Assembly: GCF_900240285.1 (NCBI RefSeq)
Contig: NZ_OESS01000001.1
Coordinates: 1,116,001-1,180,000, forward strand
DNA from: Halobacillus sp. Marseille-P3879
Lineage (GTDB): Bacteria; Bacillota; Bacilli; Bacillales; Halobacillaceae
Length of the DNA: 64,000 bases
Reading direction: 5' to 3'
Shown: piece by piece, positions 1-64,000 of the stretch
Numbering within the stretch: the stretch's first letter is position 1
How the letters are laid out: every line of letters starts with the position of its first letter
Notes under the pieces: model-generated
What the model was told of the DNA's origin: nothing
Database searches by the model: none
The model's input: only the letters and a program-made list of their open reading frames with translations
Made by a program: the position numbers and the translations under genes

Positions 1-1003
1 GAATGATATGCCTGATTTATTTGATACGCACGGATGGGCTAAGCAGCGGTATTCTGAATATGTAGCAGACTTAAGTGATATGGAGTGGGTAGAGAATTTA
101 GATCCAGCCCTTGAAACGATTTTGAAGGATGAAGAAGGCAAAGTCTATGCTTATCCTTTAAATCAGGCCAAAGATGGGATCACCTATAATGCGAACTTAC
201 TAGAAGAGTACGGGATTGAGCCTCCGACTACTTTTGATGAATTTATGGAAGCGCTTTATGAAGTGAAGGAAAAAAGTGATGGTGAAGTTACCCCGCTTTG
301 GTTCCACGGATCGGATAAGTCGGCATTTGGGCAGTATTTTGATCAATTTGCCACTCCACTGCTCGTAACAGATGAAGAAAACAACTACGAAGAGGAATTG
401 CTTAATGGTTCCTTTGACTGGGCAAATTACACCTTCCTGCCAGAAAAATTAAAGGAAATGCATGATGAAGGTTTACTTAACGAAGACGTACTTACTGCAC
501 AGATTCAGCAGCAGGAACAGTTAATGGCACAAGGAAAAATTGCCTTTAACTTTGGCGGTGGATCCATCGGCCCTGCGGTTGAGGAACTTAACCCTGAAGT
601 CCAGGTCGGCGTAATCCCGATGCCTGCGGTGCACGACGGGGATGACCCCAGCTGGATAGGCGGGGAGCGTCATACGGTCGCTGCATGGAAGGATACTGAG
701 AATATGGAGGAAGCGAAGAAATTTATTGAGTATTTAGCTCAACCAGAAGTAGCTGAAAAGATTGCAGAAGGCACTTCACTTCCAGCTGGACTCGCGAACG
801 TTGATGCTGATAACTATTATTCTGAATACTACGATGCGTTTGAAGGCGTAGAGGTACAACCTTATTTTGATCGTGTTTATCTTCCTAGTGGAATGTGGGA
901 CGTCATGGGTGCGACAGGACAAGAACTCTTATCTGAGTCTATGACGCCAGAAGAGGTTTCCGAGAAAATGGGAGAAGAATACACGAGGCTGAGAGAAGAG
1001 TAG
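1..1003 (+). CDS. melE: Sugar ABC transporter substrate-binding protein, 5' truncated (MelE-like)
   Basis: The frame is open to the left window edge, so the signal peptide and N-terminal lobe are missing; about 333 residues remain. The visible part is a family 1 extracellular solute-binding protein: a GITYNANLLEEYGIEPP segment, an acidic surface and a C-terminal lobe with EEAKKFIEYLAQPEVAEKIA. It should be a membrane-anchored sugar receptor feeding the two permeases that follow. The order binding protein, permease, permease, GH4 alpha-galactosidase matches the Bacillus subtilis melEDCA (msmE-amyD-amyC-melA) operon, which supports melibiose/raffinose-type substrates. The specificity is inferred from context, not from the sequence itself. 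Confidence 0.85.
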   Translation, partial: NDMPDLFDTHGWAKQRYSEYVADLSDMEWVENLDPALETILKDEEGKVYAYPLNQAKDGITYNANLLEEYGIEPPTTFDEFMEALYEVKEKSDGEVTPLWFHGSDKSAFGQYFDQFATPLLVTDEENNYEEELLNGSFDWANYTFLPEKLKEMHDEGLLNEDVLTAQIQQQEQLMAQGKIAFNFGGGSIGPAVEELNPEVQVGVIPMPAVHDGDDPSWIGGERHTVAAWKDTENMEEAKKFIEYLAQPEVAEKIAEGTSLPAGLANVDADNYYSEYYDAFEGVEVQPYFDRVYLPSGMWDVMGATGQELLSESMTPEEVSEKMGEEYTRLREE

Positions 1004-1017
1004 TCTCCTGAACTATG

Positions 1018-1048
1018 AAAGGGCAGTTCTTTTATCTCTACTGCCCTT
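1018..1048 (+). terminator. Intergenic stem-loop after melE (partial terminator or mRNA-stabilising hairpin)
   Basis: AAGGGCAGT pairs with ACTGCCCTT around a 12-nt loop. There is no good U-tract, so it more likely protects the 3' end of the binding-protein message or attenuates the permease genes than ends transcription. A nearly identical stem follows the binding-protein gene of the second ABC operon (49808-49836). Confidence 0.6.
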
Positions 1049-1084
1049 ACTACTTTAGCTTAACGATTAGGAGTTGTTACAAAA

Positions 1085-2020
1085 ATGAGCGAATACGTCA
1101 GGGAGTCGCATCAATCCGTTGTTCAGAAAAAAGTAAAATCGAATGTACACAAACCTAAGAAGCAGAAGTCGCTGTGGTGGATGTACCTCCCCGCATTACT
1201 TGTTGTCAGTCTGTTTATTATCTATCCCTTTTTAAACGGGATCCGTGTATCTTTTACCGATTGGAACGGTTTTTCACAGACGAGAAATTACATTGGTTTT
1301 GAACAGTATACTAGAATGCTGCGTGACCCGGACACATGGCTTGTCGTCAAAAACACTCTGCTTTACGGAATTGGGAGTACTATTTTTCAAAATGTAATTG
1401 GCTTATTGTACGCGCTGCTGCTCAATAAGAGCATCCGCTTCAAATCTTTTACAAGAACAATCATTTATCTGCCTGTTATTATTAGTCCGTTAGTGATGGG
1501 GTATATTTGGTACTTCTTCTTTGCTTATCAAGGCGGGGCATTAAACGATGCTTTCACGTTGTTTGGGCTCAGCCCTGTAAATGCCCTGGGCAATCCGGAT
1601 TTAAATCCATGGATCATAGTGTTTGTTAATACTTATCAATTCGTAGGAATTGCGATGATTATTTATCTGGCAGGGTTACAAAGTATTTCTAAAGATTTCT
1701 ATGAAGCTGCCCAAATCGATGGAGCTTCGATTTTCCAACAGTTTAAAAAGATTACCCTTCCTTTATTAATGCCGGCGATTACAATCAACATGGTGTTAAA
1801 CGTCATCGGCGGTCTTAAACTGTTTGATGTCATTATTGCTCTTACCGGCGGCGGTCCGGGCAACGCGTCTCAGTCTATGTCGACGTTTATGTATGACCTT
1901 TATTTCAGCAGGCAGGATGCAGGGTATGCAGCTACACAAGGGGTGTTGATGGCACTTATTATCCTTGTGATCAGCTTACTCGCTCTCTTCTATTTCAAAC
2001 GGAAGGAGGTCGACGCATAG
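1085..2020 (+). CDS. melD: Sugar ABC transporter permease, MalF-type (MelD-like)
   Basis: A 311-residue inner-membrane permease of the binding-protein-dependent family. A basic cytoplasmic N-terminus of about 30 residues precedes the first membrane span (around 30-50); about six spans follow. The EAA loop that docks the ATPase is clear near residue 215 ([20 protein letters not shown]). [17 protein letters not shown] further on is typical of MalF-like subunits. An AGGAG site lies about 11 nt before the ATG. Its stop codon overlaps the next permease by one base. No ATPase gene is present in the visible part of the operon, so a shared MsmX-type ATPase is likely (inference). Confidence 0.9.
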
Positions 2021-2850
2021 TGAAGGAAAAATATAAGAAATCAAAAATGTTCTGGACTGGTGTGGCACTCGTGATCACTTTGTTTCATTTAGTCCCGTTT
2101 TATATCCTTATTACTACGGCATTAAAAGCAACGGGCGATTTTAGTTCAAAGTGGGTGTTTCCTTCTGAACTCAGTTTTGAAAATTTTGCAGCCGCATGGG
2201 AGCAGGCTGGCTTAGGGTCAGCGTTTGTAAACACATTTATTATTACAGGGGGAGCGGCGGTTCTTCTGATAATTTTAGGGTCTCTGGCTGCTTATCCTTT
2301 AGCTCGTATAAATACGAGGCTGAACAAGTTTATCTATTTCGTGTTTATTGCCATTATGGTCATTCCCCCGCTAACCGCTTTGGTTCCTTTGTATAAGCTC
2401 GTTGTTGATATCGGGATGATGAATACACATGAAATTGCGATATTAAATAATCTGGCAGCCTTCCTGCCGCTTACGATTTTTCTTTACGCCGGGTTCATTC
2501 GTTCGACGATCCCAAAGGAGCTTGAAGAAGCAGCGAAAATCGATGGAGCTGGTATATTAGTAACCTTTTTCAGAATTGTGTTCCCGCTGTTAAAACCAGT
2601 CACCGCTACTGTGCTCATCATCTCTTGTGTATTCATCTGGAATGACTATCAGTTTGCGATTTTCTTTCTGCAGGATAAAGAAGTGCAGACGCTTACTGTT
2701 GCACTGGCCAGCTTCTTTGGTCAAAACCAAAACAACTTAAACCTGGTAGCTTCTGCTGCCATCATGTCCATGCTTCCGATGACGGTGCTGTTCTTATTTT
2801 TACAAAAGTACTTTGTGGCAGGCCTGTCTTCAGGTTCTGTTAAAGGATAA
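2020..2850 (+). CDS. melC: Sugar ABC transporter permease, MalG-type (MelC-like)
   Basis: A 276-residue permease partner of the preceding protein, with six predicted spans and the EAA loop LEEAAKIDGAGILVTFFRIV near residue 170. The C-terminus SSGSVKG is typical of the MalG family. It starts with GTG at 2020, sharing one base with the previous stop, so the two permeases are translationally coupled and should be made in equal amounts. It sits directly before melA, as in B. subtilis. Substrate is inferred as alpha-galactosides from that neighbour. Confidence 0.9.
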   Translation: MKEKYKKSKMFWTGVALVITLFHLVPFYILITTALKATGDFSSKWVFPSELSFENFAAAWEQAGLGSAFVNTFIITGGAAVLLIILGSLAAYPLARINTRLNKFIYFVFIAIMVIPPLTALVPLYKLVVDIGMMNTHEIAILNNLAAFLPLTIFLYAGFIRSTIPKELEEAAKIDGAGILVTFFRIVFPLLKPVTATVLIISCVFIWNDYQFAIFFLQDKEVQTLTVALASFFGQNQNNLNLVASAAIMSMLPMTVLFLFLQKYFVAGLSSGSVKG

Positions 2851-2876
2851 ATCTATTTATAGTTAGGAGAATCTTT

Positions 2877-4196
2877 ATGGCTAAAATCACTTTTCTAGGT
2901 GCGGGAAGCACTATATTCGCAAAAAATGTTCTGGGGGATTGTATGTTGACCCCAAGCGTACAGGGGTTCGAATTCGCTTTATATGATATCGACCTTCAAA
3001 GATTAGAAGACTCAGAGAATATGTTGAACAATTTAAAGAAAAGCTTAGGGAGTACTGTAACGGTAAAGTCCTATACTGACAGGAAAGAAGCATTAAGAGG
3101 TGCTAAATATGTGGTGAACGCGATACAAGTAGGGGGATACGAGCCTAGTACGGTAATCGATTTTGAAATTCCTAAGAAGTATGGGTTACGTCAAACGATC
3201 GGCGACACGATTGGAATCGGCGGGATATTCCGATCTCTGCGTACAATTCCGGTTCTTCTTGAGTTTGCCAAAGATATCGAAGAAGTCTGCCCGGATGCCT
3301 TGTTCTTAAACTACACAAATCCAATGGCTTCTTTAACTGGAGCCATGCTGCGTTACACCAATGTAAAAACAGTCGGTTTATGCCACAGTGTACAGGCAGC
3401 GGTTCCGGAATTATTTAAATCATTGAATATGGATGCAGAAGGGGTTCAATGGAAAATCGCCGGCATCAATCATTTAGCCTGGCTGTTAGAAGTGACGAAG
3501 GATGGAGAAGACCTTTATCCGGAAATTAAAAAGCGGGCTTTAGAGAAACAAAACCAAAAACATGATGATATGGTGCGATTTGAGTTAATGAACCGATTTG
3601 GCTATTACGTAACTGAATCGTCTGAACATAACGCCGAATATCACCCTTATTTTATAAAAAATAATTATCCTGAACTGATTGAAAAGTTCAACATTCCATT
3701 GGATGAATACCCAAGACGTTGTGTAGAACAAATTCAAAACTGGGAACAAATGCGCGAAGATGTCGTCAACAACCAGAACCTTACTCATGAAAGAACGCAC
3801 GAGTATGCTTCGTACATTATTGAAGCAATTGAAACGGATGAGCCGTACCGTATTCATGGGAATGTGCTGAATACAGGAGGAGTCATCAGCAATTTGCCTT
3901 CGAAAGCTGTAGTCGAAGTACCTTGCCTTGTGGATCGCAATGGCGTAACTCCTTGCCACGTTGGAGATCTGCCTGAGCAGCTGGCCGCTCTCGACCGCAC
4001 CAATATTAACACTCAACTGTTAACGATTGAAGCAGCTATGACCGGTAAGCGAGAACATATTTATCAAGCGGCCATGCTTGATCCTCATACAGCTGCGGAA
4101 TTGTCGATCGATGATATCATTTCACTTTGTGACGATTTAATTGAAGCTCACGGAGACATGATTCCTAAACTTGACCGCGAAAAATCAATGGCTTAA
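2877..4196 (+). CDS. melA: Alpha-galactosidase, glycoside hydrolase family 4
   Basis: A 439-residue cytosolic GH4 enzyme, close to the usual length of MelA (about 430). The N-terminal Rossmann NAD-binding motif is FLGAGSTIFAKN (residues 5-16). NYTNPMA and the Cys-His metal site CHSVQ (around 169) mark family 4, which uses NAD+ and a divalent metal in a redox-assisted cleavage of alpha-galactosides such as melibiose. The ribosome site TTAGGAG lies before the ATG. It is the last gene of the operon and is followed by a strong terminator. GH4 members can also act on alpha-glucosides; the neighbour order favours alpha-galactosidase. Confidence 0.9.
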   Translation: MAKITFLGAGSTIFAKNVLGDCMLTPSVQGFEFALYDIDLQRLEDSENMLNNLKKSLGSTVTVKSYTDRKEALRGAKYVVNAIQVGGYEPSTVIDFEIPKKYGLRQTIGDTIGIGGIFRSLRTIPVLLEFAKDIEEVCPDALFLNYTNPMASLTGAMLRYTNVKTVGLCHSVQAAVPELFKSLNMDAEGVQWKIAGINHLAWLLEVTKDGEDLYPEIKKRALEKQNQKHDDMVRFELMNRFGYYVTESSEHNAEYHPYFIKNNYPELIEKFNIPLDEYPRRCVEQIQNWEQMREDVVNNQNLTHERTHEYASYIIEAIETDEPYRIHGNVLNTGGVISNLPSKAVVEVPCLVDRNGVTPCHVGDLPEQLAALDRTNINTQLLTIEAAMTGKREHIYQAAMLDPHTAAELSIDDIISLCDDLIEAHGDMIPKLDREKSMA

Positions 4197-4205
4197 TAAA
4201 CACGG

Positions 4206-4238
4206 AGACTACAGGTGATTCTGTAGTCTTCTTTTTTT
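4206..4238 (+). terminator. Rho-independent terminator of the mel operon
   Basis: AGACTACAG and CTGTAGTCT form a 9-bp stem with a short loop, followed by C and seven T. Confidence 0.9.
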
Positions 4239-4310
4239 ATAGGAAGAAATGCCGCTGGACCATCAGTATGTTAAGATAAAATGAAGCGTTTTCTGTAGGG
4301 AGTATTTGCG

Positions 4311-5897
4311 ATGAGGAGCAGATTCAGGGTTTCACTTAAGACAAAAATACAAGTACTGATATTCACTTTAATCATAGCGATTATTCTTATTCTTTCCAGT
4401 ATTTTTACTTATCTAGAGTTCGAACAGACGGAGGAGCATATGGGGGAAATGGCTTTACATACGGCGACGACCGTATCTTATATGCCTTCTGTCAAAAGGG
4501 CGTTTGAGAGCGATAATCCTTCAAATGAAATTCAACCGCTTGCGCTGGAAATTCAAGAGCAGGTAGGGGCCGAGTTCATTGTCATTGGGAATGAGGAAAG
4601 TATCCGCTATGCTCACCCGAATGAAGCTTTGATCGGTCAGAGGATGGTAGGAGGAGATAATGAGAGGGCTCTGGAGGAAGGACGCTATTACGTATCCCAG
4701 GCTGAGGGTACGCTTGGTCCGTCCTTAAGGGGCAAAGCGCCTATTTTTAATGAGGAAGAAGAGATTATTGGAATCGTGTCAGTTGGTTTCTTAATGGAAG
4801 ATATTTACACGACCTTCTTTAACACATTAGGAAAAATTGCCGGAGTGTCGTTCCTCGTCTTAGTCATCGGCGGTCTTGGTGGTTATATGCTGACACGCAG
4901 CATCCGTAAAGACACGATGGGACTTGAACCCTATCAAATTGCTGCGCTTTATCAGGAAAGGGAAGCCGTTCTATCGTCAGTTAAAGAAGGAATTATTGCA
5001 ATAGATAAAGATGCTCGTGTTACGACAATCAATTCTGCGGCGAGGAACCTTCTGAACATCTCAGGTGATGTGACGCAAAAACCGATTGATGCTGTTTTTC
5101 CGAATTCCGAAATGCAGCGCGTGCTCCGTTCGGGCAAGGAAGAGCGTGACTTGGAAATTTCCCTACAGGAACGGATAGTGATCGTGACTCGGACACCTGT
5201 AACCGAAGATGGGGAAGTAGTCGGGGTAGTAGCAAGTTTTCGCGACAAGTCCGAGGTCCGGGAGATGGTTGCGGCTTTATCTGAAATTAAACGTTATTCT
5301 GAAGGTCTGCGATCTCAAACTCATGAATATGCGAACAAAATGTACGTACTGCTCGGTCTTCTCCAATTGAAAAATTACGACGAAGCTATTGATTTAATTG
5401 AAGCCGATTTCAAAACAGCCCAAACCCAATCGAACCGGCTGGATCAAATCAAGGATGACACGATTCAGGCGATTCTGTTAGGGAAAATCAGCAAGGCCTC
5501 TGAGCTGAAGATAGACTTTACGGTTGATAAAGATGCCTATCTCGACCAGGTACCTGTGCAGATCAGCCGCTCAAAGCTCGTTACCATTTTAGGGAATTTA
5601 ATCGATAATGCCTTTGAAGCGGTCAAGGAACAGAAGGAAAAGAAAGTGGTTTTTTCAGCTACGGATGTCGGGAACGAAATTGTGTTTGAAATTAGTGATA
5701 ACGGTCCTGGTGTCCCGGAAAGTGTATTGCCGTACATTTTTGTAAGGGGGTTTTCTACAAAACAGGGAAAACAGCGTGGCTTTGGCCTCTCTAATGTCCG
5801 CGAGATCGTAGAAGAATTGGGTGGAACCTTTGAAATTGATACGGAGACCTCTAGAGGTACTACTTTTTCTGTATTTTTATCCAAGGAGGACAGATAA
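4311..5897 (+). CDS. CitA/DcuS-family sensor histidine kinase
   Basis: A 528-residue membrane kinase. One span at about 12-34 is followed by an extracytoplasmic PAS/Cache-type sensor (about 40-165), a second span (175-195), a cytoplasmic PAS domain (about 210-315), an SpoOB-type phosphoacceptor helix with SQTHEYANKM (His338) and a C-terminal ATPase domain with N-box NLIDNAFEAV, G1 DNGPGVP and G2 GFGLSNV. This layout is that of the CitA/DcuS/CitS group, which senses di- and tricarboxylates outside the cell. It is joined by a 1-base overlap to its response regulator and lies upstream of tctCBA, so tricarboxylate sensing is a reasonable inference. The exact ligand is unknown. Confidence 0.9.
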   Translation: MRSRFRVSLKTKIQVLIFTLIIAIILILSSIFTYLEFEQTEEHMGEMALHTATTVSYMPSVKRAFESDNPSNEIQPLALEIQEQVGAEFIVIGNEESIRYAHPNEALIGQRMVGGDNERALEEGRYYVSQAEGTLGPSLRGKAPIFNEEEEIIGIVSVGFLMEDIYTTFFNTLGKIAGVSFLVLVIGGLGGYMLTRSIRKDTMGLEPYQIAALYQEREAVLSSVKEGIIAIDKDARVTTINSAARNLLNISGDVTQKPIDAVFPNSEMQRVLRSGKEERDLEISLQERIVIVTRTPVTEDGEVVGVVASFRDKSEVREMVAALSEIKRYSEGLRSQTHEYANKMYVLLGLLQLKNYDEAIDLIEADFKTAQTQSNRLDQIKDDTIQAILLGKISKASELKIDFTVDKDAYLDQVPVQISRSKLVTILGNLIDNAFEAVKEQKEKKVVFSATDVGNEIVFEISDNGPGVPESVLPYIFVRGFSTKQGKQRGFGLSNVREIVEELGGTFEIDTETSRGTTFSVFLSKEDR

Positions 5898-6574
5898 TGC
5901 TGGATATAGTAATTGCAGAAGATGATTTTCGTGTTGCCGATTTACATGAAAAATTCCTAAAAGAAGTAGAAGGAGTGAAAGTGGCAGCAAAAGTTTTAAA
6001 TGCAGAAGACGCCCTGAAAGCGGTCGCGGAGCATACGCCGGATCTGCTGTTACTGGATGTTTATATGCCTGACCGGTTGGGCACGGAGCTGCTGCCCGAA
6101 TTAAGAAAACTGCAACCATCACTGGATATTATTATGATTACGGCGGCGAATGAAAAATATATGGTCTCTCAGGCGCTGAACTATGGGGTGGTCGACTACA
6201 TAATAAAGCCGATTACGATGGAGCGGTTTTTAACCACGATCGAAAAGTATAAAGAAAAGAAGCGCATTCTGAACAGCCAGGAAACCTTTGATCAGCAGCT
6301 TGTTGATCAGTTAATTGGTAAAGAAACTGAGAAGCCTGAGTCCCCCTCCGTACCGAAAGGGATTGACCAGTTGACATTGAAAAAAGTAAGGAAGCTTCTA
6401 ATAAATAAGGCAGATGAAGGAATAACAGCTGAAGAGGCAAGCCATCATTTAGGGGCTTCTAAAACAACAGCCAGACGTTATTTGGAATATTTAATCTCTG
6501 TTCATGAAGGTGTCGCAGAGATGAGGTACGGTAAAGTTGGACGCCCGGAACGAAAATACTTTTTTCAGAAATAG
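5897..6574 (+). CDS. CitB/CitT-family response regulator
   Basis: A 225-residue regulator. The receiver domain has the acidic pair EDD at 8-10, phosphoacceptor Asp54 in LLLDVYMPD, the T/A switch ITAAN and the Lys in IKPIT. The C-terminal part (about 155-222) is a helix-turn-helix with EEASHHLGASKTTARRYLEYL, as in CitT/MalR/DctR. The TAATG overlap with the kinase gene shows coupling. The likely target is the tctC promoter region directly downstream. Confidence 0.92.
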   Translation: MLDIVIAEDDFRVADLHEKFLKEVEGVKVAAKVLNAEDALKAVAEHTPDLLLLDVYMPDRLGTELLPELRKLQPSLDIIMITAANEKYMVSQALNYGVVDYIIKPITMERFLTTIEKYKEKKRILNSQETFDQQLVDQLIGKETEKPESPSVPKGIDQLTLKKVRKLLINKADEGITAEEASHHLGASKTTARRYLEYLISVHEGVAEMRYGKVGRPERKYFFQK

Positions 6575-6597
6575 TCGCGAAGCGCGGCTATTTTTTT
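6571..6597 (+). terminator. Terminator after the two-component genes
   Basis: ATAGTCGCG and CGCGGCTAT (one G-U pair) with a 3-nt loop, followed by seven T. It overlaps the stop codon of the response-regulator gene. Confidence 0.9.
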
Positions 6598-6676
6598 GTT
6601 ACTATTTCGGGCAATTTGTTGTCAGTCGTGAATTTTATTTATTTTATTCCGTTTAAATTTTTAAAATAGCTAATTT

Positions 6677-6690
6677 TGAAAACGGTTACA
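6677..6690 (+). promoter_or_regulatory. Catabolite-responsive element (cre) upstream of tctC
   Basis: TGAAAACGGTTACA agrees closely with the CcpA consensus TGAAARCGYTWNCW. It sits about 65 nt before the tctC start in an AT-rich leader, so glucose repression of citrate-type transport is likely. The AT-rich stretch at 6630-6665 could be the response-regulator target, but no clear repeat was found. Confidence 0.7.
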
Positions 6691-6754
6691 TACACGACGA
6701 TCTCTATTAACATAAATATTAATTCTAAATTTTCTAAAAAAGGTGGAAGCAATC

Positions 6755-7753
6755 ATGAAGAATTTCCAGGTATTTGGCCTAATCCTTTTTCTTTTGTTAT
6801 TGACGGCTTGCAGTAGTGACCGCTACGCAAGCTCAGAAAACGGTGAATGGGAACCGCAGGAGCCGATTGAAATGGTCGCCCCGGCTGGAGCTGGTGGGGG
6901 CTGGGATACGACAGCCCGAAGCGTGACCCAGGTTATGGAAGAAGAAAACATTATTGATGAGGACATCGGTGTTGTAAACAAACCCGGAGGAGGCGGAGCG
7001 GTAGGCTGGGCTTACGTCGACGGTAAAAAGGGAAATCCGCACAATTTGTTCATCGGATCACCGCCGCTGATTTTTATTCCGTTAAATGGACAGTCACAGC
7101 TCAGCTATGAAGATTTCACTCCACTCTCGAATATGATTGCGGACTATGCAGCATTCGCCGTAAGGGAGGATGCTAAGTGGGACAATTTGAATGAGCTGTT
7201 TGATGACATGAAAGAAAATCCAAAAGATATTACGGTTGTGGGAACTTCTTCACCAGGATCCATGGACCATATGCAGTTTGTCAAGATCGCGAAAGAAGCC
7301 GGTGTAGATATTACGAAAATTAAATACGTTTCTTCTCAGGACGGTGGAGCTCTCACGCAGGTGCTGAATGGCAATGCTGACGTATTTTCGACTGGAGTAG
7401 CCGAAACCGTCGAGCAAGTCAGAGCCGGAAAAATTAAAGTTCTAGGCATTACGGCTGAGGAGCGGCTTGAAGGCGAAGTGCTTTCTGAGTTCAAAACAGC
7501 CAAAGAGCAGGGAATTGACGCTACTTTCACAAACTGGAGAGGATTCTTCGGGCCGAAAGACATGGATGAAGGACAAGTGAAATATTATGAGGAAGCCTTT
7601 AAAGAAGTCAGCGATTCAGAAGCCTTTAAAGAAATTCGTGAAAAATACGGATGGGATGAAATGTACATGACAAGCGAGGAGTATAAAGAATACCTCGATG
7701 AACAAAACGAGGAACTCAACGTTTTGCTTGAAGAGATGGGCTTAGCCGAATAA
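6755..7753 (+). CDS. tctC: Tripartite tricarboxylate transporter substrate-binding lipoprotein TctC
   Basis: A 332-residue lipoprotein. The signal peptide ends in the lipobox LTAC (Cys near 19). The mature domain has VAPAGAGGGWDTTAR and the GGGGAVGWAYV loop of the TctC/Bug receptor family, which binds citrate, tricarballylate or other carboxylates. The ATG at 6755 is chosen over an upstream GTG because AGGTGG lies 8 nt before it and the signal peptide starts there. It is the first gene of tctCBA, with 15 nt to tctB. A cre site upstream points to catabolite repression. Confidence 0.92.
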   Translation: MKNFQVFGLILFLLLLTACSSDRYASSENGEWEPQEPIEMVAPAGAGGGWDTTARSVTQVMEEENIIDEDIGVVNKPGGGGAVGWAYVDGKKGNPHNLFIGSPPLIFIPLNGQSQLSYEDFTPLSNMIADYAAFAVREDAKWDNLNELFDDMKENPKDITVVGTSSPGSMDHMQFVKIAKEAGVDITKIKYVSSQDGGALTQVLNGNADVFSTGVAETVEQVRAGKIKVLGITAEERLEGEVLSEFKTAKEQGIDATFTNWRGFFGPKDMDEGQVKYYEEAFKEVSDSEAFKEIREKYGWDEMYMTSEEYKEYLDEQNEELNVLLEEMGLAE

Positions 7754-7768
7754 AAAGAGGTGACGTAA

Positions 7769-8227
7769 ATGATCAAAACATTAAATCAAAAAATAAGTCT
7801 TCTGCTCCTAGCTATAGCAATCGGTTACTTGTATTTAAGCTACAATTTAAAAGAATATCCATATGTGCCGGTGGATTCAGACTTGGTGCCAAAGGTTTTA
7901 GGTTATTTATTAATCGTATTAGCAATTGCATTATTTTTTGATAAATCATCAGAAACAGAGGATGAGAAAGCAAAAAGGGTTGTTCCGAAAAAAGAAATTA
8001 TAGTCATGGCTGCAGTCGGCGGCATGATTTTCATTTATATCTTTCTATTTGAGATTTTAGGATTTCTACTGACAACCTTTCTGTTTATTTTAGCCTGCTC
8101 AGCATTCTTAGGCTATAGGAAATGGGGAACGAGTTTAATTGTAGCCCTCGTTTTCCCGGGAGTCCTTTACTATGTATTTAATTATTTGCTGCAGATTAGA
8201 TTGCCACAAGGCATACTACCATTTTAA
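7769..8227 (+). CDS. tctB: Tripartite tricarboxylate transporter small membrane subunit TctB
   Basis: A 152-residue protein with four predicted spans (about 8-25, 42-58, 75-105, 118-140), as expected for the small membrane subunit of a TTT transporter. Sequence conservation is low in this family, so the assignment rests mainly on size, hydropathy and its place between tctC and tctA. A GAGGTGA ribosome site precedes the ATG. Confidence 0.9.
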   Translation: MIKTLNQKISLLLLAIAIGYLYLSYNLKEYPYVPVDSDLVPKVLGYLLIVLAIALFFDKSSETEDEKAKRVVPKKEIIVMAAVGGMIFIYIFLFEILGFLLTTFLFILACSAFLGYRKWGTSLIVALVFPGVLYYVFNYLLQIRLPQGILPF

Positions 8228-8244
8228 AAAGGTGTTGATGTAAT

Positions 8245-9729
8245 ATGGGTGGACTGGACGGACTACTGCAAGGGTTTCAAGTAGCGTTTAGTATCGAAGG
8301 ATTATTATTTGTTTTTATCGGTGTTTTTATCGGAACCTTCATAGGTATGATGCCGGGATTAGGTCCGATCAGCGCAATTGCGATAATGATTCCGGTTACT
8401 TATGGTATGGAGCCGTCGACCGCTCTTGTTATGATGGCAGGGGTGTACTACGGTGCTGTGTTCGGTGGATCAACGGCTTCTATATTACTTAATGCTCCGG
8501 GCATCTCAGGAACGGTAGCCACCGCGTTCGACGGCTATCCCATGGCACAACGGGGAGAAGCAGGTAAAGCTCTCGCCATAGCTGCTGTCTCCTCTTTCGT
8601 AGGAGGAACGGTTTCAGTCGTGCTGCTCATGCTCTTTGCTCCGGCATTATCACAAGTGGCGGTTACATTCGGGCCGCCTGAATACTTTGCTTTAATGTTC
8701 ATGGGGTTAACAGCTATATCAAGTCTTTCAGAAGGCTCAACGATTAAGGCTCTAATTTCAGCAACTCTAGGTTTTATGGTGGTCACCGTAGGAATTGACG
8801 GACAAACCGGCACTCCACGCTTTACCTTCAACAATCCGAATTTACTGGAAGGCATCGACTTTCTCGTTATAGCCCTTGGGTTATTCGCGCTTGCTGAAGT
8901 TTGCTTTCTCATTATAAATAGAAAGGATACTTCGCTCTCGGATAAAGCCAACGTCGGAAGCACGAGATTGAAAAAAGAAGATCTAAAAGAAATGCGCGGC
9001 CCAATGTCCCGTCAATCCTTTTTAGGCTTCGTCCTCGGTGTCCTTCCCGGTGCAGGAGCCACTATCGCCTCCTTTATCGGGTACATTACCGAGAAAAAAA
9101 TTGCCAAGAAACCAGAAGAATTCGGAAAAGGATCAGTACGAGGATTGTCAGCTCCGGAAACAGCCAATAACGCAGCAACAAGCGGCGCCTTTGTTCCTTT
9201 ATTAAGTTTAGGGATTCCAGGCTCAGGGACCACTGCTGTCATGCTCGGAGCTTTTCTAGTTCTTGGCATCCAGCCCGGACCATTGCTTGTACAGGATCAC
9301 CCCGATATTTTCTGGGGCATCATTGCCAGTATGTACATCGGGAATATCATTTTGCTCGTACTGAATCTTCCGCTGATTCCGTATATATCCAAGCTTTTAA
9401 AAATCCCGCGTCCGCTGCTCATTTCATTAGTCATTATTTTCAGCTTAATCGGTGTCTATTCCGTCAGCTTTAATGTATTCCATTTGTACGTATTGTTGTT
9501 CTTTGGAGTGATCGGCTATTTGATGAGACTCAGCTCCTTTCCGGCGGCGCCTTTTATCCTGGCATTTATTCTTGGCGGTATGATGGAGCAGTCGCTGCGT
9601 CAGGCATTAACTGCTTCAAATGGTGATTATTCTATATTTATCACAGAGCCAATTTCGTTGACTCTCTTAATTATCAGTTTGTTGTCGTTCTTAGTGCCAT
9701 TGGTTAGAAAGAGGATTAGTACACGATAA
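8245..9729 (+). CDS. tctA: Tripartite tricarboxylate transporter large membrane subunit TctA
   Basis: A 494-residue permease with about 11-12 spans. The conserved TctA signatures are visible: GMMPGLGPISAIAI near residue 35, YGAVFGGSTASILLNAPG near 75, and the repeat-like second half GVLPGAGATIASF and PLLSLGIPGSGTTAVMLG. It is the sodium- or proton-coupled channel that takes carboxylates from TctC. Last gene of the operon, followed by a terminator shared with the convergent symporter gene. Confidence 0.95.
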   Translation: MGGLDGLLQGFQVAFSIEGLLFVFIGVFIGTFIGMMPGLGPISAIAIMIPVTYGMEPSTALVMMAGVYYGAVFGGSTASILLNAPGISGTVATAFDGYPMAQRGEAGKALAIAAVSSFVGGTVSVVLLMLFAPALSQVAVTFGPPEYFALMFMGLTAISSLSEGSTIKALISATLGFMVVTVGIDGQTGTPRFTFNNPNLLEGIDFLVIALGLFALAEVCFLIINRKDTSLSDKANVGSTRLKKEDLKEMRGPMSRQSFLGFVLGVLPGAGATIASFIGYITEKKIAKKPEEFGKGSVRGLSAPETANNAATSGAFVPLLSLGIPGSGTTAVMLGAFLVLGIQPGPLLVQDHPDIFWGIIASMYIGNIILLVLNLPLIPYISKLLKIPRPLLISLVIIFSLIGVYSVSFNVFHLYVLLFFGVIGYLMRLSSFPAAPFILAFILGGMMEQSLRQALTASNGDYSIFITEPISLTLLIISLLSFLVPLVRKRISTR

Positions 9730-9733
9730 TAAG

Positions 9734-9772
9734 AATGCCGCAGTCCCTTAAACAGGATCTGCGGCATTTTTT
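9734..9772 (+). terminator. Terminator after tctA
   Basis: AATGCCGCAG pairs with CTGCGGCATT around a 15-nt loop, followed by a T run. It lies between convergent genes. Confidence 0.9.
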
Positions 9773-9775
9773 AAA

Positions 9776-11275
9776 TCAGCTCGATCTCTCTAATGCTATT
9801 TTTTCCTCGTTCGCTTGAGTCGTTAGCACACTTACAATGCTCATCACAACAAAAGATGCTACGGAACTTAAGAACATCGCTATAAAGATGTTTCCAATCA
9901 AACTCTGTGAAGTAAACAATACATACAAGGTGGAACCTGTAAGCAGCGAGGCAATGGCTCCATAGTTATTCGCCCGGTTCCAGAAGTAGCCAAGCGTCAG
10001 AGGAGCGATAATCCCTGAAATAATAGCAGAGTAGCTAAACTGGATAAGAAAAGCGAGTGAATCCGGCCGCTCCAGTGAAAGGTACAATGAAAGCAGACCA
10101 ATCACAACGAGAGAACCTTTGGCCACTTTTAACGATTTGTTCTCTAATTCCTGGTCACTCATTTTTCTTCCAGATAAAAATGGCGCTACGACACGATATA
10201 TATCGTTTCCTATACTAGTAGTGACCCCTAAATACAGACTATCTGTACTTGATAGAATCGCAGAAATAATTCCTACGATCATAATAGCGGCAATAACACT
10301 AGGGAAGGCCTCAAGCACGTACAGCGGGATGGCGGAGTCAGGACTGTCTACCGCTGGGAATATGACACGTGCAGCGAGACCACCAAGAACCATAAGTGTT
10401 GATATCACACAAAGCACGATTCCTGCTGATAGTGTAAATGGTGCAAGATCTTCTTCATTTTCAATCGACAATACTTTATTTAAGAGGTGCGGCATTAATA
10501 CGAAGCTAAACAGCATAAATTGAACAGCCATAATCGCAAGGGCGCTGTTGTAAGGACCGCTGTCTGCCACGGCTGCTGTTAAGTTAGGATCGATGGCATT
10601 CAGGCGGTCGGTAAGGACACCAAACACATTGAAGCCGCCTCCGATTGTCCATAAAAAGGAGACAACGATCAGAATAGAGGTAATAGCCATCAGAATACCC
10701 TGAATTCCGTCCGTGATAATTTGAGCGAAAGCCCCGCCCAACCCAATATACAAAATTGTAATCACTACACCGATAATAATTCCCCAGAAGTAAGGGATAC
10801 CGATCACTGTTTCAAAAATGGTAGCAAGCCCGACATTTTGTCCGACAATATAATATACATTGAATAAGATCAATAGGGAGACGAGGACTTGAAGGGCTTT
10901 GGAATTGTATCTTCTTCCTAACCATTCGGGCAGCGTGGAGACACGGCCGAACTTTTTACCATAGCGCCAGAATGTTTTCGCGAATAAGAGCAGGCCGACC
11001 CATGATACTCCAAAGCATCCGAGCGTGTACCATAGCACGGCCGTACCGTGCTCATATGCAAGACCGGGTACACCGATGAAAAGGTTCGCACTCGCATAGG
11101 AGGTCGCAAAGCTTGCACCGACGAGCAATGGACTGACTTTGCCCCGGGCTGTGGCAAACCCGGACATGGACTGACTGTGGGCCCGTCCTTTTCTGCCTAT
11201 CCACGTTACAGCGCCAAAGTAAGCGACCAATAAAAGGATAACCGTCCATAGCAATACACTGGAATTAGTAAGCAT
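9776..11275 (-). CDS. Sodium:solute symporter (SSS family)
   Basis: A 499-residue carrier with about 13 spans. Family features include the N-terminal ASFATSYASANLFIGVPGLAYEHG region (residues 54-77), GGAFAQIITDGIQG near 185 and ISAILSSTDSLYLGVTTSIGNDIYR near 340, which belong to the sodium-site helices. It is the last gene of an operon with acetoacetyl-CoA synthetase and thiolase, so a short-chain organic acid such as acetoacetate or 3-hydroxybutyrate is the best substrate guess (inference). It starts 3 nt after the stop of a 31-residue membrane protein, whose last codons carry the AAGGAG ribosome site. Confidence 0.88.
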   Translation of the reverse strand: MLTNSSVLLWTVILLLVAYFGAVTWIGRKGRAHSQSMSGFATARGKVSPLLVGASFATSYASANLFIGVPGLAYEHGTAVLWYTLGCFGVSWVGLLLFAKTFWRYGKKFGRVSTLPEWLGRRYNSKALQVLVSLLILFNVYYIVGQNVGLATIFETVIGIPYFWGIIIGVVITILYIGLGGAFAQIITDGIQGILMAITSILIVVSFLWTIGGGFNVFGVLTDRLNAIDPNLTAAVADSGPYNSALAIMAVQFMLFSFVLMPHLLNKVLSIENEEDLAPFTLSAGIVLCVISTLMVLGGLAARVIFPAVDSPDSAIPLYVLEAFPSVIAAIMIVGIISAILSSTDSLYLGVTTSIGNDIYRVVAPFLSGRKMSDQELENKSLKVAKGSLVVIGLLSLYLSLERPDSLAFLIQFSYSAIISGIIAPLTLGYFWNRANNYGAIASLLTGSTLYVLFTSQSLIGNIFIAMFLSSVASFVVMSIVSVLTTQANEEKIALERSS

Positions 11276-11278
11276 TGT

Positions 11279-11374
11279 TTAACGCTCTCCTTTCTTCTGG
11301 GCATAGGTGAATTTCCATATGCCGATTCCGACAATCCAGAATAGGGCAACAGCTATAAAATAAGTTAAAATCAT
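11279..11374 (-). CDS. 31-residue membrane microprotein, probable symporter accessory subunit
   Basis: A tiny gene of 32 codons including stop. The product is one hydrophobic helix (ILTYFIAVALFWIVGIGIW, residues 2-20) followed by a basic tail KFTYAQKKGER. AGGAGG lies 7 nt before the ATG, its start overlaps the previous stop as ATGA, and its own 3' end holds the ribosome site for the symporter 3 nt later. This double coupling argues strongly that it is translated. Very small single-span partners are known next to SSS-family symporters. Its role (folding, targeting or gating) is not shown. Confidence 0.8.
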   Translation of the reverse strand: MILTYFIAVALFWIVGIGIWKFTYAQKKGER

Positions 11375-11796
11375 TGATGTTCCTCCTCTTTTTTCTTAAA
11401 AAATGGCAACGGGTGAGGACCGACTGAATGAATATCCAAGGTGACTTCCATGTTATAAACAAGATTCGCTTCTTTTATTGGTAAATGTGTTAATAATGAA
11501 GGTCCCTCGGCCAACTGAACAACTCCGACTATATAAGGGGTATACTCTTGCCAGGCTGGATGGCCAGCCCGATGAATAACACTCCATGTTTTTAATTTTC
11601 CATTGCCGGACGCCTGTTTCCATGTTAAGGAATCATGAAAGCAATGGGGACAATGGTTTCGTGGGTAAAAGATCCATTCCCGGCACTCGTCGCATTGCTG
11701 AAGTGATAAAATTCCCTCTTTGATACTATCCCAAAAGGGCTTACTTACTGGTGTAATCGTTGGACCTGGTAATGAAATGTTCTGTAATTGACTCAT
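11371..11796 (-). CDS. DUF35 zinc-ribbon/OB-fold protein
   Basis: A 141-residue protein with a rubredoxin-like zinc ribbon (CDEC and CPHC, about residues 35-52) and a C-terminal OB fold (about 62-130). DUF35 proteins act as partners of thiolase-like enzymes, where they hold or channel acyl-CoA. It overlaps the start of the upstream thiolase-like gene's end by 4 bases (ATGA) and the microprotein start by 4 bases, so it is tightly coupled on both sides. The partner should be the product of 11793-12953. Confidence 0.9.
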   Translation of the reverse strand: MSQLQNISLPGPTITPVSKPFWDSIKEGILSLQQCDECREWIFYPRNHCPHCFHDSLTWKQASGNGKLKTWSVIHRAGHPAWQEYTPYIVGVVQLAEGPSLLTHLPIKEANLVYNMEVTLDIHSVGPHPLPFFKKKEEEHQ

Positions 11797-12953
11797 TGCT
11801 CTCCTCCTAACACGAGGGCTGTCGTTTCACTGAGGGTCGCTCCGTTTCCAGTGACGAGCGCTTGCTTGGCTGCTGGAATTTGACGGTCGCCAGCTTCTCC
11901 CCTTAGCTGAAGAACGGCTTCAATCACATGAGACATCCCCCCTGCTAAATCAGCCTGACCGAATCCAAGCTGACCTCCATGGGTGTTTAAAGGATAATCT
12001 CCGTCATGGCTGAAACTGTGATTTTTAACAAATTCCCCGAATTCTCCCGTCTTGCATAATCCTGCGCTTTCCAATGTCACCGCAACAACACTTGTATAGC
12101 AGTCATACAAGGAAAAAAGGTCGATGTCCTTAACCTCAATCTCCGCCTGTGTCAGGGCGCGTGGAATGCAATAATTAAAGGGGAGCTTGTCGAGCTCTGG
12201 AGCCTGACTGACAGCACGATGGGTAATTTTTTCTCCTGCACCTTTTAAATAAACCGGCTTGCGTCTGCTCCGTTTTGCCTTTTCTTCAGACGTGACCACG
12301 ACAGCTGTTCCTCCTGCAACGGGCATCACGATCTCCAGGAGGTGGAGAGGGTCGGAAATAATTGGAGAGGCTAAGATATCTTCTAGTTCTGCCGGCTTTC
12401 CATAAAAAATAGCATTAGGGTTCAACTGCGCATTTTTTCTGGCCCAATAGGCAATCCTCGCGAAGTCTTCCTGTTTAGAGCCATATTCCTCCATGTGCTG
12501 CCGTTTTAAAAGGGCATAGGACGTATTGGCACCGGAAGCCCCAAAAGGAACATCAAATTCACGAATAGGATTTCGGTTGGGTGAGCGCAGTGTCTCTCCT
12601 TTTTCATTTTTATTGGCTAACACACAGACAACCGTGTCACACATACCTGCTTCCACAGCAGCTGCTGCTCTCCAGATCATGCCGGGTCCTGTTGCTCCTC
12701 CGAGGTCTACGACATTTGACATTGTGGGATCGATTCCCAGATATTCAGAAACAGTAGCGGGAACATGCTGTGGTGTTTCCCCGACTTGCGGACCGACGAG
12801 AAGACCGTCAACTTCATCTTTAGAAATCTCCGCATCTTTTAGCGCGAGGCGGACGGCTTCTGCAATCAAACTAAGTGTTGTTTTTCCTTCCGAATAACGG
12901 ATGGGTTTTAATTCTCCAATTCCGATAATCGCTCCGTTCGGTTTACGTGACAT
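11793..12953 (-). CDS. Thiolase-like protein lacking the nucleophilic cysteine (SCP-x/lipid-transfer type)
   Basis: A 386-residue thiolase-fold protein of the SCP-x/Ltp group. Where true thiolases carry the acyl-accepting Cys (CxSG), this one reads VVDLGGATGPG (about 81-91). The usual HPLGATG is replaced by THGGQLGFGQ and the CxGGGxG motif by GNGATLSE. It should therefore not be a normal thiolase. Cys-less thiolase-like proteins paired with DUF35, such as Ltp2-ChsH2 in steroid breakdown, work as retro-aldolases on 3-hydroxyacyl-CoA. Here the DUF35 gene follows with a 4-base overlap. The real reaction is unknown. Confidence 0.85.
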   Translation of the reverse strand: MSRKPNGAIIGIGELKPIRYSEGKTTLSLIAEAVRLALKDAEISKDEVDGLLVGPQVGETPQHVPATVSEYLGIDPTMSNVVDLGGATGPGMIWRAAAAVEAGMCDTVVCVLANKNEKGETLRSPNRNPIREFDVPFGASGANTSYALLKRQHMEEYGSKQEDFARIAYWARKNAQLNPNAIFYGKPAELEDILASPIISDPLHLLEIVMPVAGGTAVVVTSEEKAKRSRRKPVYLKGAGEKITHRAVSQAPELDKLPFNYCIPRALTQAEIEVKDIDLFSLYDCYTSVVAVTLESAGLCKTGEFGEFVKNHSFSHDGDYPLNTHGGQLGFGQADLAGGMSHVIEAVLQLRGEAGDRQIPAAKQALVTGNGATLSETTALVLGGEQ

Positions 12954-14896
12954 TAGAAGTGCTCCTTTTCTTGTAACTGACTAAAGTATCGTAAGCTCGA
13001 AGGGTTTCTAAGTGAGGCTTCATTCTGCACTTTCTCCCCCTGTGCTGCAGTTTTCGCAGCTCCTTCTACTTTTTTGCCATTATTGGTATGTGGAATATCC
13101 TCTACTTGATAAATTCGTTTTGGAACATGGCGCGGGGACGCTTTCTCACGAATCTGCCGACGGATATTTTTAGCGAGATCCTCTGTTAAGTGATCAGTCA
13201 CAATACACAGTATGATCTCCTCATCATGGTCCTTAGGCAGGCCGAACACTACAGAGTCCTGAATATCACTGATATGGTCAACGACTCTGTAAATTTCAGC
13301 TGTCCCAATTCTTACACCCCCGGGATTTAAGGTCGTATCGGCACGTCCATAGATGATCAGGGTCTGGTCAATTGTTTGTTCCGCTAAATCACCATGGGTC
13401 CATATGCCAGGGCGTTTTGAGAAGTAGCTTTTTCTATAACGTTCTTCCCCTCCTTCACCAACAAAGGTGAGAGGCATACTCGGGAATGACTGCGTACAAA
13501 CTAAATCTGCTTTTTTCTCATATACAGAAGCCCCTCGCTCATCTAGAACGTCTACTGCCAAACCCAAGGCTTTACATGCAATTTCTCCGCGTTTAACAGG
13601 GTGGACAGGTGATCCCATTACAAAGCACCCGATTATTTCTGTTCCTCCAGAGATGGAAGCCAGAAGAAGATCTTCCTTTATCGTTTCATAGATCCAGTCA
13701 TATTGTTCAGGTGCGAGAGGAGCTCCGCATGATAAAAGGGATTTTAACGTCTTGAGAGAATGACTGTTTTTCAGTTCTACATTGGCTTTCATTAGCGTTT
13801 CTAAATACTTCGGACTTGTGCCAAAATGTGTAACTCCCACTTCATCCGCAATGTCCCAGAGGTGGGTCAGAGTATTAGGTGTTACCGGCGAGCCGTCGTA
13901 TAAAAGGATGGCGGCTTCGCTTGCCAATCCAGAAACGAGCCACGGGTACATCATCCAGGCTGTATTTGTATACCAGAACAAAACATCATTCTGCTTAACA
14001 TCACAGTGGAGCTGATGCTCTTTTACATGCTGCAAAAGTGTTCCACCGACTGAGTGTACGATTGCTTTTGGCAGCCCTGTGGTACCGGATGTATATAAAA
14101 TGTACAAAGGGTCGTCAAAAGCTGTCGGCTTAAAGATTGGTTCCTCAGCTTCATTGTCACAAAGTTCTTCCCATGTAAGGGTTTCTTTCCCGGAAAAACG
14201 AGCACGGCCATTGAAAGTAATGAGGGCAGATAAATCGTCGATCTGGTCAGTAGTTTCTTTAATTTTTTCTTCCATATCGAATTGTTTTTGCTTGTATTGG
14301 TATGAGAGTGTGGCAATAAGCACCTTAGGCTTCACTTGGCCAATGCGGTCAACAATGCCTTTAGCCCCGAAATCAGGGGAACATGAGGTCCAAACTGCTC
14401 CTAAAGAAGTGGTCGCAATTAAAGCCGCGAGCCCCTGAATATCGTTGGTCGTAATTCCGGCTACACAATCACCTTTTTGCACGCCAAGCTTCTGTAAACC
14501 CTTCTGAGCTTTTGCCACCAACTGTTTTAGTTCTCGTAAGGTAACTTCTCTTCGAACACCTGATTCATCAGCTTCATAGGCCGCAATACGATCAAGGGAG
14601 CCTCGCAGCAGGTTTTCAGCAAAGTTTAAGCTTGCTTCCGGAAACCATGTCGCATCAGGCATGGAATCACCCGGTACGTAAGCCCGCTCACCCTTGTGGC
14701 CGATGATGCCAGCATAGTCCCACACGTTGGACCAGAACTCCCCTAAGTGGGAGACAGACCAGCGATGCAATCGTTCGTACGGGAAAAGCGGCTGGTTGGC
14801 AAAGTCAGAAAAAGCTTTTAAATGAGATTGTTCAATTCGTTTTTCAGATGGCTCCCACAGAATAGGGGAGCGTTCCGGTAGGATGGATGTAGTCAT
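12953..14896 (-). CDS. acsA-like: Acetoacetyl-CoA synthetase (acetoacetate-CoA ligase)
   Basis: A 647-residue acyl-adenylate-forming enzyme. The N-terminal WSVSHLGEFWSNVWDYAGI segment and length match acetoacetyl-CoA synthetases. Core motifs are YTSGTTGLPKAIVHSVGG (P-loop, about 273-290), ISGGTEI and YGRADTTLNPGGVRIG. A C-terminal lysine lies in NTNNGKKVEGA. It would turn acetoacetate, ATP and CoA into acetoacetyl-CoA, which the thiolase encoded upstream can split into two acetyl-CoA. Its stop shares one base with the next start. Longer-chain 3-oxoacids are possible alternative substrates. The field symbol is descriptive; no established symbol is claimed. Confidence 0.9.
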   Translation of the reverse strand: MTTSILPERSPILWEPSEKRIEQSHLKAFSDFANQPLFPYERLHRWSVSHLGEFWSNVWDYAGIIGHKGERAYVPGDSMPDATWFPEASLNFAENLLRGSLDRIAAYEADESGVRREVTLRELKQLVAKAQKGLQKLGVQKGDCVAGITTNDIQGLAALIATTSLGAVWTSCSPDFGAKGIVDRIGQVKPKVLIATLSYQYKQKQFDMEEKIKETTDQIDDLSALITFNGRARFSGKETLTWEELCDNEAEEPIFKPTAFDDPLYILYTSGTTGLPKAIVHSVGGTLLQHVKEHQLHCDVKQNDVLFWYTNTAWMMYPWLVSGLASEAAILLYDGSPVTPNTLTHLWDIADEVGVTHFGTSPKYLETLMKANVELKNSHSLKTLKSLLSCGAPLAPEQYDWIYETIKEDLLLASISGGTEIIGCFVMGSPVHPVKRGEIACKALGLAVDVLDERGASVYEKKADLVCTQSFPSMPLTFVGEGGEERYRKSYFSKRPGIWTHGDLAEQTIDQTLIIYGRADTTLNPGGVRIGTAEIYRVVDHISDIQDSVVFGLPKDHDEEIILCIVTDHLTEDLAKNIRRQIREKASPRHVPKRIYQVEDIPHTNNGKKVEGAAKTAAQGEKVQNEASLRNPSSLRYFSQLQEKEHF

Positions 14897-14917
14897 AGTT
14901 GTGTGTCTCCTTTCGGG

Positions 14918-16072
14918 TTACGATGCAGGAACTTCAATTAATATGGCCATTCCCTGGCCTCCACCGCCGCACAGCGATGCAATTCCTTTACCACCGCCCC
15001 GGCGTTTAAGTTCATGAGCAAGTGTCAAGATCAACCGGAAGCCCGTGCCCCCTAAAGGATGGCCAAGAGCGATGGCCCCGCCGTTGACGTTGACGCGGGA
15101 ATAATCAATGTTAAGGTCTCGGCAGCTCGCAATAACCACACTGGCAAAAGCTTCATTAATCTCAAATAAATCAATATCATCCGTGGTTAGATCATGCTTT
15201 TCAAGTAAATGACTGATCGCTTGAGAAGGTTTCGTTTGTAAGCTCGCATCAGGTCCAGCTATCTCTGACCAATCTATGATTTCAGCTAAAGGCTTCTGAT
15301 TAAAAGCTTGCGCCTTTTCCTCAGTCGTTACAATTCCGATACTCGCGCCGTCTGTCATTTGAGAAGCATTACCAGCTGTAATCGATCCTTCCTTAGAAAA
15401 AGCTGGTGAAAGCTGAGCTAGTTTTTTGGCTGAAGTATCAGTCCGTATCCCTTCATCTTCTGTAAGCAGGCCGGAGATAGGGGAGATTTCTGGTTGGAAA
15501 TATCCCTCTTCCTGAGCCTTGGACGCTCTCTGCTGGGAAAGAGCAGCATATTCATCCTGCTCCTTACGGTTAATATCAAAATCAACATTTTTCTTATCGG
15601 TAAGCGCCCCCATCGAAACATCACTTAAGGCGCACCATAAACCGTCGTTTAATAAAGTATCTTTCATCTGTGTATGACCAATACCAGAAGCCATTCGAAC
15701 AGAAGAGGTGTGGGGTGCATTAGTCATAGAATCAAAGCCGCCAACTACATACAATTCACCCTCATCCAGCTTTAATCGTCGTACCGCATCTGCGACCGTT
15801 GCGATTCCACCCAGACATACATTGTTCAGTGTTATCGCTGGCACTGCTAAATTCATCCCTGCCTGGTAAGCCACCTGCCTGGCAGGGTTTTGTCCCCCGC
15901 CGGCTTGTATTACCTCCGCCAGCAGTACCCCATCCGCTTCTTTTGCTACAGGATTTTTATCTATAAGACTAGCGAGAGCCTTTGCCCCAAGCTCAGTAGC
16001 CGATAACTTTCTCAATGCACCCTTCCATTTTCCAAAAGGGGTGCGCGTTCCATCTAAGAGAACTGCTTTCAT
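14918..16072 (-). CDS. Acetyl-CoA C-acetyltransferase (thiolase)
   Basis: A 384-residue thiolase, first gene of the operon. The nucleophile lies in NNVCLGGIATV (Cys near 87), the second site in GGAIALGHPLGGTG and the third Cys in CGGGGQGMA, so all catalytic parts are present. It cleaves acetoacetyl-CoA to acetyl-CoA or runs the reverse. The ATG at 16072 is preferred to the one at 16081, because AAAGGAG lies 9 nt before it while it directly abuts the earlier ATG. The leader carries two SAM-I riboswitches with terminators (16096-16415). Confidence 0.9.
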   Translation of the reverse strand: MKAVLLDGTRTPFGKWKGALRKLSATELGAKALASLIDKNPVAKEADGVLLAEVIQAGGGQNPARQVAYQAGMNLAVPAITLNNVCLGGIATVADAVRRLKLDEGELYVVGGFDSMTNAPHTSSVRMASGIGHTQMKDTLLNDGLWCALSDVSMGALTDKKNVDFDINRKEQDEYAALSQQRASKAQEEGYFQPEISPISGLLTEDEGIRTDTSAKKLAQLSPAFSKEGSITAGNASQMTDGASIGIVTTEEKAQAFNQKPLAEIIDWSEIAGPDASLQTKPSQAISHLLEKHDLTTDDIDLFEINEAFASVVIASCRDLNIDYSRVNVNGGAIALGHPLGGTGFRLILTLAHELKRRGGGKGIASLCGGGGQGMAILIEVPAS

Positions 16073-16095
16073 TACTTTCATCTCCTTTTACTCAT

Positions 16096-16245
16096 AAAAA
16101 AACTCTCCCTGATTAACAAGAAGAGATTTTTACGCTCTTCTTATCTTTCAGGATCATTCCTGCAGGATTTAGCACCTTTTTAAGCATTTGCTTAATGGTT
16201 GCCGGGCATCAACGGGCCAGTCCCTCTGCCTCTCTGGATAAGAAC
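16096..16245 (-). promoter_or_regulatory. SAM-I (S-box) riboswitch, promoter-distal copy with terminator
   Basis: On the minus strand, P1 is CTTATC (16237-16242) with GATAAG (about 16140-16145). Conserved core elements follow in order: AGAGGCAGAGGGACTGGCCC, CCCGGCAACC and GGTGCTAAATCC. The expression platform has CTCTTCT (16119-16125) pairing with GGGAGAG (16103-16109), then seven U, 14 nt before the thiolase ribosome site. The 3' strand of P1, AAGAAGAG, can instead pair with CTCTTCTT, giving the classic antiterminator. High SAM should therefore stop transcription into the acetoacetate operon. Confidence 0.93.
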
Positions 16246-16257
16246 ATCTATTCAATT

Positions 16258-16415
16258 AAAAAACCTCTCTATTTTTGGAATAGAGAGGTTAAGAGATTTA
16301 AGTTTCTCTTATCTTCCTGAGCTATACTCAGTAGGATTTGGCACCGTGCTATTTAAAAAATAGCGGTTGCCGGGTTTCACAGGGCCAGTCCCTCCACCTC
16401 TCTGGATAAGAATAT
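16258..16415 (-). promoter_or_regulatory. SAM-I (S-box) riboswitch, promoter-proximal copy with terminator
   Basis: A second full S-box upstream of the first, on the minus strand: CTTATC (16405-16410), AGAGGTGGAGGGACTGGCCC, GAAACCCGGCAACC, GGTGCCAAATCC and GATAAGAG. Its terminator is a perfect stem CCTCTCTATT/AATAGAGAGG (16264-16288) followed by six U. AAGAGA/TCTCTT gives the antiterminator. Two independent SAM-driven terminators in series should give a steep, low-leak switch. Confidence 0.93.
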
Positions 16416-16443
16416 CGATATCGTTACTATAGAATTAGCTACA

Positions 16444-16472
16444 ATATTAGCAATCTACAGCGGGGATGTCAA
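16444..16472 (-). promoter_or_regulatory. Sigma-A promoter of the acetoacetate operon
   Basis: Minus strand TTGACA (16467-16472), 17-nt spacer, TAATAT (16444-16449). The start point is expected near 16437, some 20-25 nt before the first riboswitch aptamer. Confidence 0.85.
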
Positions 16473-16769
16473 TGTGTTAATTGAAAAGTTCGAAAATTAA
16501 TTATAATTCACGATATATAAATTTACCAGTGATTTATTTTTGAGCAGTACCCCTTTCATTTTTATCTTGATGATTGAGGACTTATCCATTGCAGTTTGGA
16601 ATGAGAAGCCTTAAATTGTTTCTCAAAAGGTGGGGCAAGAATTTTTAGAAATTGTGTTATTAAACCTGACAATATTCCTGACAGAAGATTAATAATACTG
16701 TAAGCTGACTATTAATTAAAACGAACATGAGTTAATCACAATAAAGTTATCAATATTTTCAAAATATTA
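16473..16769. other. Gene-free AT-rich spacer between divergent operons
   Basis: No open frame with a ribosome site, no RNA motif and no strong inverted repeat was recognised here. It separates the SAM-riboswitch operon (minus) from the ECF S-component gene (plus). Confidence 0.6.
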
Positions 16770-16798
16770 TTGAAAGTCTATCAGCTCTTATGTATAAT
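16770..16798 (+). promoter_or_regulatory. Sigma-A promoter of the ECF S-component gene
   Basis: TTGAAA (16770-16775), 17-nt spacer, TATAAT (16793-16798). An operator-like palindrome begins about 11 nt downstream, where a bound repressor would block initiation. Confidence 0.85.
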
Positions 16799-16808
16799 AA
16801 CTTACTAA

Positions 16809-16821
16809 GAAAGCGTTTTCA
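16809..16821. promoter_or_regulatory. LacI-type operator O1 (GAAAGCGTTTTCA)
   Basis: Pseudo-palindrome with central CG just after the promoter -10 box. Related sites occur at 16854, 17726, 17831 and 17898, around the same operon and its LacI gene. It also misses the CcpA consensus by only one base, so CcpA cannot be excluded. Confidence 0.65.
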
Positions 16822-16853
16822 CAACAGTGTAAAGAATTTACTTTTGTGTATGT

Positions 16854-16866
16854 GGAAACGTTTTTA
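16854..16866. promoter_or_regulatory. LacI-type operator O2 (GGAAACGTTTTTA)
   Basis: Second half of a possible operator pair in the leader of the S-component gene, 45 nt from O1, which is about four helical turns and so on the same face of the DNA. Confidence 0.6.
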
Positions 16867-16948
16867 TAAATTGCATATTTAAATGAAAGGGGGACCACTT
16901 AAGGGACAAGCTTTTAAGTTTAGAATAAATAGGAGGGAAAGATAGGAA

Positions 16949-17566
16949 ATGAAAAAACTTTCTAGTTTTATTGTTGCTATGATTCCTGCCGGTATTGCTT
17001 TGAACTGGGTAGCCAACTCAATTGTTGAAATGTTAAAACTGCCTCTTTTCTTAAATAACATTGGCACGGTTTTAAATGCTATTGTTCTTGGTCCTGTCTG
17101 GGGAGCTGCCACGGCTTTAATGACGAACGTCATTCTTGCATTAATTGTTCGCTGGACTTATTTACCCTTTGCTCTAGTTGGAATGTTTGTTGCTTTTTTG
17201 GCTTACTTCTTTTATAAAAAAGGTTGGTTTAAAAAGACTTGGAAAGTTCTTATAGCTGGTGGAATTGTAGGTTTATTGGCCTCTGTTTTATCAACAATTA
17301 TTTCGGTTTACGCTTTTGGAGGGTTCTCGGGTCACACAGTAGACGTACTCACTGCTGGTATGATTGCTTCTGGGCAGGAAATATTCAATGCAGCATTTAT
17401 AGCTAACATTCCTGGAACTGTAGCGGATAAAGTCTTGACTCTATGGATTGTTTGGGTAATTTTGAGATCATTTCCTGTTCGTTTCTTGCCAAATGCTAAA
17501 GATATACGTGAAAAAATTGGTATGAACAACACTAAAAAAAATAAAGACAAGAAAATTTCAGCATAA
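16949..17566 (+). CDS. ECF transporter substrate-binding (S) component
   Basis: A 205-residue membrane protein with five to six spans (about 7-25, 30-50, 55-75, 78-90, 102-125, 150-175). The early segments IPAGIALNWVANSIVEML and VLNAIVLGPVWGAATALMTN resemble ECF S components, which capture the substrate and toggle in the membrane. The basic tail is cytosolic. A GGAGGGAAAG site precedes the ATG. T and two A subunits are encoded 1.4 kb downstream, after the LacI gene. The substrate is unknown; the nucleoside-processing genes in the same cluster suggest a nucleoside or modified nucleoside. Confidence 0.85.
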   Translation: MKKLSSFIVAMIPAGIALNWVANSIVEMLKLPLFLNNIGTVLNAIVLGPVWGAATALMTNVILALIVRWTYLPFALVGMFVAFLAYFFYKKGWFKKTWKVLIAGGIVGLLASVLSTIISVYAFGGFSGHTVDVLTAGMIASGQEIFNAAFIANIPGTVADKVLTLWIVWVILRSFPVRFLPNAKDIREKIGMNNTKKNKDKKISA

Positions 17567-17659
17567 AAAAGACATCAATTCAACAAAAAATTTGAAGAAT
17601 TGATGCCCTAAAAGACTTAGTAAATATTTTATATTACATTAAGCTTAAAATCAATTTCT

Positions 17660-17700
17660 GAACATTGGAGGGCCAATGTTCCTTAGAACTTTGGCCTTTA
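17660..17700 (+). promoter_or_regulatory. Pair of mutually exclusive hairpins (possible attenuator)
   Basis: Hairpin A: GAACATTGG (17660-17668) with CCAATGTTC (17673-17681). Hairpin B: GGCCAA-GTTC (17671-17681) with GAAC-TTGGCC (17686-17696), followed by TTTACGCTTTG. Both use the same CCAATGTTC strand, so only one can form. B has a terminator-like tail, A would act as antiterminator. Confidence 0.45.
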
Positions 17701-17725
17701 CGCTTTGTTTATTAACACTCCTTGA

Positions 17726-17737
17726 GGAAACGTTTCC
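17726..17737. promoter_or_regulatory. LacI-type operator O3, perfect palindrome GGAAACGTTTCC
   Basis: Part of a 14-bp perfect palindrome (17725-17738), about 50 nt upstream of the lacI promoter. It is the best-symmetric member of the set. Confidence 0.65.
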
Positions 17738-17787
17738 TGCCATCGAAAAGCCGCTCAAATAAAATATTCAGTATTTTTGAAAAAATC

Positions 17788-17817
17788 TTGCGGTTATATT
17801 CAACAGAAGGGTATAAT
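17788..17817 (+). promoter_or_regulatory. Sigma-A promoter of the lacI-ecf-nucleoside operon
   Basis: TTGCGG (17788-17793), 18-nt spacer, TATAAT (17812-17817), with operator O4 directly downstream. Confidence 0.7.
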
Positions 17818-17830
17818 AAAATCATTATAT

Positions 17831-17843
17831 TGAAGCGTTTTCA
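17831..17843. promoter_or_regulatory. LacI-type operator O4, perfect palindrome TGAAGCGTTTTCA-like
   Basis: TGAAGCGTTTTCA lies 13 nt after the -10 box, a position where a repressor blocks elongation or initiation. It does not fit the spacing of the CcpA consensus. The two arms are nearly, not exactly, symmetric. Confidence 0.6.
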
Positions 17844-17897
17844 TTTAAGGTATGTTAATTTCATATGAGTTACTTATATAGAATTCCATGTTTACAA

Positions 17898-17910
17898 GGA
17901 AACGTTTTCA
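17898..17910. promoter_or_regulatory. LacI-type operator O5 (GGAAACGTTTTCA)
   Basis: Lies 22 nt before the lacI start codon, 67 nt from O4. With O3 and O4 it makes three sites around this promoter, as expected for looped autorepression. Confidence 0.6.
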
Positions 17911-17931
17911 TAAAGAAAAGGAAGTGTACAA

Positions 17932-18969
17932 ATGGTTACTATCAAAGATGTGGCAAAAGAAGCTAATGTTTCTATATCGACGGTGTCCCGAGTGTTAAAC
18001 AATAGTGGCTATACCAGTATGGAAGTGAAAGAGAAAGTCAATAAAGCTGTTGAAAAACTTAAATTCCAAAAAAATATGGTAGCCACAGCCATGATAAAGA
18101 AGCAAACCGCAACATTCGGTTTAATTATTCCTGATATTAAGAATATTTTTTATGGAGAATTAACTCGGGCTATTGAAGATCATGCCAACCAATATGGGTT
18201 CAATGTCATTCTTTGTAATACCGATAACGACCTGGATAAAGAAGCGGAATATCTTAACTTTTTAATCCGAAAAGGGGTCGACGGGGTTATTTTTTCTACT
18301 CCGGAAATGAATGACAGAAATATAAAGGAAGTGATGAGATCGAGGTCTGATTTAGCCTTTATCAGTTTGGGAAGTCAAGTTAGCGACGTGCAAATAGACG
18401 AAGTTCTTGTGAATAACTTCGAAGGTGGATATGAAGCGACGAAACACTTATTGGACCGTGGCCACCGAAGTATAGGTTATATAGGGGGACAGGCTGATTC
18501 TTATGCATCTACTGAACGATTAAAAGGATACAGCCAGGCTTTAGAAGATCAGGGTTTAAAAGTGAACAAGAAGTTTACTAGACTAGGTGAGTTCAAAATT
18601 CAGAGTGGTTACGATAAAGGAAAAGAGTTGTTATCACTAAAAGACCGACCAACTGCAATTTTTGCGGGAAATGATGCAATTGCAGTTGGGGTATATAAAG
18701 CAGCAAGAGAGCTTCATCTTTCAATCCCTGGAGATGTATCCGTAATCGGATTTGATGATTCCCAATTTGCTGAAATTGTATTTCCAACACTGACGACGAT
18801 TCGGACGCCTATCGAAGACATGGCCCAAAAGACAGTAGAACTAGCTGTGCAAATTTCACGAAAAGGGAAGAATTTTAAAGAAACGGTTACTTTTCAACCA
18901 ACGTTAATTGAGCGCGAGTCAACTAGCAGGGTTTCACTTGAAAATATCCCTTTCTATAAGGGTTCATAA
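17932..18969 (+). CDS. LacI-family transcriptional regulator of the ECF/nucleoside operon
   Basis: A 345-residue repressor. The LacI helix-turn-helix and hinge are at 1-60 (TIKDVAKEANVSISTVSRVLNN). The periplasmic-binding-like domain begins at about 62 (FGLIIPDIKNIFYGEL) and includes FAGNDAIAVGVYKA and SVIGFDDSQFAEIVFP. It sits inside the transporter cluster, between S and T genes, with operator-like sites before both promoters, so local control is likely. The effector may be a nucleoside, a pentose-1-phosphate or a base. It is not CcpA by context, though it belongs to the same superfamily. Confidence 0.92.
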   Translation: MVTIKDVAKEANVSISTVSRVLNNSGYTSMEVKEKVNKAVEKLKFQKNMVATAMIKKQTATFGLIIPDIKNIFYGELTRAIEDHANQYGFNVILCNTDNDLDKEAEYLNFLIRKGVDGVIFSTPEMNDRNIKEVMRSRSDLAFISLGSQVSDVQIDEVLVNNFEGGYEATKHLLDRGHRSIGYIGGQADSYASTERLKGYSQALEDQGLKVNKKFTRLGEFKIQSGYDKGKELLSLKDRPTAIFAGNDAIAVGVYKAARELHLSIPGDVSVIGFDDSQFAEIVFPTLTTIRTPIEDMAQKTVELAVQISRKGKNFKETVTFQPTLIERESTSRVSLENIPFYKGS

Positions 18970-18981
18970 GGAGGAAAATGT

Positions 18982-19881
18982 GTGAACAGTTTATACTTGC
19001 CCAAGGAGAGCTTTATTCACAATCTTGATCCTAGAACTAAAATGATTTTTGTGGCTTTTGTCGTTCTTAGTTCTTTTATCTTAAATGATCCCGCCCTTCA
19101 GTTACTATTCTTAGTATTTCTTTTTCCGCTAGTTGTTGCAGCAAAGCTAGTAAAGCCTTATCTCATCTCTATGCAGTTTCTGCTGCTTTTTGCCGTACTA
19201 ATTATGACGGTACATGGAATCTACAATCCTATCGGTGTTACTCCTGTCTTTGAAATATTTGGTGGCCTCACATTTAAATATGAGTCAATGGTTTATGCAA
19301 GTGTTATGTCGTTTCGGATTTTAGTTATTGGTACCGCTGCTGTTCTGTTCGTTATGAGCACTCATCCTTCAGACATGGCTTCAGCTCTTGTGAAATGGAA
19401 GGTTCCTCATTCCTTTGCTTTCATTTTATTGTCAACGTTTCAAATCATTCCAATTATTGCGCGAGAAGCCAAAATAGTAATGGAAGCTCAGCAAGCACGA
19501 TGTTTAGATGTGAAAGGAAATTTAATTCAACGTGTGAAAAACCTAATTCCCATATTCGCCCCCCTTTTTATTATCACATTTATGAAAGTACATCAGCTCT
19601 CTTACGTATTGGAATGTCGAGCTTTCAGTCGAGAAGGCGCAAAAACCAGCTTAAGAGATACAAGAATTGGATATAAGGATTATGCATTTTTAATAGGAAT
19701 CCTTTTATTTCTTGCAATAGAGATTTACTTGCAACTTTATTTAAGCGGCTTTCTTAATCTAACAACAGATGCTTTACTCACTTATTCTTTAATAGGCACA
19801 TGGGTGGTATTTGGGTTTATGATCCTCAAGTTTATCTTTAAACGTGTACAAAGTTTAGTAGGAGGTGTGGCAGATGCTTAA
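18982..19881 (+). CDS. ecfT: ECF transporter transmembrane (T) component
   Basis: A 299-residue membrane protein of the EcfT/CbiQ family with about six spans. The two coupling helices are recognisable by QQARCLDVKGN (about 171) and LECRAFSREGAKTS (about 211), variants of the Ala-Arg-X signatures that contact the ATPases. GTG start at 18982 with AAGGAGG 7 nt upstream. The last 8 bases overlap the ATPase gene. It is a dedicated T subunit: the genes sit with their own S component, so this is a group I-type ECF system spread over two transcription units. Confidence 0.9.
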   Translation: MNSLYLPKESFIHNLDPRTKMIFVAFVVLSSFILNDPALQLLFLVFLFPLVVAAKLVKPYLISMQFLLLFAVLIMTVHGIYNPIGVTPVFEIFGGLTFKYESMVYASVMSFRILVIGTAAVLFVMSTHPSDMASALVKWKVPHSFAFILLSTFQIIPIIAREAKIVMEAQQARCLDVKGNLIQRVKNLIPIFAPLFIITFMKVHQLSYVLECRAFSREGAKTSLRDTRIGYKDYAFLIGILLFLAIEIYLQLYLSGFLNLTTDALLTYSLIGTWVVFGFMILKFIFKRVQSLVGGVADA

Positions 19882-20734
19882 GAATCAAAGAGCCATTGAA
19901 GTTTCTGGACTATCTTTTCTTTTTCCTGATGCAGAGGTGAAAGCATTAAGAAATATTAACTTTTCCGTAGATTACGGGGAAATTCTTGGCATTATTGGAC
20001 CTACAGGAGCAGGGAAATCAACGCTTGCTATGTGTATTAACGGGCTGGTCCCACAGGTTATTCAAGGGGAATTAGAAGGTAAAGTTTATGTCAAGGGACT
20101 GGATGTTCACAAGGGCAATGTAGCTAAAATGTCTGAACACGTCGGGTTTGTTTTTCAAGAACCAGAAAACCAGCTTAGCCAAATGACGATTGAGGAAGAA
20201 GTAGCGTTTGGGCTAGGGAACTTAGGGGTTCCAAGAGAACAAATGGAGGGCCGAATTAAAGAAGCCCTCCAGCAGGTGGGTTTACTAGGATTTGAGAAAC
20301 GAAGCCCTCTTGCATTATCCGGAGGACAGCAGCAACGTCTGGCTATTGCTTCTGTTCTTGCAATGAAGCCAACTATTATGATTATGGACGAACCAACTTC
20401 TATGCTCGATCCTAAGGGAAAGAATGAAGTATATGATGTACTGAGAAGCCTTAAGGAACACGGAATGACTGGAATTATTATTGACCATGAAGTTGAAAGA
20501 ATAGCGGAGTATTGTGATAAGGTGCTCGTTCTAAATGAAGGAGAAGAGCAAATGTTCGGTCCTTCTGCAGAGGTCTTTGCGCAAATTGACACACTTCATC
20601 AATTGACTATGCATGCTCCTCAGGTTACTGAACTTCTCCATCAATACAATCAGAAAAACAAACAAGATGTAAAATTATCAACTAGTATCGAAGAAGCTGC
20701 AGCAATATTAGAAAACGCTTACATTAAGAGTTGA
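19874..20734 (+). CDS. ecfA1: ECF transporter ATPase A1
   Basis: A 286-residue ATPase with a complete set of motifs: Walker A GPTGAGKST (about 45), Q-loop FQEPENQLSQMTI, signature LSGGQQQRLAIASVLA (about 142) and Walker B IMIMDEPTSMLD, with H-loop IIDHEVERI. The Q-loop text PENQL is characteristic of ECF ATPases. The ATG at 19874 is preferred to the GTG at 19865, which lies inside the AGGAGG ribosome site. It pairs with A2 as a heterodimer. Confidence 0.92.
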   Translation: MLKNQRAIEVSGLSFLFPDAEVKALRNINFSVDYGEILGIIGPTGAGKSTLAMCINGLVPQVIQGELEGKVYVKGLDVHKGNVAKMSEHVGFVFQEPENQLSQMTIEEEVAFGLGNLGVPREQMEGRIKEALQQVGLLGFEKRSPLALSGGQQQRLAIASVLAMKPTIMIMDEPTSMLDPKGKNEVYDVLRSLKEHGMTGIIIDHEVERIAEYCDKVLVLNEGEEQMFGPSAEVFAQIDTLHQLTMHAPQVTELLHQYNQKNKQDVKLSTSIEEAAAILENAYIKS

Positions 20735-20758
20735 ACTATTATTAAGGAGGGCTATTTT

Positions 20759-21607
20759 ATGGAGCCGTATATTTCAGTCCGTGATGTGACTCATGTTTAT
20801 TCAAATGGGGTTACTGCTATAAAGGATATTGACCTTGATATTTATGATAATGAAGCGGTAGCTATTTTAGGGAGTAATGGATCTGGAAAAACGACGTTAG
20901 TGAAACACTTTAATGGGCTGTTAAAGCCAACTAAGGGAAAAATTACTGTCGGAGGCTTAAATACAAGGAAAGAGCGAATCTCTAAGTTGTCCAGTTTAGT
21001 AGGATATGTTTTCCAAAACCCAAATCACCAAACTTTTTTACCGAACGTGATCCAGGAACTGGAATACGGCTGTAAGAATCTGCGTATGTCAGAAGAAGAG
21101 ATTGAAGAGCGTGTAAACAAAGCAGTTGAGCTTTTTGAATTAGAAAATTATTTAAACGAGAATCCATTTGATCTTAATTCCAGTCAGAGAAAAGAAGTAG
21201 CGATGGCTTCAATTATGGCCATATCCCCGCGGGTAATTGTCTTGGACGAGCCAACAACCGGTCAAGACCATAAAGGCTGTCAGCGGATACTACATCTCGT
21301 TCGTATGTTCCAGAAGCACGGACACATTGTGGTGTTAATTACCCATGATATGCATTTAATAGGAGAATTAAATTGCCGAACAGTCGTCATGCATCAGAGT
21401 GAAAAGGTTGCTGATGGCCATGCTGAGGACGTCTTCGCTGACAAGAGGATTATGGATTTGGCAGGACTTCAACCTCCTCAAATTACTTCACTTGCTCATA
21501 GTTTACCGTTTTTAAATTCTAATAAAACCTATTTAACCATTGATTCCGTTTTACAATCGATGAAAGTAAACACTGAGGAGGGCGTTAAAATTGTTACACG
21601 AACTTAA
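20759..21607 (+). CDS. ecfA2: ECF transporter ATPase A2 with degenerate signature motif
   Basis: A 282-residue ATPase. Walker A GSNGSGKTT (38-46), Q-loop FQNPNHQTFLPNV (85-97), Walker B VIVLDEPTTGQD (159-170) and H-loop LITHDMHLI are intact. The ABC signature is not: LSGGQ is replaced by LNSSQRKEV (139-147). In a heterodimer this would weaken the ATP site formed by this signature with Walker A of A1. Asymmetric ATPase pairs are known in ABC transporters, but a changed signature is unusual in ECF systems. Its 3' end overlaps the next gene by 17 bases. Confidence 0.9.
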   Translation: MEPYISVRDVTHVYSNGVTAIKDIDLDIYDNEAVAILGSNGSGKTTLVKHFNGLLKPTKGKITVGGLNTRKERISKLSSLVGYVFQNPNHQTFLPNVIQELEYGCKNLRMSEEEIEERVNKAVELFELENYLNENPFDLNSSQRKEVAMASIMAISPRVIVLDEPTTGQDHKGCQRILHLVRMFQKHGHIVVLITHDMHLIGELNCRTVVMHQSEKVADGHAEDVFADKRIMDLAGLQPPQITSLAHSLPFLNSNKTYLTIDSVLQSMKVNTEEGVKIVTRT

Positions 21608-22454
21608 ATGGAAGTCTAAAGCCTATCGACCAGAATTAGAAGATCATTCCCAGTACCATATTCGTTGCAAACCAGGAGATATTGCGAAGTATGTTCTATT
21701 ACCTGGTGACCCAGAGCGCGTCGGGCAAATGGCTGAGCAGTGGGATCAAAAAGAACATATCGCTACTTATAGAGAACACGTTACATACACTGGAAAAGTT
21801 GGTGGTGTAGATATTTCAGCGTGTTCGACTGGAGCGGGAGGCCCTTCTACAGCCAGTGCATTGGAAGAGCTAGCTGAGATTGGGGCAGAAACTTTCATTC
21901 GTGTAGGTACTTGCGGGGCAATGCAGGAAAACATTAATCCTGGAGATCTTATCATCTGCGCCGGAGCTGTCCGATACGACGGTACGAGTGACCAATACGT
22001 TGATTCTAAGTTTCCGGCTGTAGCAAACCAGGAAGTAATAATGGCATTGATCGAAGCTGCTGAACGACTTGGAGTCACTTATCACGTAGGTATCGGATAC
22101 ACTTCAGCTTCCTTTTTCTGTGGTCAAGGACGTCCAGGCTTTAATAACTACAATCAAAGCTTTATGAACACAATCATGGACGATATGCAAAAAGCAGGCG
22201 TTTTGAATTTTGAAATGGAAGCAGCAACTGTATTAACCCTGAGTAGTTTATTTAACTTAAGGTCGGGAGCTATATTTACAGCAGTTGCAAATAGAGTGAA
22301 GGATGAATTCGCTTATAAAGGAGAAGGTGTAACTCAATCAATCGCTGTGGCAACAGAAGCTACTAAAATATTAAATCAGTGGGATGAATTAAAGAAAAAA
22401 TCAGGCAAGCCTTACTTTTTCCCCTCATTATTACAAAATGAAAAAACAATATAA
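21591..22454 (+). CDS. Nucleoside phosphorylase, uridine phosphorylase-like (NP-I family)
   Basis: A 287-residue cytosolic enzyme. Phosphate-binding LPGDPERVGQM (about 37) and CSTGAGGPSTASALEEL, RVGTCGAMQENINPGD and the ribose-site FEMEAATVLTL (about 204) mark the NP-I family. FFCGQGRPGFN keeps the Gln and Arg that bind the uracil ring in E. coli Udp, so uridine-type pyrimidine nucleosides are the best guess. The product would be pentose-1-phosphate. The start is TTG with GAGGAGGG 8 nt upstream, inside ecfA2. A purine nucleoside role is the alternative. Confidence 0.88.
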   Translation: MLHELKWKSKAYRPELEDHSQYHIRCKPGDIAKYVLLPGDPERVGQMAEQWDQKEHIATYREHVTYTGKVGGVDISACSTGAGGPSTASALEELAEIGAETFIRVGTCGAMQENINPGDLIICAGAVRYDGTSDQYVDSKFPAVANQEVIMALIEAAERLGVTYHVGIGYTSASFFCGQGRPGFNNYNQSFMNTIMDDMQKAGVLNFEMEAATVLTLSSLFNLRSGAIFTAVANRVKDEFAYKGEGVTQSIAVATEATKILNQWDELKKKSGKPYFFPSLLQNEKTI

Positions 22455-22472
22455 TTATAAGGAGGACTTTGA

Positions 22473-23264
22473 ATGAAAATAGGAATCGTTGGCGGTACAG
22501 GATTTTATAATTTAGTGGATGGTATGGTGGAGCAAACAGTTTCCACTGAGTATGGAGAAGTAACTGTCTTTGTTGGAAAGTATGCGGGTAAAGACATTTA
22601 TTTTCTTCCTAGGCACGGAAAAACTCATGACAGTCTAGCCCATGAAATCAATTATCGAGCTAATATGCTTGCATTAAAAGAATTAGGAATAAACCATGTA
22701 ATAGCGATGTGCGCGGTAGGTTCTTTAAATCCACAAATCCCAGTAGGAACTTTAGCTTTGCTAGACCAATTTATGGATGTGACTACAAAGCGTGTGACCA
22801 CTTATGGGAAATATTCTGTAGAAATTACCCAGCCATATTGTCCTGACCTTAACCAGAGTTTCTTAGACGCAGCGGGGGAGCTAGGATATGAGATTGTTCC
22901 AAAAGCGAACTACATTTGTGTGGACGGTCCACGCTATGAAACTTCGTTAGAAATTAATGTGTATAAACAGTGGGGAATGGATGTGGTAGGAATGACGAAT
23001 GCAACAGAAGCCATTCTGGCACGTGAATTAGGTCTTGCTTATGCTGTAGTGACGATCTCAACAGACTTAGCGGCAGGAACTACGGATGTCCCACCGGATC
23101 TAGAGACCCACAAAAATGTAGTGAAAGACAATCAGCAAAAAATCCGCAGCCTTTTCCTTAAGGCAGTTGAATTGATTTCTAATGAGCGACCTTCCATTGC
23201 TCATAAAGCTTACGAAAGAGCTTTGGCAGCTCGCAAAGAAAAATTGGCTAAACCGAGTGTGTAA
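22473..23264 (+). CDS. MTA/purine nucleoside phosphorylase family protein (MtnP-like)
   Basis: A 263-residue enzyme of the PNP/MTAP family (NP-I trimeric type). It shows GIVGGTGFYNL at the start, FLPRHGKTHDSLAHEINYRANM (about 47-68), the GSL loop CAVGSLNPQIPVG, CVDGPRYET and GMTNATEAILAREL (about 173). The adenine-pocket region, TDYD in methylthioadenosine phosphorylases, reads STDLAAGTTD here, so it could accept 6-amino or 6-oxo purines. It would release a base and (5-substituted) ribose-1-phosphate. Strong GGAGG site before the ATG. Confidence 0.88.
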   Translation: MKIGIVGGTGFYNLVDGMVEQTVSTEYGEVTVFVGKYAGKDIYFLPRHGKTHDSLAHEINYRANMLALKELGINHVIAMCAVGSLNPQIPVGTLALLDQFMDVTTKRVTTYGKYSVEITQPYCPDLNQSFLDAAGELGYEIVPKANYICVDGPRYETSLEINVYKQWGMDVVGMTNATEAILARELGLAYAVVTISTDLAAGTTDVPPDLETHKNVVKDNQQKIRSLFLKAVELISNERPSIAHKAYERALAARKEKLAKPSV

Positions 23265-23270
23265 CTGGCA

Positions 23271-24692
23271 ATGTCAGTATTGATTAAAAATGCTGAAATT
23301 CTATCAATGGATGATGTGAGAGGCACCATAAAAGGAAGTTTATTTATAGAAGAAGGAAAAATAACAAGAATCTTTCCACATGAACAAAAAGCGGGTGCAC
23401 CGGTCCTTGCAGCAGAGGAAGTCATCGATGCTCAGTGGAACCTTCTAATACCAGGGATGACCAATGCACATTATCATTCGTATTCCAACCTTCTTAAGGG
23501 AACGAAGAGTAACTTGCCTTTAGAACTCTGGTCTTTGTATACCATTGCATATGGACTTTCTTTAGATGATGAAGATATTTATTTATCTGTTCTCATCGGT
23601 GCTGCCGACATGATCCGCAGCGGCATTACTGGGTGTGTTGATCATTTTCCTCACTTGAACAGAGCGGTTGCGGCTTTGCAAGCGTATGAGAAGTCAGGTA
23701 TGCATGTTGGATTTGCCCCAATGATACAGAATGTTTCAGATGAAGAGTTTTTAGGTTTGTCTGATGAGAAAAATAACCCAGTGTACGAACTGGATGAAAT
23801 AAGGGATTTCTACACCAACCTCATACACAATTGGCACTTAAAAAATGAAAAAATTCAAGTCATGCTGGGTCCTAATGCACCACAAAGGTGCAGCCAGGAA
23901 GCATTAAAGTTATGTAAGGACCTGAGTGATCAATATGGGTTAGAAGTTCACACTCATTTATTAGAAACGAAAATTCAAAAGGATATCGGAGATCTAACTT
24001 TCGCTAACGGGGTATTGGGTCATTTAGACGAAGCAGGATTACTAAATGAAAAACTGTCAGTCGCTCATGCGGTTTGGTTAGACGAGCACGAAATGAATCG
24101 AATAATAGAAAAAGATGTTTCTGTAGTGCATAACCCTGCCAGCAATATGATTTTGGGGAGCGGGATTGCTCCTGTAGCTAATTATGTGAATCGCAATATT
24201 TCTGTAGGGCTAGGTTCAGATGCATCAAATTGCGGAATCAGCCATTGCTCATTTGAAATGATGAGATTGTCTCTCATGATGTCCCGAGTAAACAATAGAG
24301 ACTATGAAAATTGGCTGCAGCCTGATGAGGTGTTCAATATGGCCACACGCTCTGGAGGTCACATAGTAAAGGGAAGCAAGCGGGGGAAAATTGCGGAAGG
24401 TTATAACGCAGATCTTGTTCTTGTTAATCGAAAATCAAACACGTTCATTTCAAAGGAAGATTTAATCTCTCAACTTGTTTTTTATGAACAAGGACAATCT
24501 ATTAAAGCTGTCATGATTAAAGGAAAGTGGGTTTATCGAGAGAATAAGATACTTGCTTTTGATGAGCAGGAGATAATTGAGCGTATTCAAGAGAGATCAG
24601 GTGAATTAAGAAGGAGAGTACAGGGAGCGCTTTCGAAAGTAGAAGAGAAGAAACCAGTTTTAGAAGAGTTTTATCACCAATTTTATAACTAG
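23271..24692 (+). CDS. Amidohydrolase, nucleoside/MTA-SAH deaminase-like
   Basis: A 473-residue TrzA/AtzA-type metal hydrolase of the amidohydrolase superfamily. Metal ligands are in place: HYH (67 and 69), VHTHLLE (near 224), AHAVWLDEHE (near 263) and the catalytic Asp in GLGSDAS. Relatives deaminate methylthioadenosine, S-adenosylhomocysteine, adenosine or guanine. In this operon it may turn an aminopurine nucleoside or base into the form that the phosphorylases use. It starts 6 nt after the previous stop with no strong ribosome site, so translation is probably coupled. The substrate cannot be told from sequence. Confidence 0.85.
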   Translation: MSVLIKNAEILSMDDVRGTIKGSLFIEEGKITRIFPHEQKAGAPVLAAEEVIDAQWNLLIPGMTNAHYHSYSNLLKGTKSNLPLELWSLYTIAYGLSLDDEDIYLSVLIGAADMIRSGITGCVDHFPHLNRAVAALQAYEKSGMHVGFAPMIQNVSDEEFLGLSDEKNNPVYELDEIRDFYTNLIHNWHLKNEKIQVMLGPNAPQRCSQEALKLCKDLSDQYGLEVHTHLLETKIQKDIGDLTFANGVLGHLDEAGLLNEKLSVAHAVWLDEHEMNRIIEKDVSVVHNPASNMILGSGIAPVANYVNRNISVGLGSDASNCGISHCSFEMMRLSLMMSRVNNRDYENWLQPDEVFNMATRSGGHIVKGSKRGKIAEGYNADLVLVNRKSNTFISKEDLISQLVFYEQGQSIKAVMIKGKWVYRENKILAFDEQEIIERIQERSGELRRRVQGALSKVEEKKPVLEEFYHQFYN

Positions 24693-24704
24693 GAGGGTAT
24701 GTGT

Positions 24705-25313
24705 ATGAATTTAGAATTGTTAAAAAAAGAATTGCAATATGTTTCTCGTAAAATTTACCAAAAGGGTTATACACAGGCCACAGGTGGAAATATTAGTGTG
24801 AGAATTCCAGGGACTGACTATGTACTCATAAAGAGAAGCGGAATCAGCCTTGGAGAGGTTACTCGAGAAGATGCTCTGATTGTCGATATGGATGGAGAGG
24901 TTATTGAAGGTCAAGGAAAGCCTTCAAAGGAAATTGGTTTTCACTTAGGAGTATATAAAGTTCGGCCAGACGTAAACGCGATTGTTCACTGTCACCCTAA
25001 TTACTCCATCGGGTATGCATGCCTTGGGATGGAACTTCCACTGCCAACAGTGACAGCTCAAAAGTTACTAGGACACGTGCCGGTAGCAGATACAGCACCT
25101 TCTGGGTCAAAAGAATTAGCTCAGCACGTGACGGACGTGTTTACAAAGTATCCAGACATCAAAATTTCTCTTATGAAAAATCATGGGGTTTGTGCGGTAG
25201 GTCCAACTTTGGAAGCTGCTTATAATGTAGTTGACCTTGCGGAAGCAACAGCAAAACAGGCTTTTATACTCTCGCAGCTTCGCGTTGTGGAAAAAAACGC
25301 AGTAACTCAATAA
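24705..25313 (+). CDS. Class II aldolase, Ald2/DrdA/fuculose-1-phosphate aldolase type
   Basis: A 202-residue zinc aldolase. The metal site is complete: Glu76 in SKEIGFH, His95 and His97 in VHCHPNY, His160 in KNHGVCAVG. The N-terminal GNISVRIPG loop binds the phosphate. Family members cleave ketose-1-phosphates to DHAP and an aldehyde. With the isomerase directly downstream it should split the ketopentose-1-phosphate made from the nucleoside sugar. Glycolaldehyde, acetaldehyde or methylthioacetaldehyde would be the second product for ribose, 5-deoxyribose or methylthioribose. ATG 24705 is chosen over 24699 for ribosome-site spacing. MtnB-type dehydratases share the fold and are an alternative. 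Confidence 0.85.
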   Translation: MNLELLKKELQYVSRKIYQKGYTQATGGNISVRIPGTDYVLIKRSGISLGEVTREDALIVDMDGEVIEGQGKPSKEIGFHLGVYKVRPDVNAIVHCHPNYSIGYACLGMELPLPTVTAQKLLGHVPVADTAPSGSKELAQHVTDVFTKYPDIKISLMKNHGVCAVGPTLEAAYNVVDLAEATAKQAFILSQLRVVEKNAVTQ

Positions 25314-25328
25314 GAAAGGAGGTATATT

Positions 25329-26396
25329 ATGCGACTAATTGAACAATTTGTTCAAGAAAACAAAGAAAAAGGACTGGCAATGCCGATCTGGTTTGAAAAT
25401 GGAACTTTAAAACTAATCGATCAAACTAAACTTCCTTTTAAAGAAGACGTATGTCAAATCACGAGTGTCAGTCAACTGGGTAAAGCCATCTCCTCCATGA
25501 TGATTCGAGGTTCAGGGGCCATAGGAATTTGTGGGGCATATGGCATTTTTTTGGCTGCATTACAAACAAATGGGAATCCTCAAGAGGTAAAAGAAGCTGG
25601 AGATTTTTTGAAAAACACGCGACCAACCGCTGTGAACCTTATGAAAACCGTAGATGAAATAGTGGAACAAGCTAAAGGTTCTGGAGAAGAACTCATTACA
25701 ACAGTTGAAGAAAAGGCAGTTGGTATACTTAAACGTCAATTAGATTTTGAATATCAGCTTGGTTCTTATGGAGCTGAGTTAATCAATGACGGTGATAGGA
25801 TTATGACACACTGTCACTCAGGTGCTTTTGGGGGAGCTGGATACGGAGGTAGAGCCCTTTCAGTTATTAGAACCGCCCATGAGCAAGGTAAAAACATCCA
25901 TATCTACACGTGTGAGACACGTCCATATTTACAAGGAGCTCGAATTACCGCATTAGAACTTAAGAAATTTGGTATCCCTCACACATTAATTACCGATAAC
26001 ATGTCCGGATTTTGTATGAGTGAAGGCTATATCGACAAAGTTGTCGTTGGCTCCGATCGGGTGGCCTCCAACGGGGATTTAGCCAATAAAGTTGGAACGT
26101 ATATGCATGCCCTAGCGGCTCAAAATCATGACATACCTTTTTATGCAGCAACTTCCAGTCATACCATAGACTTTAACACACCTGCCGGAAGATATATTGA
26201 AGTCGAAATGCGTAATCCGAGTGAGGTGACACATTTTAATGGAAAACCTATAGCTCCTGAAGGGGTTCAGGCATTATACCCTTCTTTTGATATTACTCCA
26301 AACTCGTTAATTACAGGAATTATTACAGAAAAGGGGGTAATAACCGCTCCTTATGAGACGCACTTGAGAAAAGTAATTGAAAAATCCGCTGTATAG
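25329..26396 (+). CDS. MtnA-like aldopentose-1-phosphate isomerase (aIF-2B-alpha family)
   Basis: A 355-residue enzyme of the MtnA/ribose-1,5-bisphosphate isomerase family. The two catalytic residues of MtnA are conserved: Cys162 in MTHCHSGAFG and Asp243 in VGSDRVASNGD. RGSGAIGICGAYG (60-72) matches the phosphate-loop RGAPAIG of MtnA with one change. It should turn an aldopentose-1-phosphate into the ketose-1-phosphate. No kinase, dehydratase or enolase of the usual methionine salvage pathway is nearby, and the aldolase precedes it, which favours a DHAP-forming route. AGGAGGT precedes the ATG. Confidence 0.88.
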   Translation: MRLIEQFVQENKEKGLAMPIWFENGTLKLIDQTKLPFKEDVCQITSVSQLGKAISSMMIRGSGAIGICGAYGIFLAALQTNGNPQEVKEAGDFLKNTRPTAVNLMKTVDEIVEQAKGSGEELITTVEEKAVGILKRQLDFEYQLGSYGAELINDGDRIMTHCHSGAFGGAGYGGRALSVIRTAHEQGKNIHIYTCETRPYLQGARITALELKKFGIPHTLITDNMSGFCMSEGYIDKVVVGSDRVASNGDLANKVGTYMHALAAQNHDIPFYAATSSHTIDFNTPAGRYIEVEMRNPSEVTHFNGKPIAPEGVQALYPSFDITPNSLITGIITEKGVITAPYETHLRKVIEKSAV

Positions 26397-26429
26397 TATA
26401 ATCTATCTGGTATGGCAGGAGGTTGATGT

Positions 26430-26600
26430 ATGATAAAAGAAGCTTTTCTCGCGATGATCGCGGGAATCGTGATCGGTGTTGTTTTTAAATTAATAAAACT
26501 TCCTTTACCCGCTCCTCCTGTGTTAGCTGGAGTTCTTGGTGTAGCAGGTGTGTATATAGGAGGAAAAATTATTGAGGTTCTTTTTATGAGATTCCAGTAG
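26430..26600 (+). CDS. XapX-domain small membrane protein
   Basis: A 56-residue protein with two hydrophobic helices (about 5-18 and 31-51) separated by the conserved KLPLPAPPVLAGVLG turn of the XapX family (DUF1427). AGGAGG lies 7 nt before the ATG. It ends the nucleoside operon. XapX-type proteins are named from a xanthosine locus in enterobacteria, which fits the nucleoside theme, but their role is unknown. Confidence 0.85.
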   Translation: MIKEAFLAMIAGIVIGVVFKLIKLPLPAPPVLAGVLGVAGVYIGGKIIEVLFMRFQ

Positions 26601-27019
26601 GTGAAAGAGCAAAAGGATTGGTATATAATAAAAGAAATCATTTACCTAGCATGAAATACTACATCTCTTTCTTACAGGAGATATGATTTTATAAGGAGCT
26701 TGAGGTGGAAGAAGATAATGTTAAGCAAAAATGTAGATGAATAGATAGTGGTCAAAACAGGTTCCTATTGATAGTTTCAATTAATGATGCTCGATACTGA
26801 AAAAGATATGGAACGAGTGACTTGTACAACCTCTGAATTTGAGAAAAAGAAATTGATAAGCTTGGAACTTCCTTGAGCAGATGAGTCCCTTTTATGGAAT
26901 GAAGAAACCTTTTCTCCTTATGAGAAAAGGTTTTTTAAAATGACTCTTTTTAGTTAAATACCTATTTTGTTATTAAGTTTCCGGGGTCTTAAGATTTTTT
27001 AGCAGCTCCAATAGTTCAC
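26601..27019. other. Gene-free region between the nucleoside operon and sat
   Basis: About 420 nt without a supported gene. It holds only tiny frames under 25 codons, one with a usable ribosome site near 26710, and one clear terminator at 26906-26936. Nothing else was recognised. Confidence 0.6.
26906..26936 (+). terminator. Rho-independent terminator downstream of the nucleoside operon
   Basis: AACCTTTTCT and AGAAAAGGTT form a 10-bp stem with a 7-nt loop, followed by a T run. It lies about 300 nt after xapX and is the first good terminator there. Confidence 0.85.
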
Positions 27020-27049
27020 TTGTTTGAATATTTGCTAAAATCATATATT
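27020..27049 (+). promoter_or_regulatory. Candidate promoter of sat
   Basis: TTGTTT (27020-27025), 18-nt spacer, TATATT (27044-27049), about 65 nt before the start codon. No S-box, T-box or CymR-type site was recognised. Confidence 0.45.
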
Positions 27050-27115
27050 TATGTTTCTATTTATAGAGGAGAAAAAAGCGGCTTGGCTCGCTACTTTAAA
27101 CAACGGAGGTATATG

Positions 27116-28273
27116 ATGACCGTACAATTAAAACCACAGCAATTAAATGAATTAGTAAACAAAGAAGTAGAAGGAAAAGATCGCCAAGAGGCACTTGAGC
27201 AAGCAAAAAAACTTCCTTCACTTACGATATCCGCCTGGACGATTTCAGATCTTGAGCTCATTGGGATTGGAGGCTTCAGTCCGCTTCAAGGCTTCATGGG
27301 CAAGGCTGATTATGAGCGTGTTGTAAACGAACTGCGTTTAAAGGATGGCACGGTCTGGAGTATCCCCATTACACTCCCTGTAACAGAGAGTCAGGCTGAT
27401 GAGATCAAAATCGGAGAAGAAATCGCTCTGAAGGGTGAAGACGGTATCACTTATGGAACGATTCACGTTGAAGAAAAATTCACCTATGATGAGAAACTTG
27501 AAGCCGAGAAAGTTTACGGTACAAAAGAAGAAGCTCACCCTGGGGTGAAGAAGGTTTACGATAAGGGAAATGTATACCTTGGGGGACCTATCAAGCTTCT
27601 CAATCGTCCGGACCACGGTAAATTTAAAGATTATTACTTAGACCCTGCAGAAACGCGTCAGTTATTTAAGGATTTAGGGTGGAAAACAGTAGTAGGCTTT
27701 CAAACGCGTAATCCGGTACACCGTGCGCATGAGCACATTCAAAAAACAGCACTTGAAGCCGTCGACGGCCTTTTATTAAATCCGTTAGTGGGAGAAACCA
27801 AGTCTGATGACATTCCGGCAGATGTGCGTATGGAAAGCTATGAAACGATTATTCAAAATTATTATGTTAAAGATCGCGTTCGTCTTGTGATTTATCCTGC
27901 AGCTATGCGTTATGCCGGACCGCGGGAAGCGATCTTACACGCCATCGTCCGTCGAAATTACGGTTGTACTCACTTCATCGTCGGACGCGACCATGCGGGT
28001 GTCGGTGATTATTACGGAACGTATGATGCTCAGGAACTTATCGCTAAATATGAAGATGAACTTGGCATCAGTATTTTTAAATTCGAGCATGCGTTTTACT
28101 GCGAGATATGTGAAAACATGGCATCAGCAAAAACTTGCCCTCATGACAAGAAGCACCACGTCCACCTTAGTGGGACAAAGGTTCGGGAGCTGCTGAGAAA
28201 CGGAGAACGTCCTCCGAAAGAATTCTCTCGTCCAGAGGTAGCTGATGTATTAATTAAGGGAATGAAGCAATAA
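27116..28273 (+). CDS. sat: Sulfate adenylyltransferase (ATP sulfurylase)
   Basis: A 385-residue enzyme that makes adenosine 5'-phosphosulfate from ATP and sulfate. The PUA-like N-domain (about 1-165) precedes the catalytic domain with [14 protein letters not shown] (about 198, the ATP-binding QxRN and HxxH motifs) and [44 protein letters not shown] contains the bacterial zinc-binding cysteines. CGGAGGT precedes two in-frame ATGs, and 27116 gives the better spacing. The upstream frame extension has no support. No APS kinase or reductase gene is adjacent. Confidence 0.95.
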
Positions 28274-28279
28274 AATAGT

Positions 28280-28312
28280 AAATCGTCAGCTGTTACGGCT
28301 GGCGATTTTTGT
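28280..28312 (+). terminator. Terminator between sat and cysQ
   Basis: AAATCGTCAGC pairs with GCTGGCGATTT (one G-U), followed by a T run. The cysQ ribosome site lies 10 nt downstream, so cysQ expression may depend on read-through. Confidence 0.85.
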
Positions 28313-28332
28313 TAATCAAAGGAGGACCTCAC

Positions 28333-29109
28333 ATGAACAGATACTTAATTCAGGCCGCTCTATCAGCCGGAAAAGAAATTATGAAAATCTATGAAACTGA
28401 TTTTGACATAGAATACAAGGAAGACGAGTCTCCGTTAACAACTGCTGACAAACGAGCACATGATGTGATTAAAAATGTATTGCGTAAACACTTTCCTGCA
28501 CTTCCTGTTTTAAGTGAAGAAGGTAGACATCTTCCTTACGAACAACGGAAAGAATGGAAGGAGTTTTGGCTAGTTGATCCCATTGACGGGACAAAGGAGT
28601 TTATAAAAAAGAACGGCGAATTCACGGTAAACATTGCACGAATTCGGGATGGCAGACCTGTTGAAGGTATTGTCTACGCCCCAGCGCTTGATACGTTATA
28701 CGTTGCTGAGGAAACAAAGGGAGCCTATAAAGTTGATGGTATATGGGGAAGGGAGAATATAAGTGTCAAGCGGCTGCCATTGGAACAGAAAAAAGATATA
28801 ACAGTTCGCGTTGTGGCCAGCCGCTCTCATATGTCAGCAGAGACGGAAGCATTTATTGAAGACTTGAAAATTAAATACAAAAAGGTAGAAACTATTACAG
28901 CAGGAAGCTCACTGAAGTTATGTCTCATCGCTGAAGGAAACGCAGACTTCTACCCAAGGTACGCACCGACGATGGAATGGGATACAGGAGCAGGCCAGGC
29001 GATCGTCGAACTCTCCGGTGCAAAAGTGGAAGTCGCTGCAGAAAACAAACCTCTCACCTACAACAAAGAAAACCTAAAAAACCCATGGTTCCTCGCCTAT
29101 AGGAAATAA
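28333..29109 (+). CDS. cysQ: 3'(2'),5'-bisphosphate nucleotidase CysQ
   Basis: A 258-residue magnesium-dependent, lithium-sensitive-type phosphatase of the inositol monophosphatase fold. Metal ligands appear as SEEGRHL (Glu near 68), DPIDGTKEFIKK (about 86-97) and WDTGAGQAIVE (about 218). It recycles 3'-phosphoadenosine 5'-phosphate to AMP during sulfate activation, in keeping with its place after sat. GGAGG lies 8 nt before the ATG at 28333; an upstream TTG is not supported. Confidence 0.92.
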   Translation: MNRYLIQAALSAGKEIMKIYETDFDIEYKEDESPLTTADKRAHDVIKNVLRKHFPALPVLSEEGRHLPYEQRKEWKEFWLVDPIDGTKEFIKKNGEFTVNIARIRDGRPVEGIVYAPALDTLYVAEETKGAYKVDGIWGRENISVKRLPLEQKKDITVRVVASRSHMSAETEAFIEDLKIKYKKVETITAGSSLKLCLIAEGNADFYPRYAPTMEWDTGAGQAIVELSGAKVEVAAENKPLTYNKENLKNPWFLAYRK

Positions 29110-29129
29110 TGAGGGATTCTCTGTTATAG

Positions 29130-29168
29130 GTACCAGGTACACTTAAGTTGATTCTCTGTACCCGGTAC
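29130..29168. repeat. GTACCnGGTAC palindrome cluster A (2 copies, 28-nt period)
   Basis: GTACCAGGTAC (29130-29140) and GTACCCGGTAC (29158-29168), start to start 28 nt, spacer 17 nt. The spacer begins ACTTAA and ends TCTCT, as in cluster E. Confidence 0.9.
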
Positions 29169-29262
29169 AAAATAAAGGTAGATAATTAAATATTTACTAC
29201 AGCATTATCGCGAAAAATTCATTTATTCGTGCCAGATCTGCATTTTATTCTTAAAAATGGGC

Positions 29263-29329
29263 GTACCCGGTACTCAAATAAGATAACTCTGTACCGGGTA
29301 CGTAGTTACTTCACTACTGTACCTGGTAC
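29263..29329. repeat. GTACCnGGTAC palindrome cluster B (3 copies, 28-nt period)
   Basis: Copies at 29263, 29291 and 29319 with centres C, G and T. Both spacers are exactly 17 nt but unlike in sequence. Confidence 0.9.
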
Positions 29330-29375
29330 CAAAAAACGGTCCCCAAAAGAGTGTAAATAGCACCTGTTAGATAGC

Positions 29376-29411
29376 AAACCTTGCAGTAATAACCTACTGC
29401 AAGGTTTTTTT
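29376..29411 (+). terminator. Rho-independent terminator between palindrome clusters B and C
   Basis: AACCTTGCAG pairs with CTGCAAGGTT around a 10-nt loop, followed by seven T. It may serve cysQ. Confidence 0.85.
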
Positions 29412-29424
29412 CTTTTTTCTCTCT

Positions 29425-29463
29425 GCACCTGGTACAGATAAATAGATTGAGTGTACCTGGTAC
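29425..29463. repeat. GTACCnGGTAC palindrome cluster C (2 copies, 28-nt period)
   Basis: GCACCTGGTAC (29425-29435, one mismatch) and GTACCTGGTAC (29453-29463), 28 nt apart. Confidence 0.88.
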
Positions 29464-29541
29464 CATTAAAAAATAATAATTCTCTTCTCTTATGAATATC
29501 AATAATTGATAGCTTTATAATCAGAAGGGACGTGACTGTGT

Positions 29542-30348
29542 GTGAATTACTTGTCCATAGATTCGAAAACGAAGCTTTATTACGAGGGGGAAGGCGTGGG
29601 ACAACCTGTTATTTTTATTCATGGTGTAATGATGAGCAGCCAGTTTTTTCAGAATCAGTATCCTTATTTTAAAGAAAAGTACAGGACGATCATGTTCGAC
29701 CTGCGAGGACATGGAAAATCCAGCAAAGTCGAGTATGGCCATACGGTAGCGAATTATGCAAGAGATTTGAAGTTATTAATAGAGCACCTGGACTTAAAAG
29801 ATGTTATTTTGGTTGGGTGGTCGATGGGGGCCTTTGTTGTTTGGGACTATATCAATCAATTTGGAACCAATAATGTAAAAGCGGTCACAGTCGTCGATCA
29901 ATCTCCTTCTGATTATCTTTGGGAAGGGTGGGAGTATGGAGCTTTTACGTTTGAGGCGATAAAAGGGGTCATGCAGGCAATCCAAGAAGACCAGGAATCA
30001 TTCAACAGGGAATTTATATACGGAATGTTTAAGGAAAAGCCGGCTGATGAGGTTCATAAATGGATTTTGACTGAAATGATGAAGGTTCCTGCCTCCATTG
30101 CAAGTACCATCGTGTTTAACCAAACGGCTGTTGATTATAGAGAGACCCTTTCTAATGTCGATATTCCAACCTTAATTTGTTTTGGACGGGATGATAAGTT
30201 TTTTCCTGTGGCTGCAGGTGAGTATATTCAAAAAAGAATTCCTGGCTCCAAACTTGTTCCCTTTGAAAAGAGTAGCCACTGTTTGTTTTTAGAAGAGCCC
30301 GATAAATTTAACAAAGAGCTTGATCATTTTTTTCAAAATTTAAGATGA
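29542..30348 (+). CDS. Alpha/beta hydrolase
   Basis: A 268-residue cytosolic hydrolase of the alpha/beta fold. The oxyanion region is IFIHGVMMSS (about 24), the nucleophile elbow GWSMGA (Ser near 94), the acid in CFGRDDKFFP and the catalytic His in SSHCLFLEE near the end. Such proteins include esterases, lactonases and non-haem chloroperoxidases; substrate cannot be told. GTG start with AAGGGA about 11 nt upstream. It stands alone between two clusters of the GTACCnGGTAC palindrome. Confidence 0.85.
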   Translation: MNYLSIDSKTKLYYEGEGVGQPVIFIHGVMMSSQFFQNQYPYFKEKYRTIMFDLRGHGKSSKVEYGHTVANYARDLKLLIEHLDLKDVILVGWSMGAFVVWDYINQFGTNNVKAVTVVDQSPSDYLWEGWEYGAFTFEAIKGVMQAIQEDQESFNREFIYGMFKEKPADEVHKWILTEMMKVPASIASTIVFNQTAVDYRETLSNVDIPTLICFGRDDKFFPVAAGEYIQKRIPGSKLVPFEKSSHCLFLEEPDKFNKELDHFFQNLR

Positions 30349-30362
30349 AAATAACCGATTCT

Positions 30363-30429
30363 GTACCTGGTACCACACAATTATAGAAGTGTACCCGGTA
30401 CACAATAACTCCATTATGGTACCAGGTAC
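30363..30429. repeat. GTACCnGGTAC palindrome cluster D (3 copies, 28-nt period)
   Basis: Copies at 30363, 30391 and 30419, again exactly 28 nt apart, starting 14 nt after the hydrolase stop codon. Confidence 0.9.
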
Positions 30430-30545
30430 ACTTATGCATACTCACTTCCTTTTTTTGGTTGTGGGATTTTTTCATTTCGTTGTTTAATGAGGATGAAAAA
30501 AAGGAAAAATTTTATATAAGGTATTATTAGGAAGGAGTGAGAAAG

Positions 30546-31295
30546 ATGTTAATGAAAGCTACAAATTTAGAAAAGTTAACGTTTGAAGCTAATGATGGGG
30601 AAATGGGAAAAGTGAAAAATCTTTATTTTAATGTTAAAGACTACGTGATCCGTTATATTACTGTCGAATCCGCAAAATGGTTTCCTGATCAGATCATTTA
30701 TATCTCCACTTCTGCCATTGAATCAATCGATTTTGAAAACAAACGCATAAAAGTAAACCATACAAAAGAAGAATTACAAAAGAATGCATCAGTTAAACGT
30801 GAAAGCGATATGAACGCCGATATGGAACAGAAAATGGCAAAAATGATGAATTGGAATCCTCGCTGGTGGGAAAAAGAAGAAAATTCTTCTTCATCCTCAT
30901 ATGCTCATTCACCTGTGGACGCTAAGACAGGTGTAAGTATAGCTGATAAAACTGACAAACTAATAAGCATAAACGAAATGAAAGGGATATTTAACAACGC
31001 TAACGTGATGGCAGGTAATGAAAAAATGGGGAACATTGCGGACTTTATTATTGAGGAGCAAACTTGGCGCATTCGCTACTTCCTGATCAATTCCGGCAAT
31101 TGGTCTACCCACCCTTATGTCCTCGTCTCACCCGATTGGATTTCTTCCATAGATTGGGATAATGATAAAATTTACGTGGACATGACGTTGGATGGTATCG
31201 AGAGAGGTCCTATTTATAAACGCGGAGATGAAATCACAAGAAAATTTGAAGAAAAGCTATACAAAACGTACAGAAAAAGACCATATTGGGTTTAA
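30546..31295 (+). CDS. Protein with two PRC-barrel domains
   Basis: A 249-residue protein. Two PRC-barrel units are visible: residues 1-78 (LTFEANDGEMGKVKNLYFNV, then IYISTSAIESID) and about 145-235 (NANVMAGNEKMGNIADFIIEEQTWRIRYFLI, then VLVSPDWISSID). A Trp-rich linker NWNPRWWEKEE separates them. PRC-barrels in Bacilli often respond to stress or bind RNA or metabolites; no specific role is known here. The ATG at 30546 has AAGGAG 8 nt upstream, so the upstream GTG is not used. It is flanked by palindrome clusters D and E. Confidence 0.85.
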   Translation: MLMKATNLEKLTFEANDGEMGKVKNLYFNVKDYVIRYITVESAKWFPDQIIYISTSAIESIDFENKRIKVNHTKEELQKNASVKRESDMNADMEQKMAKMMNWNPRWWEKEENSSSSSYAHSPVDAKTGVSIADKTDKLISINEMKGIFNNANVMAGNEKMGNIADFIIEEQTWRIRYFLINSGNWSTHPYVLVSPDWISSIDWDNDKIYVDMTLDGIERGPIYKRGDEITRKFEEKLYKTYRKRPYWV

Positions 31296-31299
31296 AAAG

Positions 31300-31338
31300 G
31301 TACCAGGTACACTTAATCGCTATCTCTGTACCCGGTAC
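31300..31338. repeat. GTACCnGGTAC palindrome cluster E (2 copies, 28-nt period)
   Basis: GTACCAGGTAC (31300-31310) and GTACCCGGTAC (31328-31338), 28 nt apart. Order, centres and spacer ends repeat those of cluster A, so A and E are probably copies of one unit. Confidence 0.9.
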
Positions 31339-31363
31339 ACAGAAAAAAAAGAAAAATAAAAGA

Positions 31364-31395
31364 GAAAAAAAGGGAGCGGCTTTTCAGCTGCTTCC
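31364..31395 (-). terminator. Terminator of the DUF218 gene
   Basis: Minus strand GGAAGCAGCT and AGCCGCTCCC pair with two mismatches, followed by seven U. It overlaps the last codons of the gene. Confidence 0.65.
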
Positions 31396-31977
31396 AAATA
31401 TGAATATCGGCAGGTAGCCGATCATTTTTATCCATTCGCTAAAGACCGTTTGGGTTTCTTTTTTTGTTAATCCATCTTCTGGGTTGTAGTAGGAGGGGGA
31501 CGGGGAGAATGTTAATGACACGTCTTCTCCGTTATATACCCGTTCAAACGCGAGCTTGCTCCGAAGTGAATGATAATTACTTGTCACCACAATTGCAGAC
31601 TCTAACTCGTAGTCCTTCATCAACTCCTTCGTATACACTGCATTTTCGTAAGTGCTCGTCGCTTGATCTTCTTCTATAATGTCTGCTTCAGCTACTCCTA
31701 AATCTACAGCTTCCTCAGGTTTTGTTCCCGATTCAGTTGAATTTGAAAGAATCATGGTTTCTGCTTGTCCTTCCTTATAAAGTTTTGCCCCTTTTTCAAG
31801 CCGGCCTTCATTTCCGCTTAATACAATAATAGCATCAGAAGGCTGTGCATTATATTCAATCACCATCCACTTTGGACCGAATACGGCTAAGAGAAGAAAT
31901 ATGAGCAGAGGTATGATGAAAAGGATTAAAATGAAGCCGCGGAGAAAGTTCTTTGCAATTTTTGTATGGTCTGCCAT
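31384..31977 (-). CDS. DUF218/YdcF-like membrane-anchored protein
   Basis: A 197-residue protein with one N-terminal span (about 13-34) and a DUF218 domain outside or inside the membrane: DAIIVLSGNEGRLEKGAKLY (about 47), the middle STYENAVYTKEL and VVTSNYHSLRSKLAFERV (about 126). DUF218 proteins such as YdcF and SanA bind nucleotides or act in envelope maintenance; function is uncertain. It follows the phosphoesterase gene but is separated from it by a terminator. Confidence 0.85.
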   Translation of the reverse strand: MADHTKIAKNFLRGFILILFIIPLLIFLLLAVFGPKWMVIEYNAQPSDAIIVLSGNEGRLEKGAKLYKEGQAETMILSNSTESGTKPEEAVDLGVAEADIIEEDQATSTYENAVYTKELMKDYELESAIVVTSNYHSLRSKLAFERVYNGEDVSLTFSPSPSYYNPEDGLTKKETQTVFSEWIKMIGYLPIFIFGSS

Positions 31978-32004
31978 AAGTAAATTGTCCTTCCATTCAA
32001 CGAT

Positions 32005-32043
32005 AAAAGCTAGATCAAGAATATTGTGCTTACTTGACCTAGC
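32005..32043 (-). terminator. Terminator of the phosphoesterase gene
   Basis: Minus strand GCTAGGTCAAG pairs with CTTGATCTAGC (one G-U), followed by TTTT. Confidence 0.75.
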
Positions 32044-32050
32044 AGATTAG

Positions 32051-32776
32051 TTAATCGTTTACAGATGCATTCATTAACAGCTTCATGAGCAGTTCTTTCT
32101 GCGGATAATCCGATTCTTTTACATCCTCCACGAGCTCTTCTAAATTATAGTTTGTACGTATGATAGAGGTTTGAACGCCGCCATCCTCTACATCTACCAC
32201 TGCGTAGGAAGGCTGGGCGAGACCATCAAAAGGAAGCCCTACGCTGCCGGTGTTGATAATGATTTTACCGTCTATGTGACGAATGTATGGCTTGTGAATG
32301 TGCCCGTAAACATAAATGTCAGCCATTTCGTTCGTCATTAACTCCTCCTTCATCATTTCATCACTTTCTGAAGGCAGGACCACTTTAAATAAATCGTCTG
32401 GTGTAGCATGAAAGCCGTGAACATGGACACCGTCGAAGTCTTCATCGATCTCCTTATCTAACTTATCTAAATAAGAAATGGCCTCACTACTCATTTGCGA
32501 GGAGGACCAGTCTTTTTCTTCATTCATATCCTCAATTACATCGTCAGGTACTTCGCCTTCCTGAACACCCCGTACGATCCATTCATCGGCATTCCCTTTA
32601 ATAACGTTAGCGTCAAGTTTCTGAATCATTTCTACGCATTTCTGCGGTTCCAGACCGCGGTAAGACAGATCTCCTAAGACAAACAGCTGATCGACTTTTC
32701 GTTTCTCAATGTCCTCTAATACAGATTGAAGAGCGCGTGCATTACCGTGTATATCTGCTATAAATGCTAACCTCAT
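32051..32776 (-). CDS. Calcineurin-like metallophosphoesterase (YfcE/YmdB-like fold)
   Basis: A 241-residue two-metal phosphoesterase. All motifs are present: ADIHGN (Asp8, His10), LGDLSYRG (Asp near 36), KGNADEW (Asn near 61), VHGFHA and VYGHIHKPY (near 157), and NTGSVGLP. These enzymes split phosphodiesters or dinucleotides. The genuine substrate is unknown. Single gene with GGAGAC before its ATG. Confidence 0.9.
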   Translation of the reverse strand: MRLAFIADIHGNARALQSVLEDIEKRKVDQLFVLGDLSYRGLEPQKCVEMIQKLDANVIKGNADEWIVRGVQEGEVPDDVIEDMNEEKDWSSSQMSSEAISYLDKLDKEIDEDFDGVHVHGFHATPDDLFKVVLPSESDEMMKEELMTNEMADIYVYGHIHKPYIRHIDGKIIINTGSVGLPFDGLAQPSYAVVDVEDGGVQTSIIRTNYNLEELVEDVKESDYPQKELLMKLLMNASVND

Positions 32777-32967
32777 AACTGTCTCCTTTTTTCAATTGAT
32801 TTGTATCATTATTCCCTTCCTATCCAAATCAAAACTCGTTTACATTCTGAATCTAATATTACCATTAATTTCTTAATTTGAGTCAAAAACTAGTTCTTAA
32901 TTATTAGGTCTTGTACGTATACATACCTTACTGAGTTTATAAAATTCCTAACGTAAAGGATGGTTCG

Positions 32968-33771
32968 ATGAAATGTTCAAATTGTCATCACGAACAAGCA
33001 TCAGGAAAATTCTGCGGGGCATGTGGCTCAGCTTTGATTGAAGAAGAAACCTTAGAAGTGGAATCCACATCGACTACGGCACCGGTCCCTGGACATACGA
33101 ATTCAAATACTAGTGCAATGGAGAACGTGCGAAATTATTGGGACCGTTCCCTGCGGTTCATCCAGCAGCCTCTTGAAGCTTTTCGTGCTACAGACAAATC
33201 GGTTACTCAAGGTTTGATCACTCTTTTTCTTTTCATGCTTTCATTTACACTCAGTCTTTACTTTTTACTGAATTCTTTTGCGAAAGTGCTAACCCTGGGG
33301 TGGATGGAAGCGGGTGAGCCATTCTCTCCTTCCCAGTCCCTCCCATTCTATGAGATAAGTTCCCGCATTTTCCTATTTTCCTTGGCCGGCGTGGTCATCA
33401 GCTTGCTCGCTATTATGATAATGACAAAGCTTTTAAAGCATCCATTTTGTATCAAAACGATCGTTGCTCAGTATGGAGCTTTGCTGACTCCCTTTCTGCT
33501 TATTAATGTTTTTGCAATTTTATTTGCTTTAAGCGGAACAGCAACAGTGACGGTCCTTTTGTTGAGTGTATCTATGTTTTATGCCCTGATCGTAGTTCCG
33601 ATTTTATTCATCTACCATCAGGGAATCAATAATGGAGCGGCAGACTACGCTTTTTACGCAAGCATTTTAACAAGTGTTATTATTCTATTCTTTTCCTATT
33701 TATTCTGGAGATGGATGCTCATCGAAAAGCTGAGTGAGCTTCAGTTCTATTTGGAGAATCTTCCATTCTAA
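32968..33771 (+). CDS. Zinc-ribbon membrane protein of unknown function
   Basis: A 267-residue protein. The N-terminus is a zinc ribbon CSNCHHEQASGKFCGACGS (3-21). After a Ser/Thr-rich linker come about five spans (78-105, 132-155, 170-190, 195-215, 225-245). It precedes a TcaA-like zinc-ribbon gene by 15 nt, so they form one operon. Similar pairs occur in Bacilli and are thought to be linked with the cell envelope, but no role is proven. Confidence 0.75.
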   Translation: MKCSNCHHEQASGKFCGACGSALIEEETLEVESTSTTAPVPGHTNSNTSAMENVRNYWDRSLRFIQQPLEAFRATDKSVTQGLITLFLFMLSFTLSLYFLLNSFAKVLTLGWMEAGEPFSPSQSLPFYEISSRIFLFSLAGVVISLLAIMIMTKLLKHPFCIKTIVAQYGALLTPFLLINVFAILFALSGTATVTVLLLSVSMFYALIVVPILFIYHQGINNGAADYAFYASILTSVIILFFSYLFWRWMLIEKLSELQFYLENLPF

Positions 33772-33786
33772 AAAAGGGGGAGGCTT

Positions 33787-35163
33787 ATGAAGTTTTGTAC
33801 GGAATGCGGACATTCCATCTCAAGAGGACAGGCGTATTGCAAGCATTGTGGAGTTAAGCAGCTGCATACTGACCCAAACGGGCTTTCACCGTTATCGAGG
33901 AAAAAGCGTGCGGCGAAGAGACCATTGAAGAAACGAACGAAAACCATAATTGGAATAGCGGTTTTGCTTACCGTTCTTCTTATGACGTCTCATCAGTATC
34001 TATCGAACAAATACGATTTCAAGGATACTATAAAAGCGATGGACGCAGCACTTACTCAGAGCGATGCTGAGGCCTTCTTTGAACACATTAAACTTGATGA
34101 GAAGGCGTTGCTAAATAAAAAAGAATACATGAAGTTTCTTGAAGAAGCTGGTTGGGAGGGCATTCGTGAACAATTGGTTGTGGTGCTCAGTGGAAAAGGT
34201 TCAAATCTCTCAATCAAAGATCACAAAGGAAATGAACTCTTTACTATAGAGAAGGATTATATGTTTTGGAAGTTGTACCCAAAATACACCATCATCGCAA
34301 AGCCTCAGTTCATTAAAGCCAATACGAATCTTTCACCTACAACCCTAATCATAGAGGAACAATCTGCAAAGGTAGAAGAAGGTGAACTAAAAGAAGCATT
34401 CACAGCTTATCCGGGGGAGTACAAAGTGAAGGGGGAAGCTAAAAACGAATTTGGAAGATTTGAATATGCGGATGACATTTACGTTGGTTTCTCCCCAGCT
34501 GAACTTTTTATTGAATTCCCTGATCAAACGTATACCATTCAAACGGATCAGCCGGATGCCACCTTAATTATTAATGGCAAGAGTACAAGTAAAACGTTAA
34601 GCGAATTTGAGGAGCTTGGACCATTTTCTGAGAACGAGGTTGTTATGTATGCTGAGAGAACGAACAGAGAAGGGGAAATTGAGCGGACGGAAGAAGTAAC
34701 TCAGAATGATACGGTTTGGGGATCACTTCCGTTCGATTTTAATCAAGAAGATTATGAGTATGAAGAAGATGAAGATGTAATTGAGGAAGATAATAATTCT
34801 GTTGATGCCGGAAATTATGTTATGGAATTCAGGAATGCCTATGAGGAAGCCTTAAATGCAGTAGATTATAGCTACATTTCCAGTTATTTAATAGAAGGAA
34901 GTGAAGCTGCTCTAGAGTTACAGGATTATTTAACAGAGATAGACAGCCAGGGTTACACCTTTAATTTTACCCATAACGAAGTGACTTCTTTAGAGCAGAT
35001 GGATGAGGAGACATCTATCGTGACAACCAATGAGAGGTTTACGTTTACCGATCAAGACGGAAAAGAAACATTTTATGATCGAGTGAAGGACTACACCCTG
35101 ATTTTAACGGATAATGGTTTAAAAATAACATCCATTGATATCAATGAAACGATAAGAAACTGA
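33787..35163 (+). CDS. TcaA-like zinc-ribbon membrane protein
   Basis: A 458-residue protein. Zinc ribbon CTECGHSISRGQAYCKHCG at 4-22, a basic linker, one span (about 56-72), then an extracellular TcaA-type second domain (DTIKAMDAALTQSDAEAFFEHI, from about 80) and a C-terminal NTF2-like region (about 345-455). A very acidic stretch (about 318-338) separates the last parts. TcaA of Staphylococcus affects glycopeptide response, and B. subtilis YvbJ is a homologue type. A GGGGGAGG site precedes the ATG. Confidence 0.8.
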   Translation: MKFCTECGHSISRGQAYCKHCGVKQLHTDPNGLSPLSRKKRAAKRPLKKRTKTIIGIAVLLTVLLMTSHQYLSNKYDFKDTIKAMDAALTQSDAEAFFEHIKLDEKALLNKKEYMKFLEEAGWEGIREQLVVVLSGKGSNLSIKDHKGNELFTIEKDYMFWKLYPKYTIIAKPQFIKANTNLSPTTLIIEEQSAKVEEGELKEAFTAYPGEYKVKGEAKNEFGRFEYADDIYVGFSPAELFIEFPDQTYTIQTDQPDATLIINGKSTSKTLSEFEELGPFSENEVVMYAERTNREGEIERTEEVTQNDTVWGSLPFDFNQEDYEYEEDEDVIEEDNNSVDAGNYVMEFRNAYEEALNAVDYSYISSYLIEGSEAALELQDYLTEIDSQGYTFNFTHNEVTSLEQMDEETSIVTTNERFTFTDQDGKETFYDRVKDYTLILTDNGLKITSIDINETIRN

Positions 35164-35342
35164 GCGTAATTTAAGATGTTTCATTTTCATAAAGTGTGGC
35201 TTGAAATGCAACCCGAACCTTTGCAGGGCTGAACCACGTCCTTTAAGAACAGATTAAATAAAATTTTTCCACTCTGCACAAATCTTGCAAATATACTGGT
35301 TATCCTACTACTGAAAAGTCATGTACAGAGAGGAAGAACAGT

Positions 35343-35939
35343 ATGAAACCATTGAAGTGGATTTTAAGTGCATTATTTTTGACTTCATTATTAACTTTAG
35401 CTGCGTGCGGAAGTGACAGTGAAGATTCAGATGAAGAAACTGAACAAAAGGAAACGAACGAAGAGTCAGGTGAGAAAGAAGAAGAGATGGATCACAGCAG
35501 CATGGACCACTCAGGCTCTGGTGAAGTTCCCGCCGAATTAGAAGATGCGGAGGATCCTACTTTTGCAGAAGGTGATAAAGCTGTCATCACGGATTCTCAT
35601 ATGGAAGGGATGGAAGGAGCAGAAGCTACGATCGCCGGAGCTTACAGCACCACAGCTTACATCATCTCTTATGACCCCACAGACGGCAGTGAACGCGTGG
35701 AGGACCACAAATGGATCATCCATGAAGAAGTTGAAGATGCCGGTGACGAACCATTTGAATCAGGGGATGAAGTAAAGATCGATGCATCCCACATGGAAGG
35801 GATGAAAGGTGCCACCGGGACAATTGAATCGGCTGAAGAAACTACGGTTTACATGGTAGACTTCACACCGACAAATGGGAGTGAAAAAGTAACAAATCAT
35901 AAATGGGTAACAGAAAGTGAATTGGAAGAAACAGAATAA
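35343..35939 (+). CDS. YdhK-family lipoprotein (DUF1541 repeats)
   Basis: A 198-residue lipoprotein. Signal peptide with lipobox LAAC (Cys near 22), an acidic linker with two MDHSxMDHS-type Met/His motifs (about 49-56), then two DUF1541 repeats, each with DSHMEGMEGAEATI or DASHMEGMKGATGTI and ending VEDHKWI or VTNHKWV. The Met/His motifs suggest metal (copper) binding outside the cell, which is an inference. It starts at an ATG with AGAGGAAG upstream and ends at a convergent terminator. Confidence 0.9.
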   Translation: MKPLKWILSALFLTSLLTLAACGSDSEDSDEETEQKETNEESGEKEEEMDHSSMDHSGSGEVPAELEDAEDPTFAEGDKAVITDSHMEGMEGAEATIAGAYSTTAYIISYDPTDGSERVEDHKWIIHEEVEDAGDEPFESGDEVKIDASHMEGMKGATGTIESAEETTVYMVDFTPTNGSEKVTNHKWVTESELEETE

Positions 35940-35947
35940 CGGACAAT

Positions 35948-35984
35948 CAAAAAGCTGAGGAGCCTGCGCCCCTCAGCTTTCTTT
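35948..35984. terminator. Bidirectional terminator between ydhK-like and the 462-residue gene
   Basis: AAAGCTGAGG and CCTCAGCTTT form a stem with a run of A on the left and T on the right, so it can serve both convergent genes. Confidence 0.85.
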
Positions 35985-37371
35985 ATGCCCGTTTAACCAT
36001 ATGGGCATAAAGCTTCTGATACGCTTTATGCTCTTCTATCATCCCAACTTCATGATACAGTTTTGACAGCCACTGGACGGGCCCGGGGTCTTCGTTGTTT
36101 AACTCCATTTCCCAGCTCATACATTCGATCGCTTTTTGTGGCTGATGGAAAAAATGATACAACTCTCCAAGCCTTTGCTGATGATTAGGGTCTTCGAGCA
36201 GCTTATTCATCTCATTCACCTTTTCTAGTAATGGTTCAGCGCCCTTAATTTCCTTCAGCGGACTAGCCCAAACTTTCACTTCTTCAGGTGATTGTGTGGC
36301 AAGCATGGTTGAAAAAGCTTCATACAAGATTGTGTCCGTTTGCTCCTCGTCCACGGACCCGCACACCGTCAGGAGCAGCTTTTGGAGACCTTCAGGTGTA
36401 AGCGATTCAGCTGCGAAATCTTTCTGCTTTACCACTCTGATCATTTGTTCAGACTGCTCAGGGGATAATTCAATGTCATGCTGGCAAATCAATTGCAGAG
36501 CGCGTTCCAGCTGGCTGTTATCTAGATAGAGTTGTAGACTATCTTGTAAAAAAGGCTTTGAGCTTACCCCGCGATTCTCGAGCTCTTTCATAAATTCGAG
36601 CGGGCTCTCAGGGAAATACTCATCGATGAGACTCTTTAGTATGGTGTAATTTTCTTCATTTTGGTGTTGCTCCGCAAGACGAATGTGAAGGGCTGTCCGA
36701 TCGATCCAGCGATCTTGCTGGGTGTAAAGCTGATCAAGGGTCTGGAAGGAGTCTGACTCAGGGAGAGCAGCAAATGCTTGTTTTTCTACATATAGGGAGT
36801 CACGGTTAAGGACAGAAGCATCATTATCTTTATAAAGAGCTGCATATTTAGTGAATTGAAGATCTCGGACGAAGGAATGTGTCACGCTGTGGTTCGGCGC
36901 AAAATCCTGGAGAATGTGGAGTATGCGGTAACAGGAAAATAATTTTCCATCACGACGGTTTTGATAATAAAGCTTCTTGATTAGATGGACGAGTTTATCT
37001 TTCATTATAAACCCATTGAAGTAGGTGGCAATTAGAGCTGTTTCCTGTAAAGAGCGTTGTTGTGGCAGTTTGGCGAACAGGTCGTTGAAACTTTTTTTCT
37101 TATAGGGGGTGGTAGAGAGTTGGGCGTCAATCAAAGGATGGGGCGCAGTAAAGGTGGTGCCGTTATTAAACGCGGTATTGATGTATGGATAAGAGTGGTC
37201 GGGTTTGGAAATGACATAGTTTAAATACTGATCCATATGAAAGAACACATAGTGCTTCAAGTCATGCTGGTCAACAGCTTCTATAATCCGGCTTTGTTTA
37301 TAAACGGTCATTCGTTTGATTTGTAACTGATCCGTCTGGTTCTTGTCTTTGATTGTTATTGTCTGGGTCAC
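35983..37371 (-). CDS. Hypothetical helical repeat protein
   Basis: I do not recognise a family. The 462-residue product has no signal peptide or span. The first 80 residues look like beta strands (TITIKDKNQTDQLQIKRMTVYKQ), the rest is mostly helical with TPR-like pairs toward the C-terminus (LGELYHFFHQPQKAIECMSWEMELNNED, and VQWLSKLYHEVGMIEEH). Such a layout suits a protein-protein scaffold. It stands alone on the minus strand. Confidence 0.75.
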   Translation of the reverse strand: MTQTITIKDKNQTDQLQIKRMTVYKQSRIIEAVDQHDLKHYVFFHMDQYLNYVISKPDHSYPYINTAFNNGTTFTAPHPLIDAQLSTTPYKKKSFNDLFAKLPQQRSLQETALIATYFNGFIMKDKLVHLIKKLYYQNRRDGKLFSCYRILHILQDFAPNHSVTHSFVRDLQFTKYAALYKDNDASVLNRDSLYVEKQAFAALPESDSFQTLDQLYTQQDRWIDRTALHIRLAEQHQNEENYTILKSLIDEYFPESPLEFMKELENRGVSSKPFLQDSLQLYLDNSQLERALQLICQHDIELSPEQSEQMIRVVKQKDFAAESLTPEGLQKLLLTVCGSVDEEQTDTILYEAFSTMLATQSPEEVKVWASPLKEIKGAEPLLEKVNEMNKLLEDPNHQQRLGELYHFFHQPQKAIECMSWEMELNNEDPGPVQWLSKLYHEVGMIEEHKAYQKLYAHMVKRA

Positions 37372-37446
37372 AGGGATCCCTCCTCAATCTTTCTTTCACC
37401 ATACCACTATATGGACGAGGCATCAATAGAATCGGCTTTGCAAAAG

Positions 37447-37475
37447 TTGTCGACATTGGTCTAATTCGTTAAAAT
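37447..37475 (+). promoter_or_regulatory. Candidate promoter of the BglG-type activator gene
   Basis: TTGTCG (37447-37452), 17-nt spacer, TAAAAT (37470-37475). A perfect 14-bp palindrome, TTCATCATGATGAA (37485-37498), lies at the expected start site. Confidence 0.55.
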
Positions 37476-37510
37476 GAAAATGGTTTCATCATGATGAAGT
37501 GGGTGCGGAC

Positions 37511-39415
37511 ATGAATGATAGACAAACAGAGTTACTTAGAAAATTAATTGTTCACATGGAAGCCGTATTTCATGTAAACGAGCTTGCCGCAGAACTTGAA
37601 TGTTCAGAGAAGACGCTGCGTAATGATCTAAAAATGATTGAACGGTTTCTTGAAGATGGGGCTGAAATTGTTCGAAAGCCTGGAGTTGGTGTGTACTTAA
37701 AGGCTGATGCAGACGAGAAGTCCCGCTTGTTCCGATATTTGTATCAGTCGGAGACAAAATCGGATCAGGATCGAATTCTTGAACTAACCTTTCGCTTACT
37801 AACGGAAGAGAAAGCAATAACATTAACGAAGATGGCTGAAGAACACTTTACCACTGTATCAACGATTAAGAAGGATTTGCAATTAATCAATAACTGGCTG
37901 GGCAGCTTTGACCTTGAAGTTATTTCCAAGCAGCGCTTAGGAAGTGTTATTAGAGGAAAGGAACTGGATAAAAGAAATGCGCTGGCTCATTTACCAGAAC
38001 TGGTTTCTTCTACAGGGGTTTCGAATGATTATGTTTTACACCTTTTTCCTTCCTATGAAGTTGACCTAGTACGACAGACGTTAAAAAAAATGCAGAAGGA
38101 GTTCGTCTTTAATTATGCCGGCGGTGAGTTGGAAAGTCTCGTTATTCATGCGTTAGTCATGATAAAACGGACGAGGCAGCAATCTGCGATACAGATCAAT
38201 TCTTCTGATAAGCATTTAGTTAACGAGTCTTCTGAGTATGAAATGGCTGAATGGTTCTTTGAGCGTGTAGGCAACCTCCTCAGCTTAACTTTTCCTACAG
38301 AGGAAAAGATTTATTTTACTTGGCATTTAGCCAGCGGTAAGCGGCAGGAGCAGCCATTATCTTCTCCATTCGAAAGGCTGTTGAAACAAGTTGTAGATCA
38401 ACTCATCTTTCAACTCCAGATCATGACAATGATGGATTTCCGGAGTGATTCTCGTCTTGAGAATGGGCTGCGCATTCACCTGGAGTCTACAATTCATCGT
38501 ATTCGTTATGGTTTGACGATTCGTAATCCGATGCTTGCAGATATTAAAAGAATGTATCCTTATATGTTCAGCATGGTCGTCTTAGCATTAGAGGAAGTCA
38601 ATGAACAACATGACCTGGACATTCCTGAAGATGAAGCAGCTTACCTCGTTCTTCATTTTCAGGCAGCAGTGGAGCGTCTTGAGAAACAACGTGATACATC
38701 TAAGAGAGTTTTAATTGTCTGTGAGCTCGGTGTCGGCATGTCACATTTGCTCCAGGCTAAACTTGAACAGGCTTATAAAGGCATGGAAATAGTTGGGTGC
38801 GTAGGAGAGCAGGAAATTGAGAGAGTGGTAGAAGACCAGAGGGTTGACTTTGTAATCTCTACTAAACCTATTCGCCTGTCGGACCTGCCGTCGATTGTAA
38901 TTTCTCCATTACTTGAATCAAAAGATAAGCAGAAAGTGGATCAATTTTTACAAAAAATTGATCAGGGCAGCCGGACTTTAAAATCTAAAGAAGAGTTAAA
39001 AGACTATGTGGAAGAAGAGTTTACTTTTCTTAACATTAAAGCGGAGCATCCTTATCAAGTGATTGAAATGTTAGCAAATAGGTTAAGGGAAAAAGGGAAG
39101 GTGACTGAATCATTTGCTCACAGAGCGTTACTAAGGGAAAGATCGTCTTCTACATCGATTGGCGGTGGGATCGCCATTCCTCATGCCCATCCTGACGAGG
39201 TTCTGGAATCTACAGTGGCACTCGCTGTTTTGAAAAAGCCGGTCGAATGGGGAAAAGAAAAAGTCTCCGTCGTCTTTTTGCTGGCTGTCTCTTCAAAGGA
39301 CCAGAAAGTAACAAGGCCGCTGATGAATGTAATTTCCAGTATGAGTGAGAGCCCGCAGAGTGTCGAAGAGCTTGTGAGGGCTGAATCGTTTTCTGAAATT
39401 CGTACCATACTTTGA
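37511..39415 (+). CDS. BglG/ManR-type PTS-regulated transcriptional activator
   Basis: A 634-residue multi-domain regulator: N-terminal winged helix (HVNELAAELECSEKTLRNDLKMIERFL, about 15-45), a second HTH (LTKMAEEHFTTVSTIKKDLQLINNWL), PRD1 (about 180-280), PRD2 (about 290-395), an EIIB-like domain with Cys in ICELGVGMSHLL (about 400) and an EIIA(Fru/Mtl)-like domain with IGGGIAIPHAHPDE (about 555-568). Phosphorylation by HPr and PTS enzymes sets its activity. The PTS gene is directly downstream, as in manR-manP. The ATG at 37511 is favoured over the GTG at 37499, but ribosome sites are weak for both. Confidence 0.88.
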   Translation: MNDRQTELLRKLIVHMEAVFHVNELAAELECSEKTLRNDLKMIERFLEDGAEIVRKPGVGVYLKADADEKSRLFRYLYQSETKSDQDRILELTFRLLTEEKAITLTKMAEEHFTTVSTIKKDLQLINNWLGSFDLEVISKQRLGSVIRGKELDKRNALAHLPELVSSTGVSNDYVLHLFPSYEVDLVRQTLKKMQKEFVFNYAGGELESLVIHALVMIKRTRQQSAIQINSSDKHLVNESSEYEMAEWFFERVGNLLSLTFPTEEKIYFTWHLASGKRQEQPLSSPFERLLKQVVDQLIFQLQIMTMMDFRSDSRLENGLRIHLESTIHRIRYGLTIRNPMLADIKRMYPYMFSMVVLALEEVNEQHDLDIPEDEAAYLVLHFQAAVERLEKQRDTSKRVLIVCELGVGMSHLLQAKLEQAYKGMEIVGCVGEQEIERVVEDQRVDFVISTKPIRLSDLPSIVISPLLESKDKQKVDQFLQKIDQGSRTLKSKEELKDYVEEEFTFLNIKAEHPYQVIEMLANRLREKGKVTESFAHRALLRERSSSTSIGGGIAIPHAHPDEVLESTVALAVLKKPVEWGKEKVSVVFLLAVSSKDQKVTRPLMNVISSMSESPQSVEELVRAESFSEIRTIL

Positions 39416-39513
39416 TAACAACTTAAAAGGGATGCATTTCGGTAATAATTAACTATAACGAATGAACTGTTTTTTAGGTTTTTCAATAAAGATTGTTTGT
39501 TCGTTGGAGGCTT

Positions 39514-39560
39514 AATAATTCATTTTTACCACAGCTGCGGTAAAAATGAATTATTTTTTT
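39514..39560 (+). terminator. Very strong terminator between activator and PTS gene
   Basis: A 17-bp perfect stem (39514-39530 with 39539-39555), 8-nt loop ACAGCTGC, then seven T. It separates the activator from the PTS gene, so the PTS gene needs its own promoter or regulated read-through. Confidence 0.9.
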
Positions 39561-39616
39561 GTGATTAATATGTCATAAAATGATGATAGAAACATAAAGG
39601 AGAGGGGATTTAAGCT

Positions 39617-41557
39617 GTGAAAATATTAGCTGTTACTGCCTGTCCAGTCGGCATTGCCCATACGTATATGGCTGCAGAGAATCTGCAGAAAGCTGCCGAG
39701 GAGTTAGGCGTAGAAGTCAAAGTTGAAACCCAGGGATCGATTGGGGTGGAAAATGAGCTATCCGAAAAAGATATTGCGGAAGCGGATGGAATTATTATCG
39801 CCAGCGATAAAGACGTGTCTAAAGAACGTTTCGGCGGGAAGCCCCTGCTTGTTGTCGGGGTACAGGAAGGGATTCGTGAGCCTAAACAGTTGATCCAGCG
39901 AATTATCGATAATGATGTATCCGTTTACAAGGGCAGCATGCCTTCCGCTGAAACCGTAAAGCAAAAGAAAAAAGATAAAGAAAACCCGATATACCGGCAC
40001 CTGATGAATGGGGTAAGCTACATGATCCCGTTTATCGTCGTCGGAGGACTGCTTATCGCTATTTCTCTGGCCATTGGAGGAGAGCAGCAGGCAGAAGGGA
40101 TTATTATTCCGGATGATTCATTTTGGAAGCAGATTGAGAACTTAGGAGCGGCTTCCTTTAGCTTTATGGTCCCAATATTAGCAGGGTTCATTGCTTATAG
40201 TATTGCTGACCGTCCGGGTCTGGCACCAGGGATCATTGGAGGATATATTGCTACGGATGGAAGCTTTTACGGCAGTGAAGCCGGTGCTGGTTTTATCGGT
40301 GGTATTATTGCTGGTTTTCTTGCAGGATATGTTGTTCTATGGATTAAGAAGATTAAAGTTCCTCAAGCTGTTCAGCCAGTGATGCCGATTATTTTTATCC
40401 CGATTATAGGTTCGCTCATTGTGGGACTGCTGTTTATCTTTGTTATTGGAGCACCTGTTGCCGGAATCTTTGAAGGGCTAACGGCCTGGCTTGAAGGAAT
40501 GCAAGGAACGAGCGCTGTATTATTAGCTTTAATTTTGGGTGCAATGATTGCGATTGATATGGGAGGACCGTTTAACAAAGTCGCATTTTTATTCGGTTCT
40601 GCTATGATTGCTGAAGGAAACTACGAAATTATGGGTGCGATTGCTGTTGCCATTTGTATACCACCTCTTGGAATGGGTCTGGCAACTTTTATTAATAAGC
40701 GTAAGTATCAGCAAGCGGAGAAAGAAACAGGAAAAGCATCATTTACGATGGGGTTGTTCGGTATTACAGAAGGGGCGATCCCTTTTGCAGCACAGGACCC
40801 ATTCCGTGTAATACCAAGTATCGTCACCGGATCCATGGTTGGAGCTGTCATCGCTATGTTAAGCAGTGTGGGTGACAGAGTAGCTCACGGCGGACCGATC
40901 GTAGCAGTGCTTGGAGCTGTAGACAATGTCCTAATGTTTTTTGTAGCAGCTGCAGTGGGGATGGTTGTGACAGCATTTATGGTGAACCTCTTGAAAAAAG
41001 ATGTAGCAGCTGCTGGTGTGCCGGCAAATGAAGAAATGGTCGAGCAGAATGATCACCCGGTTCCACATGAGCAAAAAGCAGAGACTAAACATCAAGAGAT
41101 CAATCAATTAACTGACATTACTACACCCGAACTCATAGACATTGACTTAAAAGGTAATACTCGGGACGACGTTATTGATGAATTAATTGGAACATTAGAT
41201 GCAAACAATATTTTACAATCTCCTGATGAATTTAAGGAAGCTATTATTAACCGTGAAAAAGAAAGTACAACAGGACTGGGTATGAATATCGCCATTCCTC
41301 ATGGGAAATCACAAGCTGTGAAAAGCCCAGCTGTAGTATTTGGCATTAAGCGTGATGGGGTTGACTGGGGAAGTATGGACGGAAGTGATGCGAAGCTGAT
41401 TTTTATGATTGCTGTACCTAAAGAAAGAGAAGGTGATGATCACTTGCGAATTCTGCAAATGCTCTCCCGTCGTCTTATGAGTGAGGAATTTAGAGAACAG
41501 CTGATGAATGTTGAAACAAATGAAGAAGCCTATCAACTGCTCCAGACGATTAAGTAA
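39617..41557 (+). CDS. PTS fructose/mannose transporter, EIIBCA fusion
   Basis: A 646-residue sugar phosphotransferase. EIIB comes first with the phospho-Cys in VTACPVGIAHTYMA (Cys9). EIIC follows (about 125-460) with IPFIVVGGLLIAIS and DMGGPFNKVAF. EIIA is C-terminal (about 505-646) with the phospho-His in NIAIPHGKS (near 560). Order B-C-A resembles B. subtilis ManP (mannose) more than FruA (A-B-C). No mannose-6-phosphate isomerase or 1-phosphofructokinase gene is adjacent, so the sugar stays open. GTG start with AGGAGAGGGG upstream. Confidence 0.92.
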   Translation: MKILAVTACPVGIAHTYMAAENLQKAAEELGVEVKVETQGSIGVENELSEKDIAEADGIIIASDKDVSKERFGGKPLLVVGVQEGIREPKQLIQRIIDNDVSVYKGSMPSAETVKQKKKDKENPIYRHLMNGVSYMIPFIVVGGLLIAISLAIGGEQQAEGIIIPDDSFWKQIENLGAASFSFMVPILAGFIAYSIADRPGLAPGIIGGYIATDGSFYGSEAGAGFIGGIIAGFLAGYVVLWIKKIKVPQAVQPVMPIIFIPIIGSLIVGLLFIFVIGAPVAGIFEGLTAWLEGMQGTSAVLLALILGAMIAIDMGGPFNKVAFLFGSAMIAEGNYEIMGAIAVAICIPPLGMGLATFINKRKYQQAEKETGKASFTMGLFGITEGAIPFAAQDPFRVIPSIVTGSMVGAVIAMLSSVGDRVAHGGPIVAVLGAVDNVLMFFVAAAVGMVVTAFMVNLLKKDVAAAGVPANEEMVEQNDHPVPHEQKAETKHQEINQLTDITTPELIDIDLKGNTRDDVIDELIGTLDANNILQSPDEFKEAIINREKESTTGLGMNIAIPHGKSQAVKSPAVVFGIKRDGVDWGSMDGSDAKLIFMIAVPKEREGDDHLRILQMLSRRLMSEEFREQLMNVETNEEAYQLLQTIK

Positions 41558-41573
41558 TTAAGTTGTTATTACT

Positions 41574-41606
41574 GCCTTGCAGGAAGTTCCCTCCTGCAAG
41601 GCTTTT
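41574..41606 (+). terminator. Terminator of the PTS gene
   Basis: GCCTTGCAGG pairs with CCTGCAAGGC, followed by TTTT. It lies between convergent genes. Confidence 0.85.
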
Positions 41607-41614
41607 ATCTATTG

Positions 41615-42085
41615 TTAATAATCTACTTTTTCCTCTTGCCTGCTCCATTCTTCAAACGGTAAGTTTTTTTGTTCCAGGTCTATCTGATAAAAAGGGATAT
41701 CCCGTTCTTCATGTTTTTTATTAATCTCTTCATAAATAAATTGGTCATCGAACCCACTGTCTGCCGCCAGTTTCTTATCAGCGGCATAATATACTTTCTT
41801 AAGACGCGCCCAGTAGATGGCTCCTAAACACATGGGACAAGGCTCGCAGCTTGTGTATAGTATGCAATTTGTCAGCTGAAATGTATTTAAGTTTTCGCAG
41901 GCCTTACGAATTGCCTGAACTTCAGCATGGGCTGTTGGATCGTTTGTGGAAGTCACTTTGTTCTGCCCTGATCCAACGATGTTACCGGATTGGTCAACGA
42001 CGATAGCTCCAAATGGGCCGCCGTCTGAATAAATATTTTCTACGGCTAAATGTATGCTTTGGTTTAAAAACTTTTTATAATCCAT
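41615..42085 (-). CDS. guaD: Guanine deaminase
   Basis: A 156-residue enzyme, the same length as B. subtilis GuaD. The zinc site is PTAHAEVQAIRKAC (His-Ala-Glu, about 50-63) and SCEPCPMCLGAIYWARLKKV (about 78-97). The C-terminal GFDDQFIYEEINK and RDIPFYQ are typical of guanine deaminases rather than cytosine or tRNA deaminases. It turns guanine into xanthine and would also serve purine bases released by the nucleoside cluster. TAGGAGG lies before the ATG at 42085. Confidence 0.92.
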   Translation of the reverse strand: MDYKKFLNQSIHLAVENIYSDGGPFGAIVVDQSGNIVGSGQNKVTSTNDPTAHAEVQAIRKACENLNTFQLTNCILYTSCEPCPMCLGAIYWARLKKVYYAADKKLAADSGFDDQFIYEEINKKHEERDIPFYQIDLEQKNLPFEEWSRQEEKVDY

Positions 42086-42246
42086 AATCAACCTCCTAAG
42101 AGTATACTTTCAGAATAATCATTTTCATCGAAACTTTCAATGAATGGTAAGGTTATATGAACTACCTATATGCAGAGGAAGATAAAAAATACGATAAACT
42201 TTGTTCATTCACTGTACAAACTAATAACTAGTTGATACAATTTGTT

Positions 42247-42261
42247 TTGAAAGCGATTTCT
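42247..42261 (+). promoter_or_regulatory. cre site upstream of the xylose-type porter gene
   Basis: TTGAAAGCGATTTCT fits the degenerate CcpA consensus WTGNAANCGNWNNCW at all fixed positions. Confidence 0.65.
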
Positions 42262-42309
42262 TTTCGGAGAGGAGGAAAAGGGCGGGTCTGTTTGATCTGC
42301 TCACATATT

Positions 42310-43728
42310 ATGAAAGATCAAAAAAGTTTCTATATTGTTTTAATCACGCTGGTTGCTACACTTGGCGGTCTATTATTTGGGTATGACACTGCTGTTATAT
42401 CAGGGGCTGAGGGTTCATTACAAAGATACCTTGCTGACGGATTGAATTTAAGTTCTCTTGCTCACGGATTAACGGTCTCGAGTGCATTAATTGGGTGTAT
42501 TATTGGTGGCTTGCTGTCCGGCGTCTTTTCCACGCGCATCGGCAGGAAGTATACATTAGTACTTGCTGCTGTCCTGTTTTTAATTTCAGCCTTAGGTTCT
42601 GCTTATCCTGAATTGTTATTTTTTACGGCAGGTGAACCTACTTATGGAGTGCTGGTTATGTTTAATATTTACAGGATCGTTGGCGGTATCGGGGTCGGAC
42701 TTGCTTCAGCCGTTTCACCGATGTATATTGGTGAGATTGCTCCTTCCCACATTCGCGGCCGCCTTGTATCACTAAATCAATTTGCAATAATATTTGGTAT
42801 GCTGGTTGTCTATTTTGTAAATTGGGGGATAGCAAGGGGGCAGTCTCCACAATGGATAGACGAAATTGGCTGGAGGTATATGTTTGCTTCAGAAGCCATA
42901 CCGGCGGCTGTATTCCTTCTGCTGTTATTTACTGTTCCAGAAACTCCGAGGTACCTTGCATCAAAAAATAAAAATGATGAAGCCTTAAATATATTATTGA
43001 AGATTCATAATAAAACGATGGCTAAAGCTACATTATATGAGATTAATCAGTCATTTGATGCCAAAAAGGGCAAGCTGTTTTCCTTTGGTGTATCGATTGT
43101 TGTAGTAGGGATTCTATTATCTGTGTTCCAGCAGTTTGTGGGCATAAATGTGGCATTATATTACGCTCCGCGTATTTTTGAAAGTATGGGGGCAGCACGG
43201 GATGCATCTATGTTCCAAACCATTATTATGGGGTTGGTTAACGTGATTTTCACAGTGGTGGCCATAATGACTGTAGATCGTTTCGGTAGAAAACCACTTC
43301 TTATCATTGGGTCATTGGGAATGACTGTGGGAATGTTTGGGGTAGCTGGCATGGCGTTTGCTGATGCAATAGGAATTGGAACACTTATCTTTATTATCAT
43401 TTACACAGCTTCCTTTATGATGTCATGGGGACCCATTGTATGGGTGTTAATTTCCGAGATTTTCCCTAATAAGATTAGAGGTCAGGCTGTAGCTGTCGCA
43501 GTAGCAGCTCAATGGGCGGCAAACTATTTCATTTCCTCAACGTATCCGATGATGATGGAATTCAGCGGTGGATTAACGTACGGGTTTTATGGAGTAATGA
43601 GTATTCTCTCTGCTCTATTTGTGTGGAAATTTGTTCCTGAGACGAAAGGGAAGTCACTGGAACAACTTGAAATGAGATTGAAGAGAAATAAAGAGAATGT
43701 GTCATCAGACCAGTACTCTGCACGATGA
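42310..43728 (+). CDS. Sugar porter of the major facilitator superfamily (xylose/arabinose:H+ type)
   Basis: A 472-residue 12-span symporter. Sugar-porter signatures are all present: GGLLFGYDTAVISGAEGSL (near 17), RIGRKYTLVL after span 2, YIGEIAPSHIRGRLVSLNQ (about 138), PETPRYLASK, GINVALYYAPRIFESMG, DRFGRKPLLI and VPETKGKSLEQLE at the end. XylE/AraE/XylT-type transporters share these. Xylose is likely from the neighbouring xyl genes. The ATG at 42310 is chosen because it leaves a normal short N-terminus; no good ribosome site precedes it, and the long upstream frame extension is doubtful. A cre site lies upstream. Confidence 0.88.
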   Translation: MKDQKSFYIVLITLVATLGGLLFGYDTAVISGAEGSLQRYLADGLNLSSLAHGLTVSSALIGCIIGGLLSGVFSTRIGRKYTLVLAAVLFLISALGSAYPELLFFTAGEPTYGVLVMFNIYRIVGGIGVGLASAVSPMYIGEIAPSHIRGRLVSLNQFAIIFGMLVVYFVNWGIARGQSPQWIDEIGWRYMFASEAIPAAVFLLLLFTVPETPRYLASKNKNDEALNILLKIHNKTMAKATLYEINQSFDAKKGKLFSFGVSIVVVGILLSVFQQFVGINVALYYAPRIFESMGAARDASMFQTIIMGLVNVIFTVVAIMTVDRFGRKPLLIIGSLGMTVGMFGVAGMAFADAIGIGTLIFIIIYTASFMMSWGPIVWVLISEIFPNKIRGQAVAVAVAAQWAANYFISSTYPMMMEFSGGLTYGFYGVMSILSALFVWKFVPETKGKSLEQLEMRLKRNKENVSSDQYSAR

Positions 43729-44035
43729 ATAGAAGAGAAAGCCGGGCATAAGGAAAGCAATGAAGTCAAAAACGGCCAATAAAAACATTTAATAATACTA
43801 CATCAGTGTAGTCCAAATGCTTAAGACTTCTGTGGGCACAGCGCGAGTAGAAGATCCTGCAGGAAAGTGTTAGTTGTTTTATGAGGAAGCTGAGGTCGTA
43901 CCTGCTGACAGCGAAGTGATTTGACGAAGCGATGGTAAAAAAACTTTCTTGTACTATAAATAATCCGAACTGATTTCAAAAGAATCGTTCGGATTATTTT
44001 ACGCTTTATTTAGTTTTGGTCCATCCGCTTTCAAA
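43729..44035. repeat. Intergenic region with a degenerate Bacillaceae intergenic repeat
   Basis: At about 43820-43925 the text CTTCTGTGGGCACAGCGCGA, then AGAAGATCCTGCAGGAA, GAGGAAGCTGAGG and ACAGCGAAGTGATTTGACGA resembles a well-known dispersed repeat of Bacillaceae, which forms a large secondary structure. It is decayed here. No gene is seen in this region. Confidence 0.5.
43958..44000. terminator. Bidirectional terminator between sugar porter and xylR1
   Basis: AATAATCCGAAC pairs with GTTCGGATTATT, followed by TTTT on the plus strand and TTTAT on the minus strand; it separates convergent genes. Confidence 0.8.
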
Positions 44036-45190
44036 TTAAAAATTTCCTGTTATAAATTTCTCTGCCATAGCTTGAGAAACACCTAAAGAAGTTGAATAGG
44101 GAGTAAGGGAAGAAAAGCTTACTTCCACATTTTCTTTGTGAAAATTCAAAGTATGGTCTTCAATCGCTTTCCAAACAGGAGCTTCAAGTAACTCCTTGGC
44201 TAAAGCGAGTCGATTTCCAATCACTACTTTCTTAGGGTTGAAAGTATTTAAAATGTTACTGATGCCACAGCCAAGATAATATCCAACAGATTCAAATATG
44301 GATTGAATATTTTCATTTGTATCGGCTTCCTGTATAAGAACTTCTAAATCTTTTGGAAAGTTAAGAAGCTGTTCCGCTTCTACCAACAATGCTTTTTCTG
44401 AAGCATACATTTCCCAGCAGCCCCGGCTGCCACAGGAACATTTACGGCCATTGACCTCAATCATCATATGTCCAAGTTCTCCAGAAAAACCATGTTCTCC
44501 CCTGTAGATTTCTCCATTAATAATGGGACCGACGCCAATTCCAATCCCAGCACTTACATATGTCATATTTTGAAGTGGAGCGGATGATGCATGAGTAAAC
44601 TTTAATTCGCCATAAGCTCCGGCGTTGGCTTCATTCTCAATTGTAATAGGTACTTCAAATGCTTTCTCTAATTCCTCTTTCAGTTCAATGTTTTCCCATT
44701 TAAGATTGGGAGCAAGCAGCACAGTCCCCTTATGATTGATAATACCAGGTACTCCTACCCCAATACCTACGATCCCATAGGGAGAAGAAGGTGCATCTTC
44801 CATTAATCGTTGAACAATTCTTTTAATAATAGGCAGCATTTGATCAAAATCGTAAACAGAAATGGTCTGTTTCTGTTCGGCAACGATTTCACCTTTTAAA
44901 TCTGTTAATATGCCTAATATATAGTTGACTCCTAAATTAATACCAATCGAAAAACCAGCTTTCTCATTAAAAAGAAGCATAACAGGTCTTCTTCCACCAC
45001 TGGAAGTACCTGGACCATGCTCATAAATAATCTGCTCATTGATCAGTTCGGTGGTTAATGATGACACAGTACCTTTCGTAATCCCAAGCTGTTTAGCAAC
45101 AGAGGTACGTGATAACGGTGCATGCTCAATAATTGTTTGTAATATTTGATTCTTATTTTGTGATTTTATTGTTTGTTGATACCAAGACAT
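44036..45190 (-). CDS. xylR: ROK-family XylR-type repressor, paralogue 1
   Basis: A 384-residue repressor, the usual XylR length. N-terminal winged helix (about 18-65: LSRTSVAKQLGITKGTVSSL), then a sugar-binding ROK domain with GIGVGVPGIIN, IENEANAGAYGE and the zinc motif GHM...CSCGSRGCWE (about 255-275). ATG at 45190 with GGGAGG about 8 nt upstream; the longer frame is not supported. It lies between the sugar porter and xynB. A second paralogue is encoded at 47172-48350; which one controls which operon is unknown. Confidence 0.9.
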   Translation of the reverse strand: MSWYQQTIKSQNKNQILQTIIEHAPLSRTSVAKQLGITKGTVSSLTTELINEQIIYEHGPGTSSGGRRPVMLLFNEKAGFSIGINLGVNYILGILTDLKGEIVAEQKQTISVYDFDQMLPIIKRIVQRLMEDAPSSPYGIVGIGVGVPGIINHKGTVLLAPNLKWENIELKEELEKAFEVPITIENEANAGAYGELKFTHASSAPLQNMTYVSAGIGIGVGPIINGEIYRGEHGFSGELGHMMIEVNGRKCSCGSRGCWEMYASEKALLVEAEQLLNFPKDLEVLIQEADTNENIQSIFESVGYYLGCGISNILNTFNPKKVVIGNRLALAKELLEAPVWKAIEDHTLNFHKENVEVSFSSLTPYSTSLGVSQAMAEKFITGNF

Positions 45191-45541
45191 AAATGAAGCC
45201 TCCCGACTGTTCCGCGTTCTTTTTGTTAATTGTATCATAATCACGGGTTGGATTAAGTTTGGTCAAACAATATACAATGAATTCTATTAATAAAAATAGC
45301 ACCTTTTTGAGGTGCGCAGTTTCTAAAGAAACAACGTGTTTTCTACAAGCTTTTCGTTCATTTCCGCGGAAGAAGTTTTTTTCTGCAGGGGTCTCTAATA
45401 ACGGTCTTCAGATGAGTTAGTTTTTTGTTTCTCAACTTTCGTTAAATACTATTAGTGTAGAAAAATCGCAGGAAAATAAATAAAGCTGTCGAAACTTTTC
45501 TCGACAGCTTCAGCACCTTCATTGAGATACTTATATAAATT
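45191..45541. other. Intergenic region between xynB and xylR1
   Basis: No gene is seen. The 351 nt hold the xynB terminator (45470-45510), a second minus-strand stem-loop GCACC/GGTGC (45300-45316) followed by TATTTTTATT, a possible operator GTTTGGTCAAAC (45258-45269) and an extended -10 box TGATACAAT on the minus strand near 45230-45240. Confidence 0.6.
45470..45510 (-). terminator. Terminator of xynB
   Basis: Minus strand AAGCTGTCGA pairs with TCGACAGCTT, followed by TATTTATTTT. Confidence 0.8.
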
Positions 45542-47146
45542 TTAATTTTGTTCTTTATAAATAAAGTAGTCGAAATCGGCATGCAGGCTTTGACCGGATG
45601 TATCCTGACATTGCATACCTACAAAGGCTCCTGTGAAGAATCCGCCGCCTTCTACGTAGTCGTCTGAAAGCTTGTACGATTCAAAGGTTAGTGGAATACT
45701 GTGCCAGTTGGATCCGTCGAATGAATAGGAATAACTGTAGGTATTTGTTTTTACACTAACACTTAGATATACGTACTCAACCTCGTCTGGAATCACTATT
45801 TTATGAGGGAGAGGCTCATCAAAAGTAAAATTATCGCAACTAGTTAAATTTAGAATTCTTCCAAGTTCTTCATCCCATGTAACTTGAAGAGCGGTCCAAT
45901 TTTTTGTATTGTAGTAGTTTACTAGACCGGCCGCCTGCTGAAAAGTATCAGGCATAAATTTGACTTTTGTTTCAGCGTAAAAATTGAAATGCTGCCATCT
46001 CCGGGCGACATATCCCTGTGTAAATTTGGACGTTAATGATTCGCGTCCGTATATTCTTAAGTGGCCAGGTGCCTCATTTAAAGAAATAACTTCGCCTTCT
46101 AAAGGGATGCGCAGGGTTTGAAAATCTATATCGAGTTGACCAGAATTGAAATCATCTATTTCAGCTTTTTTCTCCCATATCGTTTCTTCAATAGCAGGGG
46201 CTTCAATTGTGACAGAGGGCTGGTTTCCTCCTATTACATATGGCCAGTCATTCTTCCATTCCAACCGTTGAATCGCTGTTTCTCTTCCCAGGGGACAATA
46301 TCCACGTGGGTTTAATATAGAATCCGATTCATTAGGAAGCGGTCGCCCTGTCAAGTGAACAAGAAACCATTCATCTGTATGGGTTCTTACAAAAGAGGCA
46401 TGTCCAGCTTTTTGCAGCGGGTTTCTAGGATAAGGCCAGGTTGTAATTAACGGGTTGTCAGGATGGACTTCATATGGTCCGTTTATTTCACGGGACCGCG
46501 CAATGGTGGCCTGATGCTCATACCTTGTACCGCCTTCGGCCGTAAGTAAATAATAATACCCATTCACTTTATATAAATGAGGGGCTTCGGTTAGTTTAAT
46601 GTCGGTACCTTTAAAAATAACCTCTGGCTGACCGACTAGTTTTTGTTCCTCTGTACTATACTCTTGCAATACAATCCCATAAAAATTGTGGTTGCTCTTT
46701 CGGTGATCCCAAACCATATTGACCAAATATTTTTTTCCATCATCGTCGTGGAAAAGGGAAGGATCGAATCCTGAGCTGTTTAAGAAAATAGGGTTAGACC
46801 AGTCACCGTCTATGGTTTCAGAAGTAACCAGGTAGTTATGAGAATCTTTCCACTGTCCGTCCACGACCTTAACATCAGTATAAATGAGCCAGAATTGGCC
46901 GTCATGATAGGATAATGCTGGTGCCCATACCCCGCCAGAATCAGGGTTGCCTTTCATATTTAATTGCGTCAGACGATTTAATGGACGGGAAATTAACCGC
47001 CAGTTTTTAAGGTCTTTTGAATGATAGATTCCAACACCGGGGAACCATTCAAATGTGGATACTGCGATATAATAATCTTCTCCAGCTCGACAAATACTCG
47101 GATCAGGATTAAAGCCTGTTAGAATCGGGTTTTGAATTGTTGACAT
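45542..47146 (-). CDS. xynB: Beta-xylosidase, glycoside hydrolase family 43
   Basis: A 534-residue two-domain enzyme with no signal peptide, so it acts in the cytosol on imported xylo-oligosaccharides. The five-bladed catalytic domain has the general base in FNPDPSICR (Asp near 15), the pKa modulator in [12 protein letters not shown] (about 126) and the acid in [10 protein letters not shown] (Glu near 187). The C-terminal domain (about 330-530) is the beta-sandwich of GH43 xylosidases, with [15 protein letters not shown]. It is in an operon with xylR2 (26 nt) and divergent from the xylo-oligosaccharide ABC genes. Confidence 0.93.
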
Positions 47147-47171
47147 TGTGCATCACCTCAAATAATAGATT

Positions 47172-48350
47172 TTAATGAACGAGTAAAGACTCGTTGTGGA
47201 CTTGCCCTTTTAAGAAGTTTTCGAAGGAAAAAGCAGCTACTCCTAAAGCGGTTGAGTGAGTATCTAATTCGGAAAAGCTCACTTCCAGCTGGTCCTGTTG
47301 AAACCATAGGGCGTTGTTCTTAGTAGTCTCAAGCAGCGGCTGTTCAATCCAGTTTTTAGCCTGTACTAACCGGTTCCCAATCACCACTCTCGTCGGGTTA
47401 AATGAATTGATAATATTCGTGATTCCAATGCCCAGGTAGCGACCAATAGAGTGAAATGCATCAATCGCTTCTTCATCCCCGGATTCAGCCCGATGAACCA
47501 TAGTATTTAGTGAATGATGAACAGCTCCGTCATCTATGGTCAGGGCTTGCTCAGAAGCATACAGTTCCCAGCACCCTTTATTGCCGCAGCGGCATTGTTT
47601 CCCATTTCCTTCGATAGTCATGTGGCCGAGTTCACCGGAGAACCCATTTGTTCCTCTATATAAGGAACCATTTAAAATAAGTCCAACCCCTATTCCTACC
47701 CCGACACTTACGTAAATGATGTCTTTCTCCCACGTGTGAGGGCTGAATGTCTTTTCCCCGTAAGCTCCTGCATTGGCTTCATTTTCAATTAAAACAGGAC
47801 ATTGATACTCCTCCTCTACGATTTCTTTCAAATTGACATTCTGCCACCCCAAATTTGGAGCCAGAAGGATTTTACCTTGCTTATCGACAGCCCCCGGCAC
47901 ACCAATTCCTATACCTGCAATTTGATATCTAGTTGCTGGAGCAGTAGCGATCAACTGATCGATGACAGAAAAAAGCTTCTGAACAATGTGACTAAAAGAT
48001 AAATTGCTTAAATGCAGGAATACTTCCTCACAAATATTACCTACCAGGTCTGTACGAATCCCCAATATGTAATTGACTCCAATATCGATGCCAATCGAAT
48101 ACCCTGCATCTTGCTTAAAAAGCAGCATAACTGGACGTCTTCCTCCACTGGATTTCCCCGGTCCTTTTTCATAAATTAACCCTTCATTTAAGAGTTCAGC
48201 CACTAGTGAAGAAACAGTTCCCTTATTCAAACGCGTCTTATTTGCAATATCCGCACGTGAAATGGGGGCATAGTTAATAATTGTTTCCAACACTAGCGAT
48301 TTATTCCCGCTTTTAATGGTGTATTGATTCCAAGCGCTATTTTTCCTCAT
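47172..48350 (-). CDS. xylR: ROK-family XylR-type repressor, paralogue 2
   Basis: A 392-residue repressor close to the first paralogue along its whole length. Helix-turn-helix ISRADIANKTRLNKGTVSSLV, ROK motifs GIGIGVPGAVD and IENEANAGAYGE, zinc motif GHM...CRCGNKGCWE. The start is uncertain: ATG 48350 lines up with paralogue 1, while ATG 48362 and TTG 48371 are also in frame; none has a good ribosome site. A 31-bp operator-like palindrome lies between this gene and the divergent ABC operon. Confidence 0.88.
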   Translation of the reverse strand: MRKNSAWNQYTIKSGNKSLVLETIINYAPISRADIANKTRLNKGTVSSLVAELLNEGLIYEKGPGKSSGGRRPVMLLFKQDAGYSIGIDIGVNYILGIRTDLVGNICEEVFLHLSNLSFSHIVQKLFSVIDQLIATAPATRYQIAGIGIGVPGAVDKQGKILLAPNLGWQNVNLKEIVEEEYQCPVLIENEANAGAYGEKTFSPHTWEKDIIYVSVGVGIGVGLILNGSLYRGTNGFSGELGHMTIEGNGKQCRCGNKGCWELYASEQALTIDDGAVHHSLNTMVHRAESGDEEAIDAFHSIGRYLGIGITNIINSFNPTRVVIGNRLVQAKNWIEQPLLETTKNNALWFQQDQLEVSFSELDTHSTALGVAAFSFENFLKGQVHNESLLVH

Positions 48351-48381
48351 AGAATTACCCATCGCTTTCAAATTTTTTATA

Positions 48382-48390
48382 AGTATAGCA
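48382..48390 (-). promoter_or_regulatory. Extended -10 promoter of xylR2-xynB
   Basis: Minus strand TGCTATACT, an extended -10 element (TGnTATACT), just beside the operator at 48396-48426. Confidence 0.55.
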
Positions 48391-48395
48391 TAACA

Positions 48396-48426
48396 AACTT
48401 TGTTTATCTACTAGACAAACAAAGTT
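48396..48426. promoter_or_regulatory. XylR-type operator, 31-bp palindrome
   Basis: AACTTTGTTTATCTA, centre C, TAGACAAACAAAGTT: 14 of 15 positions are symmetric. It sits in the divergent region between xylR2 and the ABC operon. The left arm and part of the right recur upstream of xylA (52202-52228). Confidence 0.75.
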
Positions 48427-48496
48427 TTATTTGATAATCTTTTGTTAAACATTCGTTGTTGGATGTGAAAAAGAAAAAATGAAGGGGAGAGCTTAC

Positions 48497-49795
48497 ATGA
48501 GTAAGAAAGCGGTTACATTATTGGTGATGTTTCTAACGTTAGGCTTATTTGTGGCGGGGTGTGGAGATGAAGAGACAGGAAGCGGCGATTCTGGAGATGG
48601 AGAAACAGTTAAGTTTATGCATCTTTGGCCTGAAGGAAGTTCAGCTGAACACAACAGAATTGTAAAAGATATCATAGCTGATTTTGAAGAAGAAAACGAT
48701 GGAGTAACTATTGATTTAGAAGTACTTAGTAATGAACAGTATAAGGATAAGTTACAAGTTTTATCCACATCCGATGAATTACCAGATGTGGGAATGACAT
48801 GGGCTGCGGGATTTATGGAGCCATATGTAGAGGGGGGTAAGTTTGCCTCTCTTGATGACATCGTCGAGGGGGATCTTGAGGATACATTTGTAGAAGGAAC
48901 GACAGAGGCTTATTCCGTTGATGGAACGACTTACGGATTGCCTTTGGAATTAAATACGGCAAATGTATTCTATAATAAGACTATTTTTGATGAGTATGGA
49001 CTTGAAGAGCCTGAAACATATGAAGAATTTCAAGAAGTAATACAGACACTGGCGGAAAATGGGGAAACTCCAATAGCCTTAGGAAACAAAGATCGCTGGA
49101 CAGGTTCTCTCTGGTATATGTATTTTGCTGATCGTATTGCAGGACCAGGAGCATTGACTGAAGCGATTGAAGGAGATGGGTCCTTTACTTCCCCTGAGTT
49201 AACACAAGCGGCGGAGGAAGTTCAGAATCTTGTAGATATGGATGCGTTTAACAGTGGATTTAACGGCCTTTCAGACGAAGAAGCGAAAAGTATGTTTATG
49301 AACGAACAGGCAGCGATGTATTTAATAGCTACTTGGGACCTGCCAAACTATACTACGAATGAAGATGTTCCTCAAGAGTTCAGAGATTCTGTAGGATATT
49401 TTGATTTTCCAACAGTTGAAGGGGAAGGGGACATGGATAGTTACGTAGGCGGCCCCGGTGTTGGTCTTTTTGTATCGGAAAACTCAGAGGTTAAAGAAGA
49501 AGCTAAAGACTTCGCCTCATTCTTCGTAGAACAATGGGGAGAAAAGTCAGTCACTGAAGCTGGAGTAATTCCGGCTAGTAAAGTCGATCCAGAATCTTTA
49601 GATTTACCTGATATGTATGTTGAAGTGTTGAATGATCTTAACAACGCCAGCAATATTACACTGTTCGCAGATGTGCAAATGAGCTCAGACGCTGCAGACG
49701 TTCACCTGGATCAAATCCAGGCGTTGTTTGGGAATGAAATAACACCGGAGGATTTTGCCGAAGCCCATGAAGAGGCGTTGTCGGAAGAAGAATAA
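48497..49795 (+). CDS. Xylo-oligosaccharide/xyloside ABC transporter substrate-binding lipoprotein
   Basis: A 432-residue family 1 solute-binding lipoprotein. Signal peptide with lipobox VAGC (Cys near 22), an acidic linker, then KFMHLWPEGSSAEHNRIVKDI and the conserved NTANVFYNKTIFDEYGLEEPETYEEF. The protein is very acidic, as often seen in halophilic Bacilli. GGGGAG lies 7 nt before the ATG at 48497; the ATG at 48479 overlaps it and is rejected. Divergent from xynB-xylR2 and followed by two permeases; substrate inferred from neighbours. Confidence 0.92.
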   Translation: MSKKAVTLLVMFLTLGLFVAGCGDEETGSGDSGDGETVKFMHLWPEGSSAEHNRIVKDIIADFEEENDGVTIDLEVLSNEQYKDKLQVLSTSDELPDVGMTWAAGFMEPYVEGGKFASLDDIVEGDLEDTFVEGTTEAYSVDGTTYGLPLELNTANVFYNKTIFDEYGLEEPETYEEFQEVIQTLAENGETPIALGNKDRWTGSLWYMYFADRIAGPGALTEAIEGDGSFTSPELTQAAEEVQNLVDMDAFNSGFNGLSDEEAKSMFMNEQAAMYLIATWDLPNYTTNEDVPQEFRDSVGYFDFPTVEGEGDMDSYVGGPGVGLFVSENSEVKEEAKDFASFFVEQWGEKSVTEAGVIPASKVDPESLDLPDMYVEVLNDLNNASNITLFADVQMSSDAADVHLDQIQALFGNEITPEDFAEAHEEALSEEE

Positions 49796-49807
49796 CAAGT
49801 AAAAAAG

Positions 49808-49836
49808 AAGGGCAATCCGATCTTATGATTGCCCTT
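49808..49836 (+). terminator. Intergenic stem-loop after the binding-protein gene
   Basis: AAGGGCAAT pairs with ATTGCCCTT around an 11-nt loop; no long U-tract. It copies the stem at 1018-1048 (AAGGGCAGT/ACTGCCCTT) in the same place of another ABC operon. Confidence 0.6.
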
Positions 49837-49859
49837 TATAAAATTAAGGGGGGGATATT

Positions 49860-50738
49860 ATGAATAAAGTAATGTCAAATAAATGGATGATTGCTATTTA
49901 TATACTGCCAGCTTTAATTTTAATTGGAATTCTAATATTTATTCCTTTGATTCTAACTGCTTATTACGGGTTAATGGACTGGGATGGTATAGGTACGATG
50001 GAATTCATCGGTTTAGAAAATTATATAAACGCTGTTCAGGATGTGAAGTTTTGGGATAGTGCCTGGCATTCTTCGTTGCTAGCTGTTTTTTCTACCTTAA
50101 GTCTAGGAGTCTACTTAGCAATTTCTATGATTCTTGCATCGAAAATTAAAGGTTCGGATTTGCTGAGGAAGATTTACTTAATTCCTATGCTTCTGTCATC
50201 AGTAGCAATTGCACAGCTCTGGATCAAGGTGTTTAACCCTCAGAACGGGGTATTAAACCAGCTCCTTTTAGCCATTGGCGTGGAGACCCCGCCAAATTGG
50301 CTTTCAGACCCAGATATCGTTTTATATGCGATATTCATACCCATTCTCTGGCAATATGCTGGTTTTTACATTCTTATATACTATGCAGCCCTAAAAAACA
50401 TACCAGAATCTTTAATAGAAGCCGCCCGAATTGATGGCGCTACTCCTATACAAATTGCTTATAAAATTAAGCTTCCTTTAATTAAAGGGGTTGTTAAGGT
50501 AACGGTTGTGTTGGCTATAGTAGGTTCACTGAAATACTTTGACCTTATTTATGTAATGACCGGCGGCGGTCCGAACGGGGCAAGTGAAGTTATGGCTTCG
50601 TATATGTACAAACTTGCATTCAGTACGAATGATTTTGGCTACGGAAGCGCCATCGGTTTCTTGTTACTTATTATTACATTGATAGTGACAGTAATCGTTA
50701 GGAAACTAACAGCAGACGAAGAAGAATTACAATACTAA
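49860..50738 (+). CDS. ABC transporter permease, MalF/UgpA type
   Basis: A 292-residue permease with six spans. EAA loop LIEAARIDGATPIQIAYKIKLP near residue 185 contacts the ATPase, and GGGPNGASEVMASYMYKLAF near 235 is typical of this subunit. GGGGGG lies before the ATG. Second gene of the xyloside ABC operon; no ATPase gene is present between 48.5 and 51.6 kb. Confidence 0.92.
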   Translation: MNKVMSNKWMIAIYILPALILIGILIFIPLILTAYYGLMDWDGIGTMEFIGLENYINAVQDVKFWDSAWHSSLLAVFSTLSLGVYLAISMILASKIKGSDLLRKIYLIPMLLSSVAIAQLWIKVFNPQNGVLNQLLLAIGVETPPNWLSDPDIVLYAIFIPILWQYAGFYILIYYAALKNIPESLIEAARIDGATPIQIAYKIKLPLIKGVVKVTVVLAIVGSLKYFDLIYVMTGGGPNGASEVMASYMYKLAFSTNDFGYGSAIGFLLLIITLIVTVIVRKLTADEEELQY

Positions 50739-50756
50739 ATATAAGGAGGGAGACAC

Positions 50757-51578
50757 ATGAACAGACTTGGCTATCTTATTCTCTACATTTGTTTAGGATT
50801 GGTGGCATTGTTTCAAATCCTGCCAATTATCTGGCTCTTTCTTTTCTCTCTTAAATCAAACAGGGAAATCTTCGCTGGATCTCCCTTTGCCTTGCCGTCT
50901 GAATGGAGATGGGAGAACTACTTGACGGTTTGGGAAGGAGGAATTGGCACCTATTTCTGGAATAGTGTATGGATTACGGTGGTTTCAATCATTTTAACTT
51001 CTTTGCTGGCCAGCATGGCGACCTTCGCAATCACTCGTATGCAGTGGAAATTAAGTAAGTTGGTGCTTGGATTGTTTATGGTTGGATTGATGATCCCTAT
51101 TCATTCAGCTATCATTCCGTTGTTCAGCATGTTTTTAAACGTAAATCTAATAGACAATCCCTGGTCGATTGTCATCACTTATACAGCGTATAACTTACCC
51201 ATTACGATGATGATTTTACTTGGTTTTTACTACACGCTGCCTCGTGAAATTGAGGAAGCTGCTGTGATAGACGGCTGTTCAATTCATAGAATGTTTTTTC
51301 GCATCATTCTGCCGATGACAACTCCAGTTCTCTCAACAATCGTAATCATTAATATGATTTATAACTGGAACGAGTTTGTGTTTGTTAACACTTTTATCAG
51401 CTCTGATGGTTATAAAACATTAACGGTTGGCATTCAGAATTTCATCGGGCAGTACATGACAGACTGGGGAGCAATTGGGGCCACCCTCATTATCAGCTTA
51501 CTTCCGATACTGCTTGCGTTTATTTTCTTCAGCAACAAAGTGGTAGAGGGGATTTCTTCTAGCGCTGTTAAAGGTTAA
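50757..51578 (+). CDS. ABC transporter permease, MalG/UgpE type
   Basis: A 273-residue permease with six spans. EAA loop IEEAAVIDGCSIHRMFFRI near residue 166; C-terminus ISSSAVKG typical of MalG. AAGGAGG precedes the ATG. It is the partner of the previous permease. Its last four bases overlap tail-to-tail with the minus-strand yesL-like gene. Confidence 0.92.
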   Translation: MNRLGYLILYICLGLVALFQILPIIWLFLFSLKSNREIFAGSPFALPSEWRWENYLTVWEGGIGTYFWNSVWITVVSIILTSLLASMATFAITRMQWKLSKLVLGLFMVGLMIPIHSAIIPLFSMFLNVNLIDNPWSIVITYTAYNLPITMMILLGFYYTLPREIEEAAVIDGCSIHRMFFRIILPMTTPVLSTIVIINMIYNWNEFVFVNTFISSDGYKTLTVGIQNFIGQYMTDWGAIGATLIISLLPILLAFIFFSNKVVEGISSSAVKG

Positions 51579-52189
51579 CCAGCTTTTTGGTCAACCCTGT
51601 AAAAAGCATGAAGGCCGGCCCACATCATAATAAATGCTGCGGCAGGAGCTCCAAAAATAAAACCGAGAGCAGGAACAAGCCACATTAGTACGCACAGCAT
51701 GGAGATTGAGAGCATCATAGTGACACTTTGAATAGGGCTGATCAGCATAATTAAAAGTGAATGTTTCAGTACCCTGCCAATTCTCACATCGTAGTAAACG
51801 AAAACAGGAAAGACGTAGCTAAGAAACAAAGAAAAGGTGATAAGCAAGGCAAACCAGGGTATATAGAGCCAGCTGAAGCTTTGCCCCAGATATTCTTGAA
51901 TAAAATATAAATCGATGCCCATTAACGCTGTAATGAACAAGAGCACCAGTCCCAATAAGTTACTTTTCCAAAACTCAGCTTTGAAATAGGTGGAAAAGGC
52001 AGAAAACAATCGAACTTCTCTTTTACCCTTCAGCCAGTCGCGCATGATTGAGAAGAGGGCAGCTGTAGCTGGAAATATACCAGCAATGGTGACTCCGGCT
52101 AGTGTAAACAAAATCCATAATAGCTGGAGATAAGCAAATCGCGTAATCCATTCCATTATTTTATACAGCTGACTTGAAAATAGATTCAT
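51575..52189 (-). CDS. YesL-family membrane protein (DUF624)
   Basis: A 204-residue protein with five spans (about 18-42, 75-92, 103-125, 145-165, 170-192). The N-terminal WITRFAYLQLLWILFTLAGVTIAGIFPATAALF segment is typical of YesL/DUF624 proteins, which are often next to sugar ABC operons in Bacilli. Function unknown. Divergent from xylA with about 89 nt between the starts; the xylA operator region lies in that gap. Confidence 0.85.
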   Translation of the reverse strand: MNLFSSQLYKIMEWITRFAYLQLLWILFTLAGVTIAGIFPATAALFSIMRDWLKGKREVRLFSAFSTYFKAEFWKSNLLGLVLLFITALMGIDLYFIQEYLGQSFSWLYIPWFALLITFSLFLSYVFPVFVYYDVRIGRVLKHSLLIMLISPIQSVTMMLSISMLCVLMWLVPALGFIFGAPAAAFIMMWAGLHAFYRVDQKAG

Positions 52190-52201
52190 AAACTTACTCC
52201 C

Positions 52202-52228
52202 AACTTTGTTTATTGATTAGACAAAATT
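52202..52228. promoter_or_regulatory. XylR-type operator upstream of xylA
   Basis: AACTTTGTTTATTGATTAGACAAAATT keeps the left arm of the 48396-48426 site and TAGACAAA of the right arm. It sits 50-75 nt before the xylA start and next to the divergent yesL-like gene. Confidence 0.7.
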
Positions 52229-52278
52229 CATTATACAAGAAATACAAAGTGGAGAACAAATACTTAGGAGGAATTAGC

Positions 52279-53604
52279 ATGGCTTATTTTACTAACATTG
52301 ATAAAATTAAATACGAAGGTTCTGACTCTACGAATCCATTTGCTTTTAAATTTTACAATCCGGAAGAAATTATTGGTGGAAAAACAATGGAAGAGTATTT
52401 ACGGTTTGGGGTGGCCTACTGGCATACGTTCACTGAAGACTTATCCGATCCATTTGGGGTAGGGACAGCTGTCCGGCCATGGGACCAATACAACGGTATG
52501 GATCTTGCAAAAGCACGGGTAGAAGCTGCTTTTGAATTTTTTGAAAAGCTGAATGTTCCTTATTTCTGTTTTCATGATGTAGATATCGCTCCAGAAGGAA
52601 GCAGTTTAAAAGAGTCTAATGAGAATCTAGATGAGATCACCGCTATGATAAAAGATTACATGAAAGACAGCAAGACGAAGCTGCTATGGAATACGGTGAA
52701 TAACTTTACTCATCCTCGCTTTGTTCACGGAGCTGCTTCATCAAATAGTGCTGACGTATATGCATATGCTGCGGCTAAGGTGAAGAAAGGGTTGGAAATT
52801 GGTAAAGAACTAGGCGCTGAAAACTATGTGTTCTGGGGCGGACGTGAAGGTTATGAAACGCTGTTAAACACAGATATGGGATTAGAGCTGGATAACTTAG
52901 GGCGATTTTTCAATATGGCTGTGGATTATGCGAAAGAAATTGGTTTTGATGCCCAATTCTTAATTGAGCCAAAGCCTAAAGAACCGACTTCGCATCAATA
53001 TGACTTTGATGTAGCGTCTGGCTATGCTTTCTTACAAAAATACGGACTGCAGAACCAGTTTAAATTTAATATCGAAGCCAACCATGCAACGCTAGCCGGG
53101 CACACATTCGAACATGAATTACATTATGCCAGGGTCAATGGTTTACTGGGGTCTGTGGACGCTAATCAGGGCCACCCTCTTCTCGGATGGGACACCGATG
53201 AGTTCCCGACGGATCTTTACGCGACCACTCTGGCCATGTATGAGATTATCAAAAATGGGGGACTGGGTCGAGGCGGCCTGAACTTCGATGCCAAAGTAAG
53301 ACGTGGATCATTTGCACCTGAAGACTTATTCCACGCTCACATTGCAGGCATGGACAGTTTTGCAGTCGGCCTTAAAGTGGCACAGAAGCTGCTGGATGAC
53401 CGTGCACTGGAAAACATTATTGAAGAACGCTACAGCAGCTTTAATGAAGGAATTGGCAAGGATATTGTTGATGGCAGAACTGATTTTCATAAACTAGAAG
53501 AACATGCTCTTCAATTAAAGGAGATTCCTCAGCAATCCGGACAGCTTGAGAGAATTAAATCTGTTCTAAACCAATATTTACTAAAAGCTTACGCAGGGGA
53601 GTAG
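52279..53604 (+). CDS. xylA: Xylose isomerase
   Basis: A 441-residue enzyme that converts D-xylose to D-xylulose. Catalytic and metal motifs: [12 protein letters not shown] (His near 101), [15 protein letters not shown] (about 180), [18 protein letters not shown] (Glu near 232), [19 protein letters not shown] (about 265-283) and [20 protein letters not shown] (about 293). AGGAGG precedes the ATG at 52279; the upstream frame extension is not supported. Followed 5 nt later by xylB. A XylR-type operator lies upstream. Confidence 0.97.
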
Positions 53605-53609
53605 TCAGG

Positions 53610-55109
53610 ATGAGTTATGTTATTGGAGTTGATTTAGGTACAAGTGCTGTAAAACTACTGCTGGTAGACCGAAAGGGTACTATTCATTATGAGGTTTCTA
53701 AATCATATCCTTTAATTCAGGAGAAAAATGGTTACAGCGAACAAGATCCGGAAGAATGGGTAGTACAGACGAAGACAGGTTTAAAAGAATTAGTAGAAAA
53801 AGGTCCAGCATCTAAAGACGAAATTGAAGGTTTGAGTTTCTCAGGCCAGATGCACGGACTGGTTCTATTAGATGAAGAAAATGAGCCATTAAGAAAAGCG
53901 ATACTTTGGAATGATACACGGACCACTGCCCAGTGTAAAAAGATTTATGATATGGTAGGCGAAAAACAGCTGTTAGAAATCACGAAAAATCCAGCCCTGG
54001 AAGGATTTACGTTACCGAAAATCCTCTGGGTAAAAGAACATGAACCTGAGCTTTTTAACCGAGCGAGGTCATTTGTCTTACCGAAAGATTATGTACGCTA
54101 TCACTTAACAGGTGAATTAGCGATGGATTATTCTGACGCAGCCGGGACGCTTTTACTTGATCTGGGAGCCAATAACTGGAGCGGAGAGATTTGTGAAAAA
54201 TTAGGAATTGACATTAATCTTTGTCCTCCATTAGTAGCTTCTACCGATCAAACAGGACATGTATTACCGGATATCGCTTTACAAACCGGGCTTTCTGCGT
54301 CAGTTAAAGTTTTTGCGGGTGGAGCAGATAATGCCTGCGGAGCAGTTGGATCCGGAATACTGGAAGAAGGAAAGACGCTTTGCAGCATTGGCACATCCGG
54401 AGTTGTGTTATCTTATGAATCGAGCAACGAAAAAGATTTCGGCGGGCAGGTTCACTATTTTAACCATGGAGCAAAAGATGCTTATTATACAATGGGTGTC
54501 ACACTTGCAGCCGGCTATAGTTTGAGCTGGTTTAAGGAGGTTTTTGCCAATGGAGAATCTTTTGAGCAGTTACTTAACCAGGTGGAAACGGTTCCGGCAG
54601 GTTCAAATGGATTGATGTTTACGCCTTACGTGGCAGGAGAAAGGACTCCGCATGCCGATTCAACTATTCGGGGAAGCTTCATAGGGATGGACAGTTCCCA
54701 TACTCGCAAAGAATTTGTACATGCCGTGATGGAAGGAATTACGTATTCATTAAATGAATCAATCGAAATCTTCCGTAATAATGGAAAAACGATTAATCAG
54801 GTGATTTCTACCGGCGGAGGTACTAAGAATGAATACTGGCTGCAAATGCAGGCTGATATTTTTAACGCTGAAATTATTAAATTATCAAGTGAACAAGGTC
54901 CGGGAATGGGAGCCGCGATGCTGGCTGCCTATGGCTGCGAATGGTTTGATTCTCTTCAGACCTGCGCTGAGGCTTTTGTAGAAGTTGAGCGTTCCTTTAA
55001 ACCTGAACCGAATAAAGCAGGACAATACGCAGAGTTATTCCCAATCTATCAGGATGTATATGCTCAGACGAAGTCATTAAATGAGCGACTGTCTTATTAC
55101 AGAAAATAA
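53610..55109 (+). CDS. xylB: Xylulokinase
   Basis: A 499-residue FGGY-family kinase making D-xylulose-5-phosphate. N-terminal ATP site GVDLGTSAVKLLLVD (5-19), SGQMHGLVLLD (about 75-85), catalytic Asp in GGADNACGAVGSG (about 237), SIGTSGVVLS and FGGY signature region NQVISTGGGTKNEYWLQMQADI (about 393). Forms an operon with xylA. Confidence 0.96.
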   Translation: MSYVIGVDLGTSAVKLLLVDRKGTIHYEVSKSYPLIQEKNGYSEQDPEEWVVQTKTGLKELVEKGPASKDEIEGLSFSGQMHGLVLLDEENEPLRKAILWNDTRTTAQCKKIYDMVGEKQLLEITKNPALEGFTLPKILWVKEHEPELFNRARSFVLPKDYVRYHLTGELAMDYSDAAGTLLLDLGANNWSGEICEKLGIDINLCPPLVASTDQTGHVLPDIALQTGLSASVKVFAGGADNACGAVGSGILEEGKTLCSIGTSGVVLSYESSNEKDFGGQVHYFNHGAKDAYYTMGVTLAAGYSLSWFKEVFANGESFEQLLNQVETVPAGSNGLMFTPYVAGERTPHADSTIRGSFIGMDSSHTRKEFVHAVMEGITYSLNESIEIFRNNGKTINQVISTGGGTKNEYWLQMQADIFNAEIIKLSSEQGPGMGAAMLAAYGCEWFDSLQTCAEAFVEVERSFKPEPNKAGQYAELFPIYQDVYAQTKSLNERLSYYRK

Positions 55110-55115
55110 TCGTAT

Positions 55116-55150
55116 AGGTTACTCTGGCCGGAGGGACAGGGTAACCTTTT
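55116..55150 (+). terminator. Terminator of xylAB
   Basis: AGGTTAC-CTG pairs with CAG-GTAACCT around a GC-rich loop, followed by TTTT. The aldo/keto reductase ribosome site follows 10 nt later, so some read-through is likely. Confidence 0.75.
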
Positions 55151-55173
55151 ATATGCTTAAGGAGGTCCAATAA

Positions 55174-56157
55174 ATGAAATACAATCAATTAGGCAAGACA
55201 GATTTAAAAATTAGTGAATTAAGCTTTGGGACATGGGCAATCGGCGGCAGCTGGGGGAAGACGGATGATCGTGCTGCGCTCGCAGGTCTCCATAGGGCCA
55301 TGGATGCGGGTGTCAATTTCTTTGATACCGCTGATGTATATGGAATGGGGCACAGTGAAGAGCTGCTGGCTGAAGCAACTCAAGGAAAAGAACATGAAGT
55401 GAAAATTGCCACAAAATTTTGCCGTCAAGGTGATATTGAGGACCTGGCTACTTATTCAATGGAACAGGTTTCTGAATATTTAGAGGAGAGCCTAAGACGA
55501 TTAAACCGGGAATATGTGGACTTATATCAAATTCATTGTCCCCCTCTAAGTGTGCTCAAAGAGGGATCGGTATTTGACGTGCTTGAGAATTTGAAGCAGC
55601 AGGGCAAGATAAGATATTACGGGGTAAGTGTTGAAACGGTCGAAGAAGGTTTATATGTGCTGGAACATACAGATGCAAGTGCATTGCAGGTTATCTTTAA
55701 CTTATTTAGACAAAAACCATTGGACGAGCTATTTCCTAAAGCAATAGAAAAAGAAACAGGAATTCTTGCTCGAGTACCGCTTGCGAGCGGCTTACTAACA
55801 GGGAAATTCAACCAGAATCATACATTTGACACAGATGATCATCGTCACTTTAATCAGGAAGGTGCTGCTTTTAATGTGGGAGAGACGTTTGGCGGCTTAG
55901 AATTTAATAAGGGAGTAGAATTAAGCCGGAAGTTAAATTGGATAGCAAAGGATCGTGGAAACATGACACAGGCTTCTTTAAAATGGATAATGCAGCAAAA
56001 AGGTGTCACCAGTGTCATACCAGGTTTCCGTAATGAGCAGCAAGTAGAGGATAACCTGAAGGCGCTCGCAGTAAAAGGTTTCTCTGCTGGGGAAGAAGAA
56101 CTGCTGCGGGCGTTTTACAAGGATGAAGTTCACAGCCATGTTCGTGGTGCTTATTAA
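55174..56157 (+). CDS. Aldo/keto reductase
   Basis: A 327-residue NAD(P)H-dependent oxidoreductase. The catalytic tetrad is present: Asp51 and Tyr56 in FFDTADVYGMGHSE, Lys in KIATKF and His in YQIHCPP. It resembles IolS/YccK-type family 11 enzymes. In this xylose locus it may reduce or oxidise a sugar or aldehyde, but the substrate is unknown. AAGGAGG precedes the ATG. Confidence 0.9.
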   Translation: MKYNQLGKTDLKISELSFGTWAIGGSWGKTDDRAALAGLHRAMDAGVNFFDTADVYGMGHSEELLAEATQGKEHEVKIATKFCRQGDIEDLATYSMEQVSEYLEESLRRLNREYVDLYQIHCPPLSVLKEGSVFDVLENLKQQGKIRYYGVSVETVEEGLYVLEHTDASALQVIFNLFRQKPLDELFPKAIEKETGILARVPLASGLLTGKFNQNHTFDTDDHRHFNQEGAAFNVGETFGGLEFNKGVELSRKLNWIAKDRGNMTQASLKWIMQQKGVTSVIPGFRNEQQVEDNLKALAVKGFSAGEEELLRAFYKDEVHSHVRGAY

Positions 56158-56661
56158 TTAAATAAGCGTACTTAGTTTTCAATTGACCTGGGGCGCTGTA
56201 AAATTGTTGTGCCGATATCAATCTTCCGCTGATGAAGGGACAGTCTCCTCCTAACGAAGGGTATGGTACCGTGACTAATTGATTATTATAGGCTGTTTTC
56301 ATGCAGGTTTATGATTTTAAGCTTAATTCAGCAACAAAGACGTTTAGCGTTTTGAAATAAATGTATGTAGACTTCTGCAAGACCAGAAACCAAGTAGAGC
56401 CCGTTTTCCCGGATAACTGCTAAAAGCAGGCAAAACGACCGGATGAAGGTGGTTTTCCCCTCCACAGGTCGTATTACTTATGTAGCAAGTGTTTGGGCAC
56501 TGAGCAGGATGCTGCTCTACAATGAAAATTATCCACAGTTTGGAATTTTATGATTTCCTTGAACTAAAAAAGAATGTCCATTTTCTCGACAGTCTGAAGA
56601 AAAAGACAGTAGTAAAATCGTGGCCACTGAAGAACGGCACGATTTCAAGTGAAGTGTAAAA

Positions 56662-56704
56662 ATAGAGGCGTGTTGAACGAAGCAATCGTTCAACACGCCT
56701 CTAT
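56662..56704. terminator. Perfect 18-bp stem-loop at the end of the transposase remnant
   Basis: ATAGAGGCGTGTTGAACG pairs without mismatch with its complement across a 7-nt loop AAGCAAT. CTTTT follows on the plus strand and TTTTTAC on the minus strand, so it can end transcription of the remnant (minus). Confidence 0.75.
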
Positions 56705-56732
56705 CTTTTGATATTAAAAAGTACTTCCCCTC

Positions 56733-56950
56733 TTATTTCTCCATGAGCTTCATCATTCTCTTTAGATTAACGGTGAATACCGCCACCGCTCCTTGTACAC
56801 GCATGCCTCGGGAGACCCGGAGATGAGGCAGTCTCATATCCGTGTCTATGCTTCAACTCGCTATTCTTCGCTTCAATTTCAATTTTATATCGTTCTTTTG
56901 CTTTTTCTTTAAAGGATTCGCTGTTCTGGAATGCTGGTTGGTTTTGGTGA
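56733..56950 (-). pseudogene. IS1182-type transposase, 3' fragment with frameshift
   Basis: Minus strand. One frame reads NSESFKEKAKERYK, EIEAKNSELKHRHGYETASS, and the next frame continues RVQGAVAVFTVNLKRMMKLM and stops at 56733. These are the last ~70 residues of DDE transposases of the IS1182 type. The break near 56815 is a frameshift, and the rest of the gene is gone. No terminal repeats were located. Confidence 0.75.
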
Positions 56951-57160
56951 TCCTGATTTTATGGAAACGGAATTATAGTCCCTCAAATGGACTGGAGTTC
57001 ATGGATAATTGTCGGTCTAACATCCAATCCCTCCCTTTTAAAATCACTCTTTTTCGTTTTACCTCTGTTAAGGCCCCGATAAGCAATTCGTGAGAAGCAA
57101 CAACAAACTTTAAAAGCAGAAAGGACTTATTCAATGGCCTCGAGTAAAATCCTGTCATTT

Positions 57161-58195
57161 TTACATCGTTTTAAATGTGAAAATGGTTTGTCTTTCATAG
57201 GTTTCTCCTGCCTTTAAACAGACCGAGGGAAAACCATCATGATGAAGGGAGGCAGGTGAAGCTTGAGTTTCAAGACATAAACCTAAATGTTTTTTCCATT
57301 GAGAATGAGCTAATTTACGTCCATCTGTTAAATTGTTTCCCGTGTAGAAAACCAGTCCTTGTTGATTGGTTTGAAGCTCAAGTATTCGACCACTCTCTTC
57401 ATCTTTTACAACAGCATGTTTGTTACTGTTTGGATTCAAAAGGAAATAATGGTCAAAACCGCCGTTAGCCAGTTGTATTTGTTTATCACTGGAATGAAGA
57501 AGTGGTTCGAGCGGGGCACTTTTTCGTAAGTCAAACACCGTGTTGCCAACATCCAATATCTTTCCGGTTGGTATAAGGTTTTCATCTAGCTCGACGAATC
57601 CGTCACTGTTTATTTGCACCTCGTGATTCCCAATAGTACGTTGCATATTCCCGCTTAAATTAAAGTAGCTGTGATTAGTCAGTGTAATGGGAGTATCGTG
57701 GTCACTTACCGCACTGTAGTCGATGATAAGCTGGTTATTATTATTCAGGGTATAGGTGACTGCAGCTGTAATATTACCCGGGTACCCGCCTTCCAGGTGA
57801 GGACTTCGATAAGTAAACACAACTCCTGCTGAGTCCTCTGTTTGGAAGGGAGAAGCGTCCCACTTCTTCGTATGAAATCCCCTGTTTCCTCCGTGTAGAG
57901 AGTTTACACCATCATTTTGGTCCAATTGAAATTCTTCGCCGTTTATCTGAAAAGATGCTGCTTCAATTCTCCCGGCTACTCTTCCTATAATTGCTCCAAA
58001 ATAGTTAGGGTCTTCTATGTAATCCTCGTAATCTTGATAGGAAAGTACAACATTTTCTATTGTTCCCGTTTGGTCAGGCACATTTATTTCAGTAATGATC
58101 CCTCCCTGATTTAAAGCTTGAACTGACATTCCGTGACTGTTGGAGAAGGTGAAGGTTTTAAAGTCGTTAGATAAATGATCTTCTTTTATGTTCAT
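57161..58195 (-). CDS. galM: Aldose 1-epimerase (mutarotase)
   Basis: A 344-residue enzyme that interconverts alpha and beta anomers of aldoses. Catalytic His in LTNHSYFNLSG (near 180) and catalytic Glu in GLCLETQASPAS (near 308), with GRVAGRIEAASF, NSLHGGNRGFH and EGGYPGN as further family motifs. In this region it probably serves xylose released by xynB. Single minus-strand gene with GGGAGG upstream. Confidence 0.93.
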   Translation of the reverse strand: MNIKEDHLSNDFKTFTFSNSHGMSVQALNQGGIITEINVPDQTGTIENVVLSYQDYEDYIEDPNYFGAIIGRVAGRIEAASFQINGEEFQLDQNDGVNSLHGGNRGFHTKKWDASPFQTEDSAGVVFTYRSPHLEGGYPGNITAAVTYTLNNNNQLIIDYSAVSDHDTPITLTNHSYFNLSGNMQRTIGNHEVQINSDGFVELDENLIPTGKILDVGNTVFDLRKSAPLEPLLHSSDKQIQLANGGFDHYFLLNPNSNKHAVVKDEESGRILELQTNQQGLVFYTGNNLTDGRKLAHSQWKKHLGLCLETQASPASLHHDGFPSVCLKAGETYERQTIFTFKTM

Positions 58196-58350
58196 TTTAC
58201 ATCCCTCCGTATATTTTACTAGTTTCCTCTATTATATATAAAAAAAGTAATAGATAGGTAATCATCTACCAGGAATTCAACAAATTTAGTTTTAACAGAG
58301 TAAATTTATGGTTGTTTTTTCAGAAATTTTGAAATAGTATGGTAATATGA

Positions 58351-58370
58351 CATACTAACTAGTTAGTATG
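58351..58370. promoter_or_regulatory. Perfect 20-bp operator upstream of the acyl-CoA operon
   Basis: CATACTAACTAGTTAGTATG is its own reverse complement over all 20 bases. It lies 59 nt before the acyl-CoA dehydrogenase start, and 18 nt after a possible -35 TTGAAA (58329-58334), where it would cover the -10. ACTAACNNGTTAGT is a common TetR-family operator pattern. The TetR gene at 63331 is the likely partner. Confidence 0.75.
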
Positions 58371-58428
58371 TAAGCAGTTGTCTCTTTGACTTAAAGTTGA
58401 AGAAATCAATAAGGAATGAGGTCGTTGT

Positions 58429-59598
58429 ATGCATTTACGGTTAACTGATGAACAGCAAATGGTACAGGAAACTATACGTAAGTTCGTAGAAAAAGAATTA
58501 ATTCCTTTAGAAAACGACGTGCTCCGAAATGAAAGAGAAGGGAAACCGAGTCTTCCTCCAGAGCAGCTGCAAGAGCTTCAGCTGAAAGCGAAGGAAGCGG
58601 GATTCTGGGGAATTAACACACCAGAAGAATATGGCGGTGCTGATTTAGGACAAATGATGATGGCGATCGTTTTAATGGAAGTATCTAAGACATTCGTGCC
58701 TTTTCAATTTGGAGGATCAGCAGACAATATTTTATATTATGGCAATGAAAGCCAAAAACAAGAATATTTATTGCCTACAATAAATGGAGAGAAAAAATCA
58801 TGTTTTGCCATGACAGAACCCGGAGCAGGGTCTGACACCCGGAATCTTAAAATGACAGCAGTGAAAGATGGGGGTGAATGGGTGTTAAACGGGGAAAAAA
58901 CCTTTATTACGGGTGGAAATGAAGCCGACTTCGTCATGGTCGTGGCGATTACGGATAAGGAGATGCACGAGGAATCAGGAGGACGAAGAGGAGTAACTTG
59001 TTTTATCGTTGATCGAGAGATGGGATGGAAATCGGAATATATTCATACGATGGGCGAGTGGGGACCTGCCGCGATTGTATTTGACGATGTCCGGGTTCCT
59101 GAGAGAAATATATTAGGGGAAGTAAATGGAGGTTACGACCTTGGGTTAGAATGGATCGGTTTCGCTAGATGGATTGTAGGGGCGCGGGCGGTCGGGGCTG
59201 CTGAACGTCTATTAAAAATGGCGGTCGATTACTCCAAGGAGCGGGAAACCTTCGGGAAGCCGATATCGACCAGACAGGCGATCCAATGGCAGATCGCAGA
59301 TTCAGCTGTTGAAATTGAAGCAGCTAAATGGCTTGTACTTAACGCCGCATTTACCCTCGATCAAGGAGAAGATAACCGTCATGCAGCTTCCATGGCGAAG
59401 TTATATGGAGCGAACATGGGCAATCGCGTAGTTGACCGTGTTTTACAAATTCATGGCGGAATGGGTTATACGAGAGAGCTCCCGATTGAACGATGGTATC
59501 GAGAAGCCAGACTGTGGAGAATTTACGATGGTACAGATGAAATACAGCGTTTAATCATTTCAAGAAATCTCTTAAAAGGACATGTGAAAATAGGTTGA
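58429..59598 (+). CDS. Acyl-CoA dehydrogenase
   Basis: A 389-residue FAD flavoenzyme. CFAMTEPGAGSDTRNLKMTA (about 123-142) and FITGGNEADFVM bind FAD; the catalytic base is in RIYDGTDEIQRLI (Glu near 376), and RWIVGARAVGAAERLL and QIHGGMGYTRE are family signatures. It makes the trans-2-enoyl-CoA that the hydratase pair at 60402-61252 would hydrate. First gene of a seven- to eight-gene operon. Confidence 0.94.
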   Translation: MHLRLTDEQQMVQETIRKFVEKELIPLENDVLRNEREGKPSLPPEQLQELQLKAKEAGFWGINTPEEYGGADLGQMMMAIVLMEVSKTFVPFQFGGSADNILYYGNESQKQEYLLPTINGEKKSCFAMTEPGAGSDTRNLKMTAVKDGGEWVLNGEKTFITGGNEADFVMVVAITDKEMHEESGGRRGVTCFIVDREMGWKSEYIHTMGEWGPAAIVFDDVRVPERNILGEVNGGYDLGLEWIGFARWIVGARAVGAAERLLKMAVDYSKERETFGKPISTRQAIQWQIADSAVEIEAAKWLVLNAAFTLDQGEDNRHAASMAKLYGANMGNRVVDRVLQIHGGMGYTRELPIERWYREARLWRIYDGTDEIQRLIISRNLLKGHVKIG

Positions 59599-59622
59599 TC
59601 TTACACTGGAGGGAAGATTACG

Positions 59623-60387
59623 ATGGGAAATAGATTTAAAAACAGAACAGCATTTGTAACTGGAGGGAGCCGGGGAATTGGCAGAGGAATTGTTGATCGG
59701 TTTGCCGAAGAAGGAGCCAAAGTAGCGATTATCGATATCAATGAGGAAGCGTTACAAGAAGCTGAACACGAGCTGAGGGACAAAGGAATAGACGTGTTTA
59801 CTCAAGCCGCAGATGTGATGGAAGCAGAGGAAGTAGAAGCTGCTGTGAAATCGGCTCATGAGCGGTTCGGATCCATCGATATTCTCGTAAATAATGCCGG
59901 AGTCATTCGGGACAACATGCTGTTTAAAATGACGGATGGCGACTGGGACACAGTTATGAATGTACATTTAAAAGGATCGTTTAATGCTGCCCGGGCCGCA
60001 CAGAAATATATGGTGGAAAACAAATATGGCCGCATCATTAATATCTCCTCCACTTCGGCTTTAGGGAATCGCGGCCAGGCTAATTATGCCACTGCCAAGG
60101 CTGGCTTACAAGGATTTACGAAAACGCTTTCAATAGAACTTGGGCGGTTCGGCATTACATGCAATGCTGTAGCACCAGGATTTATTGAAACAGAAATGAC
60201 GAAACAGACAGCAGAACGTATAGGTGTTTCATTCGAAGATTTAGTAAAGGCCAGCGTAGAAAAAATTCCTGTTGCGAGAAGTGGGAAACCTGAAGATATT
60301 GCTAATGCTGTAGCTTTTTTTGCTGATGAAAAATCATCTTTTGTCAGCGGGCAGGTAATGTATGTAGCAGGCGGACCTAAAAATTAA
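59623..60387 (+). CDS. Short-chain dehydrogenase/reductase, FabG-like
   Basis: A 254-residue NAD(P)-dependent SDR. Cofactor motif TGGSRGIGRG (13-22), NNAG (about 89) and the catalytic Ser-Tyr-Lys in ISSTSALGNRGQANYATAKAG (about 140-160). It probably oxidises a 3-hydroxyacyl-CoA. GGAGGGAAG lies before the ATG. Confidence 0.92.
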   Translation: MGNRFKNRTAFVTGGSRGIGRGIVDRFAEEGAKVAIIDINEEALQEAEHELRDKGIDVFTQAADVMEAEEVEAAVKSAHERFGSIDILVNNAGVIRDNMLFKMTDGDWDTVMNVHLKGSFNAARAAQKYMVENKYGRIINISSTSALGNRGQANYATAKAGLQGFTKTLSIELGRFGITCNAVAPGFIETEMTKQTAERIGVSFEDLVKASVEKIPVARSGKPEDIANAVAFFADEKSSFVSGQVMYVAGGPKN

Positions 60388-60401
60388 AGGAAGGTGGTCA
60401 T

Positions 60402-60851
60402 ATGTTAACTGACAGTATTGGAAAGCGATCGGAGAAAGTAAAAAATACAGTTGAAAGAGGAGCTGTGAAAAAATTTGCCGAGGCTGTCGGGGATCTTCAC
60501 CCTATTTACGTTTGTGAGGAAACCGGACGGCAGTCACGGTATAAACAGAATATTGCTCCTCCTACTTTTCCAAGAGTGTTCGATTATGGAACGATTGGAG
60601 CTCTTAACCTTCCTGAGAAAGGTCTAATCCATGGGGAGGAAATTTATCACTATGAACGGCCATTAAAAGTAGGAGAAGACATTCTCTGTTATTCCGAAGT
60701 GAAGGATTATTATGAAAGAAACGGAAAAAGCGGGGAAATGGGCTTTTTATTATTAAAAAGATATGGCGAAGACCTTGAAGGCAACCTTATTTTCACAGAA
60801 GAACAGGTAGTCATTATTACAGAAGCCGTTCGAAGGGAGATGAGGGTGTGA
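60402..60851 (+). CDS. MaoC-like N-terminal dehydratase subunit (FAS1-DH type hotdog)
   Basis: A 149-residue hotdog-fold protein resembling MaoC_dehydrat_N: VKKFAEAVGDLHPIYVCEE (about 23-42), QNIAPPTFPRVFDYG and YHYERPLKVGEDILCYSEV. The catalytic His/Asp motif is degenerate compared with the following gene. Such N-terminal halves pair with a MaoC subunit to form a two-subunit enoyl-CoA hydratase. The next gene overlaps by 4 bases, which supports a complex. Confidence 0.85.
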   Translation: MLTDSIGKRSEKVKNTVERGAVKKFAEAVGDLHPIYVCEETGRQSRYKQNIAPPTFPRVFDYGTIGALNLPEKGLIHGEEIYHYERPLKVGEDILCYSEVKDYYERNGKSGEMGFLLLKRYGEDLEGNLIFTEEQVVIITEAVRREMRV

Positions 60852-61252
60852 ATGCTTTAGACGAACTGCGGATTGGTGAATCTCTGGCTGAAGTGACATT
60901 GTCTCCTGTTACGAGACTTGATTTGATTAAATATGCTGGCGCTTCAGGAGATTATAATCCCATTCATACGATTGACGAAGAAGCGGAAAAGGCAGGTCTG
61001 CCTGGTATTATTGCACACGGTATGTGGACGATGGGGAACCTGGCCAAGCTCTTTACTCCTTATTATGAAGAAGCGTTTATTCAAGATTACTCAATTCGAT
61101 TTAAAGGGATGGTTTTCTTAGAGGATGTACTGACTCTTCAAGCGGAGGTGACGGATCATACCGATAACACAATAAATTTTAACGTAAAAGCTGTAAACCA
61201 GGAGGACAAAACAGTAATCAAAGGGAAGGTTGTCCTTAGCAGGTATACGTAA
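60848..61252 (+). CDS. MaoC-like enoyl-CoA hydratase subunit
   Basis: A 134-residue hotdog hydratase. The hydratase-2 motif is clear: YAGASGDYNPIHTIDEEAEK, then GLPGIIAHGMWTMGNLAKL, with catalytic Asp near 36 and His near 41. GTG start overlapping the previous stop. The pair 60402-61252 probably adds water across the double bond of an enoyl-CoA. Confidence 0.9.
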   Translation: MNALDELRIGESLAEVTLSPVTRLDLIKYAGASGDYNPIHTIDEEAEKAGLPGIIAHGMWTMGNLAKLFTPYYEEAFIQDYSIRFKGMVFLEDVLTLQAEVTDHTDNTINFNVKAVNQEDKTVIKGKVVLSRYT

Positions 61253-61273
61253 TCAGACAAAGGAGGAAGGGGA

Positions 61274-62047
61274 ATGCATATTAAGCAATTGTTCGACCTC
61301 TCAGGCAAAACAGCCATTGTAACGGGCGGAGGGAGAGGACTTGGCAAGCAGATTGCAGAAGGCTTTGCCGAATCAGGAGCAAATGTAGTTGTTTGCTCAA
61401 GGAAAGAAGAAGCATGCCGGGAAGTAAGTGAGAGTTTGGAAGAGCTCGGAGTTGAAACAATGGCACTGAAGTGTGACATTACAAACCCTGAAGATATCGA
61501 GTATGTGGTAAGAAAGACCACGGAACGCTTTGGAGTTATTGATATCTTAGTCAATAACAGCGGAGCTACCTGGGGGGCGAAAGCAGAGGAAATGCCGCTT
61601 TCCGCCTGGCAGAAGGTAATGGACGTTAATGTGACGGGAACCTTTCTCATGTCGCAGGCTGTTGGAAAAGTCATGCTTAAGCAAGGAGGCGGTAAGATAA
61701 TTAATATTGCTTCAGTGGCAGGTTTAAAAGGGTCAAATCCGGAGTACATGGATACAATCGGCTACAATTCAAGTAAAGGAGCGGTCCTTACATTCACAAA
61801 AGATTTAGCGGTGAAATGGGGACCTCGGGGAATTTATGTAAACGCTATCGCTCCGGGGTTTTTCCCGACAAAAATGTCTAAAGTGCTGATTGAAAAAGGG
61901 GAAGATGCCTTCCTTAAGAGCACCCCCTTACGCAAATTCGGTTCGGAAAATGATTTAAAAGGGGCAGCTGTTTTTCTTGCTTCTTCAGCATCTGATTATA
62001 TGACGGGTGATGTGATGGTAATTGATGGAGGATCCCATGCGATGTAA
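61274..62047 (+). CDS. Short-chain dehydrogenase/reductase
   Basis: A 257-residue SDR. TGGGRGLGKQ (16-25), NNSGA (about 94) and the catalytic Tyr/Lys in YNSSKGAVLTF (about 163). It is related to the first SDR of this operon but clearly distinct (gluconate-5-dehydrogenase or 3-oxoacyl-reductase-like). Strong AGGAGG site. Two SDRs in one operon suggest two chiral or chain-length forms of the 3-hydroxyacyl intermediate. Confidence 0.9.
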   Translation: MHIKQLFDLSGKTAIVTGGGRGLGKQIAEGFAESGANVVVCSRKEEACREVSESLEELGVETMALKCDITNPEDIEYVVRKTTERFGVIDILVNNSGATWGAKAEEMPLSAWQKVMDVNVTGTFLMSQAVGKVMLKQGGGKIINIASVAGLKGSNPEYMDTIGYNSSKGAVLTFTKDLAVKWGPRGIYVNAIAPGFFPTKMSKVLIEKGEDAFLKSTPLRKFGSENDLKGAAVFLASSASDYMTGDVMVIDGGSHAM

Positions 62048-62059
62048 AGGAGTGGACTA

Positions 62060-63229
62060 ATGAGTCGAGAAGCAGTTATTGTATCAGCGGTCAGAACAGC
62101 AATAGGAAAGCAGGGAGGGACGCTTGCTTCTATCCCGGCCCATGTACTTGGAGCCGAAGTAATTAAGGAAAGTGTGGTTCGTGCAGAAGTCGAACCAGAA
62201 CAAGTGGATGACGTCATTTTTGGTAATGTGTTAAGTGGAGGAGGAAATATAGCACGATTATCAGCTCTGGAATCTCGTCTTTCTTTAAGTCTGCCTGGAC
62301 TAACAATTGACCGCCAGTGTGGTTCGGGATTAAACGCTGTCAATCTGGCAGCCCAGGCTGTTCGCGCTGGAGAGGGCGATGTTTATGTAGCCGGCGGTAC
62401 AGAGAGTATGAGTCGTGCCCCTTATTTGATGGATCGGCCTGAGAAGGCATTCAGCCCTGTGCCACCTCGTTTCCGAAAGTCACAGCTTTCTCCGGAAGAT
62501 ATAGGAGATCCTCCTATGGGAATCACCGCTGAGAATTTAGTCGTAAAATATAATATCTCAAGAGAAGAGCAAGACGAATTTGCGTATGAAAGTCAACGGA
62601 AAATGGCCCGCGCCATGGAGGAAGACCGTTTTAAAGAACAGATTAAGGCTGTTACGGTATCCAGGCGTAAAGGAAATTCTGTTCTGTTTGATAAAGATGA
62701 ACATCCTCGTCCACAGACAAACATAGAGGGGCTGGCCAGTCTTAACCCTGTATTTACAGAAGGGGGAACGGTTACTGCAGGAAATAGTTCGGGATTAAAT
62801 GATGCTGCTTCAGCTCTTGTAATAATGTCACGGCAGAAAGCTGATGAACTAGGAATAAAGCCTTTAGCAGTGGTGAGAGAAAGTGCCGTAGCAGGGGTAG
62901 ACCCGAATATTATGGGAATCGGTCCCGTTCCGGCTGCGAAAAAAGTGATGGAAAAAGCCGGGCTGATGTTGGATGATTTCGATTTGATTGAGATAAATGA
63001 AGCCTTTGCAGGACAGGTACTGGCTTGTAATCGGGAATTGGAAATGGATTTAAAGAAAGTGAATGTAAATGGAGGAGCAATTGCTCATGGCCATCCACTT
63101 GGGGCCACAGGAGCGATTCTTGCGACGAAGACCGTCTACGAGTTGATTCGGTCAGGAGGGAAATATGGTCTCATAACAGCTTGTATTGGCGGTGGTCAGG
63201 GAATCGCTACAATCATTGAGCGTTTTTAA
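62060..63229 (+). CDS. Acetyl-CoA acyltransferase (thiolase)
   Basis: A 389-residue thiolase with all three catalytic sites: RQCGSGLNAVNL (Cys near 90), GGAIAHGHPLGATG (His near 346) and CIGGGQGIATI (Cys near 377). It cleaves 3-oxoacyl-CoA and so ends the cycle begun by the acyl-CoA dehydrogenase. GGAGTGG precedes the ATG. Confidence 0.94.
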   Translation: MSREAVIVSAVRTAIGKQGGTLASIPAHVLGAEVIKESVVRAEVEPEQVDDVIFGNVLSGGGNIARLSALESRLSLSLPGLTIDRQCGSGLNAVNLAAQAVRAGEGDVYVAGGTESMSRAPYLMDRPEKAFSPVPPRFRKSQLSPEDIGDPPMGITAENLVVKYNISREEQDEFAYESQRKMARAMEEDRFKEQIKAVTVSRRKGNSVLFDKDEHPRPQTNIEGLASLNPVFTEGGTVTAGNSSGLNDAASALVIMSRQKADELGIKPLAVVRESAVAGVDPNIMGIGPVPAAKKVMEKAGLMLDDFDLIEINEAFAGQVLACNRELEMDLKKVNVNGGAIAHGHPLGATGAILATKTVYELIRSGGKYGLITACIGGGQGIATIIERF

Positions 63230-63251
63230 CATCTAGTAAGCAATTTAGGTA

Positions 63252-63260
63252 TGATATAAT
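63252..63260 (+). promoter_or_regulatory. Extended -10 promoter upstream of tetR
   Basis: TGATATAAT (TGnTATAAT) about 70 nt before the start of the TetR gene; no clear -35 box. Confidence 0.5.
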
Positions 63261-63330
63261 TTTAGCGCCGGTTGAGGCGTGAAAATCAATAAAATGACTT
63301 ATAACATACTTAAATGAGAGGAATTTTTTT

Positions 63331-63897
63331 ATGAGACAAAGGCTGATTGAATCAGGCATTAACTTATTTGATGAAAAGGGGTTTACTGAAACATCAGTTG
63401 AAGATATTACAAAAGAGCTTCAAGTAACCAAAGGAACGTTTTACTACTATTTCAAAAGTAAGCAGCAGCTCCTAAGGGACATTCACTTAGGCTATATTGA
63501 GTACTTGCTGAACAATCAAGAAGAGATTCTTAAAGACCCCGGGAAAGATAGTAAAGATAAGCTCCGCGCTACAATTTATATGATTATCCACAGTATTCAA
63601 AGCCAGAAAAAGAGTGCAAGAATATTTTTTAGAGAAATGCGTAATCTTGCCCCTGAGTATTTAAAGCAGAATATGGAGAAACGTGATTTATTTAGAAAAA
63701 ATGTCCAGAGGATTGTAGAAGAGGGTGTGAGAGAAGGCTGCTTTGAGGAAAACTTAAATACCGATATGATTACACGGGGAATATTAGGAGTTACTAATTG
63801 GAGTTACTACTGGTTCAACCCTGAAGGAGAGGTCTCAGATGAGGAACTGACCGACATTTATCTGGAAATGATTTTAAATGGAATTACTAAGAAATAA
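63331..63897 (+). CDS. TetR-family regulator of the acyl-CoA operon
   Basis: A 188-residue regulator. Helix-turn-helix at 1-48 with GFTETSVEDITKELQVTKGTFYYYFKSKQQL; the C-terminal domain (50-188) binds the effector, probably an acyl-CoA, as in FadR-type regulators. It is placed after the thiolase with its own promoter and before a thioesterase. The 20-bp palindrome at 58351-58370 is its likely operator. Confidence 0.9.
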   Translation: MRQRLIESGINLFDEKGFTETSVEDITKELQVTKGTFYYYFKSKQQLLRDIHLGYIEYLLNNQEEILKDPGKDSKDKLRATIYMIIHSIQSQKKSARIFFREMRNLAPEYLKQNMEKRDLFRKNVQRIVEEGVREGCFEENLNTDMITRGILGVTNWSYYWFNPEGEVSDEELTDIYLEMILNGITKK

Positions 63898-63923
63898 CCA
63901 GTTTTAATAGGAGGGGCCTGGGA

Positions 63924-64000
63924 ATGAAGCATGAAACTGTTACAAATGTCCGTTTTTGTGAAACGGATGCGGCTGGTCATGTGAATAATACGAGTTATTT
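63924..64000 (+). CDS. Acyl-CoA thioesterase, hotdog (4HBT) type, 3' truncated by window
   Basis: Only the first 25 codons are visible: VRFCETDAAGHVNNTSYF matches the start of 4HBT/YbgC thioesterases, including the catalytic Asp and the HVNN motif. GGAGGGG lies before the ATG. Family and place in the operon are supported, the rest is beyond the window. Confidence 0.75.
   Translation, partial: MKHETVTNVRFCETDAAGHVNNTSY

Follow-up and report, generated by a model that had tools for sequence, protein, structure and literature searches.

A conserved ECF importer and phosphorylase operon of Halobacillus as a predicted route from exogenous ribonucleosides to DHAP and glycolaldehyde

In the DHAP shunt, a phosphorylase or kinase (mtnP or mtnK/drdK), an isomerase (mtnA/drdI) and an aldolase (ald2/drdA) are reported to yield DHAP and a C2 aldehyde, and the genes are described in clusters with putative transporters (PMC6079011, PMC12632272). 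The non-carboxylating pentose bisphosphate pathway of halophilic archaea is reported to lead through a nucleoside phosphorylase, an IF-2B-family isomerase and a ribulose-1-phosphate aldolase to DHAP and glycolaldehyde (PMC9700705). As for uptake, one ECF S protein, a QrtT of Clostridioides difficile, reportedly carries the nucleoside queuosine as well as preQ1 and queuine (PMC11130926), which places nucleosides within reach of the ECF S fold. Here we describe an operon within a 64,000-nucleotide stretch of the genome of Halobacillus sp. Marseille-P3879 (hereafter the window) that, judged by its gene content and sequence motifs, probably serves the carbon catabolism of exogenous ribonucleosides through ECF import, phosphorolysis, isomerisation and aldol cleavage to DHAP and glycolaldehyde.

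The cassette comprises ten genes, for an ECF S component, an ECF T component, two ECF ATPases, a LacI-family repressor, two phosphorylases, an amidohydrolase, an aldolase and an MtnA-like isomerase, together with an eleventh gene for a XapX-domain small membrane protein (26430-26600; TIGR03510, 57.8 bits, above the cut-off of 27.8). All eleven are open reading frames on the forward strand at the positions given in the preliminary description, and profile searches matched each one to the family named there. That description had also proposed a survey of genomes for co-occurrence of these genes, and the ten-gene set proved to be conserved: 17 genomes, ranging from Halobacillus to Moorella, carry it, and it is complete in 16 of them; XapX was present in 12. 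Because the order T component, two ATPases, uridine-phosphorylase-like enzyme, MTAP-like enzyme, amidohydrolase, aldolase and isomerase recurs in 16 of the 17 genomes, with two (Moorella stamsii and G928) outside the window's class, the arrangement is more than chance. The lacI gene is located 5' rather than 3' of the S gene in three genomes.

In the window, lacI (17932-18969; profile match) is preceded by a perfect palindrome, AGGAAACGTTTCCT (17725-17738, forward strand), a candidate operator of the LacI family, and by a second operator-like site, AGGAAACGTTTTCA, with two mismatches (17897-17910, forward strand). A pattern search of the 64 kb for RGGAAACGTTTCCY with up to two mismatches returned these two matches, both in the gap between the S gene and lacI; 0.82 matches were expected in the window, and two or more occurred in 15 of 100 shuffles. 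Similar palindromes lie 5' of lacI in some relatives, not in all. The LacI protein probably represses from these candidate palindromes before its own gene. An Rfam search over positions 16000-28000 yielded no riboswitch for the cassette; its two hits were SAM riboswitches on the other strand, in front of a neighbouring thiolase-like gene. Scanning for consensus promoters and terminators gave no excess over shuffles (21 vs 28.7 and 8 vs 8.0, respectively).

The S component (16949-17566), the CbiQ-family T component (18982-19881; PF02361, 103.1 bits) and the two ATPases (19865-20734; TIGR04520, 265.9 bits, below the cut-off of 315; and 20759-21607; TIGR04521, 239.1 bits, below the cut-off of 330) are encoded together and kept in all 17 genomes, the pattern of an ECF transporter with a dedicated module. 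The S protein, which is 56-100% identical across these genomes, scored 127.8 bits against NF045596 ('CD3073 family putative ECF S component') and falls below the cut-off of 180 for this equivalog. Its AlphaFold model had a mean pLDDT of 70.9 (39.7-53.7 for the other four models), and the six best Foldseek matches of this moderate-confidence model in the PDB were all ECF transporter chains, with probabilities of 0.90-1.00 and values below significance (E 0.13-0.76, TM-score 0.44-0.47). The named S components among the matches bind riboflavin, folate, thiamin (ThiT) or biotin. Among 33 distant S homologues outside the cassette, counting this S family alone, 15 have a gene for a nucleoside hydrolase or a uridine-phosphorylase-like enzyme in their own run of same-strand genes, 17 do so when a PfkB kinase is included, and 16 have none of the three; the partners include a pyrimidine/purine-type nucleoside hydrolase, uridine-phosphorylase-like enzymes and ribokinase. 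We infer that this dedicated set of S, T and two ATPases imports nucleosides.

The enzymes could also degrade nucleosides while the importer carries some other nucleoside or base source, such as a modified nucleoside, a nucleobase or a nucleoside-like cofactor precursor. The score below the CD3073 cut-off fits this, as does a search of the open-licence literature that found no report of a ligand for the CD3073-like S family; QueT/QrtT ECF proteins are reported to carry queuosine precursors (PMC11130926), and the amidohydrolase subfamily of the cassette accompanies S at three loci outside it, a possible sign of one particular base or of a modified nucleoside. Nucleosides are, however, the substrate class that the partners of the S homologues have in common, and we consider such a cargo quite unlikely. 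The remark in the preliminary description that no characterised ECF transporter for nucleosides was known to its author held for ordinary nucleosides in the open-licence literature searched, but has to be qualified for queuosine, the one nucleoside for which an ECF importer was found there, namely QrtT (PMC11130926).

Both phosphorylases fall short of their family models. The uridine-phosphorylase-like protein (21591-22454) scored 268.6 bits on TIGR01718, just below the cut-off of 280.3; aligned to solved uridine phosphorylases, it has the G-Q-x-R motif found in three of the four shown and keeps the N-terminal His. The MTAP-family protein (22473-23264) reached 235.1 bits on TIGR01694, missing the cut-off of 274.85. 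These two enzymes would free pyrimidine and purine bases and give ribose-1-phosphate, as their families and motifs suggest. His213 of the MTAP-like protein was considered as a PNP-type His for the 5'-OH and dropped: every one of the 11 MTAP-family proteins aligned has it, among them those from DHAP-shunt-type loci, and it proves no 5'-OH binding. Asp198 offers a hint: all 19 cassette rows (17 distinct) have Asp there, while in the 26 comparator rows (19 distinct) the position is Asn in 21 and Asp in five (L117, L118, L121, L146 and L147).

Ordinary ribonucleosides have to be weighed against MTA and 5'-deoxyadenosine, the two options named in the preliminary description. As a DHAP shunt for exogenous 5'-deoxynucleosides, the operon would form 5-deoxy- or 5-methylthioribose-1-phosphate through the MTAP-like enzyme, and the isomerase and aldolase would then release DHAP and acetaldehyde or methylthioacetaldehyde. 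The nearest solved or modelled relatives of the cassette enzymes, which are MTAP, MtnA and the fuculose-phosphate-aldolase-type entry 6btd, agree with this possibility, but such a route offers no obvious step for the uridine-phosphorylase-like enzyme. Growth of E. coli on MTA and 5'-deoxyadenosine by the DHAP shunt is reported (PMC10986504), and putative sugar transporters have been described as members of drd clusters (PMC6079011).

The amidohydrolase (23271-24692; PF01979) forms a subfamily of its own and speaks against 5'-deoxynucleosides. It scored 254.7 bits on the 5'-deoxyadenosine deaminase model PRK07228 (cut-off 522) and 130.7 bits on the MTA/SAH deaminase model PRK15493 (cut-off 779), and, with its group taken together, shares 25-33% identity with the amidohydrolases encoded next to MTAP and isomerase genes at four other loci, which were typed by gene context and differ in their motifs. 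By these comparisons it is not of the MTA/5'-deoxyadenosine deaminase type; it is probably a deaminase of a base or nucleoside.

The isomerase (25329-26396) passes the NCBIfam MtnA model TIGR00512 (357.5 bits, cut-off 279), a point against a ribose-1-phosphate isomerase, and remains below the ribose-1,5-bisphosphate (R15P) isomerase model TIGR00511 (202.2 bits, cut-off 314.1). Cys162 and Asp243, claimed as active-site residues in the preliminary description, are invariant in 13 aligned homologues. The surrounding motifs set the cassette proteins apart: RGSG/CHSG/GRA occurs in all 15 cassette rows in view, whereas all 33 comparator rows (27 distinct), drawn from the top-scoring loci and L151 and with no known DrdI among them, have RGAP/CNAG/GTA, a difference that again argues against 5'-deoxynucleosides. 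The catalytic-Cys motif is CHSG in the cassette isomerases and CHSK in R15P isomerases. In a tree computed with solved R15P isomerases and B. subtilis MtnA left out, a branch with 100/100 support separates the 15 cassette rows from the other MtnA-like isomerases. With a catalytic-Cys motif like that of R15P isomerases, the enzyme may convert ribose-1-phosphate directly to ribulose-1-phosphate, independently of a kinase or phosphopentomutase; this direct step in bacteria was not found in the open-licence literature. No IF-2B-family match other than the cassette isomerase was found in the window's genome. A role in methionine salvage was rejected on this count, and the lack of a second such isomerase counts both for the ribose-1-phosphate reading and for the DHAP shunt.

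The term 'phosphopentomutase-free' in the preliminary description, which had envisaged absence of deoB, does not apply to the organism. deoB is present in the window's genome (C8:867402-868541; 636.2 bits over TIGR01696), and none of the 11 genomes tested, among which six carry the cassette, lacks it; an organism without phosphopentomutase was accordingly rejected. Since deoB is in the genome, the cassette would be a bypass of phosphopentomutase rather than its replacement; and because a PNP gene is present as well, the standard nucleoside route exists, which counts against the bypass reading.

The class II aldolase (24699-25313; PF00596, 163.6 bits) is a proposed ribulose-1-phosphate aldolase, which would cleave its substrate to DHAP and glycolaldehyde. 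Its best PDB match was 6btd/6btg (94.4 bits), the former of which we take to be the drd aldolase. The Glu and three His residues previously claimed for its active site are invariant in six aligned homologues; with the ATG at 24699 as residue 1 they become E78/H97/H99/H162 (Glu76 and His95/97/160 in the preliminary numbering). In Aquibacillus, where the S and T components, both ATPases, the MTAP-like enzyme and the isomerase are kept, the uridine-phosphorylase-like enzyme, amidohydrolase and aldolase are missing, so the aldolase exit step is not universal. A gene of the 2-phosphosulfolactate-phosphatase family (TIGR00298, 102.9 bits, below the cut-off of 175.05) lies there between the MTAP-like and isomerase genes, as would be expected if the isomerase product were dephosphorylated or otherwise routed and the aldolase acted on another sugar phosphate; since the isomerase is accompanied by the aldolase gene in 16 of the 17 genomes, and since the adjacency of malate synthase G described below fits a C2 product, this is very improbable.

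A malate synthase G gene lies directly downstream of the isomerase/XapX genes on the same strand in 11 of the 17 cassette genomes (L068 copy: TIGR01345, 1201.9 bits, above the cut-off of 989.15). In a twelfth, Neobacillus, it lies upstream with glcF-like, glcD-like and FAA-hydrolase genes, two opposite-strand genes intervening. An FAA-hydrolase gene stands between S and lacI in 11 genomes, and a malic enzyme gene accompanies the cassette in four. The glcD-, glcE- and glcF-like proteins do not reach the cut-offs of their NCBIfam models. The adjacency of malate synthase G points to a glycolaldehyde/glycolate/glyoxylate branch, in which glycolaldehyde would pass through glycolate and glyoxylate to malate (malate synthase G) and on to pyruvate (malic enzyme); with malic enzyme, it fits glycolaldehyde and not the acetaldehyde of a 5'-deoxynucleoside route. 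The malate synthase G adjacency is missing from the window, from Aquibacillus and from L153, the closest relative of the window, and the two Moorella-type genomes yielded no malate synthase G gene, so that glycolaldehyde would be disposed of otherwise in these cases. The gene is found in the window's genome in a separate glycolate-oxidase-like run, and cassette-side malate synthase and FAA-hydrolase are paralogues (66-67% and 57-60%, respectively) of genes in such runs in this genome and two relatives. No remnants of FAA-hydrolase, malic enzyme or malate synthase were detected in the window by tblastn, and there is no glycolaldehyde dehydrogenase gene within the cassette.

Malate synthase G, the CHS motif, the amidohydrolase scores and the nucleoside hydrolase and ribokinase partners of the S homologues thus favour whole nucleosides over MTA and 5'-deoxynucleosides, and we judge a DHAP shunt for the latter unlikely. 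Context, motifs and gene order uphold the core of the preliminary reading, from nucleoside import through phosphorolysis and isomerisation to DHAP and a C2 aldehyde; the role of the amidohydrolase in it is putative. Evenly balanced, in our estimate, is the broader proposal of an ECF importer of ordinary nucleosides feeding a kinase- and phosphopentomutase-free route through an MtnA-family enzyme with a new activity, that of a ribose-1-phosphate isomerase, with glyoxylate and malate synthase G returning the other, C2 product to central metabolism, and with the wider CD3073-like S proteins as nucleoside importers across Bacilli, a second ECF nucleoside branch beside QrtT/queuosine. If true, the range of ECF substrates would widen to catabolic nucleosides, a family still labelled putative in NCBIfam would be given a ligand, ribose-1-phosphate would have a further bacterial fate beside DeoB, and the MtnA scaffold would have been re-tuned towards the archaeal R15P isomerase motif. 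Annotation will name the cassette isomerase MtnA, the cut-off being passed, and so predict methionine salvage for a genome that yielded no second isomerase of the IF-2B family.

The cassette resembles the DHAP shunt in uniting a phosphorylase or kinase, an MtnA-family isomerase and a class II aldolase in one cluster. It differs in that ordinary nucleosides are the proposed substrates, in having two phosphorylases and no kinase, in the R15P-isomerase-like CHS motif in place of RGAP/CNAG/GTA, and in its dedicated ECF importer, its different amidohydrolase subfamily and the malate synthase G adjoining it in relatives. With the halophilic-archaeal pathway it shares a nucleoside phosphorylase, an IF-2B-family isomerase, a ribulose-1-phosphate aldolase (proposed for the cassette) and the products DHAP and glycolaldehyde. 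The archaeal pathway, however, phosphorylates ribose-1-phosphate to R15P and later dephosphorylates RuBP, whereas the complete cassette encodes neither kinase nor phosphatase, and neither a ribose-1-phosphate kinase nor a RuBP phosphatase was found in the window's cassette; moreover, glycolaldehyde is reduced to ethylene glycol in the archaea, while its oxidation is proposed here. Phosphorolysis to ribose-1-phosphate is common to classical nucleoside catabolism (phosphorylase, DeoB and the pentose phosphate pathway), but DeoB would be bypassed by the cassette. The single operon for S, T and two ATPases is the arrangement of ECF transporters with a dedicated module, with an S component below the NF045596 cut-off. 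QueT/QrtT, compared here by their described function, are also ECF S components but serve tRNA-modification salvage, as opposed to the catabolism of ordinary nucleosides proposed here. The steps thus resemble those of the DHAP shunt and of halophilic-archaeal nucleoside degradation, and it is their combination that is new.

The gene cluster reported in the preliminary description was confirmed as eleven genes on the + strand (16949-26600), encoding in this order an ECF S component, a LacI regulator, the T component, two ECF ATPases (A1 and A2), a uridine-phosphorylase-like protein (UP), an MTAP-like phosphorylase, an amidohydrolase (AH), a class II aldolase (ALD), an MtnA-like isomerase (ISO) and XapX, with a sulfate adenylyltransferase-like gene, identified by eye, lying 3' of the cassette (27020-28273). 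In the proposed pathway, nucleosides imported by the ECF transporter would yield ribose-1-phosphate, which would be isomerized to ribulose-1-phosphate and cleaved to DHAP and glycolaldehyde. The earlier reading of a pathway that bypasses phosphopentomutase was partly supported and was strengthened toward whole nucleosides, deoB being present as a second route.

The window spans C9:1116001-1180000 of a genome of 4.17 Mb in 9 contigs. Searches with the S protein gave matches in 40/299 class-level and 20/299 order-level genomes, counting the window's own, and among named records the nearest S proteins came from Halobacillus and Thalassobacillus. The cassette was present in four members of the order at 80-90% identity (G340, G373, G540 and G362), in G928, a genome of another class reached via the isomerase search (59% ISO identity), and in 13 named records; with G540 and G373 being the same genomes as L154 and L157, there were 17 distinct cassette genomes, the window counted. 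S, LacI, T, A1, A2, the MTAP-like protein and ISO were each found in 17/17, A1 of G340 being located by tblastn after ORF calling had missed it, while UP, AH and ALD were each found in 16/17, all three being missing from Aquibacillus albus (L164); XapX was detected in 12. Gene order was constant save that lacI lies 5' of S in G928, Moorella stamsii and A. albus. In A. albus a gene of the 2-phosphosulfolactate-phosphatase family lies between the MTAP-like and isomerase genes (L164:13432-16088), and in this variant ribulose-1-phosphate is possibly dephosphorylated to ribulose.

ISO, the sole IF-2B-family match in the window's genome, passed the MtnA model (357.5 bits vs a cut-off of 279) and failed that for ribose-1,5-bisphosphate (R15P) isomerase (202.2 bits vs 314.1), yet despite the MtnA pass its catalytic-Cys motif is CHSG. 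All 15 cassette isomerases in view carried RGSG, CHSG and G-R-A at the three motif positions, where the comparators carried RGAP, CNAG and G-T-A in 33/33 rows (27 distinct, six loci being present twice); the comparators were the 28 best-scoring other loci of the isomerase search, less L129 and L142, which had no ORF row, plus L151, with six also included as longer stretches. Solved structures of R15P isomerases (5yfj/5yft and 3a11, the latter from Thermococcus) have THCHSKA at this site, and the MtnA entry 1t9k has THCNAGA. In a tree of 48 isomerase rows (42 different), built without R15P isomerases and without the B. subtilis enzyme, the 15 cassette rows were set apart with 100/100 support. 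The substrate of R15P isomerase is a ribose bearing oxygen at C5, and the enzyme has a role in nucleoside degradation, according to an excerpt of PMC9700705.

The UP-like protein aligned to solved uridine phosphorylases across 214-243 residues and has both an N-terminal His and the G-Q-x-R found in three of the four solved enzymes shown, residues that presumably contact uracil and the 5'-OH as in the E. coli enzyme. Position 198 of the MTAP-like protein was Asp in 19/19 cassette rows (17 distinct); comparators had Asn in 21 and Asp in 5 of 26 rows (19 distinct). By analogy with human PNP N243D and MTAP, this Asp suggests recognition of 6-aminopurines; His213, common to 11/11 aligned members, is non-discriminating and decides nothing. 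Elsewhere in the window's genome (L106:6954-10074, contig C7), a phosphorylase-superfamily protein with an apparent lipoprotein signal peptide, recognized by eye, is encoded beside lacI and another phosphorylase gene and is possibly an exported nucleoside-cleaving enzyme.

AH (23271-24692) was only 64% identical to its counterpart in G340 and 74% to that in L153, the window's nearest relative, whereas the remaining cassette proteins of these two genomes kept 81-96% (81-93% for the operon neighbours of AH in G340), a pattern that might reflect a shift in substrate or replacement of the gene by exchange. Its scores fell below cut-off on the models for 5'-deoxyadenosine deaminase (254.7 bits, cut-off 522), N-ethylammeline chlorohydrolase (265.0, 609), 8-oxoguanine deaminase (207.1, 532) and MTA/SAH deaminase (130.7, 779). 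Together with AH genes of the non-cassette loci L070-L072 (49-50% identity to the window), where the gene is situated between those for a nucleoside hydrolase and S, it forms a group with motifs of its own; amidohydrolases adjoining MTAP/isomerase genes in L148, L149, L150 and L152 were 25-33% identical to this group and had other motifs. AH is likely a base or nucleoside deaminase.

Evidence on the C2 product came from malate synthase G (MSG), which is encoded by the next long same-strand gene after ISO or XapX in 11/17 cassette genomes (G340, G362 and L154-L162; the copy in locus L068 scored 1201.9 bits on TIGR01345, cut-off 989.15). An FAA-hydrolase (FAAH) gene lies between S and lacI in 11/17, accompanied by a malic enzyme gene in 4/17. 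In Neobacillus thermocopriae (L163), glcF-like, glcD-like, MSG and FAAH genes finish ~4 kb 5' of S; an IclR-type gene and two genes on the other strand intervene, so that this run would be transcribed separately from the cassette. MSG was absent from the cassette locus in the window, L153 and Aquibacillus, and genome-wide searches of G928 and M. stamsii gave no MSG match. The one MSG match in the window's genome lies in an MSG-GntR-type-glcE-like-glcF-like-glcD-like-FAAH run (C9:1004559-1012616; GntR type assigned by eye), whose glcE-, glcF- and glcD-like proteins scored under their NCBIfam cut-offs. In H. andaensis the MSG linked to the cassette was 66-67% identical, and the linked FAAH 57-60% identical, to their counterparts in runs of this kind from three genomes. 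Most simply, the cassette would have acquired copies of glycolate/glyoxylate genes because it yields a C2 compound of that level, which would be glycolaldehyde, as expected from ribulose-1-phosphate cleavage, rather than acetaldehyde. The isomerase tree places both the window and L153 within the MSG-linked relatives, so the linked copies were probably lost in these two.

To survey the S family, restricted to CD3073-like S homologues, 36 neighbourhoods were fetched from the 56 non-cassette S matches listed and 33 were kept (L083, L087 and L091 had no S frame). Within S runs (same strand, gaps ≤400 bases), with partners labelled by blastp to seeds, UP-like proteins occurred in 8/33, nucleoside hydrolases in 7/33 and PfkB kinases in 6/33; UP or nucleoside hydrolase was present in 15/33, any of the three in 17/33 and none in 16/33. 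The nucleoside hydrolase seed, a PF01156 member, is RihA/RihC-like (339.8 bits against a RihA cut-off of 433), and the kinase seed, a PF00294 member, is a ribokinase scoring 337.7 bits (cut-off 299.65). AlphaFold modelling of S (12 sequences) gave a best mean pLDDT of 70.9 (39.7-53.7 for the other four models), and the six best PDB matches of the model were all ECF transporter chains, none of them significant (E 0.13-0.76, TM 0.44-0.47). Compact UP-S-T-A-A runs at ~30% S identity (L085, L089, L094, L095, L098, L102, L104 and L105) may represent the proposed nucleoside importer in a simpler form; four (L085, L089, L094 and L098) include a CRP-family regulator, as does L084, which has nucleoside hydrolase and PfkB in place of UP. 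Another S-linked run (L070:3213-16730) comprises LacI, metallo-beta-lactamase-fold, short-chain dehydrogenase, BtpA, nucleoside hydrolase, cassette-group AH and ECF genes as well as Asp/Glu racemase-like, 3-hydroxyisobutyrate dehydrogenase-like, SBD_N/NBD_C kinase and class II aldolase genes; it is similar in L072, was seen in part in L071, and may be an additional pathway for nucleosides or ribose.

A candidate LacI operator, RGGAAACGTTTCCY, occurs perfectly at 17725-17738 and with two mismatches at 17897-17910, these being the only matches (≤2 mismatches) in the 64-kb window and both lying in the S-lacI gap; 0.82 matches were expected across the window by chance, and at least two occurred in 15/100 shuffles. 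Similar palindromes were found 5' of lacI in some relatives, and in others none met the filter. Upstream on the - strand, two tandem SAM riboswitches (16138-16412; 97.8 and 91.5 bits, gathering 44.4) with terminator-like hairpins (16290-16262 and 16125-16103) precede a thiolase-like, acetoacetyl-CoA-synthetase-like, thiolase-like run (11793-16081, named by eye), for which such control looks unexpected.

In the open-licence literature, we found no report of ECF uptake of ordinary nucleosides for catabolism or of a direct ribose-1-phosphate to ribulose-1-phosphate step in bacteria. The DHAP shunt uses the same enzyme families as the cassette, but its substrates are 5-deoxy sugars, and in the excerpts of its three reports (PMC6079011, PMC10986504, PMC12632272) the isomerase is not assayed on ribose-1-phosphate. 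In archaea, the non-carboxylating pentose bisphosphate pathway shares the aldol end step proposed here but differs in passing via R15P and RuBP, and a Thermococcus nucleoside importer is, per an excerpt of PMC12628685, a BMP-type ABC transporter. For a Clostridioides difficile QrtT, an ECF S protein, transport of preQ1, queuine and queuosine is reported (PMC11130926). Import of a modified nucleoside by an ECF system is thus already known, and what would be new is ECF uptake of ordinary nucleosides for catabolism.
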